From an uncultured bacterium (GTDB lineage Bacteria > Patescibacteriota > Minisyncoccia > Phycocordibacterales > UBA9973): 47,618 bases of DNA. Positions 1-47,618 of this stretch are shown in pieces. The DNA lies in contig CAIJZZ010000038.1 in NCBI GenBank assembly GCA_903825255.1, positions 1 through 47,618 on the forward strand, written 5' to 3'. The translations under genes and the position numbers were made by a program. The first letter of the stretch is position 1. Each line of letters starts with the position of its first letter. Below the pieces are notes generated by a model. It was not told where the DNA came from. It was given only the letters and a program-made list of their open reading frames with translations, and ran no database searches.

Positions 1-141
1 GGTTCTTACACTACTGGTGGCTCGAACTTAAACGGTGGTACAAATGTAAACACTGGTTCTTACACTACTGGTGGCTCGAACTTAAACGGTGGTACAAATG
101 TAAACACTGGTTCTTACACTACTGGTGGCTCGAACTTAAAC
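1..141 (+). repeat. 54-bp tandem repeat, about 2.6 copies (18-aa unit)
   Basis: ggttcttacactactggtggctcgaacttaaacggtggtacaaatgtaaacact at 1-54 and 55-108, then a partial copy 109-141; copies identical at nucleotide level. Confidence 0.95.
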
Positions 142-231
142 AATGGTTATATAATTAGTAGTACTTATTCTATTTCTGGTGGTTCCAATATAAATACTAC
201 TTATATAATTCCTAATGGTTATTTCCGTTAA
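1..231 (+). CDS. C-terminal fragment of a Gly/Ser/Thr/Asn-rich repeat protein (GSYTTGGSNLNGGTNVNT repeats); truncated by the window edge
   Basis: Frame +1 is open from base 1 to TAA at 229-231; translation GSYTTGGSNLNGGTNVNTGSYTTGGSNLNGG...NGYFR*. Absent from the ORF track because the start lies outside the window. Confidence 0.75.
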   Translation, partial: GSYTTGGSNLNGGTNVNTGSYTTGGSNLNGGTNVNTGSYTTGGSNLNNGYIISSTYSISGGSNINTTYIIPNGYFR

Positions 232-239
232 AATAAAAA

Positions 240-680
240 ATGGAAAAGATTTCAAAAAACATATCTGAAACAGAAAAAATTGCCGAAGAATTTTTAAAAA
301 ATATTTTAAATAAAAAAAATAAAAATGCCATAGTAGTAGGACTCTATGGTGATTTAGGAGTAGGGAAGACAGCATTTACCCAAGTAATAGGAAAGATTTT
401 AAAAATTAAAAGAAAAATAAACAGCCCAACGTATGTGATAATAAAAAGTTATCCTATTGGCAAAATTTCTGATTTTAAGCTTTTAATTCACATAGATGCA
501 TATCGGCTAAAAAATGAAAAAGAATTATTACATTTAGGTTGGGAAGAATTAATTTCAAAGCCTGAGAATTTAATTTTCATCGAATGGCCAGAGTTAGTAA
601 TTAAAGCAATGCCTAAAAAACACCATAAAATAGAAATTTTTCATACAAAAGAAGGGTACCGAAAATTTAAAATTAATTAA
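240..680 (+). CDS. tsaE: tRNA threonylcarbamoyladenosine biosynthesis ATPase TsaE
   Basis: P-loop GDLGVGKTAFTQ, SPTYVIIKSY, HIDAYRL, FIEWPE: TsaE/YjeE signature. Confidence 0.9.
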   Translation: MEKISKNISETEKIAEEFLKNILNKKNKNAIVVGLYGDLGVGKTAFTQVIGKILKIKRKINSPTYVIIKSYPIGKISDFKLLIHIDAYRLKNEKELLHLGWEELISKPENLIFIEWPELVIKAMPKKHHKIEIFHTKEGYRKFKIN

Positions 681-715
681 AATATTTAGTTTTAAAAATG
701 CTATAATTAGCCATA

Positions 716-3193
716 ATGGCTAAAGAAAAAGACATAAAAACACTGGTTTTACTAGATGCACATGCGATAATTCATCGCGCTTATCATGCACTGCCTGAGT
801 TTATGTCTTCGAAGGGTGAGCCGACAGGAGCTCTTTATGGGCTTTCAAGTATGCTCATGAAAATAATAACTGATTTAAAACCAGATTACATTGTGGCTTG
901 TTATGACTTACCACAAAAAACTTTTAGGCATATTGCCTATGATGCTTATAAAGCAGGTAGAGCAAAAGCTGATGAAGCTTTAATCTCTCAGTTAAAAAAT
1001 TCTCGTAAGATTTTTGAAGCTTTTGATATTCCTATTTATGATGCGCCAGGTTTTGAAGCAGATGATATTTTGGGTACGATTGTTGAAAAATATAGAAAGG
1101 ATAAAAAAATAAAAATAATTATTGCTTCGGGCGACATGGATACGATGCAATTAGTGGATGATAAAAAAGTACAAGTTTATACTTTAAAAAAAGGAATCAA
1201 TGACACCATTTTATATGACGAAGATGCTGTTTTAGAACGTTTTGGGTTTAAGCCAGAATTTTTACCAGATTATAAAGGATTGCGTGGCGACCCATCAGAC
1301 AATATCATTGGCATCAAAGGAGTTGGTGAGAAAACGGCTACAGACTTGATAGTGACCTTCAGCACAATTGAAGAAATTTATAAACAATTGAAAAGTAAAG
1401 ATGCAGAACAAAAATTTAAAAAATTGAAATTTTCAGATCGAATGATTGAGCTTTTGAAAAATAATGAAGAGGAAGCTTTATTTTCTAAGACCTTAGCCAA
1501 GATCAGGCGAGATGCACCAATAGATTTTGTTCTGCCTAAAAAAACCTTTTGGGAGGCAGCGGATATTAAAAAAATTGAACAAATGTTTTTTGAATTTGAA
1601 TTTAGGAGTTTGTTCACGAGGATAAAAAGTTTTTTTGAAAATAATCAGAAAACAAGTTCAGAAGAAATTTCAGATCGAGATGCTCTCCGTCGCTCGCCCC
1701 ACATCCTGGAAGGGCAAGGTCTTTTTGGTAGCAGCGAAGGCTCCTCCGAGCATCTCGATCTGAAAGTAACACAAAATAGTGAAAAAATAGACGAACAAAA
1801 ACTCAAAGAAGCTTCTATCGCTCTTTGGCTTTTAAATTCTGATATTGCGAATCCAAATTTGGATGATATTTTATTTTTTGGCAAAACAAGATCTTTTGAA
1901 ATTGCTTATGAATATATTTTTAAACAATTAAAGGAAAAAAAATTAGAAAAAGTATATGAAGAAATAGAAAAGCCAATTATCCCTGTAGTAAAAGAGATGC
2001 AAGATTATGGGATTTTGATTGATCAGAAATATTTTGAAAAATTATCAAAAGAATATCATATAGAGCTAGATAAATTAACTTCAAAAATATATAAAATGGC
2101 GGGGACTGAATTTAATATTAATTCTCCAAAACAATTAGGTGAAGTACTTTTTGGAAAAATGGGAATGAAAACCAATAAGAAAAAGGGAGCGAGCGGATCA
2201 CTTTCAACTAAAATTTCTGTATTGGAAGAATTAGAAGAAGGAAATCCAATTATTAAAGAAATAATAAATTATCGAGAATTACAAAAGTTGCTCTCTACTT
2301 ATATTGATGTGATCCCTAAAATGATACAAAATGATGGCAGACTGCATGCAAAGTTTTTACAAAATGGTACCACGACTGGCCGGTTTTCCTCCCAGGATCC
2401 AAATTTACAAAATTTGCCTATTAAAAGTGAATTAGGTAGGAGAATTCGAGGTGGTTTTGTCGCGCAGAAAGGTTTTAAACTTTCCGCTTTTGATTATAGT
2501 CAGATTGAGTTGCGAGTTGCCGCGATGCTATCGGGAGACAAAAAAATGACCGTAATTTTTCATGAAGGAAAAGATATTCATGCTGGAGTAGCCTCTTTTG
2601 TTTTTGGAGTGCCAATAGAGAAGGTAGATCATGAGATGCGTCGACGAGCCAAGGTTATAAATTTCGGAATTATTTATGGTATGGGGGTTTCTGCTTTACG
2701 TAAAAATTTAGGTGGTACGCGTGAAGAAGCACAAAAATTTTATGATAATTATTTTAATCAATTTAAGGGAGTGCGGGATTATATGGAAAGTGTCAAAAGT
2801 TTTGCCGTAAAAAATACATATACAGAAACATTATTTGGTAGACGTAGATTTTTCCCAAACATTAATTCACGAATACCTTTTTTAAAAAACATGGCTGAAC
2901 GTACTGCTACCAACGCCCCTGTACAGGGAACAGCCGCGGATATTATTAAGCTCGCCATTCGTTATGCAGAAGAAGATTTAGATAGTGCTGGTTATTTAAA
3001 TAAGGCACATCTAGTGTTACAAATTCATGATGAATTGGTTTATGAGATAGAAGAAAGTATTTTGTCAAAAGCTGAAGAAATCATAAAAAAAGCGATGGAG
3101 ATGGTTCTTGAGAGATCATATTTACATTATCAAACAAGCATTCCACTTGAAGTGCATTATGGGTCAGGAAATAATTTAGGAGAAGTAAAGTAA
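716..3193 (+). CDS. polA: DNA polymerase I (5'-3' exonuclease plus family A polymerase)
   Basis: N-terminal FEADDILGT, GDPSDNIIGIKGVGEKTA; polymerase motifs TGRFSSQDPNLQNLP, FDYSQIELR, RRRAKVINFGIIYGM, QIHDELVYE. Confidence 0.97.
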   Translation: MAKEKDIKTLVLLDAHAIIHRAYHALPEFMSSKGEPTGALYGLSSMLMKIITDLKPDYIVACYDLPQKTFRHIAYDAYKAGRAKADEALISQLKNSRKIFEAFDIPIYDAPGFEADDILGTIVEKYRKDKKIKIIIASGDMDTMQLVDDKKVQVYTLKKGINDTILYDEDAVLERFGFKPEFLPDYKGLRGDPSDNIIGIKGVGEKTATDLIVTFSTIEEIYKQLKSKDAEQKFKKLKFSDRMIELLKNNEEEALFSKTLAKIRRDAPIDFVLPKKTFWEAADIKKIEQMFFEFEFRSLFTRIKSFFENNQKTSSEEISDRDALRRSPHILEGQGLFGSSEGSSEHLDLKVTQNSEKIDEQKLKEASIALWLLNSDIANPNLDDILFFGKTRSFEIAYEYIFKQLKEKKLEKVYEEIEKPIIPVVKEMQDYGILIDQKYFEKLSKEYHIELDKLTSKIYKMAGTEFNINSPKQLGEVLFGKMGMKTNKKKGASGSLSTKISVLEELEEGNPIIKEIINYRELQKLLSTYIDVIPKMIQNDGRLHAKFLQNGTTTGRFSSQDPNLQNLPIKSELGRRIRGGFVAQKGFKLSAFDYSQIELRVAAMLSGDKKMTVIFHEGKDIHAGVASFVFGVPIEKVDHEMRRRAKVINFGIIYGMGVSALRKNLGGTREEAQKFYDNYFNQFKGVRDYMESVKSFAVKNTYTETLFGRRRFFPNINSRIPFLKNMAERTATNAPVQGTAADIIKLAIRYAEEDLDSAGYLNKAHLVLQIHDELVYEIEESILSKAEEIIKKAMEMVLERSYLHYQTSIPLEVHYGSGNNLGEVK
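1668..1765 (+). repeat. Palindromic element (family A) inside polA, 98 bp with perfect 18-bp inverted arms
   Basis: Arms tttcagatcgagatgctc (1668-1685) and gagcatctcgatctgaaa (1748-1765) are exact reverse complements; core cgtcgctcgccccacatcctggaagggcaaggtc...gcagcgaaggctcctccgag recurs in uvrA and uvrB. Confidence 0.93.
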
Positions 3194-3231
3194 ATTTACT
3201 TTTTAGTTTTTTATAGTATAATAAAAGTCTT

Positions 3232-3726
3232 ATGTCTCAGAAAATAGAATCAATAAAAAATGAAAAAATGAAAGAAGTAGCACAAAAAATCAAAATACAT
3301 ACTATTTTGGCACATTCTTATTCTTTTTATTTTATTGCTTTTTTAGTTGGATTATTTTTTGATTTTATTTTTAAATTCAAAATATTTACTCATCCGATAG
3401 TAATTTTAATAGGATTTATTTTAATTATTTTTTCTTCTATTTTGATATTCTGGGCACAGAATACTTCTCGTAATTTAAAAAGCAAAATTTTAACCAAAGA
3501 TGATTTTTTAATAGGACCATACCGTTTTTCTAGAAGCCCAACTCATTGGGGACTAACATTTTTAATGCTTGGTTTTGGATTTTTAGTAAATGGATTTTTT
3601 GTGATTTTTCTTACAATTATTTCTTTTTTTATAACCAAGTTTATTCCTTTAAAAGAAGAAGAGGCTATTTTAGCTCAAAAATATGGTGAACCTTATTTAG
3701 AATATAAAAAACTAGTTAGAGTTTAA
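3232..3726 (+). CDS. Isoprenylcysteine carboxyl methyltransferase / PEMT-like membrane methyltransferase
   Basis: Multi-TM; GPYRFSRSPTHWG...KEEEAILAQKYGEPYLEYKK C-terminal ICMT/PEMT motif. Confidence 0.75.
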   Translation: MSQKIESIKNEKMKEVAQKIKIHTILAHSYSFYFIAFLVGLFFDFIFKFKIFTHPIVILIGFILIIFSSILIFWAQNTSRNLKSKILTKDDFLIGPYRFSRSPTHWGLTFLMLGFGFLVNGFFVIFLTIISFFITKFIPLKEEEAILAQKYGEPYLEYKKLVRV

Positions 3727-3729
3727 TTT

Positions 3730-4377
3730 ATGATTTATCTTTTTTCCGGAGACGACACAAAAACTAAATATAAAAACTACGAAAAATTTGTAGAGACTGC
3801 CTCGAAAGGAATAGAGGGGTTTTTTATAAACCGTAATAATTTTGACCGAATACAAATAGAGAGTCTCTACTCTGGAGCGGGGCTTTTTTTTAGTAAATGT
3901 CTGGTTGTGTTTACTGATGTTTTTGAAAGAGAAGAAACACGCGATTTTATTTTAGAAAAACTAGATTTTATTAGTGAGTCACAAAATGATTTTGTTTTTT
4001 TAGAAGGGAAATTAAATAAGCCAGTTTTAGATGCTTTTAAAAAAGTTCGAGCAGAATTAAATATTTTTGAATTAACTAAAGAAAAAAAAGAAAAATTTAA
4101 TAGTTTTTTATTGGCTAATGCGCTCGGGGATAGAGATAAATTAAATCTCTGGATTTATTTTAGACAAGCGATGGATAAAGGAGTAGGAATGGAGGAGTTA
4201 GTAGGAGTTTTGTTTTGGAAAGTGAAGGATATGATACTTAAAAAAGATTTTCGAAAATTTAAAGAGAAAGAACTGCAAGATTTTTCTGCTAAGATTTCTT
4301 ACCTGCTACCTCAAGCGCGCAAAGAAGGATTAGATGATGAATCAGTCTTTGAGCAGTTTTTACTTGAAGCATTTTAA
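3730..4377 (+). CDS. holA: DNA polymerase III delta subunit-like
   Basis: MIYLFSGDDTKTKYKNYEKFV N-terminus and overall HolA-like organisation (215 aa, short). Confidence 0.6.
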   Translation: MIYLFSGDDTKTKYKNYEKFVETASKGIEGFFINRNNFDRIQIESLYSGAGLFFSKCLVVFTDVFEREETRDFILEKLDFISESQNDFVFLEGKLNKPVLDAFKKVRAELNIFELTKEKKEKFNSFLLANALGDRDKLNLWIYFRQAMDKGVGMEELVGVLFWKVKDMILKKDFRKFKEKELQDFSAKISYLLPQARKEGLDDESVFEQFLLEAF

Positions 4378-4400
4378 AAAACTCCCATTGTGGGGTTTTT
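4376..4400 (+). terminator. Rho-independent terminator after holA
   Basis: aaaaactcccattgtggggttttt hairpin with T tail; also near the 3' end of the convergent tRNA. Confidence 0.6.
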
Positions 4401-4407
4401 AATTTTG

Positions 4408-4480
4408 TCCGCCCGCTCGGGATCGAACCGAGGACCTTATCCTTAAAAGGGATCTGCTCTACCAGCTGAGCTACGGGCGG
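4408..4480 (-). tRNA. tRNA-Lys (anticodon UUU)
   Basis: Reverse complement CCGCCCG TA GCTC AGCTGGTA GAGC A GATCC CTTTTAA GGATA AGGTC CTCGG TTCGATC CCGAG CGGGCGG A; cloverleaf folds, with a 27-43 mismatch; CCA not encoded. Confidence 0.93.
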
Positions 4481-4619
4481 TTATTTAACTTTATCTAAAA
4501 ACTAAACAATAAAACTACTATAATCTAACGACCTACCAAAACAACTACTGGCGGTTATTAAACTATAAAATGATAATATCTGAAATTACCTTAAAAATCA
4601 AGAAGAAGTTAAAATAATA

Positions 4620-4645
4620 CAGCCTGTTCACGTAGGATCAGGCTG
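4620..4645 (-). terminator. Hairpin overlapping the 3' end of the 4628-4972 gene
   Basis: cagcctg...caggctg inverted repeat, T-rich on the minus strand downstream. Confidence 0.5.
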
Positions 4646-4972
4646 TTCATTTTTAGGTGAAACATTCTTTTTAAGAAGATTTAAGGTTTTTTTAGAAACA
4701 ATTTCTTTAAAATAAAGAAATATTTCATCATCTACTTCTATAATATTACTTATGCTTTGATATGTGAGTTTTGGACCACCATAGTTCAAATTTAAGCTAT
4801 TCCAGGCTTGCTCTAAAAGAACGCTTGGTAAATTTTTTTTAATTTTTTTTATTCCTTTTTCAGATTTAAAATCAATTAAGATTTGTTTTTTAATTTTTTT
4901 ATTAGATTTTAAATAATACTGTAGTATAAGCTCTTTTAAAGCTTTCTTTATTTCATTTCTAATTTCGCTCAT
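4628..4972 (-). CDS. Hypothetical protein, 114 aa
   Basis: ORF with Lys-rich coding sequence; no family recognised. Confidence 0.6.
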   Translation of the reverse strand: MSEIRNEIKKALKELILQYYLKSNKKIKKQILIDFKSEKGIKKIKKNLPSVLLEQAWNSLNLNYGGPKLTYQSISNIIEVDDEIFLYFKEIVSKKTLNLLKKNVSPKNEQPDPT

Positions 4973-5045
4973 ATTTTTACAAGTTTACATTTAATAATAA
5001 ATTAACATAATAAAAAACAGAAGTCTATTTTTCAAAATTATTCAT

Positions 5046-7415
5046 TTGTTTTTTATTATATATATGGTTAAATTAGAAACGATGCAAAAAGAGAGTATTT
5101 TTAAACTACATAGCCCATTTCAGCCTGAAGGGGATCAACCACAGGCTATTTTGAAGTTAGTGGAGGGCTTAAAGAAAGGTATGCGTAAACAGACGCTTTT
5201 TGGAGCGACAGGCACTGGTAAGACTTTTACGATGGCCAATGTGATAGCCCAATACAACAAGCCGACATTAGTCATAGCGCATAATAAAACTCTCGCGGCT
5301 CAACTCGCCCAAGAATTCCGAGAATTTTTCCCCGATGCCGCAGTGCATTATTTTGTTTCTTACTATGACTATTATCAGCCAGAAGCCTATATGCCAGTTT
5401 CTGATACTTATATAGAAAAAGATGCACAGATCAATAAAGAAATTGATCGGCTTCGCCACGCTTCCACTCAGGCGCTTTTAACCAGACGAGATGTAATTAT
5501 TGTTGCCTCTGTGTCTTGTATTTATGGTTTGGGTAGCCCAGAAGAATATCAGAAAGTAAATCTAAAATTAGAAGTTGGGATGAAAATAGATCGGCTGAGT
5601 TTAATGAAACGTTTAATTGGAATACATTTTGAAAGAACGAATGCAGATTTGAGTGGAGGCCAATTCCGTTCAATCGGACCAAAAGTAGAATTCATGCCTA
5701 TATCTGAAACCACAATGTATCAAGTAGAAATTGAAGATGGAAAAATTTCAGCGATTAATAAAATAGAGGCAGTGTCTTCAAAAATAATCTCATCTCCAAA
5801 ATCAGTTTTTATTTTTCCTGCAAAACATTTTATTACTGAAGAAGTAAAAAAGAAAAAAGCATTAACTTTAATCAAAGATGAGCTGAAGATGCAACTAAAA
5901 AAATTTGAAAAAGAAGGTAAGCTTTTGGAAGCCGAACGAATTAAAAGACGAACGAATTATGACCTCGCAATGATTAAAGAAGTTGGCTATTGTAACGGTA
6001 TTGAAAACTATTCTCGTCACTTGTCTGGCAAAGCCGTTGGTGAACCACCAGAAACTTTGCTTTCATATTTTCCTCGTACTAAAAATCAGGAACATCCTTT
6101 TCGTCGTTCGCCCCACATCTTGGAAGGGCAAGGTCCAACTGACAGTAGCGCAGACTCCTTCAAGGATGTTCCTGATTTTTTGACGATTATTGATGAATCG
6201 CATGTGACCTTACCTCAATTAAATGGAATGTATGCGGGCGACGCCTCACGCAAAAAGACTTTGATTGAATATGGTTTTCGTTTACCTTCAGCGGCGGACA
6301 ACCGACCTCTTAAATATCCTGAATTTGAAAAGAGGATTGGCCCGGTGATTTATACGAGTGCCACTCCGAGTGAAGTGGAGCGAGCTACTAGTGAACAAAT
6401 TGTAGAACAAATTATTCGTCCGACTGGTTTAATTGATCCAGAAATAATTGTGCGACCTGTTTCAGCTACCTCGTCAGAGGTGCAGTTTTCTGCGAGGTCC
6501 TCGGTTCTCCTCGCCTCCGGCTCGGCCAGACCATCGCATAAAACTGCACCTCTGCCTCGTGGCAGCAGTGCAGATTCTTCCGAGAACATTGGGAAGGCTT
6601 ATGTTGGTCAGATTCAAGATTTTATTGCTGAAGCGGAAAAGACAATCAAAAAAGGTTTTCGAGTGTTAGCTACGACGCTGACAAAAAAAATGGCAGAAGA
6701 TTTGTCTACGTATTTAAAAGAAAAAGGAATTAAAGCAGAATATTTACATAGTGATATTAAAACGATTGACCGAATAAAAATTCTCACTCAGTTTAGACGT
6801 GGCGGATTAAATAAAAATAAAGAAGAAGGGGGTTTTGATATTTTAGTCGGGGTGAACTTATTGCGTGAAGGTTTGGATTTACCGGAAGTGGCGTTAATCG
6901 GCATTCTCGATGCTGACAAAGAAGGGTTCCTTCGTTCTGAAACTTCACTTATTCAAACAATCGGCCGAGCAGCCCGTAATAGTGAAGGTAAGGTCATTCT
7001 TTATGCCGATGTGATGACAGGTTCACTTGAGAGAGCCATCAAGGAAACAAATCGTCGTCGAAGTATTCAAATTGCTTATAATAAAAAACACAGCATTACT
7101 CCGACAACGATTTTGAAAAAGATAAAAGATATTACACAAGAAATGGAAAGCGTGCATGGGAAAGCAGTGAATGCAGAATTAACGCTTGATTTGGAAATAT
7201 TCAAACGTGCTCAGAAAAAAGAAATAAGTAAAGAATTAGCGAAAGATTATTTACGAGCACCCACGCCAGAGAAATTACAGAACGAATTAATTTATAAAAA
7301 AATAATTAAACTTAAAGAAAAAGAAATGAATAAAGCGGTAAAAGAATTAGATTTTGAGACAGCTGCGATTCTTCGGGATGAGATAGTAGTTCTAAAAGAA
7401 AAAATTGAGAAATAA
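5046..7415 (+). CDS. uvrB: Excinuclease ABC subunit B (start probably internal, ATG at 5064 or 5082)
   Basis: GATGTGKTFTMANVI, YFVSYYDYYQPEAY, SRHLSGKAVGEPPETLLSYFP, TIDESHVT, VGVNLLREGLDLPEV, C-terminal UVR domain. Confidence 0.97.
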   Translation: MFFIIYMVKLETMQKESIFKLHSPFQPEGDQPQAILKLVEGLKKGMRKQTLFGATGTGKTFTMANVIAQYNKPTLVIAHNKTLAAQLAQEFREFFPDAAVHYFVSYYDYYQPEAYMPVSDTYIEKDAQINKEIDRLRHASTQALLTRRDVIIVASVSCIYGLGSPEEYQKVNLKLEVGMKIDRLSLMKRLIGIHFERTNADLSGGQFRSIGPKVEFMPISETTMYQVEIEDGKISAINKIEAVSSKIISSPKSVFIFPAKHFITEEVKKKKALTLIKDELKMQLKKFEKEGKLLEAERIKRRTNYDLAMIKEVGYCNGIENYSRHLSGKAVGEPPETLLSYFPRTKNQEHPFRRSPHILEGQGPTDSSADSFKDVPDFLTIIDESHVTLPQLNGMYAGDASRKKTLIEYGFRLPSAADNRPLKYPEFEKRIGPVIYTSATPSEVERATSEQIVEQIIRPTGLIDPEIIVRPVSATSSEVQFSARSSVLLASGSARPSHKTAPLPRGSSADSSENIGKAYVGQIQDFIAEAEKTIKKGFRVLATTLTKKMAEDLSTYLKEKGIKAEYLHSDIKTIDRIKILTQFRRGGLNKNKEEGGFDILVGVNLLREGLDLPEVALIGILDADKEGFLRSETSLIQTIGRAARNSEGKVILYADVMTGSLERAIKETNRRRSIQIAYNKKHSITPTTILKKIKDITQEMESVHGKAVNAELTLDLEIFKRAQKKEISKELAKDYLRAPTPEKLQNELIYKKIIKLKEKEMNKAVKELDFETAAILRDEIVVLKEKIEK
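6081..6180 (+). repeat. Palindromic element (family A) inside uvrB, 100 bp with perfect 19-bp arms
   Basis: aaaaatcaggaacatcctt (6081-6099) versus aaggatgttcctgattttt (6162-6180) are exact reverse complements; core cgtcgttcgccccacatcttggaagggcaaggtc matches the polA copy. Confidence 0.93.
6475..6554 (+). repeat. Palindromic element (family B, possibly composite) inside uvrB, perfect 15-bp arms
   Basis: cagaggtgcagtttt (6475-6489) versus aaaactgcacctctg (6540-6554); core aggtcctcggtt...ggctcggccagaccatcgca resembles the uvrC element. Downstream ggcagcagtgcagattcttccgaga resembles the family A 3' end. Confidence 0.85.
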
Positions 7416-7416
7416 A

Positions 7417-7444
7417 AAGAGGTTGCGAAACAAGCAACCTCTTC
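7417..7444 (+). terminator. Rho-independent terminator after uvrB
   Basis: aagaggttgc-gaaacaa-gcaacctctt perfect 10-bp stem. Confidence 0.75.
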
Positions 7445-7467
7445 AAAAAATAGTTATATTACTATTT

Positions 7468-7584
7468 TTATTTTGTTTTAGCTGATGTTTGTGCATGTAA
7501 TGGTCCTTTATAGTCAGGATTACAACTCACCATCATAACCATTAACATTACTGCTAATGATAAAAGAAGAACAGATTTTTTCAT
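7468..7584 (-). CDS. Small putative lipoprotein, 38 aa
   Basis: MKKSVLLLSLAVMLMVMMVSCNPDYKGPLHAQTSAKTK*: signal peptide plus lipobox-like MVSC; below the ORF-track length cutoff. Confidence 0.5.
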   Translation of the reverse strand: MKKSVLLLSLAVMLMVMMVSCNPDYKGPLHAQTSAKTK

Positions 7585-7681
7585 ATAAATTTTTTTAATA
7601 TTTAATTTAGATTAACCTTTTTGGGTATTTTTGTCAAATTGAGAAGTTTGTGATATAATAGATTTATATTAATATTGATAC

Positions 7682-7708
7682 ACACCCCTATAGAGTAGAG
7701 CGGGGTGT
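7682..7708 (+). promoter_or_regulatory. Hairpin in the uvrA leader
   Basis: acacccctatagagtagagcggggtgt: 7-bp arms acacccc/ggggtgt just upstream of the uvrA ATG (7725). Confidence 0.5.
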
Positions 7709-7724
7709 CATTGCGTTATACATA

Positions 7725-10418
7725 ATGAAACCAGAAAAAAATATAGACAAAATAACGATTAAAGGGGCGCGGACCCATAATCTAAAAAATATAAACGTTG
7801 AAATGCCACGAAATAAAATGGTGGTAATTACGGGCGTCTCCGGTAGTGGTAAGTCATCGCTTGCTTTTGACACGATCTTTGCGGAAGGGCAGAGACGTTA
7901 TGTGGAGTCACTCTCTTCTTATGCACGACAATTTTTAAACCAAATGCCGAAGCCGGATGTAGATGAAATCACCGGGCTTTCTCCGGCGATTTCCATTGAT
8001 CAAAAATCTCGATCGAACAATCCTCGTTCAACTGTGGCGACGATTACCGAAATTTATGATTATCTACGTGTGATGTATGCGCGCATCGGGCATCCGCATT
8101 GTCCGGAATGTGGTGAGGAAATTAAAAAACTTTCCAACGAAGAAATCGTGAATTTTATTTTGGAGAAAGTAAAAGATTTAGAGAAATCTTCCCAACGTCC
8201 TCTCCGGAATTCGCACTCTATCTTGGAAGGGCAAGGTCTTTCTGGCCGCAGCGAAGATTCCTCCGAGGATACTGGAAAGATTTCTAAAACCCAAAAAGGG
8301 AGACGTTCGGTGATGGGCGTCGAATGGAATGAAACTAATATAAATATTTTTGCACCGATTGTGCGAGGGAGAAAAGGGGAGCATTATCAATTACTTTATG
8401 ATTTACTCGGGAAAGGTTTTTCTGAAATTTCTTTAGATGGAGTAATGAAAAAGTTGCGTGAACAAATAATTCTTTCTAAAACTAAAGCGCACAACATCGA
8501 TGTACTCGTGGATCGTTTTGCGGTGCATGAATTTTCTGATAGTAAGGAGGCGAGTCGAATGCGCTTAGCTGAAGCCGTCGAGCGAGCATTGCTCGAATCG
8601 CATGGCCTTGTGACTGTACGAATTTTAGACGAAGAATTTATTATGTCCGCAAATTTAGCTTGTAAAAATGATGGCTTTTCTTTCCCGGAAATTGAACCAC
8701 GTTTATTTTCTTTCAACTCTCCGTATGGTGCTTGTGTGGCTTGTAATGGCCTCGGTACAAAATATTTTGGTGGAGATGAAGTTTGTGACGAATGTCATGG
8801 CGCACGTTTGCGACCAGAAGCCTTGAATGTATTCATAAATGCGGGCAAAACCCGAAAAAATATTTTAGAACTTTCTTCTTTTTCAATCGCTGATGCACTA
8901 GAATTTTTCAAAACTTTAAAACTCACTGACCAAGAGAAAGATATTTCTGTGCCTGTGGTTCGCGAGATTGAGGCCCGATTGCAATTTATGCTCGATGTAG
9001 GACTGGATTATTTACAACTTTCACGTAAAGCCAATACTCTCTCTGGTGGGGAAGCACAGCGTATTCGATTAGCTTCACAATTGGGCTCCAGATTAGTGGG
9101 GGCTTTGTATGTGCTCGATGAACCAACGATTGGATTACATCAACGTGATAATGATAGATTAATAAAAACCTTAATTAATTTACGTGATTTAGGTAATACA
9201 ATTATTATTGTGGAGCATGACGAAAATACTATTTATGCATCGGATTATATTGTGGACATCGGACCGAAAGCTGGTGTGCACGGAGGAGAAGTCGTTGTGT
9301 CTGGATATTTGGATGAACTTTTAACAGCGAAAAAAAATGTGAGCGGCTCAAGGACCTTGGCTTATCTACGCGAAGAAGAAAAAATAGAATTACCTAAAAA
9401 ACGCCGAGAGAAAAAAGGTGCACTTCGGATTACTGGTGGAAAAGTTTTTAATATAAATAATTTAAATGTAGAAGTACCACTTGGTGTAATGACGACGATT
9501 ACTGGAGTTTCTGGTTCTGGTAAAAGTTCTTTTATGTATGAAATTTTGCATAAGAATTTACAAGCGCGATACGAGCGGGCTTTTAGAAGTGCGAAAACTT
9601 ATAATTGTACTTCTTTTACCGGGACAGAATATTTAACTCGAGCCATTTTGATTGATCAATCACCAATCGGCCGAACACCGAGGTCTAATGTTGCTACTTA
9701 TACTGGAGCCTTTACTCACATTCGTGAATTATTTGCGACGACCGAAGAAGCTCGTTTGCGAGGTTGGAAAGCGAATCGTTTTTCTTTTAATGTAAAAGGT
9801 GGACGCTGTGAAGCGTGCGAAGGGAATGGCCAAATCGCCGTCGAGATGCATTTTTTGCCTACAGTATATGTGACTTGTGATGTTTGTAATGGTAAGCGTT
9901 TTGACAATGAAACTCTCACGGTGAAATATAAGAAAAAAAATATTTATGATGTTTTAAAAATGACGGTGGAACAAAGTTTAGTTTTCTTTAAAGATATTCC
10001 GCAAATTGCTGATAGATTACAAACTTTAATGGAAGTAGGACTGGGTTATTTAGAGCTCGGTCAAAGTGCGACGACGCTCTCGGGTGGTGAAGCACAGCGA
10101 GTAAAAATTTCAAGCGAGCTTTATCGTCCACATCTAGAAAAAACAATTTATTTATTAGATGAACCGACGGTAGGACTTCATTATGATGATGTAGCAAAAC
10201 TTTTGGAAGTTTTAAATAAATTAGTGTCGAAAGGGAATACTGTCGTTTTAATTGAACACAACTTAGATATTATTAAATGCTCAGATTATATTATTGATAT
10301 TGGCCCGGAAGGTGGAGTGAATGGTGGAAACTTAGTCGCTAAAGGTACGCCAGAAGAAATCGCAAACAGTCCAAAAAGTTACACTGGAAAATATTTAAAG
10401 AAGGTATTAAAAAGGTAA
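7725..10418 (+). CDS. uvrA: Excinuclease ABC subunit A
   Basis: [58 protein letters not shown], two zinc modules, [17 protein letters not shown]. Confidence 0.98.
8177..8285 (+). repeat. Degenerate palindromic element (family A) inside uvrA
   Basis: Arms tttagagaaatcttcccaacgtcctc / gaggatactggaaagatttctaaa pair imperfectly (about 18/24); core ctctccggaattcgcactctatcttggaagggcaaggtctttctggccgcagcgaagattcctccgag clearly matches the polA copy. Confidence 0.87.
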
Positions 10419-10424
10419 ATTTTT

Positions 10425-11789
10425 ATGAATATTAAAGATATTAAAAAATTTAATATCCCAAATACCCCAGGAGTATATTTTTTTCTAAAAGGTAAAAGTA
10501 TTATTTATATTGGCAAAGCAACTTCATTAAAAGATAGGGTTAAAAGTTATTTTAATAAAGACTTGATTAGTATGCGCGGACCAGTAATCTTAGAGATGGT
10601 TTTCCAAGCGGATAAAATAAAATGGGAGAAAACAGACAGTGTGCTCGAAGCCTTAATCTTAGAAGCAGAGTTAATTAAAAAATATCAGCCGAAATATAAT
10701 ACTAAAGAAAAATCAGATAAGAGTTTCAATTATGTTTGTTTTACTAAAAGTAATCTACGCCGTGGCGTAGATGATTTACCGAAGGTTATTGTCGTACGAG
10801 GAAGAGTTGTGCAACACTCGGTGTTGAACAAATATAATAAAATATATGGGCCATTTCCCAATAGTACACAACTAAAAGAAGGTTTAAAAATAATTCGACG
10901 AATCTTCCCATTTTTAGATGATAAATCAAAAAAGTATTACAAATTTTATAAACAAGTTGATTTAGTACCTGACATTTCAAATGAAGAAAAAATTAAAAAA
11001 TACAAAGCAAATGTAAAAAATATTGAATTATTTTTTCAGGGAAAAAAGAAAAAATTAATAAAAGATTTACAGAAAGAGATGATGCAATTAGCGAAAAAGC
11101 ATGAGTTTGAAAAAGCAGGCGAAGTTAAAAGACAAATTTTTGCCTTAAAACATATAAACGATATTGCTCTGATTAAGCAGGATGTTTCGCAGAAAAATGC
11201 TTTTACTCAGGTCCTCGGGTCGCCTGTGCATAAATCTAAAAAAGAACAGGCTCAACCAGACCATTCGCAAAAGCATTTTTCTGCCACACAAGATTTTCGT
11301 GGTGAGTCCGAGAGTATTTTCTCTGAAGGCAAAACCTATTCAACTTTTCGCATTGAAGCCTATGATGTGGCACATATGAGTGGCAGAAATATGGTGGGAG
11401 TGATGACGGTGGTGGAGGACGGGGAAATAAATAAAAATGAATACAGAAAATTCAAAATCAAAACTCAAAGTGGGGCCAATGATACTGGTGCGCTAGGGGA
11501 GATAATAGAAAGGAGACTTGTACACACAGAATGGAACTACCCGAATTTGATAGTGGTGGATGGGGGTAAGGCACAAATAAATGCGGTAGAAAAAATATTT
11601 AAAAAAGTGGGGATTGGTATTCCAATTGTGTCAGTCTTAAAAGACGAAAAACATAAGCCAAAAGATATTTTAGGAAGGCGTGATTTGGCAACAAAATATG
11701 AAAAAGAAATTCTATTAGCCAACAGTGAAGCGCACAGGTTTGCTATTAGCTATCATAAACAAATGCGTGGAAAAAATTTTTTGAAATAA
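10425..11789 (+). CDS. uvrC: Excinuclease ABC subunit C (no C-terminal HhH region visible)
   Basis: GIY-YIG domain TPGVYFFLKGKSIIYIGKATSLKDRVKSYF; UVR region; RIEAYDVAHMSGRNMVGVM, LIVVDGGKAQ. Confidence 0.95.
   Translation: MNIKDIKKFNIPNTPGVYFFLKGKSIIYIGKATSLKDRVKSYFNKDLISMRGPVILEMVFQADKIKWEKTDSVLEALILEAELIKKYQPKYNTKEKSDKSFNYVCFTKSNLRRGVDDLPKVIVVRGRVVQHSVLNKYNKIYGPFPNSTQLKEGLKIIRRIFPFLDDKSKKYYKFYKQVDLVPDISNEEKIKKYKANVKNIELFFQGKKKKLIKDLQKEMMQLAKKHEFEKAGEVKRQIFALKHINDIALIKQDVSQKNAFTQVLGSPVHKSKKEQAQPDHSQKHFSATQDFRGESESIFSEGKTYSTFRIEAYDVAHMSGRNMVGVMTVVEDGEINKNEYRKFKIKTQSGANDTGALGEIIERRLVHTEWNYPNLIVVDGGKAQINAVEKIFKKVGIGIPIVSVLKDEKHKPKDILGRRDLATKYEKEILLANSEAHRFAISYHKQMRGKNFLK
10753..10772 (+). repeat. 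Mini-palindrome in uvrC (9-bp arms, 2-nt loop)
   Basis: atctacgcc-gt-ggcgtagat exact inverted repeat. Confidence 0.75.
10807..10831 (+). repeat. Mini-palindrome in uvrC (11-bp arms, 1 mismatch)
   Basis: ttgtgcaacac-tcg-gtgttgaacaa. Confidence 0.7.
11189..11284 (+). repeat. Palindromic element (family B) inside uvrC, perfect 16-bp arms
   Basis: gcagaaaaatgctttt (11189-11204) versus aaaagcatttttctgc (11269-11284); core aggtcctcgggt...ggctcaaccagaccattcgca shared with the second uvrB element. Confidence 0.9.
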
Positions 11790-11816
11790 TGTTACTATTT
11801 AATTATCATCAAATAT

Positions 11817-12296
11817 ATGCAAAACTCGAAAGAAAATATTTTAATAATGGCAGATATTCGAAGCACGCAAAACGTCGGAGCGATGTTTCGTACCGCTGAT
11901 GCAGCAGGAATTTCTAAAATATATTTGACTGGTTATACTCCAGCACCAGTGGACCGCTTTGGGAAAAAAAGGCAGGACGTAGCCAAGTCTGCTCTCGGAG
12001 CAGAAAATTTTGTTTTTTGGGAATCTAAAAAAAGCCTGCCCGCCCTTATTCACAGATTGAGGCGGGAAGGTTTTCAAATTATTGCCATTGAACAATCAAA
12101 GAATTCTATTGACTATAAAAAAGTAAAATTACAAACAAGGAATGCCTTTATTATGGGCACAGAGGTTTCTGGTATTCCAAAAAGTATTTTAAATAAATGT
12201 GATATTATTGCGGAGATTTCAATGCTTGGGAAAAAAGAGTCACTCAATGTTTCTGTGGCTACTGGCATCGCTCTTTTTCGGATTTTAAATATTTAG
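11817..12296 (+). CDS. SpoU/TrmH-family RNA 2'-O-methyltransferase
   Basis: ADIRSTQNVGAMFRTADAAGISKIYLTGYTP ... FIMGTEVSGIPKSIL ... ISMLGKKESLNVSVATGIALF. Confidence 0.92.
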   Translation: MQNSKENILIMADIRSTQNVGAMFRTADAAGISKIYLTGYTPAPVDRFGKKRQDVAKSALGAENFVFWESKKSLPALIHRLRREGFQIIAIEQSKNSIDYKKVKLQTRNAFIMGTEVSGIPKSILNKCDIIAEISMLGKKESLNVSVATGIALFRILNI

Positions 12297-12304
12297 GCAA
12301 AACA

Positions 12305-12330
12305 AAAGCCTCTTTTTACATAGAGGCTTT
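12305..12330. terminator. Bidirectional terminator between convergent genes
   Basis: aaagcctct...agaggcttt 9-bp stem between 11817-12296(+) and 12356-12970(-). Confidence 0.7.
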
Positions 12331-12355
12331 GCTTTAAATTTTTTGATAATAAGTA

Positions 12356-12970
12356 TCAAGACTTTTTGTGGCCGAAGATATATTTTACTATATCTCTTAC
12401 ACATTTCCAGTTATCAATCTCACTAACCGGTATTGATATTTCGTATTTTTCTTCCAGTTTCAATAAAACTTTTTTCAGATCAATGTGATCTGCTCCTATC
12501 CAATTTCTAAATATCGGGTCCTTCCTTAATTCATCTGCAGCTAATTCCCAACTAACGACATCAACAATAATTTTTATAACTTCTTCTTCTATTGGTTCGA
12601 TATCTTTATTTGTCCATATTTCCCATGTTTTTTCTACTTCCTCTTTTGAAATTTTGTGAATAGGGTCGGCATTTCTATGGCTTGAAAACAAAATTTTATT
12701 ATTTTCATAACGAAAACTGAAATCAGTACCCATAATTTTTAAGATTTCTGGGATATGATTTATGCTTTCTAAATTATAGAAATCTGATTTAACTCTTTTT
12801 AGTTCTTTCTCAAAAAAGAATATTGTAGGCTTGGTTAGGTTTTCACTTCCCACAATTAAGGAAAAAATTATTTTTTTAGTATCACAGCTGATATTGTTAA
12901 ATAAAATTATTAAATTTTGTAAAGCAACGACTTGCTTTGCTGGTGCTGGTGTTAATGTTGAATTTTTCAT
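12356..12970 (-). CDS. Hypothetical protein with C-terminal acyl-carrier-protein-like domain that lacks the phosphopantetheine serine
   Basis: C-term IEEEVIKIIVDVVSWELAADELRKDPIFRNWIGADHIDLKKVLLKLEEKYEISIPVSEIDNWKCVRDIVKYIFGHK aligns by eye along the whole of E. coli AcpP (GADSLD becomes GADHID). Confidence 0.65.
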   Translation of the reverse strand: MKNSTLTPAPAKQVVALQNLIILFNNISCDTKKIIFSLIVGSENLTKPTIFFFEKELKRVKSDFYNLESINHIPEILKIMGTDFSFRYENNKILFSSHRNADPIHKISKEEVEKTWEIWTNKDIEPIEEEVIKIIVDVVSWELAADELRKDPIFRNWIGADHIDLKKVLLKLEEKYEISIPVSEIDNWKCVRDIVKYIFGHKKS

Positions 12971-13118
12971 ATATTTAAATTTTAGTTATTAATTTTATTA
13001 ATTGCCCCAAAAATCCTTAAAGACCCTTAAGGCAACTAATAAAAATAACCTAAATCTATTTTTCAAAATACTGATATTTGTTTTGAATTTACCATGGATT
13101 ATATTTAAAGTCAAAAAC

Positions 13119-13997
13119 TTATTTTTGATGCACTGAACAATAGTGGGCGCTGCGGCCGTTGATGATTTTGCGCAAAATTATGCCCTTACAATTTTTCTTT
13201 TGGCATTTTTCACCAGCTCGACGGTAAGCCATATGATGCATTTGAAATTCTCCTTTTTGTCCATAAATATTTCGGTAGTCAGACATAGAGTCTCCACCGA
13301 AATCAATGCCTTTCCTTAAAAGTTTTTTTGTATTTTGAAATATTTTTAATAATTCTTTTTCCTTTATGTTTTTAACTCTTCTTTCTGGATGAATACCAGA
13401 ATGCCAAAGTATTTCATCTGAATAGATGTTGCCAATACCCACAATCACAGATTGGTCTAGTAAAACAGTTTTGATTTTACCATTTGGTTTTTTACTTAGT
13501 CGTTCCTTCAAAATTTTGAAAGTAAAATTTTTGTCTAGTGGTTCAGGTCCGAGATTTTGTAAATGCCTAGAATCTTGAATATTTTTTGTATCTAATAATG
13601 TGATCTTTCCAAACTTGCGAATATCTGAAAATGCTAAGCATTTGGATTTAGATAAATAAAAAATAAAATGAATAAAAGGACGGTCCTTAAGAGAGTTTCC
13701 CCAAGGACCGTCCTTAAAAGAGCCAAATAACAAATTCCCAGTCATTTTCATGTGGATTAACACTGTCTTGTCTCCCGATAAATATATTAAAATATTTTTA
13801 GCTCTTCGTTCTACTGATAAGATTTTTTTATTTTTTATTTCATTTTTAAAAACAGTAAAATATTTCGGATTCGCAACCGTATCTTTTTTACGTTTATCTT
13901 TAGTGTTTAAATCAGTCCAGACATCTAGTATTTTAAAGCCCACAACCTCTTTTTGAAGGCCTCGAACTGTTGTTTCTACTTCTGGTAGCTCTGGCAT
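13119..13997 (-). CDS. mutM: Formamidopyrimidine-DNA glycosylase
   Basis: MPELPEVETTVRGLQ N-terminus, DQSVIVGIGNIYSDEILW, C-terminal zinc-finger-like CQKKNCKGIILRKIINGRSAHYCSVHQK. Confidence 0.96.
   Translation of the reverse strand: MPELPEVETTVRGLQKEVVGFKILDVWTDLNTKDKRKKDTVANPKYFTVFKNEIKNKKILSVERRAKNILIYLSGDKTVLIHMKMTGNLLFGSFKDGPWGNSLKDRPFIHFIFYLSKSKCLAFSDIRKFGKITLLDTKNIQDSRHLQNLGPEPLDKNFTFKILKERLSKKPNGKIKTVLLDQSVIVGIGNIYSDEILWHSGIHPERRVKNIKEKELLKIFQNTKKLLRKGIDFGGDSMSDYRNIYGQKGEFQMHHMAYRRAGEKCQKKNCKGIILRKIINGRSAHYCSVHQK
13676..13715 (-). repeat. Mini-palindromic insertion inside mutM (perfect 13-bp arms)
   Basis: aaggacggtcctt (13676-13688) versus aaggaccgtcctt (13703-13715); encodes SFKDGPWGNSLKDRPF. 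Confidence 0.75.
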
Positions 13998-14035
13998 GGT
14001 ATCATTATAGAATGGATTTAATTAAAAAGCACAAA

Positions 14036-14884
14036 ATGAAAAAAATATTCTGGATAACCCTTTTAATTTTTTGTTTTTTTCCTTTTGTGTCCCAAGCGGC
14101 ACAAATAAAGACAGTTAAAATAATAAAACCAATCAAAATTTTAATCGTGCCTGGTCATGATAATGAAGTGTGGGGAGCACAATACAAAAATCTTAAGGAA
14201 GCAGATATGAATTTAGTCTTGGCAACCCAAATTTATAATTTATTAAAAAAGGATAAAAGATATAAAGTGTACATTACTCGTAACTCTCAAGGTTATGTAA
14301 AAGAATTTGCTGATTATTTTATGACTGAAAAAGATAACATTATTACTTTTAAAACTAAAGCAAAAGAGGCGACCCAAAATAAAATTGATACTGGTAGTTT
14401 AATAAGTAAAATAAATGTTCCACATAATGCAGTCTCAGCTGATACTTCTATAAAATTATATGGTATTAATAAATGGGCTAACGAAAATAAAATAGATTTG
14501 GTTTTAAGTGTGCACTTTGATGATACAAATCGTAGTACTCTCTCAGAAATTGGGCCATATAAAGGGTTTACTGTTTATTATCCAGATTCACAAATGGCTA
14601 ATGCAAAAGAAAGTGTTAGTGTAGCTAAAAGCATTTTTAATAAACTTCATAAAAAATTTACGACAAGTACTTATCCTGAAGAAAATAATGGTTTTGTTTC
14701 TGACCAAAAATTAATTGCACTTGGTGCAAGTGGCACACTTAATTCTACTGTTCGGGCTGTTCTTATAGAGTATGGATATATTTATAGATTTGGAAATAGT
14801 GCTATGCGCCATAAATTTTACACCAATGCTGCAAGTTTAACTGCTCAAGGTATCACAAATTATTTCTTCCCAGCAAAAAAATAG
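14036..14884 (+). CDS. N-acetylmuramoyl-L-alanine amidase-like secreted protein (Amidase_3-like)
   Basis: Signal peptide MKKIFWITLLIFCFFPFVSQAA; ILIVPGHDNEVWGAQ, EADMNLVLATQIYNLL, VYITRN, DLVLSVHFDD, VLIEYGYI. Track start 13970 overlaps mutM; the internal ATG is preferred. Confidence 0.75.
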   Translation: MKKIFWITLLIFCFFPFVSQAAQIKTVKIIKPIKILIVPGHDNEVWGAQYKNLKEADMNLVLATQIYNLLKKDKRYKVYITRNSQGYVKEFADYFMTEKDNIITFKTKAKEATQNKIDTGSLISKINVPHNAVSADTSIKLYGINKWANENKIDLVLSVHFDDTNRSTLSEIGPYKGFTVYYPDSQMANAKESVSVAKSIFNKLHKKFTTSTYPEENNGFVSDQKLIALGASGTLNSTVRAVLIEYGYIYRFGNSAMRHKFYTNAASLTAQGITNYFFPAKK

Positions 14885-14891
14885 GACTAAT

Positions 14892-15482
14892 TTATTTATT
14901 ACCTAAAATTTTTAGAGCTTCACGGATTTTAATATTTATGTCTGCTTTTTGGGTGACTTTCTTTAAGGCTTCGCGAGCTTGGTTTTGTGAGTAACCGAGA
15001 GACTTGAGTGCTTCGAGTGTATCCATTTCATTTTCAAGTGAACCGTCAGATTCTTCTCTGCCCATTTTGTCACGCAATTCTATAACAATTTTTTCAGCCG
15101 TTTTTCGGCCGATGCCAGAGATTTTTGTCAGGTAGGAAGTGTCTCCAGTGCCGATAGCTTTTCGAAGAGTTTCAATGGAGGCGATACTCAATATTACAAG
15201 GGCTGATTTTGGGCCGATACCAGAAACTCCTAAAAGCATTTCAAAAAACTCTAATTCTTTATGTTCCAAGAAACCATATAAATCAAAAGCATCTTCACGC
15301 ACATGAGTATGAATCCAAAATGAAACAATTTCGTTTATTTTTTCTTGCCCTGAGTTTTGTCTAAGGGTTAATCTAGAAAGAGTGTCAGGCGAAACAGCTA
15401 TTTTGTAGCCAATATTATTTGTCTCCACAATGACAAATTTGTCTGTTTTTAAAATAATTTTCCCTTTTATACTACCGATCAT
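14892..15482 (-). CDS. ruvA: Holliday junction branch migration protein RuvA
   Basis: MIGSIKGKI..., HTHVREDAFDLYGF, GVSGIGPKSALVILS, GIGRKTAEKIVIELRDK. Confidence 0.96.
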   Translation of the reverse strand: MIGSIKGKIILKTDKFVIVETNNIGYKIAVSPDTLSRLTLRQNSGQEKINEIVSFWIHTHVREDAFDLYGFLEHKELEFFEMLLGVSGIGPKSALVILSIASIETLRKAIGTGDTSYLTKISGIGRKTAEKIVIELRDKMGREESDGSLENEMDTLEALKSLGYSQNQAREALKKVTQKADINIKIREALKILGNK

Positions 15483-15554
15483 ATGCTTATCATATCATAT
15501 TTATAATATTAAATAAGATTTGCTTTTTCTTGGGTTTTCTGTTATCTTATATCC

Positions 15555-15806
15555 ATGCCTATTACACAATCAGCTAAAAAAGCGATTCGAGGATCCCTTC
15601 GCAAGAAGGCTTTTAATGATCGTCGAAAGCGCGTAATGAAAGAGCTTATTAAGAAAATTGAGAAAACTGCCAAAACAGACAAAAAAGAAGCAGAAAAAAT
15701 GCTTAGTTCTGTTTTTCAAGCTGTTGATAAAGCAGCGAAAAAGGGAGTAATCAAGAAAAATAACGCTGCCAATAAAAAGTCTCGACTTTCTAGATTAGTT
15801 AAATAA
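15555..15806 (+). CDS. rpsT: 30S ribosomal protein S20
   Basis: MPITQSAKKAIRGSLRKKAFNDRRKR...GVIKKNNAANKKSRLSRLVK. Confidence 0.93.
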   Translation: MPITQSAKKAIRGSLRKKAFNDRRKRVMKELIKKIEKTAKTDKKEAEKMLSSVFQAVDKAAKKGVIKKNNAANKKSRLSRLVK

Positions 15807-15813
15807 AAATTTT

Positions 15814-15919
15814 AAAAAGAAACTTTATTTTTTAGGGTACGGATTTTTTGAAGCTTAAAAAATCCTGAAGTTCTCGGCTCGCCAGCCTCGAAACCCCCTA
15901 AAAAATAAAGTTTCTTTTT
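15814..15919. repeat. Intergenic palindromic element (family C): perfect 24-bp outer arms with two inner hairpins
   Basis: aaaaagaaactttattttttaggg (15814-15837) versus ccctaaaaaataaagtttcttttt (15896-15919); inner ggattttttgaagcttaaaaaatcc and ggctcgccagcc. Confidence 0.92.
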
Positions 15920-15924
15920 GTTTA

Positions 15925-16025
15925 CAGAAATACTTGTTTTAGAAAACATTGCACAGGCCGACTGGGCCGAGCATAGCAAAAATTCAGTAGAATTTTATGC
16001 GTGTTTTATAAAATAAGTATTTCTG
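15925..16025. repeat. Intergenic palindromic element (family D): 23-bp arms, 21/23 paired, structured core
   Basis: cagaaatacttgttttagaaaac versus gttttataaaataagtatttctg; core attgcacaggccgactgggccgagcatagcaaaaattcagtagaattttatgc. Confidence 0.85.
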
Positions 16026-16038
16026 CTAGAATATAACT

Positions 16039-16305
16039 ATGACTTCTCATTTATTAGAATTTTACGGAACTGAATGCCCTCATTGCATACGTATGCATGA
16101 GCTAGTTGTGCGTTTAGAAAAAGAAGAGGGGATAAAGGTTGAAGCTATTGAGGTTTGGCACAATAAAGAGAATGAGAAAAGGTTAATTGAATTAGACAAA
16201 GATTTTTGTGGTGGTGTGCCATTTTATTACAATACTAAATCACAAAAATGGATTTGCGGAGAGGGAAGTTATGAAGAATTAAAAGCTTGGGCCGAAGGGA
16301 AATAA
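16039..16305 (+). CDS. Thioredoxin/glutaredoxin-like protein with CPHC motif
   Basis: LLEFYGTECPHCIRMHELV ... GGVPFYYN (cis-Pro). Confidence 0.8.
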   Translation: MTSHLLEFYGTECPHCIRMHELVVRLEKEEGIKVEAIEVWHNKENEKRLIELDKDFCGGVPFYYNTKSQKWICGEGSYEELKAWAEGK

Positions 16306-16308
16306 AAA

Positions 16309-17109
16309 ATGCCAATTATTGAAGTAAAAAATTTAATAAAAAAGTTTGGAGACTTTACGGCCGTGAAGGATATTTCTTTTAGTGTGGAAAAGGGAGAGAT
16401 TTTTGCATTTCTTGGACCGAATGGAGCCGGGAAATCTACCACTATCAAAATGTTGACTACTTTACTCACCCCTACTAGTGGTTCACTTATTTTAAATAAT
16501 TTTGATGTTTTAAAAAATCCAAATGATGTGCGACATTCTTTTGGTATTGTTTTTCAGGATCCGAGCTTAGATGATGAACTTACCGCTTATGAAAATATGC
16601 AGATTCATGGAGTTCTTTATAAAGTTGAAAAGAAAATATTAATTGAACGTATTAAGCAGTTATTAGAATTTGTCGAATTATGGGATCGCAAAGATAGCTT
16701 TGTGAAAGAATTTTCCGGTGGGATGAAACGCCGTTTAGAAATTGCTCGAGGACTATTACACCATCCAAAAGTTTTATTTTTAGATGAACCAACTCTCGGG
16801 CTTGATCCTCAGACGCGCAATCATATGTGGCAATATTTAAAGGATTTAAATAAAAGTGAGGGGATTACGGTCTTTTTCACCACTCATTATATGGAAGAAG
16901 CCGAAAAAATTGCTGATCGTATTGCGGTAATTGATCATGGGGAAATTGTGGCTTCGGGTACCGTTACTGAATTAAAAGAAAAAACAGAGACTAATACTTT
17001 AGAAGAAGCCTTTTTAAAATTAACTGGAAAAAATATTCGGGCTGATGAAGCAAATGCAACTGACGTGATGAGAATGCGCCATCAAGCTTGGACAAAAAAT
17101 AAAAGATGA
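16309..17109 (+). CDS. ABC transporter ATP-binding protein (DrrA/ABC-2 type)
   Basis: GPNGAGKSTTIKML, FSGGMKRRLEIARGLLHHPKVLFLDEPTLGLDP. Confidence 0.96.
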   Translation: MPIIEVKNLIKKFGDFTAVKDISFSVEKGEIFAFLGPNGAGKSTTIKMLTTLLTPTSGSLILNNFDVLKNPNDVRHSFGIVFQDPSLDDELTAYENMQIHGVLYKVEKKILIERIKQLLEFVELWDRKDSFVKEFSGGMKRRLEIARGLLHHPKVLFLDEPTLGLDPQTRNHMWQYLKDLNKSEGITVFFTTHYMEEAEKIADRIAVIDHGEIVASGTVTELKEKTETNTLEEAFLKLTGKNIRADEANATDVMRMRHQAWTKNKR

Positions 17110-17849
17110 AAATAATTTACGCCTTATGGCTTCGACAATTAAAAAGATATATTCGCTCTAAATCAAGATTGATTGGTTCTTTGGCTCAACCTTTATTTTT
17201 TCTACTAGCACTTGGTTTTGGTTTTGGTCCTGTCTTTTCAAAAGCAGGGGAAGGAAATTATATTCAATTTTTAGTGCCAGGCATTATTGGTATGAGTATT
17301 ATTTTTACTTCTATTTTTTCCGGCATGGAAATTATTTGGGATAAACAATTCGGTTTCTTAAAAGAAACACTGGTGGCACCAGTGTCTCGTTTTAATATTA
17401 TGATCGGAAGAACCTTAGGAGGGGCAACTATTGCCACTATGCAAGGAACTCTCGTTTTATTTTTGTCTTTGATTGCTGGTTTTCGTCCAGTACATTGGGG
17501 ACTTGTTCCCTTAGCAATTTTAGTGATGTTTTTATCCGCTCTTCTTTTTACCGCACTCGGCACAGCGATTGCTTCAAAACTTGACGACATGCAAGGTTTC
17601 CAAATGATTATTAACTTTTTAGTGATGCCTTTATTTTTTCTTTCCGGGGCAATTTTTCCATTAGATAGTGCAGGAGTTTTAGGCACGGTCGCTCGCTTTG
17701 ACCCGCTTTCATATGGAGTGGACGCCTTGCGGCACATACTCTCTGGAGTAAATCATTTTTCACTCGGAATGGATTTTTCAGTTCTTCTGATTCTTATCTT
17801 AATTTTTTTAGGGCTTGGAAGTTATTTTTTCTCAAAAGTTCAAATTTAA
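17106..17849 (+). CDS. ABC-2 type transporter permease (DrrB-like)
   Basis: Six-TM ABC-2 permease overlapping the ATPase stop; FLKETLVAPVSR, LSGAIFPLD. Confidence 0.93.
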   Translation: MKIIYALWLRQLKRYIRSKSRLIGSLAQPLFFLLALGFGFGPVFSKAGEGNYIQFLVPGIIGMSIIFTSIFSGMEIIWDKQFGFLKETLVAPVSRFNIMIGRTLGGATIATMQGTLVLFLSLIAGFRPVHWGLVPLAILVMFLSALLFTALGTAIASKLDDMQGFQMIINFLVMPLFFLSGAIFPLDSAGVLGTVARFDPLSYGVDALRHILSGVNHFSLGMDFSVLLILILIFLGLGSYFFSKVQI

Positions 17850-18568
17850 AGATTTTCTTTCATGCCTAAACTTTCAAGAAAAATATTTAATTCTTTTCCA
17901 TTTATTTCTCGATAAGCATTTGGTTTTAAACTATCTAGTTTGATATTCATAATCCTAATACGTTTTAAATCAGCAATTTCTTGAAAAAGAGCGGAACACA
18001 TACGTCTGATTTGGTGTTTTTTACCTTCCGTTAAGATTATTTTAAAAGTGAAATCATTTATGATTTGTACTTTACATTTTTTGGTTTTATAACCTTCAAT
18101 ATTTACTCCTGCTTCCATTTTTTGTTTGAAATTCGAACGTAATTTATTTGAAGTTTTAACAATATATTCCTTTTCATGGATATATTTTGGATTAAGTAAT
18201 TGGTCAGTGATTCGTCCATCATTCGTTAAAATTATTAGCCCATGTGAATCCTTATCTAAACGTCCAATAGGGAAAACATCTTTTGGCATTTTAGAATTTT
18301 GTATATTTTCTTTTATATCTGTTTCTTTTTCTCCTGGAGAATGGGTGATAATACCAATCGGTTTATGGTAGGCAAAATAAACATAGATTTTAGGATTTTT
18401 ATCACCTTTTATTTCTACTTTATCTTTTTCGTTAATTTTATCTCCCAAGGTAGCCAATTTACCATTAATAAAAACCTTTTTTTCTTTTATTAATTCATCA
18501 GCTCCTCGTCTTGTAGAAATTTTTTTCAAAGCAAGATATTTATTTATACGCATGGGGAATTCGTTCAT
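17846..18568 (-). CDS. S4-domain 23S rRNA pseudouridine synthase (RluB/RluF family)
   Basis: S4 RINKYLALKKISTRRGADELIKEKKVFINGK; PIGRLDKDSHGLIILTNDG; EGKKHQIRRMC. Confidence 0.95.
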   Translation of the reverse strand: MNEFPMRINKYLALKKISTRRGADELIKEKKVFINGKLATLGDKINEKDKVEIKGDKNPKIYVYFAYHKPIGIITHSPGEKETDIKENIQNSKMPKDVFPIGRLDKDSHGLIILTNDGRITDQLLNPKYIHEKEYIVKTSNKLRSNFKQKMEAGVNIEGYKTKKCKVQIINDFTFKIILTEGKKHQIRRMCSALFQEIADLKRIRIMNIKLDSLKPNAYREINGKELNIFLESLGMKENL

Positions 18569-18652
18569 ACCTCTACATTAGCACAAAAAGTTAAATTGCT
18601 TTAATAATTCTAAATTTGGTTTTTTAACTAAAAACTGTTAATCTAAAAGAAT

Positions 18653-18724
18653 CCTCTCGTCGTTCAATGGATAGGACGTAACTTTGCGGAAGTTATGATG
18701 CAGGTTCGATTCCTGCCGAGAGGA
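18653..18724 (+). tRNA. tRNA-Arg (anticodon GCG)
   Basis: CCTCTCG TC GTTC AATGGATA GGAC G TAACT TTGCGGA AGTTA TGATG CAGG TTCGATTC CTGC CGAGAGG A: all four stems pair; anticodon positions 34-36 are GCG. Confidence 0.9.
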
Positions 18725-18727
18725 CAA

Positions 18728-19231
18728 TTAAAATCCTAAAGATTCCATTATTTTTTCAGATATATGTTCGTGCATTTCTTCTTCCGGTAGTTGATTTGAA
18801 AGCATTATATTTTTTATTTCATTTACAGAAGATTCTTCTATTGGCAGACTAATTATCGGCATAAAGATCCTTTCTGATTTTATAAAAAGTGTTGGATTTT
18901 TTTCTGTTTGCACCCAGAAGGATTTTATTTTTTCATATGGATAAAGGCGATTTTTTATCATTAAGCCTTTTTGATTTATTTCATAATGAACCATTTCTGG
19001 TTTTTTAACAGCAAAAACTGCAATTAAAATACCGCTTAAAATAATAAGTATTGCAAAAAAATAATTTTGGTAAATTATGGAAGTGACAGAAATAGCGACT
19101 ACAATAATTCCAAGAGCCCAGAACCAATCAGTGTTGCGTTCTTTTTCTTCATACTCTAAATGAGACCATTCTAATTTTTCATTTGAATCCATTACTTGTA
19201 TTATATCAAATAATTTAAAATAAAAATACAA
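18728..19231 (-). CDS. Two-TM membrane protein with a PH-like cytosolic part
   Basis: WFWALGIIVVAISVTSIIYQNYFFAILIILSGILIAVFAV then a beta-rich domain; no precise family assigned. Confidence 0.55.
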   Translation of the reverse strand: MYFYFKLFDIIQVMDSNEKLEWSHLEYEEKERNTDWFWALGIIVVAISVTSIIYQNYFFAILIILSGILIAVFAVKKPEMVHYEINQKGLMIKNRLYPYEKIKSFWVQTEKNPTLFIKSERIFMPIISLPIEESSVNEIKNIMLSNQLPEEEMHEHISEKIMESLGF

Positions 19232-19352
19232 GCAAGAAGTTATTCACAACCATAGCTATTATTATAGCTGTTTTATTTTATAATCTTTCCTTTTTGTGTG
19301 TTATAATTAATTAGTCTTTGGTTATTAAAATAATCGATAATTTATTTCATAT

Positions 19353-20732
19353 ATGAAAAGTAATAAAAAAATTGTATTTATCTGTATTACTATTATTGTT
19401 CTTTGTTTTTTTTATCTGATAGTCTCTGGAAAAATAAATCTTTCCGGAAATAAAAAAGAAGAAGTAGCTATAACTCCAGTGAACACAAAAATAATTGGTT
19501 CTGTTTCAAATGCTGTTGTTAATAATATAACCTCTAATGAGGCGACAGTTAATTGGACGACTAATGTTCCAGCTACCAGTCAGGTTTCTTACGGAAGTAC
19601 TTCTATTTTAAGGTCTCCCACTAAGTCTTATGAATTATCGACTCCTGTTGATCAAAAATTTACCACAAACCATATTATTATTTTAAAAAATTTAAAACCA
19701 AGATCTCAAATTTTTTATCAAATAATTTCTGTGGACCAAAAAGGTCAAAAAATGCCATTAGTTGAACGTTCGTTTGTAACCCAAGGCTCTATTGGTTCTA
19801 ATATTCCTAAAACTACTCAAACAACTACTACCGTTATTAAAAAACCAGTTGTAAAAACAACTACTACAGTTACACATACTACTATTCCTTCTACTACCAC
19901 CCCTTCTTCTGCTTCTTTAGTTATTTCTTCTGTTTCAGCAAAAAATATAACTTCCACCGGAGCGACAATTGAGTGGAAGACAAATATAGTTGGGACGAGT
20001 CAAGTTTTATTTGGTACCGCTAGCGGTATTTATTTATCTTCTACGGTTACAGATAATAATTTAACTACAGCCCACAGTGTTTCACTTAGCGGTCTTTTGG
20101 CTAATAAAAAGATTTATTATCAAGTTGTTTCTGTAGATGAAAAAGGTAATAAAGTTATTTCAAAAGAAAATTCTTTTCAGGTTGCCACTGTTTCAATTAC
20201 TGGTACACCCAAAGTTGAATTTAATTCTTTAAATTATGGAGTCGGAGTTACTATTTCTTGGAATACAAATGTTTCTTCTTCGAGCAAAATTATTTATGGA
20301 AGTGCAAGTTCTCTTAATGGTTCCTATGATAGTAGCACTTCTTTAGATAGTGTTTTGGCTACTAGTCATAGTCTTAAATTAATAAATCTGAATGCTGGTG
20401 TTAAATATTATTATAGAATAATTGCTACTGATGCTGAGGGAACTAAATTAACCTCTACAGAATATACTTTTACTACACCAATTTCTAGTAACATAACTCA
20501 AAGTGTTTCTTCAAATAGTGTCACTATTCAGTGGACTACTGCTACTCCAACCAATGGTAAGGTAATATTTGGCACGATTTCCGGCTCTTATCCATTATCT
20601 TCACAGTTAGTTAGCTCTTTAGTTACTTATCATTCGATTACCATTAGCGGGCTTCAATCAAATACTAAATATTTTTATGAAGTTGTTTCTGGTTCTTCAA
20701 CTTCAGAAGAACATAGCTTTATAACTCCTTAA
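19353..20732 (+). CDS. Secreted/anchored protein with four fibronectin type III-like repeats
   Basis: N-terminal TM anchor; repeated ITSNEATVNWTTNVPATSQVSYGS...HIIILKNLKPRSQIFYQIISVDQKG units; Thr-rich linker. Confidence 0.85.
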   Translation: MKSNKKIVFICITIIVLCFFYLIVSGKINLSGNKKEEVAITPVNTKIIGSVSNAVVNNITSNEATVNWTTNVPATSQVSYGSTSILRSPTKSYELSTPVDQKFTTNHIIILKNLKPRSQIFYQIISVDQKGQKMPLVERSFVTQGSIGSNIPKTTQTTTTVIKKPVVKTTTTVTHTTIPSTTTPSSASLVISSVSAKNITSTGATIEWKTNIVGTSQVLFGTASGIYLSSTVTDNNLTTAHSVSLSGLLANKKIYYQVVSVDEKGNKVISKENSFQVATVSITGTPKVEFNSLNYGVGVTISWNTNVSSSSKIIYGSASSLNGSYDSSTSLDSVLATSHSLKLINLNAGVKYYYRIIATDAEGTKLTSTEYTFTTPISSNITQSVSSNSVTIQWTTATPTNGKVIFGTISGSYPLSSQLVSSLVTYHSITISGLQSNTKYFYEVVSGSSTSEEHSFITP

Positions 20733-20790
20733 CGATTAAAAATAAAGCTTTTACCGCTAATTATTTTGTGATATAGTATAATACAAAGGT

Positions 20791-21174
20791 ATGGAAAATA
20801 AAAAGAAAATCCTTGTAGGAGAAGATGAAAAGGCAATTGCTTTAGCTCTAGAACATAAATTAACCCACGAAGGTTTTGATGTAGTTTTAGCTGAGAATGG
20901 AGAGCAAGTTTTGCAAAAATTAGAAAAAGATAAATTTGATCTTTTACTTTTAGATTTGATTATGCCCAAGATGGACGGTTTTGCTGTGCTTAAAGAAATC
21001 AAAGAAAAAAATATTGTTTTACCGGTCATTATAACTTCAAATTTAGGACAAGAAGAAGATAAAAATCGAGTCAAAAATTTCGGAGTTGCTGATTATTTAA
21101 TTAAATCCAATGTTTCAATTATGGAAATCGTACTTAAAATTAAGGAATTTTTAGATATTAAAAAAAATGACTAA
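20791..21174 (+). CDS. Response regulator receiver-domain protein
   Basis: ILVGEDE, LLLLDLIMPKMDGFAVL, VIITSN, DYLIKSN. Confidence 0.94.
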   Translation: MENKKKILVGEDEKAIALALEHKLTHEGFDVVLAENGEQVLQKLEKDKFDLLLLDLIMPKMDGFAVLKEIKEKNIVLPVIITSNLGQEEDKNRVKNFGVADYLIKSNVSIMEIVLKIKEFLDIKKND

Positions 21175-22822
21175 TGAAGAAATAAAAAAAATATTATTGG
21201 AAGGTAATTATATAACCCCAGAAGATATTACTCGTGCGGAGAAAAATATGAATAAAGGGGGTTCTTTGGTTGATTATCTTATTGATGAAGGGATTATCAC
21301 TGTTTCTATTTTTGGCCAAGCCACAGCCGAATTTTTTCAAGTCCCATATACTAATCTAGGTTCTTATCCATTATCTAAAAATGACATTATCAAAATTCCT
21401 GAAGATATAGCTAAAAAATTCAAAGTAGTTGTTGTGACTGATGCACCAGAAGAAGTAGTAGTAGCCACAGATAATCCTAAAGAGGTAGAATTAATAAAAG
21501 CACTTGAACTTATTTTCAAGAAAAAAAAGATTACCATTACTTATGCACTACCAGAATCTATTACGAACCTTTTTGTTGCTTATCAGAAACCATTAGAGAC
21601 TCGTTTTTCTAAAATTATTGAAGGAAATACCCGTGTTGCCCCTGAAATAATTGATGAAATTATTGGAGATGCTATTAATTTAAATGCTTCTGATATTCAC
21701 ATTGAACCATTAACCGATGAGGTTGTTATTCGTTTTCGTATTGATGGAGTAATGCAAGAAGCAGGACGTATTAAAAAACAATTTTACGAAAATATTTTAA
21801 ACCGTATAAAAGTGCAAGGTAAATTGCGTATCGATGAACATTATGGAGCTCAGGACGGCTCGATTCGTTACCAACAAAAAGATAAAAAATATATAGATAT
21901 GCGTATTTCTATAATTCCGACGATCGATGGAGAAAAAATTGTAATCCGTTTATTGGGAGAATATGTCAGGGGATTGGAAACGGGAGATTTAGGTCTTTCT
22001 AAGGATGATGAAAATATAATAAATGAAGCAGCTAGAAAACCTTTTGGTATGATTTTAGTTACTGGTCCAACTGGGGCTGGTAAAAGTACTACATTATACG
22101 CTCTGGTTCGATCCTTAAATAGTCCTAGGGTGAACATTACCACTATTGAAGATCCAGTCGAATATCGAATTACGGGGGTAAACCAAGTACAAGTAAATCC
22201 ATTAACGAATTTAACTTTTGCAAAAGGGCTTCGTTCTATTGTGCGACAAGATCCAGATATAGTACTAGTCGGTGAAATTCGAGATACGGAAACAGCCGAA
22301 ATCGCAGTGAATGCTGCTTTGACTGGGCATCTACTACTATCTACTTTTCATGCCAATGATGCTGCGACAGCAATTCCAAGATTGCTCAATATGGGCATTG
22401 AACCATTTTTGTTAGCCTCAACTCTTGAATTAATTGTTGCTCAAAGATTGGTTAGACGTATTTGTATGCACTGTCGATATAGTGTCACTATTCCAAAAAC
22501 TCAATTAATTAAAAAGTTTAAACAAGCTCAAAATTATTTTGAAGAAGAAAACGTGACTCTATATGAAGGGAAGGGTTGTGAAGAATGTAATAACACAGGC
22601 TATATTGGACGTACTGGAATTTTTGAGTTTATTAAAATTACACCTGAAATCCAAAACTTAATACTTACTAATCCTGCATCTGGTCAGGTTTGGACAGAAG
22701 CACGCAAGAGCGGAACTCAAAATTTATTTGAAGACGGTATTGATAAAGTAAAAAATGGTATAACTACTATCGATGAATTGCTTCGTGTGGCCGAACCATC
22801 TAGGGACTATCTTTCTAAATAG
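21167..22822 (+). CDS. pilB: Type IV pilus assembly ATPase PilB/GspE
   Basis: ASDIHIEP, GPTGAGKSTTLYALVR, TIEDPVEYRI, RQDPDIVLVGEIRDTETAEIAVNAALTGHLLLSTFHANDA, tetra-Cys motif. Confidence 0.97.
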   Translation: MTNEEIKKILLEGNYITPEDITRAEKNMNKGGSLVDYLIDEGIITVSIFGQATAEFFQVPYTNLGSYPLSKNDIIKIPEDIAKKFKVVVVTDAPEEVVVATDNPKEVELIKALELIFKKKKITITYALPESITNLFVAYQKPLETRFSKIIEGNTRVAPEIIDEIIGDAINLNASDIHIEPLTDEVVIRFRIDGVMQEAGRIKKQFYENILNRIKVQGKLRIDEHYGAQDGSIRYQQKDKKYIDMRISIIPTIDGEKIVIRLLGEYVRGLETGDLGLSKDDENIINEAARKPFGMILVTGPTGAGKSTTLYALVRSLNSPRVNITTIEDPVEYRITGVNQVQVNPLTNLTFAKGLRSIVRQDPDIVLVGEIRDTETAEIAVNAALTGHLLLSTFHANDAATAIPRLLNMGIEPFLLASTLELIVAQRLVRRICMHCRYSVTIPKTQLIKKFKQAQNYFEEENVTLYEGKGCEECNNTGYIGRTGIFEFIKITPEIQNLILTNPASGQVWTEARKSGTQNLFEDGIDKVKNGITTIDELLRVAEPSRDYLSK

Positions 22823-22854
22823 AAAATTTTAATAGATTAAAATTTAAGTATAGA

Positions 22855-23940
22855 ATGAAAAAAAATTTTAAAAGAAACCTTGAAATATATTTAGGAATGG
22901 CTCACGGCAAGGAAGCCGTTATAGAAAGTTTAAGCTTTCTGGTTTCTTCAGGTATGCCAATTGCTGAATCTCTTCGTTCTATTGAACTGGAATTACCAAA
23001 TAGTTTCATGAAAAAAATTGTTATCGAAACCCGAAAAAATGTCGAAGACGGTATGTCTTTAAGTGCTGCCTTTTTAGAAACTGGTATTTTTAATGCGCAT
23101 TCAATTTCGCTTATTAAAAACGGAGAAGATTCAGGAACCCTCGCTCAAAATTTGCATGTGATTGCTGAACAATATGCTAAAAATGAAGTATTTAAATCTC
23201 GCTTGCAATCAGCTTTAATGTATCCGATTATTGTCGTGGTGGTGACTATGATTGTGGGCCTCGGAGTGGCTTGGTTTGTCCTACCCAAGTTGGCTACAGT
23301 GTTTAATCAATTACAAGTAAAATTGCCTTTAATTACAAAAATATTTATTGGTTTTGGAGAATTTTTAAATCAATACGGTACTACGGTGATACCTATTGTT
23401 ATTCTAGTTGCTGTAGTAGCAATCTATTTCCTTTTCTATAATAAGCAAACCAGTTTTATCGGCCAAATTATATTTTTTTCTCTTCCAGGTGTTTCAAAAT
23501 TAATCAAAGAACTTGAAATTTCTCGTTTTGGTTATTTATTAGGAACTTTGACTAAAGCTGGATTACCATTTTTACAGGCGATTGAATCAGCCCGAGAATC
23601 CACCCTCTCACCTTTTTACAAAAAATTCTATGATTATTTACATAAAAGCATTGAAGAAGGAAAATCATTTGACGAAGCTTTTAAAGAATATGAAAAAACA
23701 AGTACCTTGTTACCAGCTTCGATTCAGAGAATGATAGTCACGGGAGAAGAGTCCGGCAATCTTTCAGAAATTTTGATTGGAATTGGAGTTTCTTATGAAG
23801 CGAGAACTGAAGTAACTAGTAAAAATCTAACTGTTGCCCTAGAACCAATTTTACTTGTTTTGATTTGGGGTGGGGTAGTGCTCGTAGCCCTAGCAGTTAT
23901 TTTACCGGTTTATAGTTTAGTAGGAAATTTAAATCGTTAA
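22855..23940 (+). CDS. pilC: Type IV pilus inner-membrane platform PilC/GspF
   Basis: Two T2SF domains: LVSSGMPIAESLRSIE..., SALMYPIIVVVVT, GTLTKAGLPFLQAIE..., SALMYP/EPILLVLIWGGVV. Confidence 0.95.
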   Translation: MKKNFKRNLEIYLGMAHGKEAVIESLSFLVSSGMPIAESLRSIELELPNSFMKKIVIETRKNVEDGMSLSAAFLETGIFNAHSISLIKNGEDSGTLAQNLHVIAEQYAKNEVFKSRLQSALMYPIIVVVVTMIVGLGVAWFVLPKLATVFNQLQVKLPLITKIFIGFGEFLNQYGTTVIPIVILVAVVAIYFLFYNKQTSFIGQIIFFSLPGVSKLIKELEISRFGYLLGTLTKAGLPFLQAIESARESTLSPFYKKFYDYLHKSIEEGKSFDEAFKEYEKTSTLLPASIQRMIVTGEESGNLSEILIGIGVSYEARTEVTSKNLTVALEPILLVLIWGGVVLVALAVILPVYSLVGNLNR

Positions 23941-23946
23941 TTAAAT

Positions 23947-26900
23947 ATGTATCTTTATATAAAAAAAATTTCTCTTTTATTTAAAAAATCAAAAGGGTTT
24001 ACGCTTCTAGAAATACTTTTAGTCTTGGCCATTATTGCGATTTTGACAGCGGTTGTGATTCCGATTTCCCAAACTGTTTTTACTCAAAGTAATTTGACAA
24101 TATCTGCTCAAAATATTCAGTCAGATTTAAATCGTGCTTATACTTATGCTCGAGCTGGTAAAAATGATTCAGATTGGGGAGTACATATAGGATTAAAAGA
24201 GGAAGGAGCAATCTCGAATTGTGGAGGAAATAATGGAGGATTACAATTATTATTAAATTCATCTCGAGAAATATTAAAAACAAAAAAAGCGCTGGCTGCG
24301 CTGGGTCAAGGTGGTGGAATTGGATCCATTAATTCTATTTTTTCTGTGACACTTTTTTCAGGTTCTGAATATGACCCTGCTAATACAAATTGCTTAAATG
24401 AAACATATGATTTGCCTCCTAATATTACCTTAGGCGGTACGTTATCAGGTCAAAATATAAATGGGGATGTTTTTATTTCTGATGTTGTTTTTACTAAAGG
24501 CTCTGGTACGCCAAGTATTCCGAATTTAACTGACACTATTACTCTAACTTCAGAGCAAGGGATTGTAAAAATACTCACAATTAATTCTAAAGGAGTAGTA
24601 AATTTAAAAGATGGAGTAATCACCCCAACTTTTACTTTTGATCCGAATTGGCAAAATAATACTGAGTTAAATCAACCATTTAATATAGCGACCGATTCTA
24701 GTCACAATGTTTATGTAGTTGACCGTTTAAATAATCTCATTCAAAAATTTGATTCCTCAGGAACTTTTATTACAAGTTGGGGTGGTGATGCAGGTATTGG
24801 TAGTTTAAATAGACCACAAGGTATTGCCATTGATTCGGCTAATAATATTTATGTGGTAGATACATTCAATAATCGCATCCAAAAATTTGATTCTTCTGGA
24901 AATTTTATTACTAGCTGGGGTAGTAGTGGAATAGGAGAAGGAGAATTTAGTCGTCCATCAGGAATTGCTATTGATTCAAATAATAATATTTATGTAGGAG
25001 ATTCTGGTAATAATCGCGTCCAAAAATTTGATTCTTCTGGTACATATATTACCCAGTTTAGCTACGGCTGTTTAAGTGATTTAAGGATGAAGAAATTTAA
25101 TTCTTTATTTGCTTTTTTTTCTGAATATAATTTAGGTTTCTTAAATTTTAACATACCTAAAGCCGAGGCATTCTCTGCACTAATTTCCGCTTATGGCAAT
25201 CTAGCACTTGATTCAGCAAATAATGTTTATGTAGTAGCTAGTAGTAGTTGCATTAATAAATTTACTTCTTCCGGAAGTCCATTGGGTGAATTAAATAATT
25301 TAGCTCAAGATGGTGAAGAATCTATTTTATTATCAGGTATTACAATGGACTCTTCAAATAATCTTTATGTAACAGATCTAGCTAATAATAATATTAAAAT
25401 GTTTAGTCCCTCAGGAACTTTTATTACTAGTTGGGGGACTTATGGTTCTGGAGAAAATGAATTTAATTCACCAAGAGGGATTGCTTTTGATCCAGCGAGC
25501 ACAATTTATGTAGCAGACACTGGGAACAATCGTATTCAAAAGTTTACTAAGGGTTCATCTGGTGGATTGCCTATTGGAAATATTAACAATACTTTTACTT
25601 TAACTTATTCTGCGGGAGCAAAGGGTTCTATCTCTGGAACAACTCGACAAACTGTGAATTCAGGGGCAGATGGTATTTCTGTGTTTGCTGTTGCTAATTC
25701 AGGGTATCACTTTATTTCTTGGAGTGATAGTGTCACAGATAATCCTCGTACTGATACAAATGTTAATCATGATATTTCTGTGTCAGCAACTTTTGTTGCT
25801 GATCAACAATTTACTCTTGCTTATACTGCTGGAGCAAATGGTTCTATCTCTGGAACAACTCCACAGACGGTAAATTCTGGAGGAGATGGTACTGCCATTA
25901 CAGCTGTGCCCGATGAAGGTTATCGTTTTGTAAATTGGAGCGATGGGTCAACATCTAATCCCAGGACAGACACAAATATTGTTTCAGATATTTTTGTTGT
26001 TGCAAATTTTTCTCAATACACTAATGCTTATATACAATCAATTACTGCTGCCCTTGTTCCAATATGTCCTTTTGAAACTACTACAATTAGTGCTAATGGG
26101 GTATTAGGTACTAACGCCGTTATGACATGGTGGACTGGCAGTGGAGGAACAGGAACAAATCTAGGGCATCTCAATCCGTTGACTGTAGGTCCTGGAACTT
26201 ATTATGCGAGAGTGACTGCTGATTATGGGGTACCCGTGGAATCATCTATAACCGTTTCAACTAAACCAGCTAATTTGTGTAACCATACTCTCACTTATAC
26301 TGCTGGAGCTAATGGAAGAGTGACTGGCACAACCCCACAAATAGTAACTCATGGCACTGGTGGCACAGCGGTTAATGCTATTCCAGATTCTTGTTATACC
26401 TTCGTTTCTTGGAGTGATGGCTCAACTTCTAACCCCCGCACTGATACAAATGTAGTTGGCAACATTTCAGTTACTGCAAATTTTTCGATGATTAATTCAT
26501 TTGCTGGTGGTTCTGGAACTACAGAAGACCCATTCCAAGTAGCAAATGCAAATCAACTTAATGCCATTAATAATTCATGTTTCTTGCACTTAAAATTCAT
26601 ACAAACTGCCGATATCGATATGAATATCGCACCGTACAATACGGGTGCTGGTTTTACCCCAATTGGTTTTACCCCAATTGAGGGGAGTGTGTATTTTTAT
26701 GGAACTTATAATGGGAATGGTTATAAGATAAGTAATCTTTATATTAATTCTCCCCAAATGTATCCAGTTGGTTTATTTAATGTAATTTCAGGAGCAATGT
26801 TGTCTAATATTAAATTACAAAACGTGGATATTACTGGCTACCAAGATGTAGGCGGATTGGTTGGAATAAACGATTCTTCTTCCTTAATTTCTAATAGTTA

Positions 26901-27321
26901 TTCTACTGGTGTAGTGAGGGGTGGGGTGCAGGTGGGGGGGTTGGTTGGATTGAACCGAGCAACTATTTCGAATAGTTATTCTAGGGTTAATGTAACTGCT
27001 ACCACAAGTGAGAATAGTTATTCTGGTGGATTAATTGGTGGTAGTTACGGTTCATCATCTGTGTCAAATAGTTATTCTACTGGCGTGGTAATTGGAGATG
27101 CTTATTGGGCGCATGGGTTTATCGGAATTAATTCCGGAGGAAGTGCTTCTAATAATTTTTATGACTTAAATACTTCTGGTCATTCAGACGAGTCAGGAGC
27201 AACACCAGAGACGACTTCCTGGATGAAAAATGCTCAGAATTTTATAGATAACGGTTGGAATTTTTCAACGATCTGGGATATTAATGGAGCTATAAATAAT
27301 GGCTACCCATTCTTAAGATAA
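23947..27321 (+). CDS. Giant prepilin-like protein (GspH/FimT-position) with NHL repeats, InlB-like repeats and GLUG motifs
   Basis: KSKGFTLLEILLVLAIIAILTAVVIPI (class III prepilin signal, E5); IQKFDSSGNFITSWGS...GIAIDSANNIYVVDT repeats; YTAGANGSISGTTPQTVNSGGDGTAITAVPDEGYRFVNWSDGS repeats; NSYSTGVVRGGVQVGGLVGLN. Confidence 0.9.
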   Translation: MYLYIKKISLLFKKSKGFTLLEILLVLAIIAILTAVVIPISQTVFTQSNLTISAQNIQSDLNRAYTYARAGKNDSDWGVHIGLKEEGAISNCGGNNGGLQLLLNSSREILKTKKALAALGQGGGIGSINSIFSVTLFSGSEYDPANTNCLNETYDLPPNITLGGTLSGQNINGDVFISDVVFTKGSGTPSIPNLTDTITLTSEQGIVKILTINSKGVVNLKDGVITPTFTFDPNWQNNTELNQPFNIATDSSHNVYVVDRLNNLIQKFDSSGTFITSWGGDAGIGSLNRPQGIAIDSANNIYVVDTFNNRIQKFDSSGNFITSWGSSGIGEGEFSRPSGIAIDSNNNIYVGDSGNNRVQKFDSSGTYITQFSYGCLSDLRMKKFNSLFAFFSEYNLGFLNFNIPKAEAFSALISAYGNLALDSANNVYVVASSSCINKFTSSGSPLGELNNLAQDGEESILLSGITMDSSNNLYVTDLANNNIKMFSPSGTFITSWGTYGSGENEFNSPRGIAFDPASTIYVADTGNNRIQKFTKGSSGGLPIGNINNTFTLTYSAGAKGSISGTTRQTVNSGADGISVFAVANSGYHFISWSDSVTDNPRTDTNVNHDISVSATFVADQQFTLAYTAGANGSISGTTPQTVNSGGDGTAITAVPDEGYRFVNWSDGSTSNPRTDTNIVSDIFVVANFSQYTNAYIQSITAALVPICPFETTTISANGVLGTNAVMTWWTGSGGTGTNLGHLNPLTVGPGTYYARVTADYGVPVESSITVSTKPANLCNHTLTYTAGANGRVTGTTPQIVTHGTGGTAVNAIPDSCYTFVSWSDGSTSNPRTDTNVVGNISVTANFSMINSFAGGSGTTEDPFQVANANQLNAINNSCFLHLKFIQTADIDMNIAPYNTGAGFTPIGFTPIEGSVYFYGTYNGNGYKISNLYINSPQMYPVGLFNVISGAMLSNIKLQNVDITGYQDVGGLVGINDSSSLISNSYSTGVVRGGVQVGGLVGLNRATISNSYSRVNVTATTSENSYSGGLIGGSYGSSSVSNSYSTGVVIGDAYWAHGFIGINSGGSASNNFYDLNTSGHSDESGATPETTSWMKNAQNFIDNGWNFSTIWDINGAINNGYPFLR

Positions 27322-27385
27322 GTAAAAACAGTTTTTCTTTAAACAGACTTGTCTCAAATTAAAACATAAATTTATCTTTCTTTGG

Positions 27386-27432
27386 TATAACCCTATAGTA
27401 GAACTTTTAAAAAGTTTCACTACGGGGTATAA
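27386..27432 (+). repeat. Short imperfect palindromic repeat (family E), copy 1
   Basis: tataaccctatagtagaacttttaaaaagtttcactacggggtataat; a second copy at 36667 differs at one base in the shared stretch. Confidence 0.85.
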
Positions 27433-27440
27433 TTTAACTG

Positions 27441-28793
27441 ATGAATATAAGTCAGCCAAAAAGCAATTCTCAATTTAAGAAAATAAAAAATAATTCAGGT
27501 TTTTTGTTAGTGGAGATTATTTTATCTATCTCCCTTTTTGCGATTGTGGTCTTGGGAGCAGTTACCGGAATCTTATATGCACAGAAAGCCCAAGTAAATG
27601 CCGGTGCGAATAATCGAGCAGTAGCGATAGCGGAAGATTCGCTTGAAATAATACGTAACATTCGCAGTACAATTTTTTCTTCTACAGTACCTAATTGTAG
27701 TCAGGAAAATAGATGTGGCTTACAAAGAGATAATAATACCGGGGCTTGGTCTATTGTAGAGGGGAACGGTGATGATAATTCAGGTTTTCATCGTAGTGTT
27801 TTAATCCAACCAGGAAACATAAATGGAGAATGTGGAGTTAGTTATAATGATATTACAGTTGAGATTTGGCCAAATGGAGTAGACAAAGAACCCGTTTCTC
27901 TTTCTACTCAACTTACAAATTGGAATATTTTGAATAATCCATTTTATACTTTTTCTTTAGCTTGGGGTAGAAATGGTTCTGAGGATGGAAATTTTTCATA
28001 TCCAAAAGGAATTATTGCTGATTCACTTGGTAATATTTATGTAGCAGATTCAGGTAATCATCGTATAGAAAAATTCGATTCCTCTGGAACTTTTATTACT
28101 AAATGGGGAAGTTATGGTTCTGGTGATACTCAATTTATCAATCCATCTGATGTAGCCATTGACTCATCTGATAATGTGTTTGTGTTAGATGGGGGTAACA
28201 GACAAGTTAAAGAATTTGATTCTTCTGGAACTTTTATTACTAAATGGGGAAGTTCTGGTTCTGGTAATGGACAATTTAATAATCCAAAAGGAATAACTAT
28301 TGATTCGTCTGATAATATTTATGTAGCTGATACTGATAACAATCGTATTCAAGAATTTGATTCTTCTGGAACTTTTATTACTAAATGGGGGGGGATCTGG
28401 GGTTATAATAATGGACAATTAAAAAGTCCACAAGGTATTAGTGTTGATTATTCTAATAACATTTATGTAGCAGATTTATATAATTATCGTATTCAAAAAT
28501 TTGATTCTTCAGGAAATTATATTACTCAATGGGGAAGTGGTGGTTCTGGTGATGGACAATTTAATCCGGTTTATGACGTTACTGTTGATTCTTTAGGAAA
28601 TATTTATACTGTTGACGGGAATAATCGTATTCAAAAGTTTGATTCTTCTGGAAACTACATTACTAAATTCGGAGAAAATGGTTCTTGTAATGGGCAATTT
28701 AGTTCCCCCCAAGGTATTTTAGTTACACCTACAGGTGATTTATATATATCAGATACGAATAACCATAGAATTCAAAAATTTATTCCCAAATAA
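27441..28793 (+). CDS. Prepilin-like protein (GspI/PilV-position) with NHL repeats
   Basis: KNNSGFLLVEIILSISLFAIVVLGAVTGILYA (E5), then six or more NHL-like repeats. Confidence 0.88.
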   Translation: MNISQPKSNSQFKKIKNNSGFLLVEIILSISLFAIVVLGAVTGILYAQKAQVNAGANNRAVAIAEDSLEIIRNIRSTIFSSTVPNCSQENRCGLQRDNNTGAWSIVEGNGDDNSGFHRSVLIQPGNINGECGVSYNDITVEIWPNGVDKEPVSLSTQLTNWNILNNPFYTFSLAWGRNGSEDGNFSYPKGIIADSLGNIYVADSGNHRIEKFDSSGTFITKWGSYGSGDTQFINPSDVAIDSSDNVFVLDGGNRQVKEFDSSGTFITKWGSSGSGNGQFNNPKGITIDSSDNIYVADTDNNRIQEFDSSGTFITKWGGIWGYNNGQLKSPQGISVDYSNNIYVADLYNYRIQKFDSSGNYITQWGSGGSGDGQFNPVYDVTVDSLGNIYTVDGNNRIQKFDSSGNYITKFGENGSCNGQFSSPQGILVTPTGDLYISDTNNHRIQKFIPK

Positions 28794-28800
28794 TAATTTT

Positions 28801-31800
28801 ATGAAAATAAATTTTTTACAAAAAAATAAATTAAAAAATATCAAAGGTATCACTCTGATTGAACTTTTACTCTATATTAGCTTAGTAGCTGTGATAATTT
28901 TAACCATTTCTAGTTTTTTTGTTTTAATCCAGAAAGATAATGTTAAAAATCAAGTTATTGCCAGTGTAAATGATGAAGGTAAATTTGTGGTTGATATTAT
29001 AAATCGAGCTATTCGTAATTCAGAGAGTATTACTTCTCCAGCAGTTGGTGCTTCGGGTGATTCCTTGGTGCTTAAAATGTCTGATCTAAATAAAGACCCA
29101 ACGGTTTTTAGTATAGATGAAAATGGTGTTTTGAATATGACAGAAGGGATATCTAATCCTGTATCCATTACAGATAATAAAATATTTTTTAACAAAACTG
29201 GGAATAATTATGCATATGAAAGTACTTTTGGAGTGAATGGTACTGATAATGGTCAGTTTAGTAGTCCTTTCGGTATTGCCTTGGATTCCAATAATAATAT
29301 CTATGTAGTAGATTCAGGCAATGGCCGTATTCAAAAATTTGATTCTTCAGGAAATTATATTACCCAATGGGGGACTTGGGGAAGTGAAAATGGTCAATTT
29401 AATTGGCCATATAGTATCGCTATTGATAAAGCAAATAATGTTTATGTTGGTGACCAATCTAATGGCCGTATTCAAAAATTTGATTCTTCAGGAAATTATA
29501 TTACCCAATGGGGGACTTGGGGAAGTGAAAATGGTCAATTTAGTGATCTAAGATTTATCGCGGTTGATTCTTCTAATAATATTTATGTAGCAGATTCAGG
29601 CAATAATCGTATTCAAAAATTTGATTCTTCAGGAAATTATATTACTCAATGGGGGACTCCAGGTAATGAAAATGGTCAATTTGGTAATCCACAAGGATTA
29701 ACAATTGATTCATCAAATAATGTTTATGTAATTGATAATACTAATCGTATTCAAAAATTTGATTCCTTAGGAAATTATATTTTACAGTGGAACGATAGCG
29801 CTTTAAATAATGATCAAATTAGTAGTCATTTTCAAGGGCCTGAAGGTCTTTCTGTCGATTTATTTAATAATATTTATTTAGCTGATAAAGGAAATAGTCG
29901 TATTATAAAATTTGATTCTTTAGGAAATTATTTAACTCAATTTGGAACTCAAGGATCCGACGATGGGCAATTAAATAATCCAGAAGACTTAGTAGTTGAT
30001 TCAACTGGAAATGTTTATATAGCTGATGCTAATAATAATCGTATTCAGAAGTTTGTTTTGAATATTTTTTATGTCACACCAACGGGTGGTGATAAAAATG
30101 TTTTATTTAATTTTAATCTTAAATCAAATACTACTAATCCGGGTTTTGAATACAATTATAATAAAGATTTTTCTAGTGGTTCGACACTTCGTCCGAATGC
30201 TAATTATTCTTCTAGTGGTGTATACAGTTTGACCTATACACCAGGAGTTAATGGTTCTATTCTTGGTGCTTTACAACAATCAGTCAATTCTGGTTTTAAT
30301 GGTACAGCAGTCACCGCAGTGCCAGATACAGATTACCATTTTCTAAAATGGAGTGATAATTCTACTCAAAACCCACGTACAGATATAAATGTGACACAGG
30401 ATATTTCTGTGATTGCAAATTTTGTTAGTGATCATTTAAATCTAATTTATGTAACAGGTGCGAATGGTTCTGTTACAGGGGATACAAATCAATCTATCTA
30501 TTTTGGTGATAATGGTACGGCAGTGACTGCAGTTCCTGATTTAGGGTATCGTTTTGTCTCTTGGAGTGATGGAACTAATCAGAATCCTCGTACTGATATT
30601 AATGTGCAAGATAATATTTCAGTTACAGCCAATTTTTCTGCTCTTCAATATACTTTAAATTACACATCAGGAGCTCATGGTTACATTAGTGGTACTAGTC
30701 CACAGACTGTTAATTATGGTGCTGACGGTACCACTATGACAGCGAGACCGAATAATGGTTATTACTTTTTAAACTGGAGTGATGGATCAACTTCGAATCC
30801 GAGAATAGACACTAGTGTGATTAGTAATATTTCAGTTACCGCTAATTTTTCAAATCAATATTATTTAACTTATACACCAGGCACCAACGGTACTATCACT
30901 GGAAATACATCTCAAACAGTAAATTATCATAATAACGGTACTGCTGTTACTACTGTGCCAAATTCTGGTTATCACTTTGTAAATTGGAGTGATGGTTCTA
31001 ATTCAAATCCACGTACTGATTATGTTACTAGGGATATTACTGTTACTGCAAATTTTGCCATTAATCAATACACTCTTTTTTACTCTGCTGGTGCTCATGG
31101 TTCTATTAGTGGCACTTCACCTCAAACAGTTAATTACGGCGCTGATGGCGCACCTATTAATGCTGTGCCGAATGCAGGTTATCATTTTGTCTCTTGGAGT
31201 GATGACTCTACTTCTAATCCTCGCACTGATACAAATGTAATTGGTAATATTTCTGTTACTGCTAATTTTACTAATGATTGGGTAGATGTTGGGACTGCCG
31301 GATTTTCAGCAAGTTCAGGTTCATCTAATTCAGGTATATCTTTTGTTCTTGATTCTTTTAATGTGCCATATGTTGTGTACGCAGATAATACAAATTCTTC
31401 TAAAGCCACTGTCATGAAATTCAATGGTTCTTCTTGGGAAAATGTTGGCACACCTGGTATTTCTGATGAAGGAGTAGGTGTTTTATCTCTTCATTTAGAT
31501 TCAAACAATAATCTATATTTAGCATATATCGATTTTGCAAATAATTATAATGTTACTGTCATGAAATTCAATGGTTCTTCTTGGGAAAATGTTGGCACAC
31601 CTGGATTTACAATGTCACCTAATGGAATGGGTTCTTTTGGATTTGCTTTAAGCCCTTCAAATATTCCGTATGTAGTTTATTTAGATGGCTCTAAAGCTAC
31701 AGTTAAAAAATTCAATGGTTCTTCTTGGGAAAATGTTGGTGTAGCTAAGTTTTCACCTGGTGGAATAAATTATCCATCTATTGCTATTGATTCGCTAGGA

Positions 31801-32325
31801 GTTCCTTATGTCGCTTTTGAAGATTTTTATAATAATCAAAAGATTACTGTCATGAAATACAATGGTTCTATTTGGGAAACTGTTGGTAATGCTGGTTTTT
31901 CATTGGGTCAAACAAGTAATTATTTTTCTCGTCTTGCTTTAGATTCTAATAATGTGCCATACGTAGCATACACAAATGATGTAAATGGTTCTAAGACCAC
32001 TGTCATGAAATTCAATGGTTCTTCTTGGGAAAATGTTGGCACTGCTGAATTTTCTGCAGGTTTAGTGGGTTCAAGCATATCTCTTGTTCTTGATTCAAAT
32101 AATATACCGTATTTAGCATATAATGATTCTGCAAATAATTTTAGAGCCGTCGTCATGAAATTCAATGGTTCTTCTTGGGAAAATGTTGGCACGTCTGGTT
32201 TTTCTCCTAGTGTTGCAGATTTTATTTCTCTTGTTTTAGATTCTAATAATACCCCATATGTTGCATATATTGATTTAGCAAACAGTAATAAAATTACAGT
32301 TAAAAAATATATGCCATCCATATAA
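28801..32325 (+). CDS. Giant prepilin-like protein (GspJ/PilW-position) with NHL repeats, InlB-like repeats and a third repeat type
   Basis: NIKGITLIELLLYISLVAVIILTISSFFVLIQ (E5); NHL repeats; InlB-like repeats; C-terminal TVMKFNGSSWENVGTPGF...LDSNNIPYLAYND repeats. ORF track start 28735 overlaps the upstream gene; ATG 28801 preferred. Confidence 0.88.
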   Translation: MKINFLQKNKLKNIKGITLIELLLYISLVAVIILTISSFFVLIQKDNVKNQVIASVNDEGKFVVDIINRAIRNSESITSPAVGASGDSLVLKMSDLNKDPTVFSIDENGVLNMTEGISNPVSITDNKIFFNKTGNNYAYESTFGVNGTDNGQFSSPFGIALDSNNNIYVVDSGNGRIQKFDSSGNYITQWGTWGSENGQFNWPYSIAIDKANNVYVGDQSNGRIQKFDSSGNYITQWGTWGSENGQFSDLRFIAVDSSNNIYVADSGNNRIQKFDSSGNYITQWGTPGNENGQFGNPQGLTIDSSNNVYVIDNTNRIQKFDSLGNYILQWNDSALNNDQISSHFQGPEGLSVDLFNNIYLADKGNSRIIKFDSLGNYLTQFGTQGSDDGQLNNPEDLVVDSTGNVYIADANNNRIQKFVLNIFYVTPTGGDKNVLFNFNLKSNTTNPGFEYNYNKDFSSGSTLRPNANYSSSGVYSLTYTPGVNGSILGALQQSVNSGFNGTAVTAVPDTDYHFLKWSDNSTQNPRTDINVTQDISVIANFVSDHLNLIYVTGANGSVTGDTNQSIYFGDNGTAVTAVPDLGYRFVSWSDGTNQNPRTDINVQDNISVTANFSALQYTLNYTSGAHGYISGTSPQTVNYGADGTTMTARPNNGYYFLNWSDGSTSNPRIDTSVISNISVTANFSNQYYLTYTPGTNGTITGNTSQTVNYHNNGTAVTTVPNSGYHFVNWSDGSNSNPRTDYVTRDITVTANFAINQYTLFYSAGAHGSISGTSPQTVNYGADGAPINAVPNAGYHFVSWSDDSTSNPRTDTNVIGNISVTANFTNDWVDVGTAGFSASSGSSNSGISFVLDSFNVPYVVYADNTNSSKATVMKFNGSSWENVGTPGISDEGVGVLSLHLDSNNNLYLAYIDFANNYNVTVMKFNGSSWENVGTPGFTMSPNGMGSFGFALSPSNIPYVVYLDGSKATVKKFNGSSWENVGVAKFSPGGINYPSIAIDSLGVPYVAFEDFYNNQKITVMKYNGSIWETVGNAGFSLGQTSNYFSRLALDSNNVPYVAYTNDVNGSKTTVMKFNGSSWENVGTAEFSAGLVGSSISLVLDSNNIPYLAYNDSANNFRAVVMKFNGSSWENVGTSGFSPSVADFISLVLDSNNTPYVAYIDLANSNKITVKKYMPSI
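29320..29401 (+). repeat. 82-bp perfect direct repeat, copy 1 (copy 2 at 29461-29542, 141-bp period)
   Basis: aatggccgtattcaaaaatttgattcttcaggaaattatattacccaatgggggacttggggaagtgaaaatggtcaattta occurs identically at both places. Confidence 0.93.
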
Positions 32326-32369
32326 TATTTTTATAAATTTTTTTCATGTTAAAATAAAAATATATTATT

Positions 32370-34904
32370 ATGTTCAATAAAAAATCCCAAAAATCTTCTG
32401 GCTTCATCACTCTCATGATCATGCTCATTGTCTCAGCAGTGGTTTTTTTGTTGATCATTTCAGCCTTACGTTCAAGTGTAAATAGTTCTCAAGGTTCTCT
32501 AGCTATTTTACAATCTGCTAAAGCTAGAGCTTATGCCAATTCCTGTATTGAAGAAGCTCTCTATGCGATTCATCTCGATCCTAGTAATGTTTCAGCTACT
32601 GGTAATAAATCAATTGATACAGGTAATTGTTCATATACCATTACTCCACCTGAGTCTTTGAATACTCAAAATTCTACCGTTTGGACTATTTTAAGTACCG
32701 GAGTGGAAAATGATGTGACGGTACAAATTAGTACTAATGCTCTATTAAACAATTCTGATTTAAGTATTATAGATTGGAATGAAGATACGCATGGTAATAG
32801 TTTTACTTTGAATTATGCATCTGGTCCACATGGTTCTGTTGATGTCACTACTGAACAAGTAGTGAATTATAGCGAGAGTGGTCCGACAGTTACTGCTACC
32901 CCCGATACAAACTATCATTTTGTTTCTTGGAGTGATGGACGAACAGATAATCCACGTACTGATACAAATGTTTCCAGAAATATTTCTGTTACTGCAAATT
33001 TTGCGAGTGATACTTTCACCCTAACTTATGTTGCTGGAAATCATGGATCTATTACAGGGAATACAATTCAAATAATTAATTACAACGGTAGTGGCACCAC
33101 TGTGACTGCTGTGCCAGATACAGATTACATTTTTCAAAATTGGAGTGATGGTTCAACTTCGAATCCACGTACAGATTTAAATGTTAATGATAATATTTCT
33201 GTTACGGCTAATTTTTCTCTAAATACAAGAACTTTAACTTATTCTGCGGGAGCTAATGGTTTTATTACTGGTCCTACCTCTCAAACTGTCGATTCAGGTT
33301 CTGATGGAGCTACAGTTACAGCTGTACCGAATACTAATTACCATTTTATTAATTGGAGTGATGGCTCAACAGCTAACCCTCGCACTGACACAAATGTAAT
33401 CAATAATATTTCAGTTAATGCTAATTTCTCTATTGATCAATACAGTGTTGTTTATGAATCTGGTGCGCACGGATCAATAACAGGGAACATAAATCAAACT
33501 GTAAATTATGGAGGTAGTGGCACTGCAGTTACCGCTGTGCCTGACACTGGTTATCACTTCGTGAATTGGAGTGATAGCTCAACTTCCAATCCTCATACAG
33601 ATACAAATGTGACTCAAAATATTTCTTTAACTGCTAATTTTTTAATTAATACTTATACTTTGACTTATACTGCTGGAGCCCATGGATCAATTACTGGTAC
33701 TACTACCCAAACAGCTAATTATGGAACAGATGGTACAGCAGTGACAGCGGTACCAGATACTGGTTATCATTTCGTAAATTGGAGTGATAATTCAACATCG
33801 AATCCACGTACAGACACGAGTGTGGTTGGTAATATTTCAGTGACTGCAAATTTTACTCAAGCAAATTGGACAATTGATGGTTTAGATTATACACATAGAA
33901 AAAAAATTACTATTTCTAATACAAATGTAGCTGCAGATTTAACTGATTTTCCATTGTTAGTCAGTATTGTTTCTGATTCTGATATTGGGGGAGCTGCTCT
34001 TTCGACAGGGAATGATTTAAGGTTTACTGCTTCAAATGGCACTACTTTATTACCAGTGGAAAAAGAAAACTTTAGCATTGCTGGCGGTGTAGCTACTGGT
34101 AATTTTTGGGTAAAAGTTCCTACAATTTCTCATTCAACCAATACTGATATTTATGTTTATTATGGAAATGCAGGAGCAGGAGCTCAAAGTACTCCGACGG
34201 GAGTCTGGGATACTAATTTTAAAGGCGTATGGCATTTAGCTCAAAGTGGTGGTCCGTTTTCTGATTCTACGATTACTGGGAATAATACAACGGGTGGAAC
34301 TTATCCTACACAAACAGATGCAAAAATAGGCAAAGGGCAAAGTTATAATGGATCTACTCAATATGCTCAAGTAACAACTAACGGTATTGGAAAATTTAAT
34401 ACACCAAGCTATACGATTTCAATGTGGGTAAAAACTCCTACGACATGGGGAACTACTTCGTCTTATCGTTTTCTTTGGAGTTATGATAAAACTTCTCACG
34501 CCTCACCTTATTATGCTCAACAACTTCGTTTTACTTCCGGAGGCGCAACCGCCGGTGATCTTATTCTTGGCTGGAATGATGGTACAAACTTTCATTTAAT
34601 CGGTCAAAAAGCTGCTATTTCTACTAATTCTTGGCACTATATTACTGCCGTTTTTACTAGTGGTCGCCAGGAGCTATGGGATAATGGGACTATTTATGAT
34701 AGTGGTACTTATGCCGACACTATTACTTATTATGCACAGTATGTCTGGTGGAATAGAGCAAATCCATCAATAGGTAAAGATTATCTTGAAGATGAAATAC
34801 GCTTTTCTTCTGTTGCTCGTCCAGCCGAATGGATAAAGTTTGAATATCACAATCAAGGAGATAGCGGGAATAATCTTACTTTTGGTAGCGCGGAGACTCC
34901 TTAA
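32370..34904 (+). CDS. Prepilin-like protein (GspK/PilX-position) with InlB-like repeats, DUF2341 and LamG/ConA-like domain
   Basis: KSSGFITLMIMLIVSAVVFLLIISALR (no E5); five InlB-like repeats; YTHRKKITISNTNVAADLTDFPLLVSI (DUF2341); LamG-like GVWHLAQSGGPFSDSTITGNNTTGG...ISMWVKTPTTW. Confidence 0.85.
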   Translation: MFNKKSQKSSGFITLMIMLIVSAVVFLLIISALRSSVNSSQGSLAILQSAKARAYANSCIEEALYAIHLDPSNVSATGNKSIDTGNCSYTITPPESLNTQNSTVWTILSTGVENDVTVQISTNALLNNSDLSIIDWNEDTHGNSFTLNYASGPHGSVDVTTEQVVNYSESGPTVTATPDTNYHFVSWSDGRTDNPRTDTNVSRNISVTANFASDTFTLTYVAGNHGSITGNTIQIINYNGSGTTVTAVPDTDYIFQNWSDGSTSNPRTDLNVNDNISVTANFSLNTRTLTYSAGANGFITGPTSQTVDSGSDGATVTAVPNTNYHFINWSDGSTANPRTDTNVINNISVNANFSIDQYSVVYESGAHGSITGNINQTVNYGGSGTAVTAVPDTGYHFVNWSDSSTSNPHTDTNVTQNISLTANFLINTYTLTYTAGAHGSITGTTTQTANYGTDGTAVTAVPDTGYHFVNWSDNSTSNPRTDTSVVGNISVTANFTQANWTIDGLDYTHRKKITISNTNVAADLTDFPLLVSIVSDSDIGGAALSTGNDLRFTASNGTTLLPVEKENFSIAGGVATGNFWVKVPTISHSTNTDIYVYYGNAGAGAQSTPTGVWDTNFKGVWHLAQSGGPFSDSTITGNNTTGGTYPTQTDAKIGKGQSYNGSTQYAQVTTNGIGKFNTPSYTISMWVKTPTTWGTTSSYRFLWSYDKTSHASPYYAQQLRFTSGGATAGDLILGWNDGTNFHLIGQKAAISTNSWHYITAVFTSGRQELWDNGTIYDSGTYADTITYYAQYVWWNRANPSIGKDYLEDEIRFSSVARPAEWIKFEYHNQGDSGNNLTFGSAETP

Positions 34905-34936
34905 AAATATAGACTAGCGAGCAGACTAGCGCAGAC

Positions 34937-34957
34937 TAGCGAGAACCGTTCTCGCTA
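34937..34957. repeat. Palindrome upstream of the RAYT-like gene
   Basis: tagcgagaaccgttctcgcta, 10-bp arms around one base; preceded by three copies of gactagcg at 34912-34941. Confidence 0.9.
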
Positions 34958-34966
34958 AAAGTTTAG

Positions 34967-35662
34967 TTGTTTGATATACTAAATTATATGTTTAGAAAAG
35001 ATTCATTTATTACTGGTGAATATTATCATCTCTATAATCGTGGGATAGACAAGCGAGTAATTTTTAAATTACCGAGAGATTACGAGCGATTCATGATGCT
35101 TTTATATCTTGCTAACTCGAATGAATCTTTTAAATTAGATAACATTTTAAATAAGCAACATAAAACTTTTGAGGAGATTTTAGTTTTAGATAAAGGTGGA
35201 CCTCTTGTGTCTATTGGTGCCTGGTGTTTAATGACTAACCATTTTCATTTAATGGTCAGACAAGAAGTCGATGGGGGAATAACTAAGTTTATGAAGAAGT
35301 TGGGAATTGGGTATTCAATGTTTTTCAATATTAAATACCAAAGAACAGGAGCACTTTTTGGGGGATTGTTTAAATCTAAATGCATAAAAGAAGATGATAA
35401 TTATATGAGACATTTATTTGGCTATATCCATTTAAATGCATTAGATATAAAATTCTCTGATTGGGAAAAGAAAATAACTAGATCATCTGATGATATGAAA
35501 AAGTTTTTAGAATCATATAGATATTCAAGTTATGTAGATTATATCGGAAAAAAAAGGATAGAAAAGAATATTATTAAACCTGAAAATTTTCCAGATTACT
35601 TTGAAGACTCAAATTCCTTTAAGAATTTTATGGAAGATTATTTTATTAATATTGACCTTTAG
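34967..35662 (+). CDS. REP-associated tyrosine transposase-like (RAYT, IS200-like Y1 family); likely start at 34988
   Basis: ITGEYYHLYNRGIDKR, AWCLMTNHFHLMVRQ (HUH motif), YQRTGALFGGLFKSKCI, RHLFGYIHLNAL, YRYSSYVDYIG. Confidence 0.93.
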   Translation: MFDILNYMFRKDSFITGEYYHLYNRGIDKRVIFKLPRDYERFMMLLYLANSNESFKLDNILNKQHKTFEEILVLDKGGPLVSIGAWCLMTNHFHLMVRQEVDGGITKFMKKLGIGYSMFFNIKYQRTGALFGGLFKSKCIKEDDNYMRHLFGYIHLNALDIKFSDWEKKITRSSDDMKKFLESYRYSSYVDYIGKKRIEKNIIKPENFPDYFEDSNSFKNFMEDYFINIDL

Positions 35663-35680
35663 CGAGAACCGTTCTCGCTA
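35660..35680. repeat. Palindrome downstream of the RAYT-like gene, identical to the upstream copy
   Basis: tagcgagaaccgttctcgcta; overlaps the RAYT TAG stop codon. Confidence 0.92.
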
Positions 35681-35830
35681 AAGATGCTAAAGAGGATTTT
35701 TAAAAAATGATTGAGAGTTGTGGGTATTTTTAGTATCTGTGGATAACTTTCTTTTGATATTTATTAAGATAAAGTTATAATAAAGGGTATATAACTTCGT
35801 TATTATTATAATTGTTTTATAAAATAAAAT

Positions 35831-36598
35831 ATGAATTTAAAAAAAATGTCTAACAAAATAAATTTGAATTTTTCGAAAAACCAAAAAGGTTCCGCCTCGA
35901 CTTGCCGAGGGCGAGACGGGTTTACCCTTTTGGAAATTTTGCTTGTCGTCGCGGCTATTGCTATTTTAGCTGGAATTATCATTTTAGCTATTAACCCAAA
36001 CAAACAATTAGGAGATACTCGTAATTCTCAACGTCACTTGGCTGTTGATTCTATTGTGAATGCAATATATCAATATTCACTTGACCATAATGGTACCTTA
36101 CCAGGTGCTACTAGTTCTGGTCCGATTCCTTCTGGTACGGGACTTGCAGATGCTCGAGAGATTTGTCTCACTAGTCCAGCTGATCCAACTGGGGCGACGA
36201 GTCTAAGTTGTGCTAGTCAGAGTGGTGGATATGTTGATTTTTCAGAATTGACAACAAATGGCACTTATTTAACTTCAATTCCTGCTGATCCTTTCCCTTC
36301 AGCAACTTCTTCTGGTCTTGCGATAGATGGCAGTGGTTTTTATCCTTGTTTTTCAGGTGGTTCAGTTAGTAGTACTCTCGGTACTGATTCTATTGGCAAT
36401 ACTATTCCTGGCCCTGATTCAAATGATAATGCCCCTATCCCAAGTGCTACCAACGGATCAGCTAGAACTGGTTCAGGTTATGTAGTTTACCAAGATTCTG
36501 GTACGCATCTTATTCACGTAGCTTCTGTCTGTGCTGAACAAACAAACTGGAATCCAAATGCAAACACAGGAGCAATTGACATCTCAACTGTTCGATAA
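35831..36598 (+). CDS. Type IV prepilin-like protein
   Basis: RGRDGFTLLEILLVVAAIAILAGIIILAINPNKQLGDTRNSQRHLAVDSIVNAIYQY. Confidence 0.9.
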   Translation: MNLKKMSNKINLNFSKNQKGSASTCRGRDGFTLLEILLVVAAIAILAGIIILAINPNKQLGDTRNSQRHLAVDSIVNAIYQYSLDHNGTLPGATSSGPIPSGTGLADAREICLTSPADPTGATSLSCASQSGGYVDFSELTTNGTYLTSIPADPFPSATSSGLAIDGSGFYPCFSGGSVSSTLGTDSIGNTIPGPDSNDNAPIPSATNGSARTGSGYVVYQDSGTHLIHVASVCAEQTNWNPNANTGAIDISTVR

Positions 36599-36618
36599 TT
36601 TTGTATTTAAATAAAAAT

Positions 36619-36662
36619 AAAAACACTATCTGGCTATTACCAGATAGTGTTTTTATTTTTTT
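36619..36662 (+). terminator. Rho-independent terminator after the pilin gene
   Basis: aaaaacactatctgg-ctatta-ccagatagtgttttt perfect 15-bp stem followed by T-rich tract. Confidence 0.9.
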
Positions 36663-36666
36663 GTAG

Positions 36667-36713
36667 TATAACCCTGTAGTAGAACTTTTAAAAAGTTTCA
36701 CTACGGGGTATAA
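36667..36713 (+). repeat. Short imperfect palindromic repeat (family E), copy 2
   Basis: tataaccctgtagtagaacttttaaaaagtttcactacggggtataat. Confidence 0.85.
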
Positions 36714-36743
36714 TATGTATTATATTAAGCATTATAAAAAAAT

Positions 36744-38507
36744 ATGACAAAAAAGTCCGAGAATGATATTAAAGATATTCATTCTAAATTAAATAAAAAT
36801 ATTATAATTAGCGGTCCTCTTATTGCCTTTTTTATTTTAGCGATTTCTTTAACGGTTACTTATTTTGCCTGGTTTTATAATACCCAGGTTACAAATAGCC
36901 AAGCGGAGCTTAAATTTGATTTAGCCACAAACATAATTATTAATTCTATTAAAGAAAATAAAACACTCTTTACTGCTAATAATTCTTCAATAAGTAGTTT
37001 TTCTTTTGCTGATCAACTTTTATATCAAGGAGTTGATTTTAAAATTTATACAGGAGATGTCGTTAAATCTGATTCTGTATTTTACGATTCAAATCCAGTA
37101 ATACTTGTTACAGCAAATAACATATCTTCTCTACAAAAGACTGATCATTTAACTGTTGATGGAAATATTTTTACTGTTTATTCATTTGTCACAAAACAAA
37201 ATTTTGATAATTATACTTCTAATTGGGTGCCAAAGTTGATCGCTATTTTAGGCTTCATTGGTTCGATTTCAATTTTTGGTATTAGTCTTTCTATTTTAAG
37301 TGCTAGGCGAAGAGCGTTAGATATTGCTAAAATTATTACTAAAAATTTAGAAGAAAAAAGCGTAGAATTAGAAGAAATAAATTCTCGATTATTTAAAGAA
37401 ACTAATGAAAACAATGCGATTCTTTCTTCGATGGTAGAATGTTTGATTGGTGTTTCAGGGGAAGGTAAAGTTTTGTTTATGAATCAAATTGCGATGGCGA
37501 TGACTGGTCTGGCTGGAGTCGATGCTTATGGTAAAAATATTAATGAAATTTTACCATTATTTAAAAATGATGAATTGATTAGTGAGGCTAATTCTCCTAT
37601 TTACAAAGCCATAAAAAATCGGGATATGGGACGAGTTTATCTTTATGATAATGTTTATACCAAAGATAAATCTGGTCGTGTTTTTCCGATTATCCTTTCG
37701 GCCGTGCCACTTTCAGAAGATTTATCTGAAGGTGGAATTTCAATTATTGTAATGTTTCATGATATTTCCACAGAAAAAGCGGTGGACCATGCCAAGACCG
37801 AATTCGTGTCACTAGCTGCGCATCAGTTGCGTATGCCTTTAACCACCATCAGGTGGTATGTGGAAATGTTGTTAGATGGAGATCAAGGTCCTATTTTAGA
37901 GGGTCAAAAAGAATATATCAGTGAGATAGAAGAAAGTAATAAACGCATGATTTTTCTAGTTAATAATTTATTGAATGTTTCTCGGGTTCGTTTAGGTACT
38001 TTTACTATTGAGCCAGTCCCTTCTGATTTAACTAAGATAGTCGAGAGTGTCATCGCGGAGTTTAGGCCGATTATTACAAAGAAAAAAATGAATATCGAGA
38101 CAGAATTCAGTGAACAAACAAAAATATTTAACGCTGATTCAAATTTGATGCGAGTTATTTTTCAAAACTTAATTTCAAATGCTTTAAAATACACTGCAGA
38201 TGAAGGAAAAATAAAAGTTTCAATCGGTGAAAATAATGATCGTTTTTTCCTCTCTGTAGTAGATAATGGTTATGGAATTCCTAAGGAAGATCAATCAAAA
38301 ATATTTACTCAGCTTTATCGAGCCGATAATGTGCGAGAGAAAGAAGCGGATGGAAGTGGGCTTGGTCTATATATGATTAAAACGATTATTGAAGAAGCAG
38401 GTGGCACTATTGCATTTACTTCTGAAGAAAATAAAGGTACTCAGTTTTTTGTCACTTTTCCGAAGACTGGCATGAAGGCAAAGAAGGGAAGTGTAAAGCT
38501 TACTTAA
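36744..38507 (+). CDS. Membrane sensor histidine kinase with PAS domain
   Basis: Two TM segments, PAS region, HisKA FVSLAAHQLRMPLTTIRWYVEML, HATPase VIFQNLISNALKYT, DNGYGIP, GSGLGLYMIKTIIE. Confidence 0.95.
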   Translation: MTKKSENDIKDIHSKLNKNIIISGPLIAFFILAISLTVTYFAWFYNTQVTNSQAELKFDLATNIIINSIKENKTLFTANNSSISSFSFADQLLYQGVDFKIYTGDVVKSDSVFYDSNPVILVTANNISSLQKTDHLTVDGNIFTVYSFVTKQNFDNYTSNWVPKLIAILGFIGSISIFGISLSILSARRRALDIAKIITKNLEEKSVELEEINSRLFKETNENNAILSSMVECLIGVSGEGKVLFMNQIAMAMTGLAGVDAYGKNINEILPLFKNDELISEANSPIYKAIKNRDMGRVYLYDNVYTKDKSGRVFPIILSAVPLSEDLSEGGISIIVMFHDISTEKAVDHAKTEFVSLAAHQLRMPLTTIRWYVEMLLDGDQGPILEGQKEYISEIEESNKRMIFLVNNLLNVSRVRLGTFTIEPVPSDLTKIVESVIAEFRPIITKKKMNIETEFSEQTKIFNADSNLMRVIFQNLISNALKYTADEGKIKVSIGENNDRFFLSVVDNGYGIPKEDQSKIFTQLYRADNVREKEADGSGLGLYMIKTIIEEAGGTIAFTSEENKGTQFFVTFPKTGMKAKKGSVKLT

Positions 38508-38528
38508 ATAAAAAAACAAAAATTTCTT

Positions 38529-38562
38529 AACAAAACTCCCTATCAAAGGGAGTTTTGTTTTT
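38529..38562 (+). terminator. Rho-independent terminator after the histidine kinase
   Basis: aacaaaactccc-tatcaaa-gggagttttgtt followed by ttt. Confidence 0.85.
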
Positions 38563-38573
38563 ATCCACAGTTC

Positions 38574-38602
38574 TTGACTTATACCCCTAGGGGGTATATA
38601 CT
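38574..38602 (+). promoter_or_regulatory. csoR promoter with CsoR-type operator in the spacer
   Basis: TTGACT-17 bp-TATACT; spacer contains tatacccc-tag-ggggtata dyad (38580-38598), resembling Cu(I)-responsive CsoR operators. Confidence 0.8.
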
Positions 38603-38608
38603 CTCGGT

Positions 38609-38872
38609 ATGGAAAATAATACCCAAAAGTTGATTAAGCGTTTAAAAATAATTGAAGGACAAGTACGAGGTTTACAAAACATGTTAGAAGAAGGGATTTA
38701 TTGTATTGATATAATTACTCAGACTTCGGCTATTAAGCAAGCTCTCTCCGGGGTGGAAGATAAATTAATGGAAGGGCATTTAGGACATTGTTTAGTGAAC
38801 CAAATAAAAAAAGGTCAGACAGACAAAGCCACGAAAGAAATATTAAAAGTTTATCAGTTAAAAAGAAAATAA
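38609..38872 (+). CDS. csoR: CsoR/FrmR-family metal-sensing transcriptional repressor
   Basis: LIKRLKIIEGQVRGLQNMLEEGIYCIDIITQTSAIKQAL...EGHLGHCLV: Cys/His/Cys CsoR-like ligands. Confidence 0.9.
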   Translation: MENNTQKLIKRLKIIEGQVRGLQNMLEEGIYCIDIITQTSAIKQALSGVEDKLMEGHLGHCLVNQIKKGQTDKATKEILKVYQLKRK

Positions 38873-38878
38873 TTAGAC

Positions 38879-39006
38879 GCTTGTTTTGTAATTTTTTAGG
38901 TACGGATTTTTTGAAGCTTAAAAAATCCTGCCTAGCCCGTGCCGGGACGGCCGAGGGAAGTTTTCGTCTCGACAGACTCGAAACTCCTAAAAATCACAAA
39001 ACAAGC
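38879..39006. repeat. Intergenic palindromic element (family C), copy 2, between csoR and copA
   Basis: Outer arms gcttgttttgtaattttttagg / cctaaaaatcacaaaacaagc; inner tacggattttttgaagcttaaaaaatcctg identical to the 15838 copy; inner gtctcgacagac hairpin. Confidence 0.9.
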
Positions 39007-39018
39007 TATAAAATAATT

Positions 39019-41307
39019 ATGAAAAATACCTATAAAATTAAAGGAATGCACTGCGTTTCATGTGCTTCGATTATTGAAAAAACTCTTAAAAAAACAGAAG
39101 GAGTAGATTTAGCGGAAGCAAATTATGGGAATGAGTCAGTTAAATTATCCTTTGATGAAAATAAAACGAATGCAGAAGATCTTTCTAAAAAAATTGAGCC
39201 ATTTGGGTATTCTTTAGTTACTGAAACGGCAAGTGATATGGGCATGAGTGAAGACGAACACAAGGTGCATACTGGTATTGGCCAATCAAAAAAGGAAAAG
39301 CTAACTGAAATCAAAGAAATGAAAAATAAAATTATTTCGGCAATTCCATTAGCGATTTTGAATATCTTTATTATGGGTTGGGATATTTTTTCTCAATATA
39401 AAATAGTCGGAGAGATGAATGGGGTGGTGCAAGGATTTTTTAATTATTTATTACCTTTGATGGCGACTTATATGCTTTTTGTTGTTGGTAAACCGTACTT
39501 ATTTGGCTTTTATCGCTTTCTGAAATATGGTAAAGCGAATATGGATACTTTAATAGGAATTGGAACTACAGCGGCATATTTATATAGTATTATTATAAGT
39601 GCCTTTGGTCCTGTTTTGAAAAATTTTATAAATGTAGAACATACATATTATGATGTAGTGATTGTGGTAATTACTTTTATTACTCTCGGTAAATATTTAG
39701 AAGCTCGTTCAAAAATAAAAACCGGTGATGCGATAGAAAAACTTCTAAATTTACAAGCGAAAACAGCGTTAGTTGTCCGAGCTGGGAAAGAAATTGAAAT
39801 TTCAGTGAGTGAGGTAATGCATGGGGATTTTATAATCATAAAACCTGGAACTAAAATTCCAGTGGATGGAATTATCACGGAAGGGAGTTCTTTTCTTGAT
39901 GAGAGTATGGTGACCGGAGAACCAATGCCAGTAAAAAAGAAAATAGGAGATAGTGTGGTGGCTGGAACCATTAACACGAACGGAGCATTTACTTTTAAAG
40001 CGACGAAAGTTGGTGGAGAAACACTTTTAGCCCAAATAATAAAAATGGTAGAAGAAGCACAAGGCAGCCGGGCACCGATCCAAGCACTCGCTGATAAAAT
40101 TTCGGCTGTTTTTGTGCCGATAGTTTTAGTCTTAGCTTTTATAACTTTAGGTTTATGGCTATTATTTGGAACTGGGTCACTTGGTTTCTCGCAAGCATTA
40201 TCTTTTGGTTTGGTTTCCTTCGTAAGTATTTTAGTTATAGCTTGTCCGTGTGCGTTGGGCCTCGCGACACCGACTGCGATTATTGTCGGAGTTGGTAAAG
40301 GATCGAAAGAAGGAATATTAATTAAAGATGCGGAAACATTAGAGAAATTACATAAAGTTGATACAGTAGTGGTGGATAAAACCGGAACCGTAACTCTCGG
40401 CAAACCAACCTTAGTTGATATTCAAAATTTATCAGATCTAAAAGATGAAGAGTTAATTTCAATTTTAGCAACGTTAGAAAAAAAATCAGAACATCCCATC
40501 GCTCAGGCGATTGTAAATTATGTAGAAGAAAAGAAAATAAATATTAAAAAAATTTTAAATTTTGAAGGGCTGCAAGGTAAGGGGATTAAAGGAACGATTA
40601 ATAATGTGGAATATTTTGCTGGCAATTTAAAATTGGTAAAAGATTTGGGAATTATTTTTAATGCTTCAAAAATTGAGGAATTTACTGCACAAGGAAAAAC
40701 TCCAGTTATTTTAGTCACTAAAAATAAAGTACTCGGTTTTGTGATGGTAGCAGATGAAATAAAAAAAGAAGCGAAACAAGCAGTAAGTGATTTACATAAA
40801 TTAGGAATTAAGGTGGTGATGCTGACTGGGGATGATGAAAAAGCAGCAAACTATATGGCAGGCTTAGTAGGTATTGATGAAGTGGTGGCCCACGTCATGC
40901 CAGAAAATAAATTAAATAAAATTAAAGAACTTCAAGCAGAAGGTAAGATCGTGGCTATGACTGGTGATGGGGTAAATGATGCTCCAGCGCTTGCTCAAGC
41001 AGATGTGGGGATAGCGATGAGTACCGGTACGGATGTTGCTATAGAATCAGCTGGAATAACCCTTTTACACGGTGATATTTCAAAACTTGTCAAAGCGATT
41101 AAATTATCAAAGATCACCATGCGAGGGATAAAGCAAAATCTTTTCTGGGCTTTCTTTTATAATATTATTGGGATTCCACTAGCCTCAGGTTTATTTTACC
41201 CGATTTTTGGCTGGCTTTTAAATCCTGTTTTTGCTGGAATGGCTATGGCACTATCTAGTGTCTCAGTGGTGTCGAACTCACTGCGTATTAAAACTAAAAA
41301 GTTATAA
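39019..41307 (+). CDS. copA: Copper-translocating P-type ATPase (CopA-like)
   Basis: HMA GMHCVSCASIIE; CPC in VIACPCALGLATP; DKTGT; SEHPIAQAI; GDGVNDAPALAQADVGIAM. Track start 38788 reads through the palindromic element; ATG 39019 preferred. Confidence 0.95.
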   Translation: MKNTYKIKGMHCVSCASIIEKTLKKTEGVDLAEANYGNESVKLSFDENKTNAEDLSKKIEPFGYSLVTETASDMGMSEDEHKVHTGIGQSKKEKLTEIKEMKNKIISAIPLAILNIFIMGWDIFSQYKIVGEMNGVVQGFFNYLLPLMATYMLFVVGKPYLFGFYRFLKYGKANMDTLIGIGTTAAYLYSIIISAFGPVLKNFINVEHTYYDVVIVVITFITLGKYLEARSKIKTGDAIEKLLNLQAKTALVVRAGKEIEISVSEVMHGDFIIIKPGTKIPVDGIITEGSSFLDESMVTGEPMPVKKKIGDSVVAGTINTNGAFTFKATKVGGETLLAQIIKMVEEAQGSRAPIQALADKISAVFVPIVLVLAFITLGLWLLFGTGSLGFSQALSFGLVSFVSILVIACPCALGLATPTAIIVGVGKGSKEGILIKDAETLEKLHKVDTVVVDKTGTVTLGKPTLVDIQNLSDLKDEELISILATLEKKSEHPIAQAIVNYVEEKKINIKKILNFEGLQGKGIKGTINNVEYFAGNLKLVKDLGIIFNASKIEEFTAQGKTPVILVTKNKVLGFVMVADEIKKEAKQAVSDLHKLGIKVVMLTGDDEKAANYMAGLVGIDEVVAHVMPENKLNKIKELQAEGKIVAMTGDGVNDAPALAQADVGIAMSTGTDVAIESAGITLLHGDISKLVKAIKLSKITMRGIKQNLFWAFFYNIIGIPLASGLFYPIFGWLLNPVFAGMAMALSSVSVVSNSLRIKTKKL

Positions 41308-41335
41308 TTATAAAATAAATTTATTGAATAAAATT

Positions 41336-42367
41336 ATGGAACAAAATCAAAAAAAATATAAATTTCACGTACATGGTATGCATTGTAATGCTTGTGTGCT
41401 TTTGATTGAATCGGAGCTTAGTGAAATGCCAGGTATAAGTAAAGTTAAATCAAATTTAAAAGATAATTCAGTCGAAGTGACAGGAGATTTTGGTAACAAA
41501 ACTGAAATACAAATTGCGGAAGAATTAACTATATCGATCAAAAATAATGGTTATATTGTTTCTGTAGATAAACAAATTAAAGAAAATAATTGGTCTGATT
41601 TTAAAATTGCGGTACCTATCGCACTAGGTTTTATTGTTTTATTTATATTTTTACAAAAGCTCGGTATTGTGAATTTAATTAATTCTAAAGATGTGACTTA
41701 CAGTACTGCTTTTATTGTCGGTATTGTCGCTTCGCTCTCGACTTGTATGGCAGTGGTGGGTGGAATTGTACTTTCAATGTCGGCTACTTTTGCGAGAGAT
41801 GGAGATAAAATAAAACCCCAATTAATGTTTCATGGTGGACGCATTGTTTCTTTCTTTATTTTGGGTGGGATAATAGGTGCCGTTGGTGGAGCTTTTACTT
41901 TAGGGACAAATGGAACATTTTTTATGAGTTTAATCATTGGTTTAGTAATGTTTATTCTGGGAATTAATTTACTCGATGTTTTTCCTTGGGCAAAAAAGTT
42001 ACAGCCTTCTATGCCGAAGTTTATTGGTAAATATGCACACAATGTAACAAAATTAAATCATACTATTACTCCGCTTTTAGTTGGTATTGCGACTTTTTTC
42101 TTGCCTTGTGGATTTACTCAGTCAATGCAATTATATTCTTTGACCACTGGTAGTTTTTTAAAAGGTGGACTCACAATGCTTTCTTTTGCCTTAGGCACAC
42201 TACCTGTTTTAGCCTTAGTGAGCTTTAGTTCTTTTAGTATAAAAAATAGTTCCAAATCCGGAATCTTTTTTAAGTCAGCTGGTCTAGTCGTTATTTTATT
42301 CGCATTCTTTAATATTATTAACAGTTTAGTGGTAATTGGAATATTACCGCCCATTTTTAGTTTTTAG
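41336..42367 (+). CDS. HMA domain fused to a DsbD/TauE-like (UreH-type) membrane protein
   Basis: FHVHGMHCNACVLLIESEL (HMA CxxC) then six-TM region with STCMAVVGG and FFLPCGFTQSMQ Cys motifs. Confidence 0.85.
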   Translation: MEQNQKKYKFHVHGMHCNACVLLIESELSEMPGISKVKSNLKDNSVEVTGDFGNKTEIQIAEELTISIKNNGYIVSVDKQIKENNWSDFKIAVPIALGFIVLFIFLQKLGIVNLINSKDVTYSTAFIVGIVASLSTCMAVVGGIVLSMSATFARDGDKIKPQLMFHGGRIVSFFILGGIIGAVGGAFTLGTNGTFFMSLIIGLVMFILGINLLDVFPWAKKLQPSMPKFIGKYAHNVTKLNHTITPLLVGIATFFLPCGFTQSMQLYSLTTGSFLKGGLTMLSFALGTLPVLALVSFSSFSIKNSSKSGIFFKSAGLVVILFAFFNIINSLVVIGILPPIFSF

Positions 42368-42396
42368 TTTATTTATTAATAGAATTTATTTATCAT

Positions 42397-42783
42397 ATGA
42401 AAACAACCATCATTTCAATTTTTATAGCTATTGTTTTAATTATAGGAGCCTTTGTACTTTCAAAAGGGAATAATAGTGGAGATGTAGCGGCTGCTAATAA
42501 TGTTACTATCGTGGATGGTAAACAAATTATCGAGATCAAAGCTAAAGGAGGTTATGAACCAAAAAAGAGTGTAGCCAAGGCTGGTATTCCGACAATTTTA
42601 CGTTTTGAAACTAGTGGCACTTTCGATTGTTCCTCTTCAATAAGAATTCCAAGTTTAAGTATCGATAAAAACTTACCTCAGTCAGGTTCTACAGATATAG
42701 ATATCGGTATAGCTAAAGCAACAAATATCCAAGGGACCTGCGGAATGGGAATGTACCCATTTCAAATTGATTTTCAAAATTAA
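42397..42783 (+). CDS. Membrane-anchored cupredoxin-like protein
   Basis: N-terminal anchor; GGYEPKKSVAKAGIPTILRFETSGTFDCSSSIRIPSL...GTCGMGMYPFQIDF. Confidence 0.8.
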   Translation: MKTTIISIFIAIVLIIGAFVLSKGNNSGDVAAANNVTIVDGKQIIEIKAKGGYEPKKSVAKAGIPTILRFETSGTFDCSSSIRIPSLSIDKNLPQSGSTDIDIGIAKATNIQGTCGMGMYPFQIDFQN

Positions 42784-42788
42784 AATTT

Positions 42789-44693
42789 TTATTTATTAAG
42801 CAAAACTCTTGTCTTCGGACCTACATTGCCTAGTTGAGGGAGCTTGTGAGCTTTTTGAAAAGCTTTTACTGCAACCTCTGTTGCGGAACCAAAACCTCCA
42901 TCAACTTTACCTTTATAAAATCCAAGAGTTTTAAGTTTCTTTTGTAGTTCTAAAACTTCTGTGCCTTTTGAACCTAATTTTATTGATTTTGTAAATTCGA
43001 AAGTTGTATTTGTTGGTGTAGATACAGTATCAGGAACATAAGTTGTTGTCGTAGGAGTAGAAACATAATTTGGACAAGTTTGACCAGTTACTGTGCTAAA
43101 TAAAGTAGTAGAAGTACAGCCAGCTGGAATAGTATTTATTATAGAAGTATTGCAAGAGATACCGGTGGTTTGACTATATCCATCATTAGAAAGACAGCCG
43201 GTAGGTAAAGTAGAAATTACTGGAGTAGAATTACAAGAGATTCCAGTGATTTGACTATATCCTGCAGTTGAAAGACAACCAATGGGCAAGGAAGAAGTAG
43301 ATGATGAACCCAAAACAGTAACAGAAAGAGTAGCGCAATTTCCACCAGCGGAACATACATTCATAGCTGAAGACCCAGTGCCAACACCATAGAGTGTTAG
43401 GATATTAACATTCAAGGATGGTTGGAAAATATTACTAGCCGTTGAATATATAGTATATGGTAAAGAACCTCCAGAAATTGTGATGGTTGAAGTTTGCCCG
43501 ACTGAAAGAGAAATATTTTCTTGGCTTAAAATTGGATGACCACTACCAGTGCTAGTGCCGGATCCATAATTAACCGTAATGGTTAAAGATCCGCAGTTAT
43601 TTGTAGCAGCACAGACACTTAAAACCGAAGTGCCATTTGTGATTCCAAGAAGAGTTAAGGTTGTGCCAGATAAATTTGCCTGAACAATACTCGGATTTGA
43701 ATTAGATGAAACATACAATAAACTATTAGTTGGTCCATAAACGCTTACATTTACATTTTGTCCAATAAATACAGTTGGATTTGATTGACTGAAAGTTATC
43801 GCTGCAGAATTTACAGAACCAATTGTTACATTTATAATTCCACAAGAACTATTATCACTAGAACAAACTGTGATTGAAGATGAACCAGTTGTGCTTGAGG
43901 TAGTTAAAGTAATTGTTGAGCCTGAAATACTTGTTTGAACTATACCTTGGTTTTGGCTTGTGTTGTTTAAAACATTATAAGAACCAGATCCGCCAGTTAT
44001 TTGGATAGAAACATTTTGTCCAGCCGAAAGTGAAACACTGTTTTGGCTGAAAGTTAATGGTTGAACACTTGAGTTTTGAACGGTAACATAAATGCTTGAA
44101 CAATTCGTATTATTATTTACCAAACAAATAGAAGCTACTGTTGAACCATAACTATTTGCTAAAACATTAATTTGATTACCACTTAAATTAATATTAGCTA
44201 TCATCGGGCTTGAATTACTAGATAAATATAGAGAGCTTGAACCCATATTATTTGCAGTTACAGTGGATGATTGGCCAACCGTTAAAACGAGACCAGTTTG
44301 GCTCAAAGAAAGCATATTACTACTAGAAGTTAATGAGGAAACTGAAGGCCAAGAGATAGTTTGTGATTGAGAACCATTAATTCCACCTAGTTTAACGTAA
44401 ACTAAACTATTAGAAATAATTCCATAATTAGAACTACTGACAGTAATCGTTAAGTTTCCATTTGCATTAGTAGTACCAATAGAACTGATTTGTTGGCCGG
44501 ATCCGTTTTTTATATAGTAAAACAAAACACCTGTGTTTGGGTCTCCAGTTACATTTAGTTGAACAGAATCACCGTCACCTGTAGGAGAAATTAATAAAGT
44601 CGGAGTAACTGCTTGGGCTCTTGAGATAGAAAAGAATAAACAGAAAACTATTATTCCTAATAAAATAAATTGTCTAGATATTAAATGTTTCAT
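42789..44693 (-). CDS. Secreted repeat protein with Ig-like (Big-type) repeats and C-terminal peptidoglycan-binding domain
   Basis: Signal peptide MKHLISRQFILLGIIVFCLFFSISRAQA; repeats LSVGQTSTITISGGSLPYTIYS...; C-term LGSKGTEVLELQKKLKTLGFYKGKVDGGFGSATEVAVKAFQKAHKL. Track start at 44714; ATG 44693 fits the signal peptide. Confidence 0.85.
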   Translation of the reverse strand: MKHLISRQFILLGIIVFCLFFSISRAQAVTPTLLISPTGDGDSVQLNVTGDPNTGVLFYYIKNGSGQQISSIGTTNANGNLTITVSSSNYGIISNSLVYVKLGGINGSQSQTISWPSVSSLTSSSNMLSLSQTGLVLTVGQSSTVTANNMGSSSLYLSSNSSPMIANINLSGNQINVLANSYGSTVASICLVNNNTNCSSIYVTVQNSSVQPLTFSQNSVSLSAGQNVSIQITGGSGSYNVLNNTSQNQGIVQTSISGSTITLTTSSTTGSSSITVCSSDNSSCGIINVTIGSVNSAAITFSQSNPTVFIGQNVNVSVYGPTNSLLYVSSNSNPSIVQANLSGTTLTLLGITNGTSVLSVCAATNNCGSLTITVNYGSGTSTGSGHPILSQENISLSVGQTSTITISGGSLPYTIYSTASNIFQPSLNVNILTLYGVGTGSSAMNVCSAGGNCATLSVTVLGSSSTSSLPIGCLSTAGYSQITGISCNSTPVISTLPTGCLSNDGYSQTTGISCNTSIINTIPAGCTSTTLFSTVTGQTCPNYVSTPTTTTYVPDTVSTPTNTTFEFTKSIKLGSKGTEVLELQKKLKTLGFYKGKVDGGFGSATEVAVKAFQKAHKLPQLGNVGPKTRVLLNK

Positions 44694-44771
44694 ATCAATA
44701 ATTATACTATACAATTTTTAAATATATGCACCTTAATGGTTTATAAGTTTTTAATAATGTGTCTTAAAAAC

Positions 44772-44799
44772 AAAAAACCCACATATTAATTGGGTTTTT
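44772..44799 (-). terminator. Terminator hairpin downstream of the 44830-45138 gene
   Basis: aaaaaaccca...tgggttttt inverted repeat. Confidence 0.6.
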
Positions 44800-44829
44800 C
44801 GTAAAAAAATTATTTTTTTAGAATGCTAT

Positions 44830-45138
44830 TTATTGTAATGGAGCACCATTATCAACAGCAGGAGCATAGTTGAAATAACTACCTCCGCGCATCATCCCAT
44901 AACCAGATTTATTATATTCACCATATCCGCCATTCGCTTTAATAAAACCAGTCATTTCACCAAGTCTAAAGCCACATGAAAAGATTATTATTACAATTGC
45001 AATTTTTAACACCATTTTTAATAGGTGATAGTGACCACCATGGCATCCATGGTTACCACACATACCGCCACAACATGCATGATCATGCATTGAATGCATA
45101 TCACACTCTGCACAACCTTTTTTATCCATATTTTCCAT
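44830..45138 (-). CDS. Small Cys/His-rich single-TM protein, putative metal-binding
   Basis: CAECDMHSMHDHACCGGMCGNHGCHGGHYH then TM MVLKIAIVIIIFSCGFRLGEMTGF. Confidence 0.75.
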   Translation of the reverse strand: MENMDKKGCAECDMHSMHDHACCGGMCGNHGCHGGHYHLLKMVLKIAIVIIIFSCGFRLGEMTGFIKANGGYGEYNKSGYGMMRGGSYFNYAPAVDNGAPLQ

Positions 45139-45245
45139 AAAAATTTTATTTGTTTTAATGATTATTAATATTTGTCCCGACCGAACGACCCCAGTCAGGC
45201 TTGTTTATATATAATAATATACCTTTTTATTTAAATGTTAAGAAG

Positions 45246-45926
45246 CTATTTTAAACTAAAAGGATTGAAGTTAGTTTTTAGATCATAATAGTCTTCTTTT
45301 TCAGCCTTTTTAAGAAATCTAACTACCTTATAAGTTAGCGGAGTAAATAAAATTTCGACGCCAGTTTTAAAAATATAATTTGAAATGATTAATGTAAGTA
45401 GAAGTGAGTTTGGTAAAAATCCGAAGAAAGCGATAATAATAAAAATAAAGCTATCTACGAGTTCTCCGACTATGGTCGAGCCGATTGTTCGGGTCCAAAG
45501 ATATTTTCCTTTTGTCCATATTTTCATTTTAGCTAAAATAAAAGAATTAGAAAATTCACCACAGAAATATGCGATAAGACTAGCTAAAACGATTCTTGGA
45601 GTTAACCCTAATATAGTATCGTAAGCTGCTTGATTATTCCAGCCAGAGGCAGCTGGCAATTTACCAATGATGATAAAGATTAAAGACATTATAAAGATTG
45701 AAATAAAACCGAGCCAGATAACTCGTCTTGATTTTTTATAACCGTACACTTCAGTTAGGATGTCCCCAAAAATATAGCTTAATGGAAATAGGAGAGTGCC
45801 TCCATCAAAAGTAAACCAACCAAAATCTACTATTTTTGTCGAAGCGACATTTGAAATCAGTAAAACAGAAACAAAAAAAACTGCAATGTCTCCTAAATAT
45901 TTATAATTTTTTTGTGGCGTATCCAT
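45246..45926 (-). CDS. VUT/YhhQ family (queuosine precursor) transporter
   Basis: VASTKIVDFGWFTFDGGTLLFPLSYIFGDILTEVYGYKKSRRVIWLGF; RTIGSTIVGELVDSFIF. Confidence 0.9.
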   Translation of the reverse strand: MDTPQKNYKYLGDIAVFFVSVLLISNVASTKIVDFGWFTFDGGTLLFPLSYIFGDILTEVYGYKKSRRVIWLGFISIFIMSLIFIIIGKLPAASGWNNQAAYDTILGLTPRIVLASLIAYFCGEFSNSFILAKMKIWTKGKYLWTRTIGSTIVGELVDSFIFIIIAFFGFLPNSLLLTLIISNYIFKTGVEILFTPLTYKVVRFLKKAEKEDYYDLKTNFNPFSLK

Positions 45927-45948
45927 TTTATTAGGTTAATTTATAATT

Positions 45949-47580
45949 TTAATTATTCTTTTTTAGCGGTATTCCAAGAAATAATAAAGCTTGGCCTGCT
46001 TTTTCAAAAATTAATTTTTTTTCTTTTAATTTTTTATAGCCTGAGGAAAGTTGTTCTAATAAATCAAGAGTGTTCTGATCAATTCCCGTCAAAAGTACTT
46101 GCTGACCACGTGCTTCGATAATATCGATGATTTCATCAAGTGCTTCTACTCCGTCTGTATCAATAAAGTGAACTTCCCTTAATCTCAATATAATCGATTT
46201 ATATTTTCGAAGATTTTCTTCAAAACGATCTATGTGTGCCCGACTGTTAATATAACATAATTTACCTTTAAACGAATATAGTAAAACATCGGCATTTTCT
46301 TTTATTTCCTTGAGTTTTACCCCAGAATCAGAATCAACAATGCCTTCATTAAATTTATTTACTTTTAAATCAAAATGACCGTGAGAGATTCTATTAACAA
46401 AAATCAAGAGAGAAATGGATACACCTAATAATATTCCTACGATCGGGTCAATAATAATTGTTATTAAAGCAACAAATAAAGATACAAAAAAACCTTCTCT
46501 TTCGTAACGCCATAATTTTTCATAATGTTCTTTTTCTACCATTTGTATGGCTACATAAACCAAAATAGCGGCAATAACAGATAAAGGTATATATTTAAAA
46601 TATCCTAATAAAAAAAGAGAAATAATTGTTACACTAACAACACTGATTATAGCTGAAGTTCGATGATTAGCTCCAGTTTTAATATTAAGGGAAGTTCTAG
46701 CTAAAGCAGCTGTAGCCGGCATTCCTCCAACTAAACCCGATACTATGTTGGCTAAACCAAGACCGAGCATTTCTTTTCTTTCATTATGTTTTGTATGGGT
46801 CATTCCATCTGCTATTTTAGCCGAGAGCATTGTTTCTAAAATTGCAATTAGTGCCACGACAGCTGCGGTTTCAAGCATAAACATAGAAAATCCTAAATGA
46901 GGGAGTTCAAAAATATGAAAACTAATATTACCAAATTTATCTCCTAAAGTTTGGAGTGGCAAAGAAATAATTCCAATTTTACTAAAATAACCGAGTCCAA
47001 TTCCTATTGGAGCCAGAATTATTGCCCCAGGTACTTTTGGAGTAATTTTTTTAAAAATTAAAAATCCTAATAGAAAAAATATGAAAATACTCAAAGTTAA
47101 ATAGGAGGTGTTTGGAAGATGTTTAAAAGATTCAATTAGATTTGCAAAAAAGGTTTCATGTTGTGTAAGGTTTTGCAATCCGAAAGCAAAATTAAACTGT
47201 CCAAGCCCAATAATAAAAGCAACCCCTAAAGTAAAACCATGAATAACGCTTGATGGAATAAGAATTAAATATTTTTCAAGTTTTAAAAGATAAGCCAAAA
47301 TAATAAATATACCGACTAAAATCGTGAGCATTGGTAAACCATTTATGCCATGTAAAATGACATAAGTGGCCACAACGCCTGAAAGTGCGCCCGTAGGCCC
47401 GACAATATTAAAATTACTGCCACCAAAGATTGCAGCAATGAGTCCAGCCCAAATAGCGGTAATGATTCCGATCATAGGTGTTGCACCAGATGCGACTGCT
47501 AAGGATACGGAAAGTGGTATAGAAATTAAAGAAACAGTTAAACCAGATTTTAAATTTTTTTTAATATTTTCTTTTAACAT
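45949..47580 (-). CDS. SulP family anion transporter with C-terminal STAS domain
   Basis: Sulfate_transp core NIVGPTGALSGVVATYV...NIVSGLVGGMPATAALARTSLNIKTGANHRTSAI; STAS SIILRLREVHFIDTDGVEALDEII. Confidence 0.95.
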   Translation of the reverse strand: MLKENIKKNLKSGLTVSLISIPLSVSLAVASGATPMIGIITAIWAGLIAAIFGGSNFNIVGPTGALSGVVATYVILHGINGLPMLTILVGIFIILAYLLKLEKYLILIPSSVIHGFTLGVAFIIGLGQFNFAFGLQNLTQHETFFANLIESFKHLPNTSYLTLSIFIFFLLGFLIFKKITPKVPGAIILAPIGIGLGYFSKIGIISLPLQTLGDKFGNISFHIFELPHLGFSMFMLETAAVVALIAILETMLSAKIADGMTHTKHNERKEMLGLGLANIVSGLVGGMPATAALARTSLNIKTGANHRTSAIISVVSVTIISLFLLGYFKYIPLSVIAAILVYVAIQMVEKEHYEKLWRYEREGFFVSLFVALITIIIDPIVGILLGVSISLLIFVNRISHGHFDLKVNKFNEGIVDSDSGVKLKEIKENADVLLYSFKGKLCYINSRAHIDRFEENLRKYKSIILRLREVHFIDTDGVEALDEIIDIIEARGQQVLLTGIDQNTLDLLEQLSSGYKKLKEKKLIFEKAGQALLFLGIPLKKNN

Positions 47581-47618
47581 TTTTTTGAAGTCATAATTAT
47601 AAAAAAACTATTTATAAA

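Follow-up and report, generated by a model that had tools for sequence, protein, structure and literature searches.

Palindromic elements in four repair genes

The window, by which we mean the whole stretch of 47,618 nucleotides that was analysed, is contig C38, one of 78 that make up a genome of 980 kb belonging to the genus Candidatus Nomurabacteria. Four of its genes, assigned by Pfam as polA, uvrB, uvrA and uvrC, contain five palindromic elements, two of them in uvrB, and each element leaves a single open frame in its host gene. An earlier note on this DNA had described in-frame elements in these four genes, and all five were found where it had placed them. The core pattern had zero matches in 100 dinucleotide shuffles of the window. 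The window coordinates of the elements given here are on the forward strand.

Three of the elements belong to what we call family A. In the linker of polA, a left arm (1668-1685) and a right arm (1748-1765) form a perfect inverted repeat of 18 bp around an in-frame core at 1686-1747 (LRRSPHILEGQGLFGSSEGSS), recognised by its translation and by our family A covariance model R1 (E 2.2e-22). At the first of two sites in uvrB, the arms at 6081-6099 and 6162-6180 pair perfectly over 19 bp and enclose an in-frame core at 6100-6161 (R1, E 9.2e-23). Alignment to element-free orthologues revealed native UvrB coding sequence (PDFLTIIDESH) in the outer part of the right arm (CCTGATTTTT); the UvrB codons PDFL at 6171-6180 recur as their reverse complement in the outer part of the left arm. 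The arms of the uvrA element (8182-8202 and 8265-8285) pair at 17 of 21 positions around an in-frame core at 8203-8264 (R1, E 5.5e-23).

The other two elements belong to family B. At uvrB site 2, the arms at 6475-6495 and 6534-6554 form an inverted repeat with 20 of 21 positions paired around a core at 6496-6533 (GGTCCTCGGTTCTCC..GGCCAGACC), one of 13 B copies in this genome. In uvrC, perfect arms of 16 bp (11189-11204 and 11269-11284) flank a core at 11205-11268 that has a longer private inner hairpin (GCCTGT..ACAGGC). Both B elements are nested in or lie beside older elements, which had gone unnoticed in the earlier note. The uvrB copy (6475-6554) sits inside the remains of an A element, of whose 3' end 20 of 24 bases are still present at 6562-6585, and other genomes hold an intact A at this site. 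The uvrC copy (11189-11284) lies beside a family H remnant (11298-11317) near-identical to the H element in uvrB of genome G140; at the same uvrC site genome G144 holds an A element.

Distribution and reading frame of family A

Ten A copies obtained by pattern search align nearly gap-free over the core CCGTCRTTCGCACTCYRTCTTGGAAGGGCAAGATC..TCTGGTCGYAGCGAAGAYTCCTCC and its flanks RTGCTC/GAGCAY; beyond these, the flanks are unrelated between copies yet self-pairing. Run on 80 genomes of the genus, the covariance model found 38 copies in 23 of them. A class-wide sample of 384 genomes gave matches in five genomes only, all of Candidatus Nomurabacteria; the other genera in that sample had none. Three A-like copies in G113, diverged and intergenic, were excluded, which leaves a main-clade set of 35 copies. 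The earlier note had proposed to look for the core in related genomes, and it is indeed present in 22 others of the genus. As an observation against its own reading, that note had named a core confined to these four genes; in this same genome the core also occurs in recG (antisense) and rnhA.

All 35 main-clade copies lie inside open frames, 31 in sense and four in antisense orientation (three in recG, one in recJ). Their host genes, named by Pfam, NCBIfam and orthology, are uvrB (11), polA (8), recG and leuS (3 each), uvrA, uvrC, recJ and cca (2 each), and tgt and rnhA (1 each). DNA repair, recombination or replication genes (uvrA/B/C, polA, recG, recJ or rnhA) thereby account for 29 of the 35 copies, while such genes make up a few percent of coding DNA at most, as estimated from gene lengths. 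The sense copies use one and the same frame without exception (31/31), reading RRSHSxLEGQ; a second forward frame is also open in 34 of the 35 copies.

Some cores in different genes are near-identical: those of G130 uvrC and uvrB differ at one of 63 positions, and those of G118 uvrB and G068 polA at two of 63. Such pairs are evidence of recent movement. Cores are not closer within a genome than between genomes overall (6671 of 10000 permutations were as low); horizontal exchange may therefore be no less important than local copying. The idea that the elements spread chiefly in intragenomic bursts was rejected, given that cores show no overall clustering by genome. Carriage by phages was likewise considered and rejected, as the core patterns had no match in the viral contigs of IMG/VR.

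In an AlphaFold model of UvrB, the two inserts (residues 336-360 and 464-504) are the longest low-confidence stretches, with pLDDT under 50 against a model mean of 65. This is as expected of extruded loops, within a predicted model of modest quality. The inserts may be translated and the added peptide tolerated in a working host protein.

Private and self-paired arms

The earlier note had described a common core with private arms, and the survey confirms this for family A. Between the 35 copies, core positions mismatch at a fraction of 0.217, and outer-arm positions at 0.66-0.67, which is near chance. Within copies, the arms pair at 83% outside the shared inner stem, compared with 34% when the left arm of one copy is set against the right arm of another, and 0 of 5000 permutations reached the observed value. 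The description can be refined in one respect: an inner stem of about 3-6 bp (RTGCTC/GAGCAY) is shared together with the core, and only the stem beyond it is private. In this inner core stem, changes are linked (GT/AC, AT/AT, GC/GC).

Because the covariance model might favour arm-bearing copies, an arm-blind search with the core only was added. It returned 35 copies, every one of them among the arm-bearing set, and no armless copy or core with short arms only was found. The same G130 genes whose cores are nearly identical have unrelated outer arms.

Other families behave similarly. The genome of the window has 13 matches to the B core pattern, after exclusion of tRNAs and one chance match, and all have arms by eye; at 37 B loci in the retrieved gene clusters, some of which overlap, the outer arms differ. 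The two family C copies in the window share core and inner stem and have different outer arms.

Host-gene sequence in the arms

UvrB of 53 genomes of the genus has two insertion sites, and genes without an element at site 1 read YFP(KTG / HKADGTPD)FLTIIDESH. In A copies at this site, CCAGATTTCTT, CCTGATTTTT or CCTGACTTTCT forms the right arm. All three encode PDFL in native codons and differ at synonymous positions; in three genomes the left arm is the exact reverse complement of the right. In these genomes (G136, G000 and G112) the left arm follows the synonymous differences of the right arm, and its own amino acids change. In the fourth genome, G130, four bases are unmatched: the left arm fits CCGGATTTTTTA, and the flank now reads CAGGACTTCCTA. 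On these sequences, the G130 left arm seems to be a relic of an older flank.

At site 2, where element-free genes read VSEKGKYPGQIQDF, five A copies have 7-16 bp of native YPGQI codons inverted as the left arm. Copies in G143 and G141 carry the left flank copied as the right arm; either flank can thus supply the arms of a given copy, a point unnoticed in the earlier note. The empty allele for G141 is found in G126, whose UvrB is about 96% identical. Empty alleles of both sites have inverted-repeat scores of 4-7, within the range of shuffles, compared with 11-20 for A-filled alleles. Since element-free orthologues score at shuffle level, the palindrome is not an older target. Comparison of filled and empty uvrB and tgt alleles revealed no consistent direct duplication.

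At uvrB one arm falls within conserved UvrB codons and the other is the reverse complement of these codons, so the arms are often locus-derived. The earlier note had suspected such an origin and had proposed aligning host genes to element-free orthologues; at uvrB sites 1 and 2 this comparison agrees with it, with native codons in an arm and empty alleles free of a palindrome. At polA, uvrA and leuS, native flanks vary too much for such an origin to be proved. Locus-derived arms may, as that note put forward, imply a different insertion mechanism.

Turnover, co-variation and decay

At least six unrelated palindromic families occur at the same uvrB and polA sites. In most genomes uvrB site 2 is filled, by A (7), B in sense (4) or reversed (3) orientation, E (4), F, G, H or others, and the polA linker is occupied by A (8), B (19), E, F, H or others. 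Four genomes with UvrB about 96% identical at the amino acid level illustrate the fast turnover: site 2 is empty in G126 and holds A in G141, B in G124 and G in G125. The seven A copies at this site require seven changes on the uvrB tree. An ancient domain, against which the earlier note had set its reading, was rejected, as presence is scattered, empty alleles are short and close relatives often have orthologues without the segment. Overwriting is also seen in leuS of G125, where a palindrome (AAGGACCGTCCTT) replaced the left part of an A element whose right end remains.

Orthologous copies allow the fate of arms to be followed. In ten polA B orthologues of the same orientation, homologous arms pair at 92% within a genome (0.923) and at 63% across genomes (0.631), a difference that 0 of 5000 permutations reached. 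These arms remain matched while changing. In contrast, three clearly orthologous leuS A copies carry uncompensated mismatches, as does G130 at uvrB site 1 with its four, so re-pairing happens, but not constantly.

Proposed mechanism and alternatives

We probably see RPE-like inserts, likely selfish, with stems that arise or are kept up through intrastrand template switching, in which one flank is copied as its reverse complement. A non-autonomous conserved core of about 62-74 bp, with a shared inner stem of just 3-6 bp, would move between loci, presumably mobilised by an enzyme acting in trans. At or soon after insertion, a hairpin would lead to an intrastrand template switch (snap-back), which would copy one target flank as reverse complement onto the opposite side and so turn the short stem into a long one consisting partly of host-gene sequence. 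Later template switches would re-pair drifted arms (quasipalindrome correction), and stems escaping correction would decay. Copies would survive only where the host protein tolerates the extra peptide, in surface loops and domain linkers, and only in the one frame that codes for a hydrophilic disordered peptide.

Template switching is known to create perfect hairpins in one step and later to repair or maintain them (PMC8794818), and it has been invoked for the coding palindromes of hairworm mitochondria (PMC6649704). The arms may have formed at insertion or afterwards by hairpin-templated correction, which is a documented process (PMC8794818, PMC6649704). As no short-arm intermediates were found, they may arrive with the insertion through some transposition chemistry. 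The arrival of the core from elsewhere is beyond what template switching alone explains. A bolder reading, possible but doubtful, is that of a mobile-element class whose insertion chemistry itself snap-back copies the target flank: it would leave an inverted rather than a direct target duplication, each copy would build its stem from the host gene, and several unrelated core families in one genus would share this habit.

Matched arms might also reflect selection on nucleic-acid structure, with a hairpin that functions in mRNA stability or regulation or as a folded DNA strand and with compensatory substitutions that keep it paired. The co-varying arms of the orthologous polA B copies and the linked changes in the inner core stem are what such selection would leave. 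We nevertheless regard it as unlikely, since the same sites host many unrelated families and relatives have none, mismatches in the leuS copies and G130 uvrB site 1 went uncompensated, and antisense elements exist in recG and recJ. In addition, A.C mismatches in A arms outnumber G.T (30 vs 11; naive p 0.004, with cells that are not independent), the reverse of mRNA wobble tolerance. If a strand folds, this bias points to the one opposite the element's sense strand rather than to mRNA; with non-independent cells, the strand reading is only a lead. A structured core closed by arms into a compact stem-loop also recalls an intervening sequence that is spliced, hopped over or excised so that the arms join the flanks and the protein lacks the segment. 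This is very improbable, as a segment that is removed would not need the same open frame in 31 of 31 sense copies and Rfam detects no intron. A known RNA family was rejected, too: Rfam 15 matched only two tRNAs in the window, with no known structured RNA or intron at the elements.

Two further explanations were weighed. A classical RPE or MITE would bring its own long terminal inverted repeats, merely diverged between copies, and the size, palindromic form, in-frame fusion and constant frame are indeed those of RPEs (PMC10969869, PMC2229807). However, outer arms differ at chance level while cores are 78% alike, stems extend into native UvrB codons, and the two near-identical G130 cores have unrelated outer arms, all of which makes this origin highly unlikely. 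Alternatively, cores could insert into the loops of pre-existing palindromes, in the way that Yersinia YPAL elements target regions at or adjoining dyad symmetry (PMC2229807); with empty alleles of uvrB sites 1 and 2 no more palindromic than shuffles, this is hardly credible.

Relation to known systems

Rickettsia palindromic elements (RPEs) are palindromic repeats of about 100-150 bp in several families, which lie in frame in conserved genes and encode a conserved peptide in one frame (PMC10969869, PMC2229807). The present elements resemble them and their Wolbachia counterparts in being palindromic, about 100 bp long, multi-family, multi-copy, in frame and constant in frame. They differ in belonging to another phylum, in how strongly family A is concentrated in repair genes, and in the stem: the long stem of an RPE is part of the element, whereas here only 3-6 bp are common to the copies, and beyond these each stem is private and consists in part of host-gene sequence. 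The earlier note had likewise seen an RPE-like repeat tolerated in frame with arms belonging to the locus, which the analysis supports; size and frame match RPEs, and the stem differs. Because stems are not alike between copies (outer-arm mismatch 0.67 vs 0.217 in the core), the elements work like RPEs without being shown to be RPEs.

The coding palindromes of Nematomorpha mitochondria (PMC6649704) are similar in that they are inverted repeats within genes whose arms are protein-constrained and kept matched, but they lack a shared mobile core and both arms encode conserved residues. Template switching or conversion has been put forward to account for them. Template-switch (quasipalindrome) mutations (PMC8794818, PMC7202029) share with our elements the reverse-complement copy beside the original and the later re-pairing of arms, although here these go together with the arrival of a repeated core. 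Arms that are the reverse complement of adjacent ancestral sequence are found at uvrB sites 1 and 2, and re-pairing of orthologous arms over time is seen for polA B, with leuS and G130 as exceptions. MITEs such as RUP, ERIC and Correia/NEMIS are also short, non-autonomous, dispersed and palindromic; in contrast to them, the present elements have no conserved long terminal inverted repeats (3-6 bp shared), and the uvrB and tgt alleles compared reveal no clear target duplication.

Within the library of papers searched, none linked Nomurabacteria, insertion and uvrB. In-frame palindromic inserts in Rickettsiales, coding palindromes in hairworm mitochondria and template-switch hairpins in rRNA have been known apart. 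Here, a dispersed core is combined with stems that seem to be copied from the host gene, and this in a phylum known chiefly from metagenomes. About 80 genomes are at hand for comparing filled, empty and overwritten alleles at one site, so that inverted target duplication can be tested directly, as can the upkeep of long palindromes within genes. That so many A elements sit in DNA-repair genes could have consequences for mutation rate or transformation in these bacteria.

Host genes and a possible source of family B

Two families of palindromic gene inserts that combine a conserved core with arms private to each copy, A and B, differ in how strongly they are biased towards particular host genes. 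Across the genus Candidatus Nomurabacteria, and leaving aside three diverged copies in genome G113, 29 of 35 family A copies lie in genes for DNA repair, recombination and replication. Family B is less concentrated in such genes, with uvrB, uvrC, ligA and recJ among the hosts of the 13 copies in the window's own genome.

A tRNA gene is located at 4408-4480, with the anticodon read by eye as TTT. Its T arm, AGGTCCTCGGTTCGATCC, resembles the family B core AGGTCCTCGGTTCTCC. Judged from this sequence likeness, family B may have originated from a tRNA; alternatively, the resemblance may be due to chance.

Family C and other features of the window

Two copies of a third palindromic family, C, at 15814-15919 (intergenic) and 38879-39006 (where an ORF for a P-type ATPase begins), have the core TTTTTTAGGTACGGATTTTTTGAAGCTTAAAAAATCCTG..CTCGAAACYCCTAAAAA in common and outer arms unlike each other. 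Immediately after the former follows an intergenic palindrome (15925-16025) whose 24-bp arms, 92% paired, enclose a complex core that includes AAAATTCAGTAGAATTTT. The window also encodes the terminal part of a tandem-repeat protein (1-230; GGTTCTTACACTACTGGTGGCTCGAACTTAAACGGTGGTACAAATGTAAACACT) and three long proteins (23947-34904) that contain NHL beta-propeller and/or InlB-type B repeats. One of these three has an N-terminal methylation motif resembling that of type IV pilins.

Element replacement in leuS and insertion at tgt

The formamidopyrimidine-DNA glycosylase gene mutM carries an in-frame palindrome, AAGGACGGTCCTT..AAGGACCGTCCTT, at 13676-13718. In leuS of genome G125 (locus L211) this palindrome replaces the left part of the A element, and its arms are common to both copies. 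The L211 insert is unlike the A insert of its relatives across the left two thirds, and the measured segment is equal to theirs in total length (168 nt).

The tgt site is another insertion hot spot: G110 carries an A element, G130 an interrupted A-like remnant (L225) and G138 an E-like insert (L224, resembling palindromic family E), while the alleles of G095, G098, G117 and G132 are empty.
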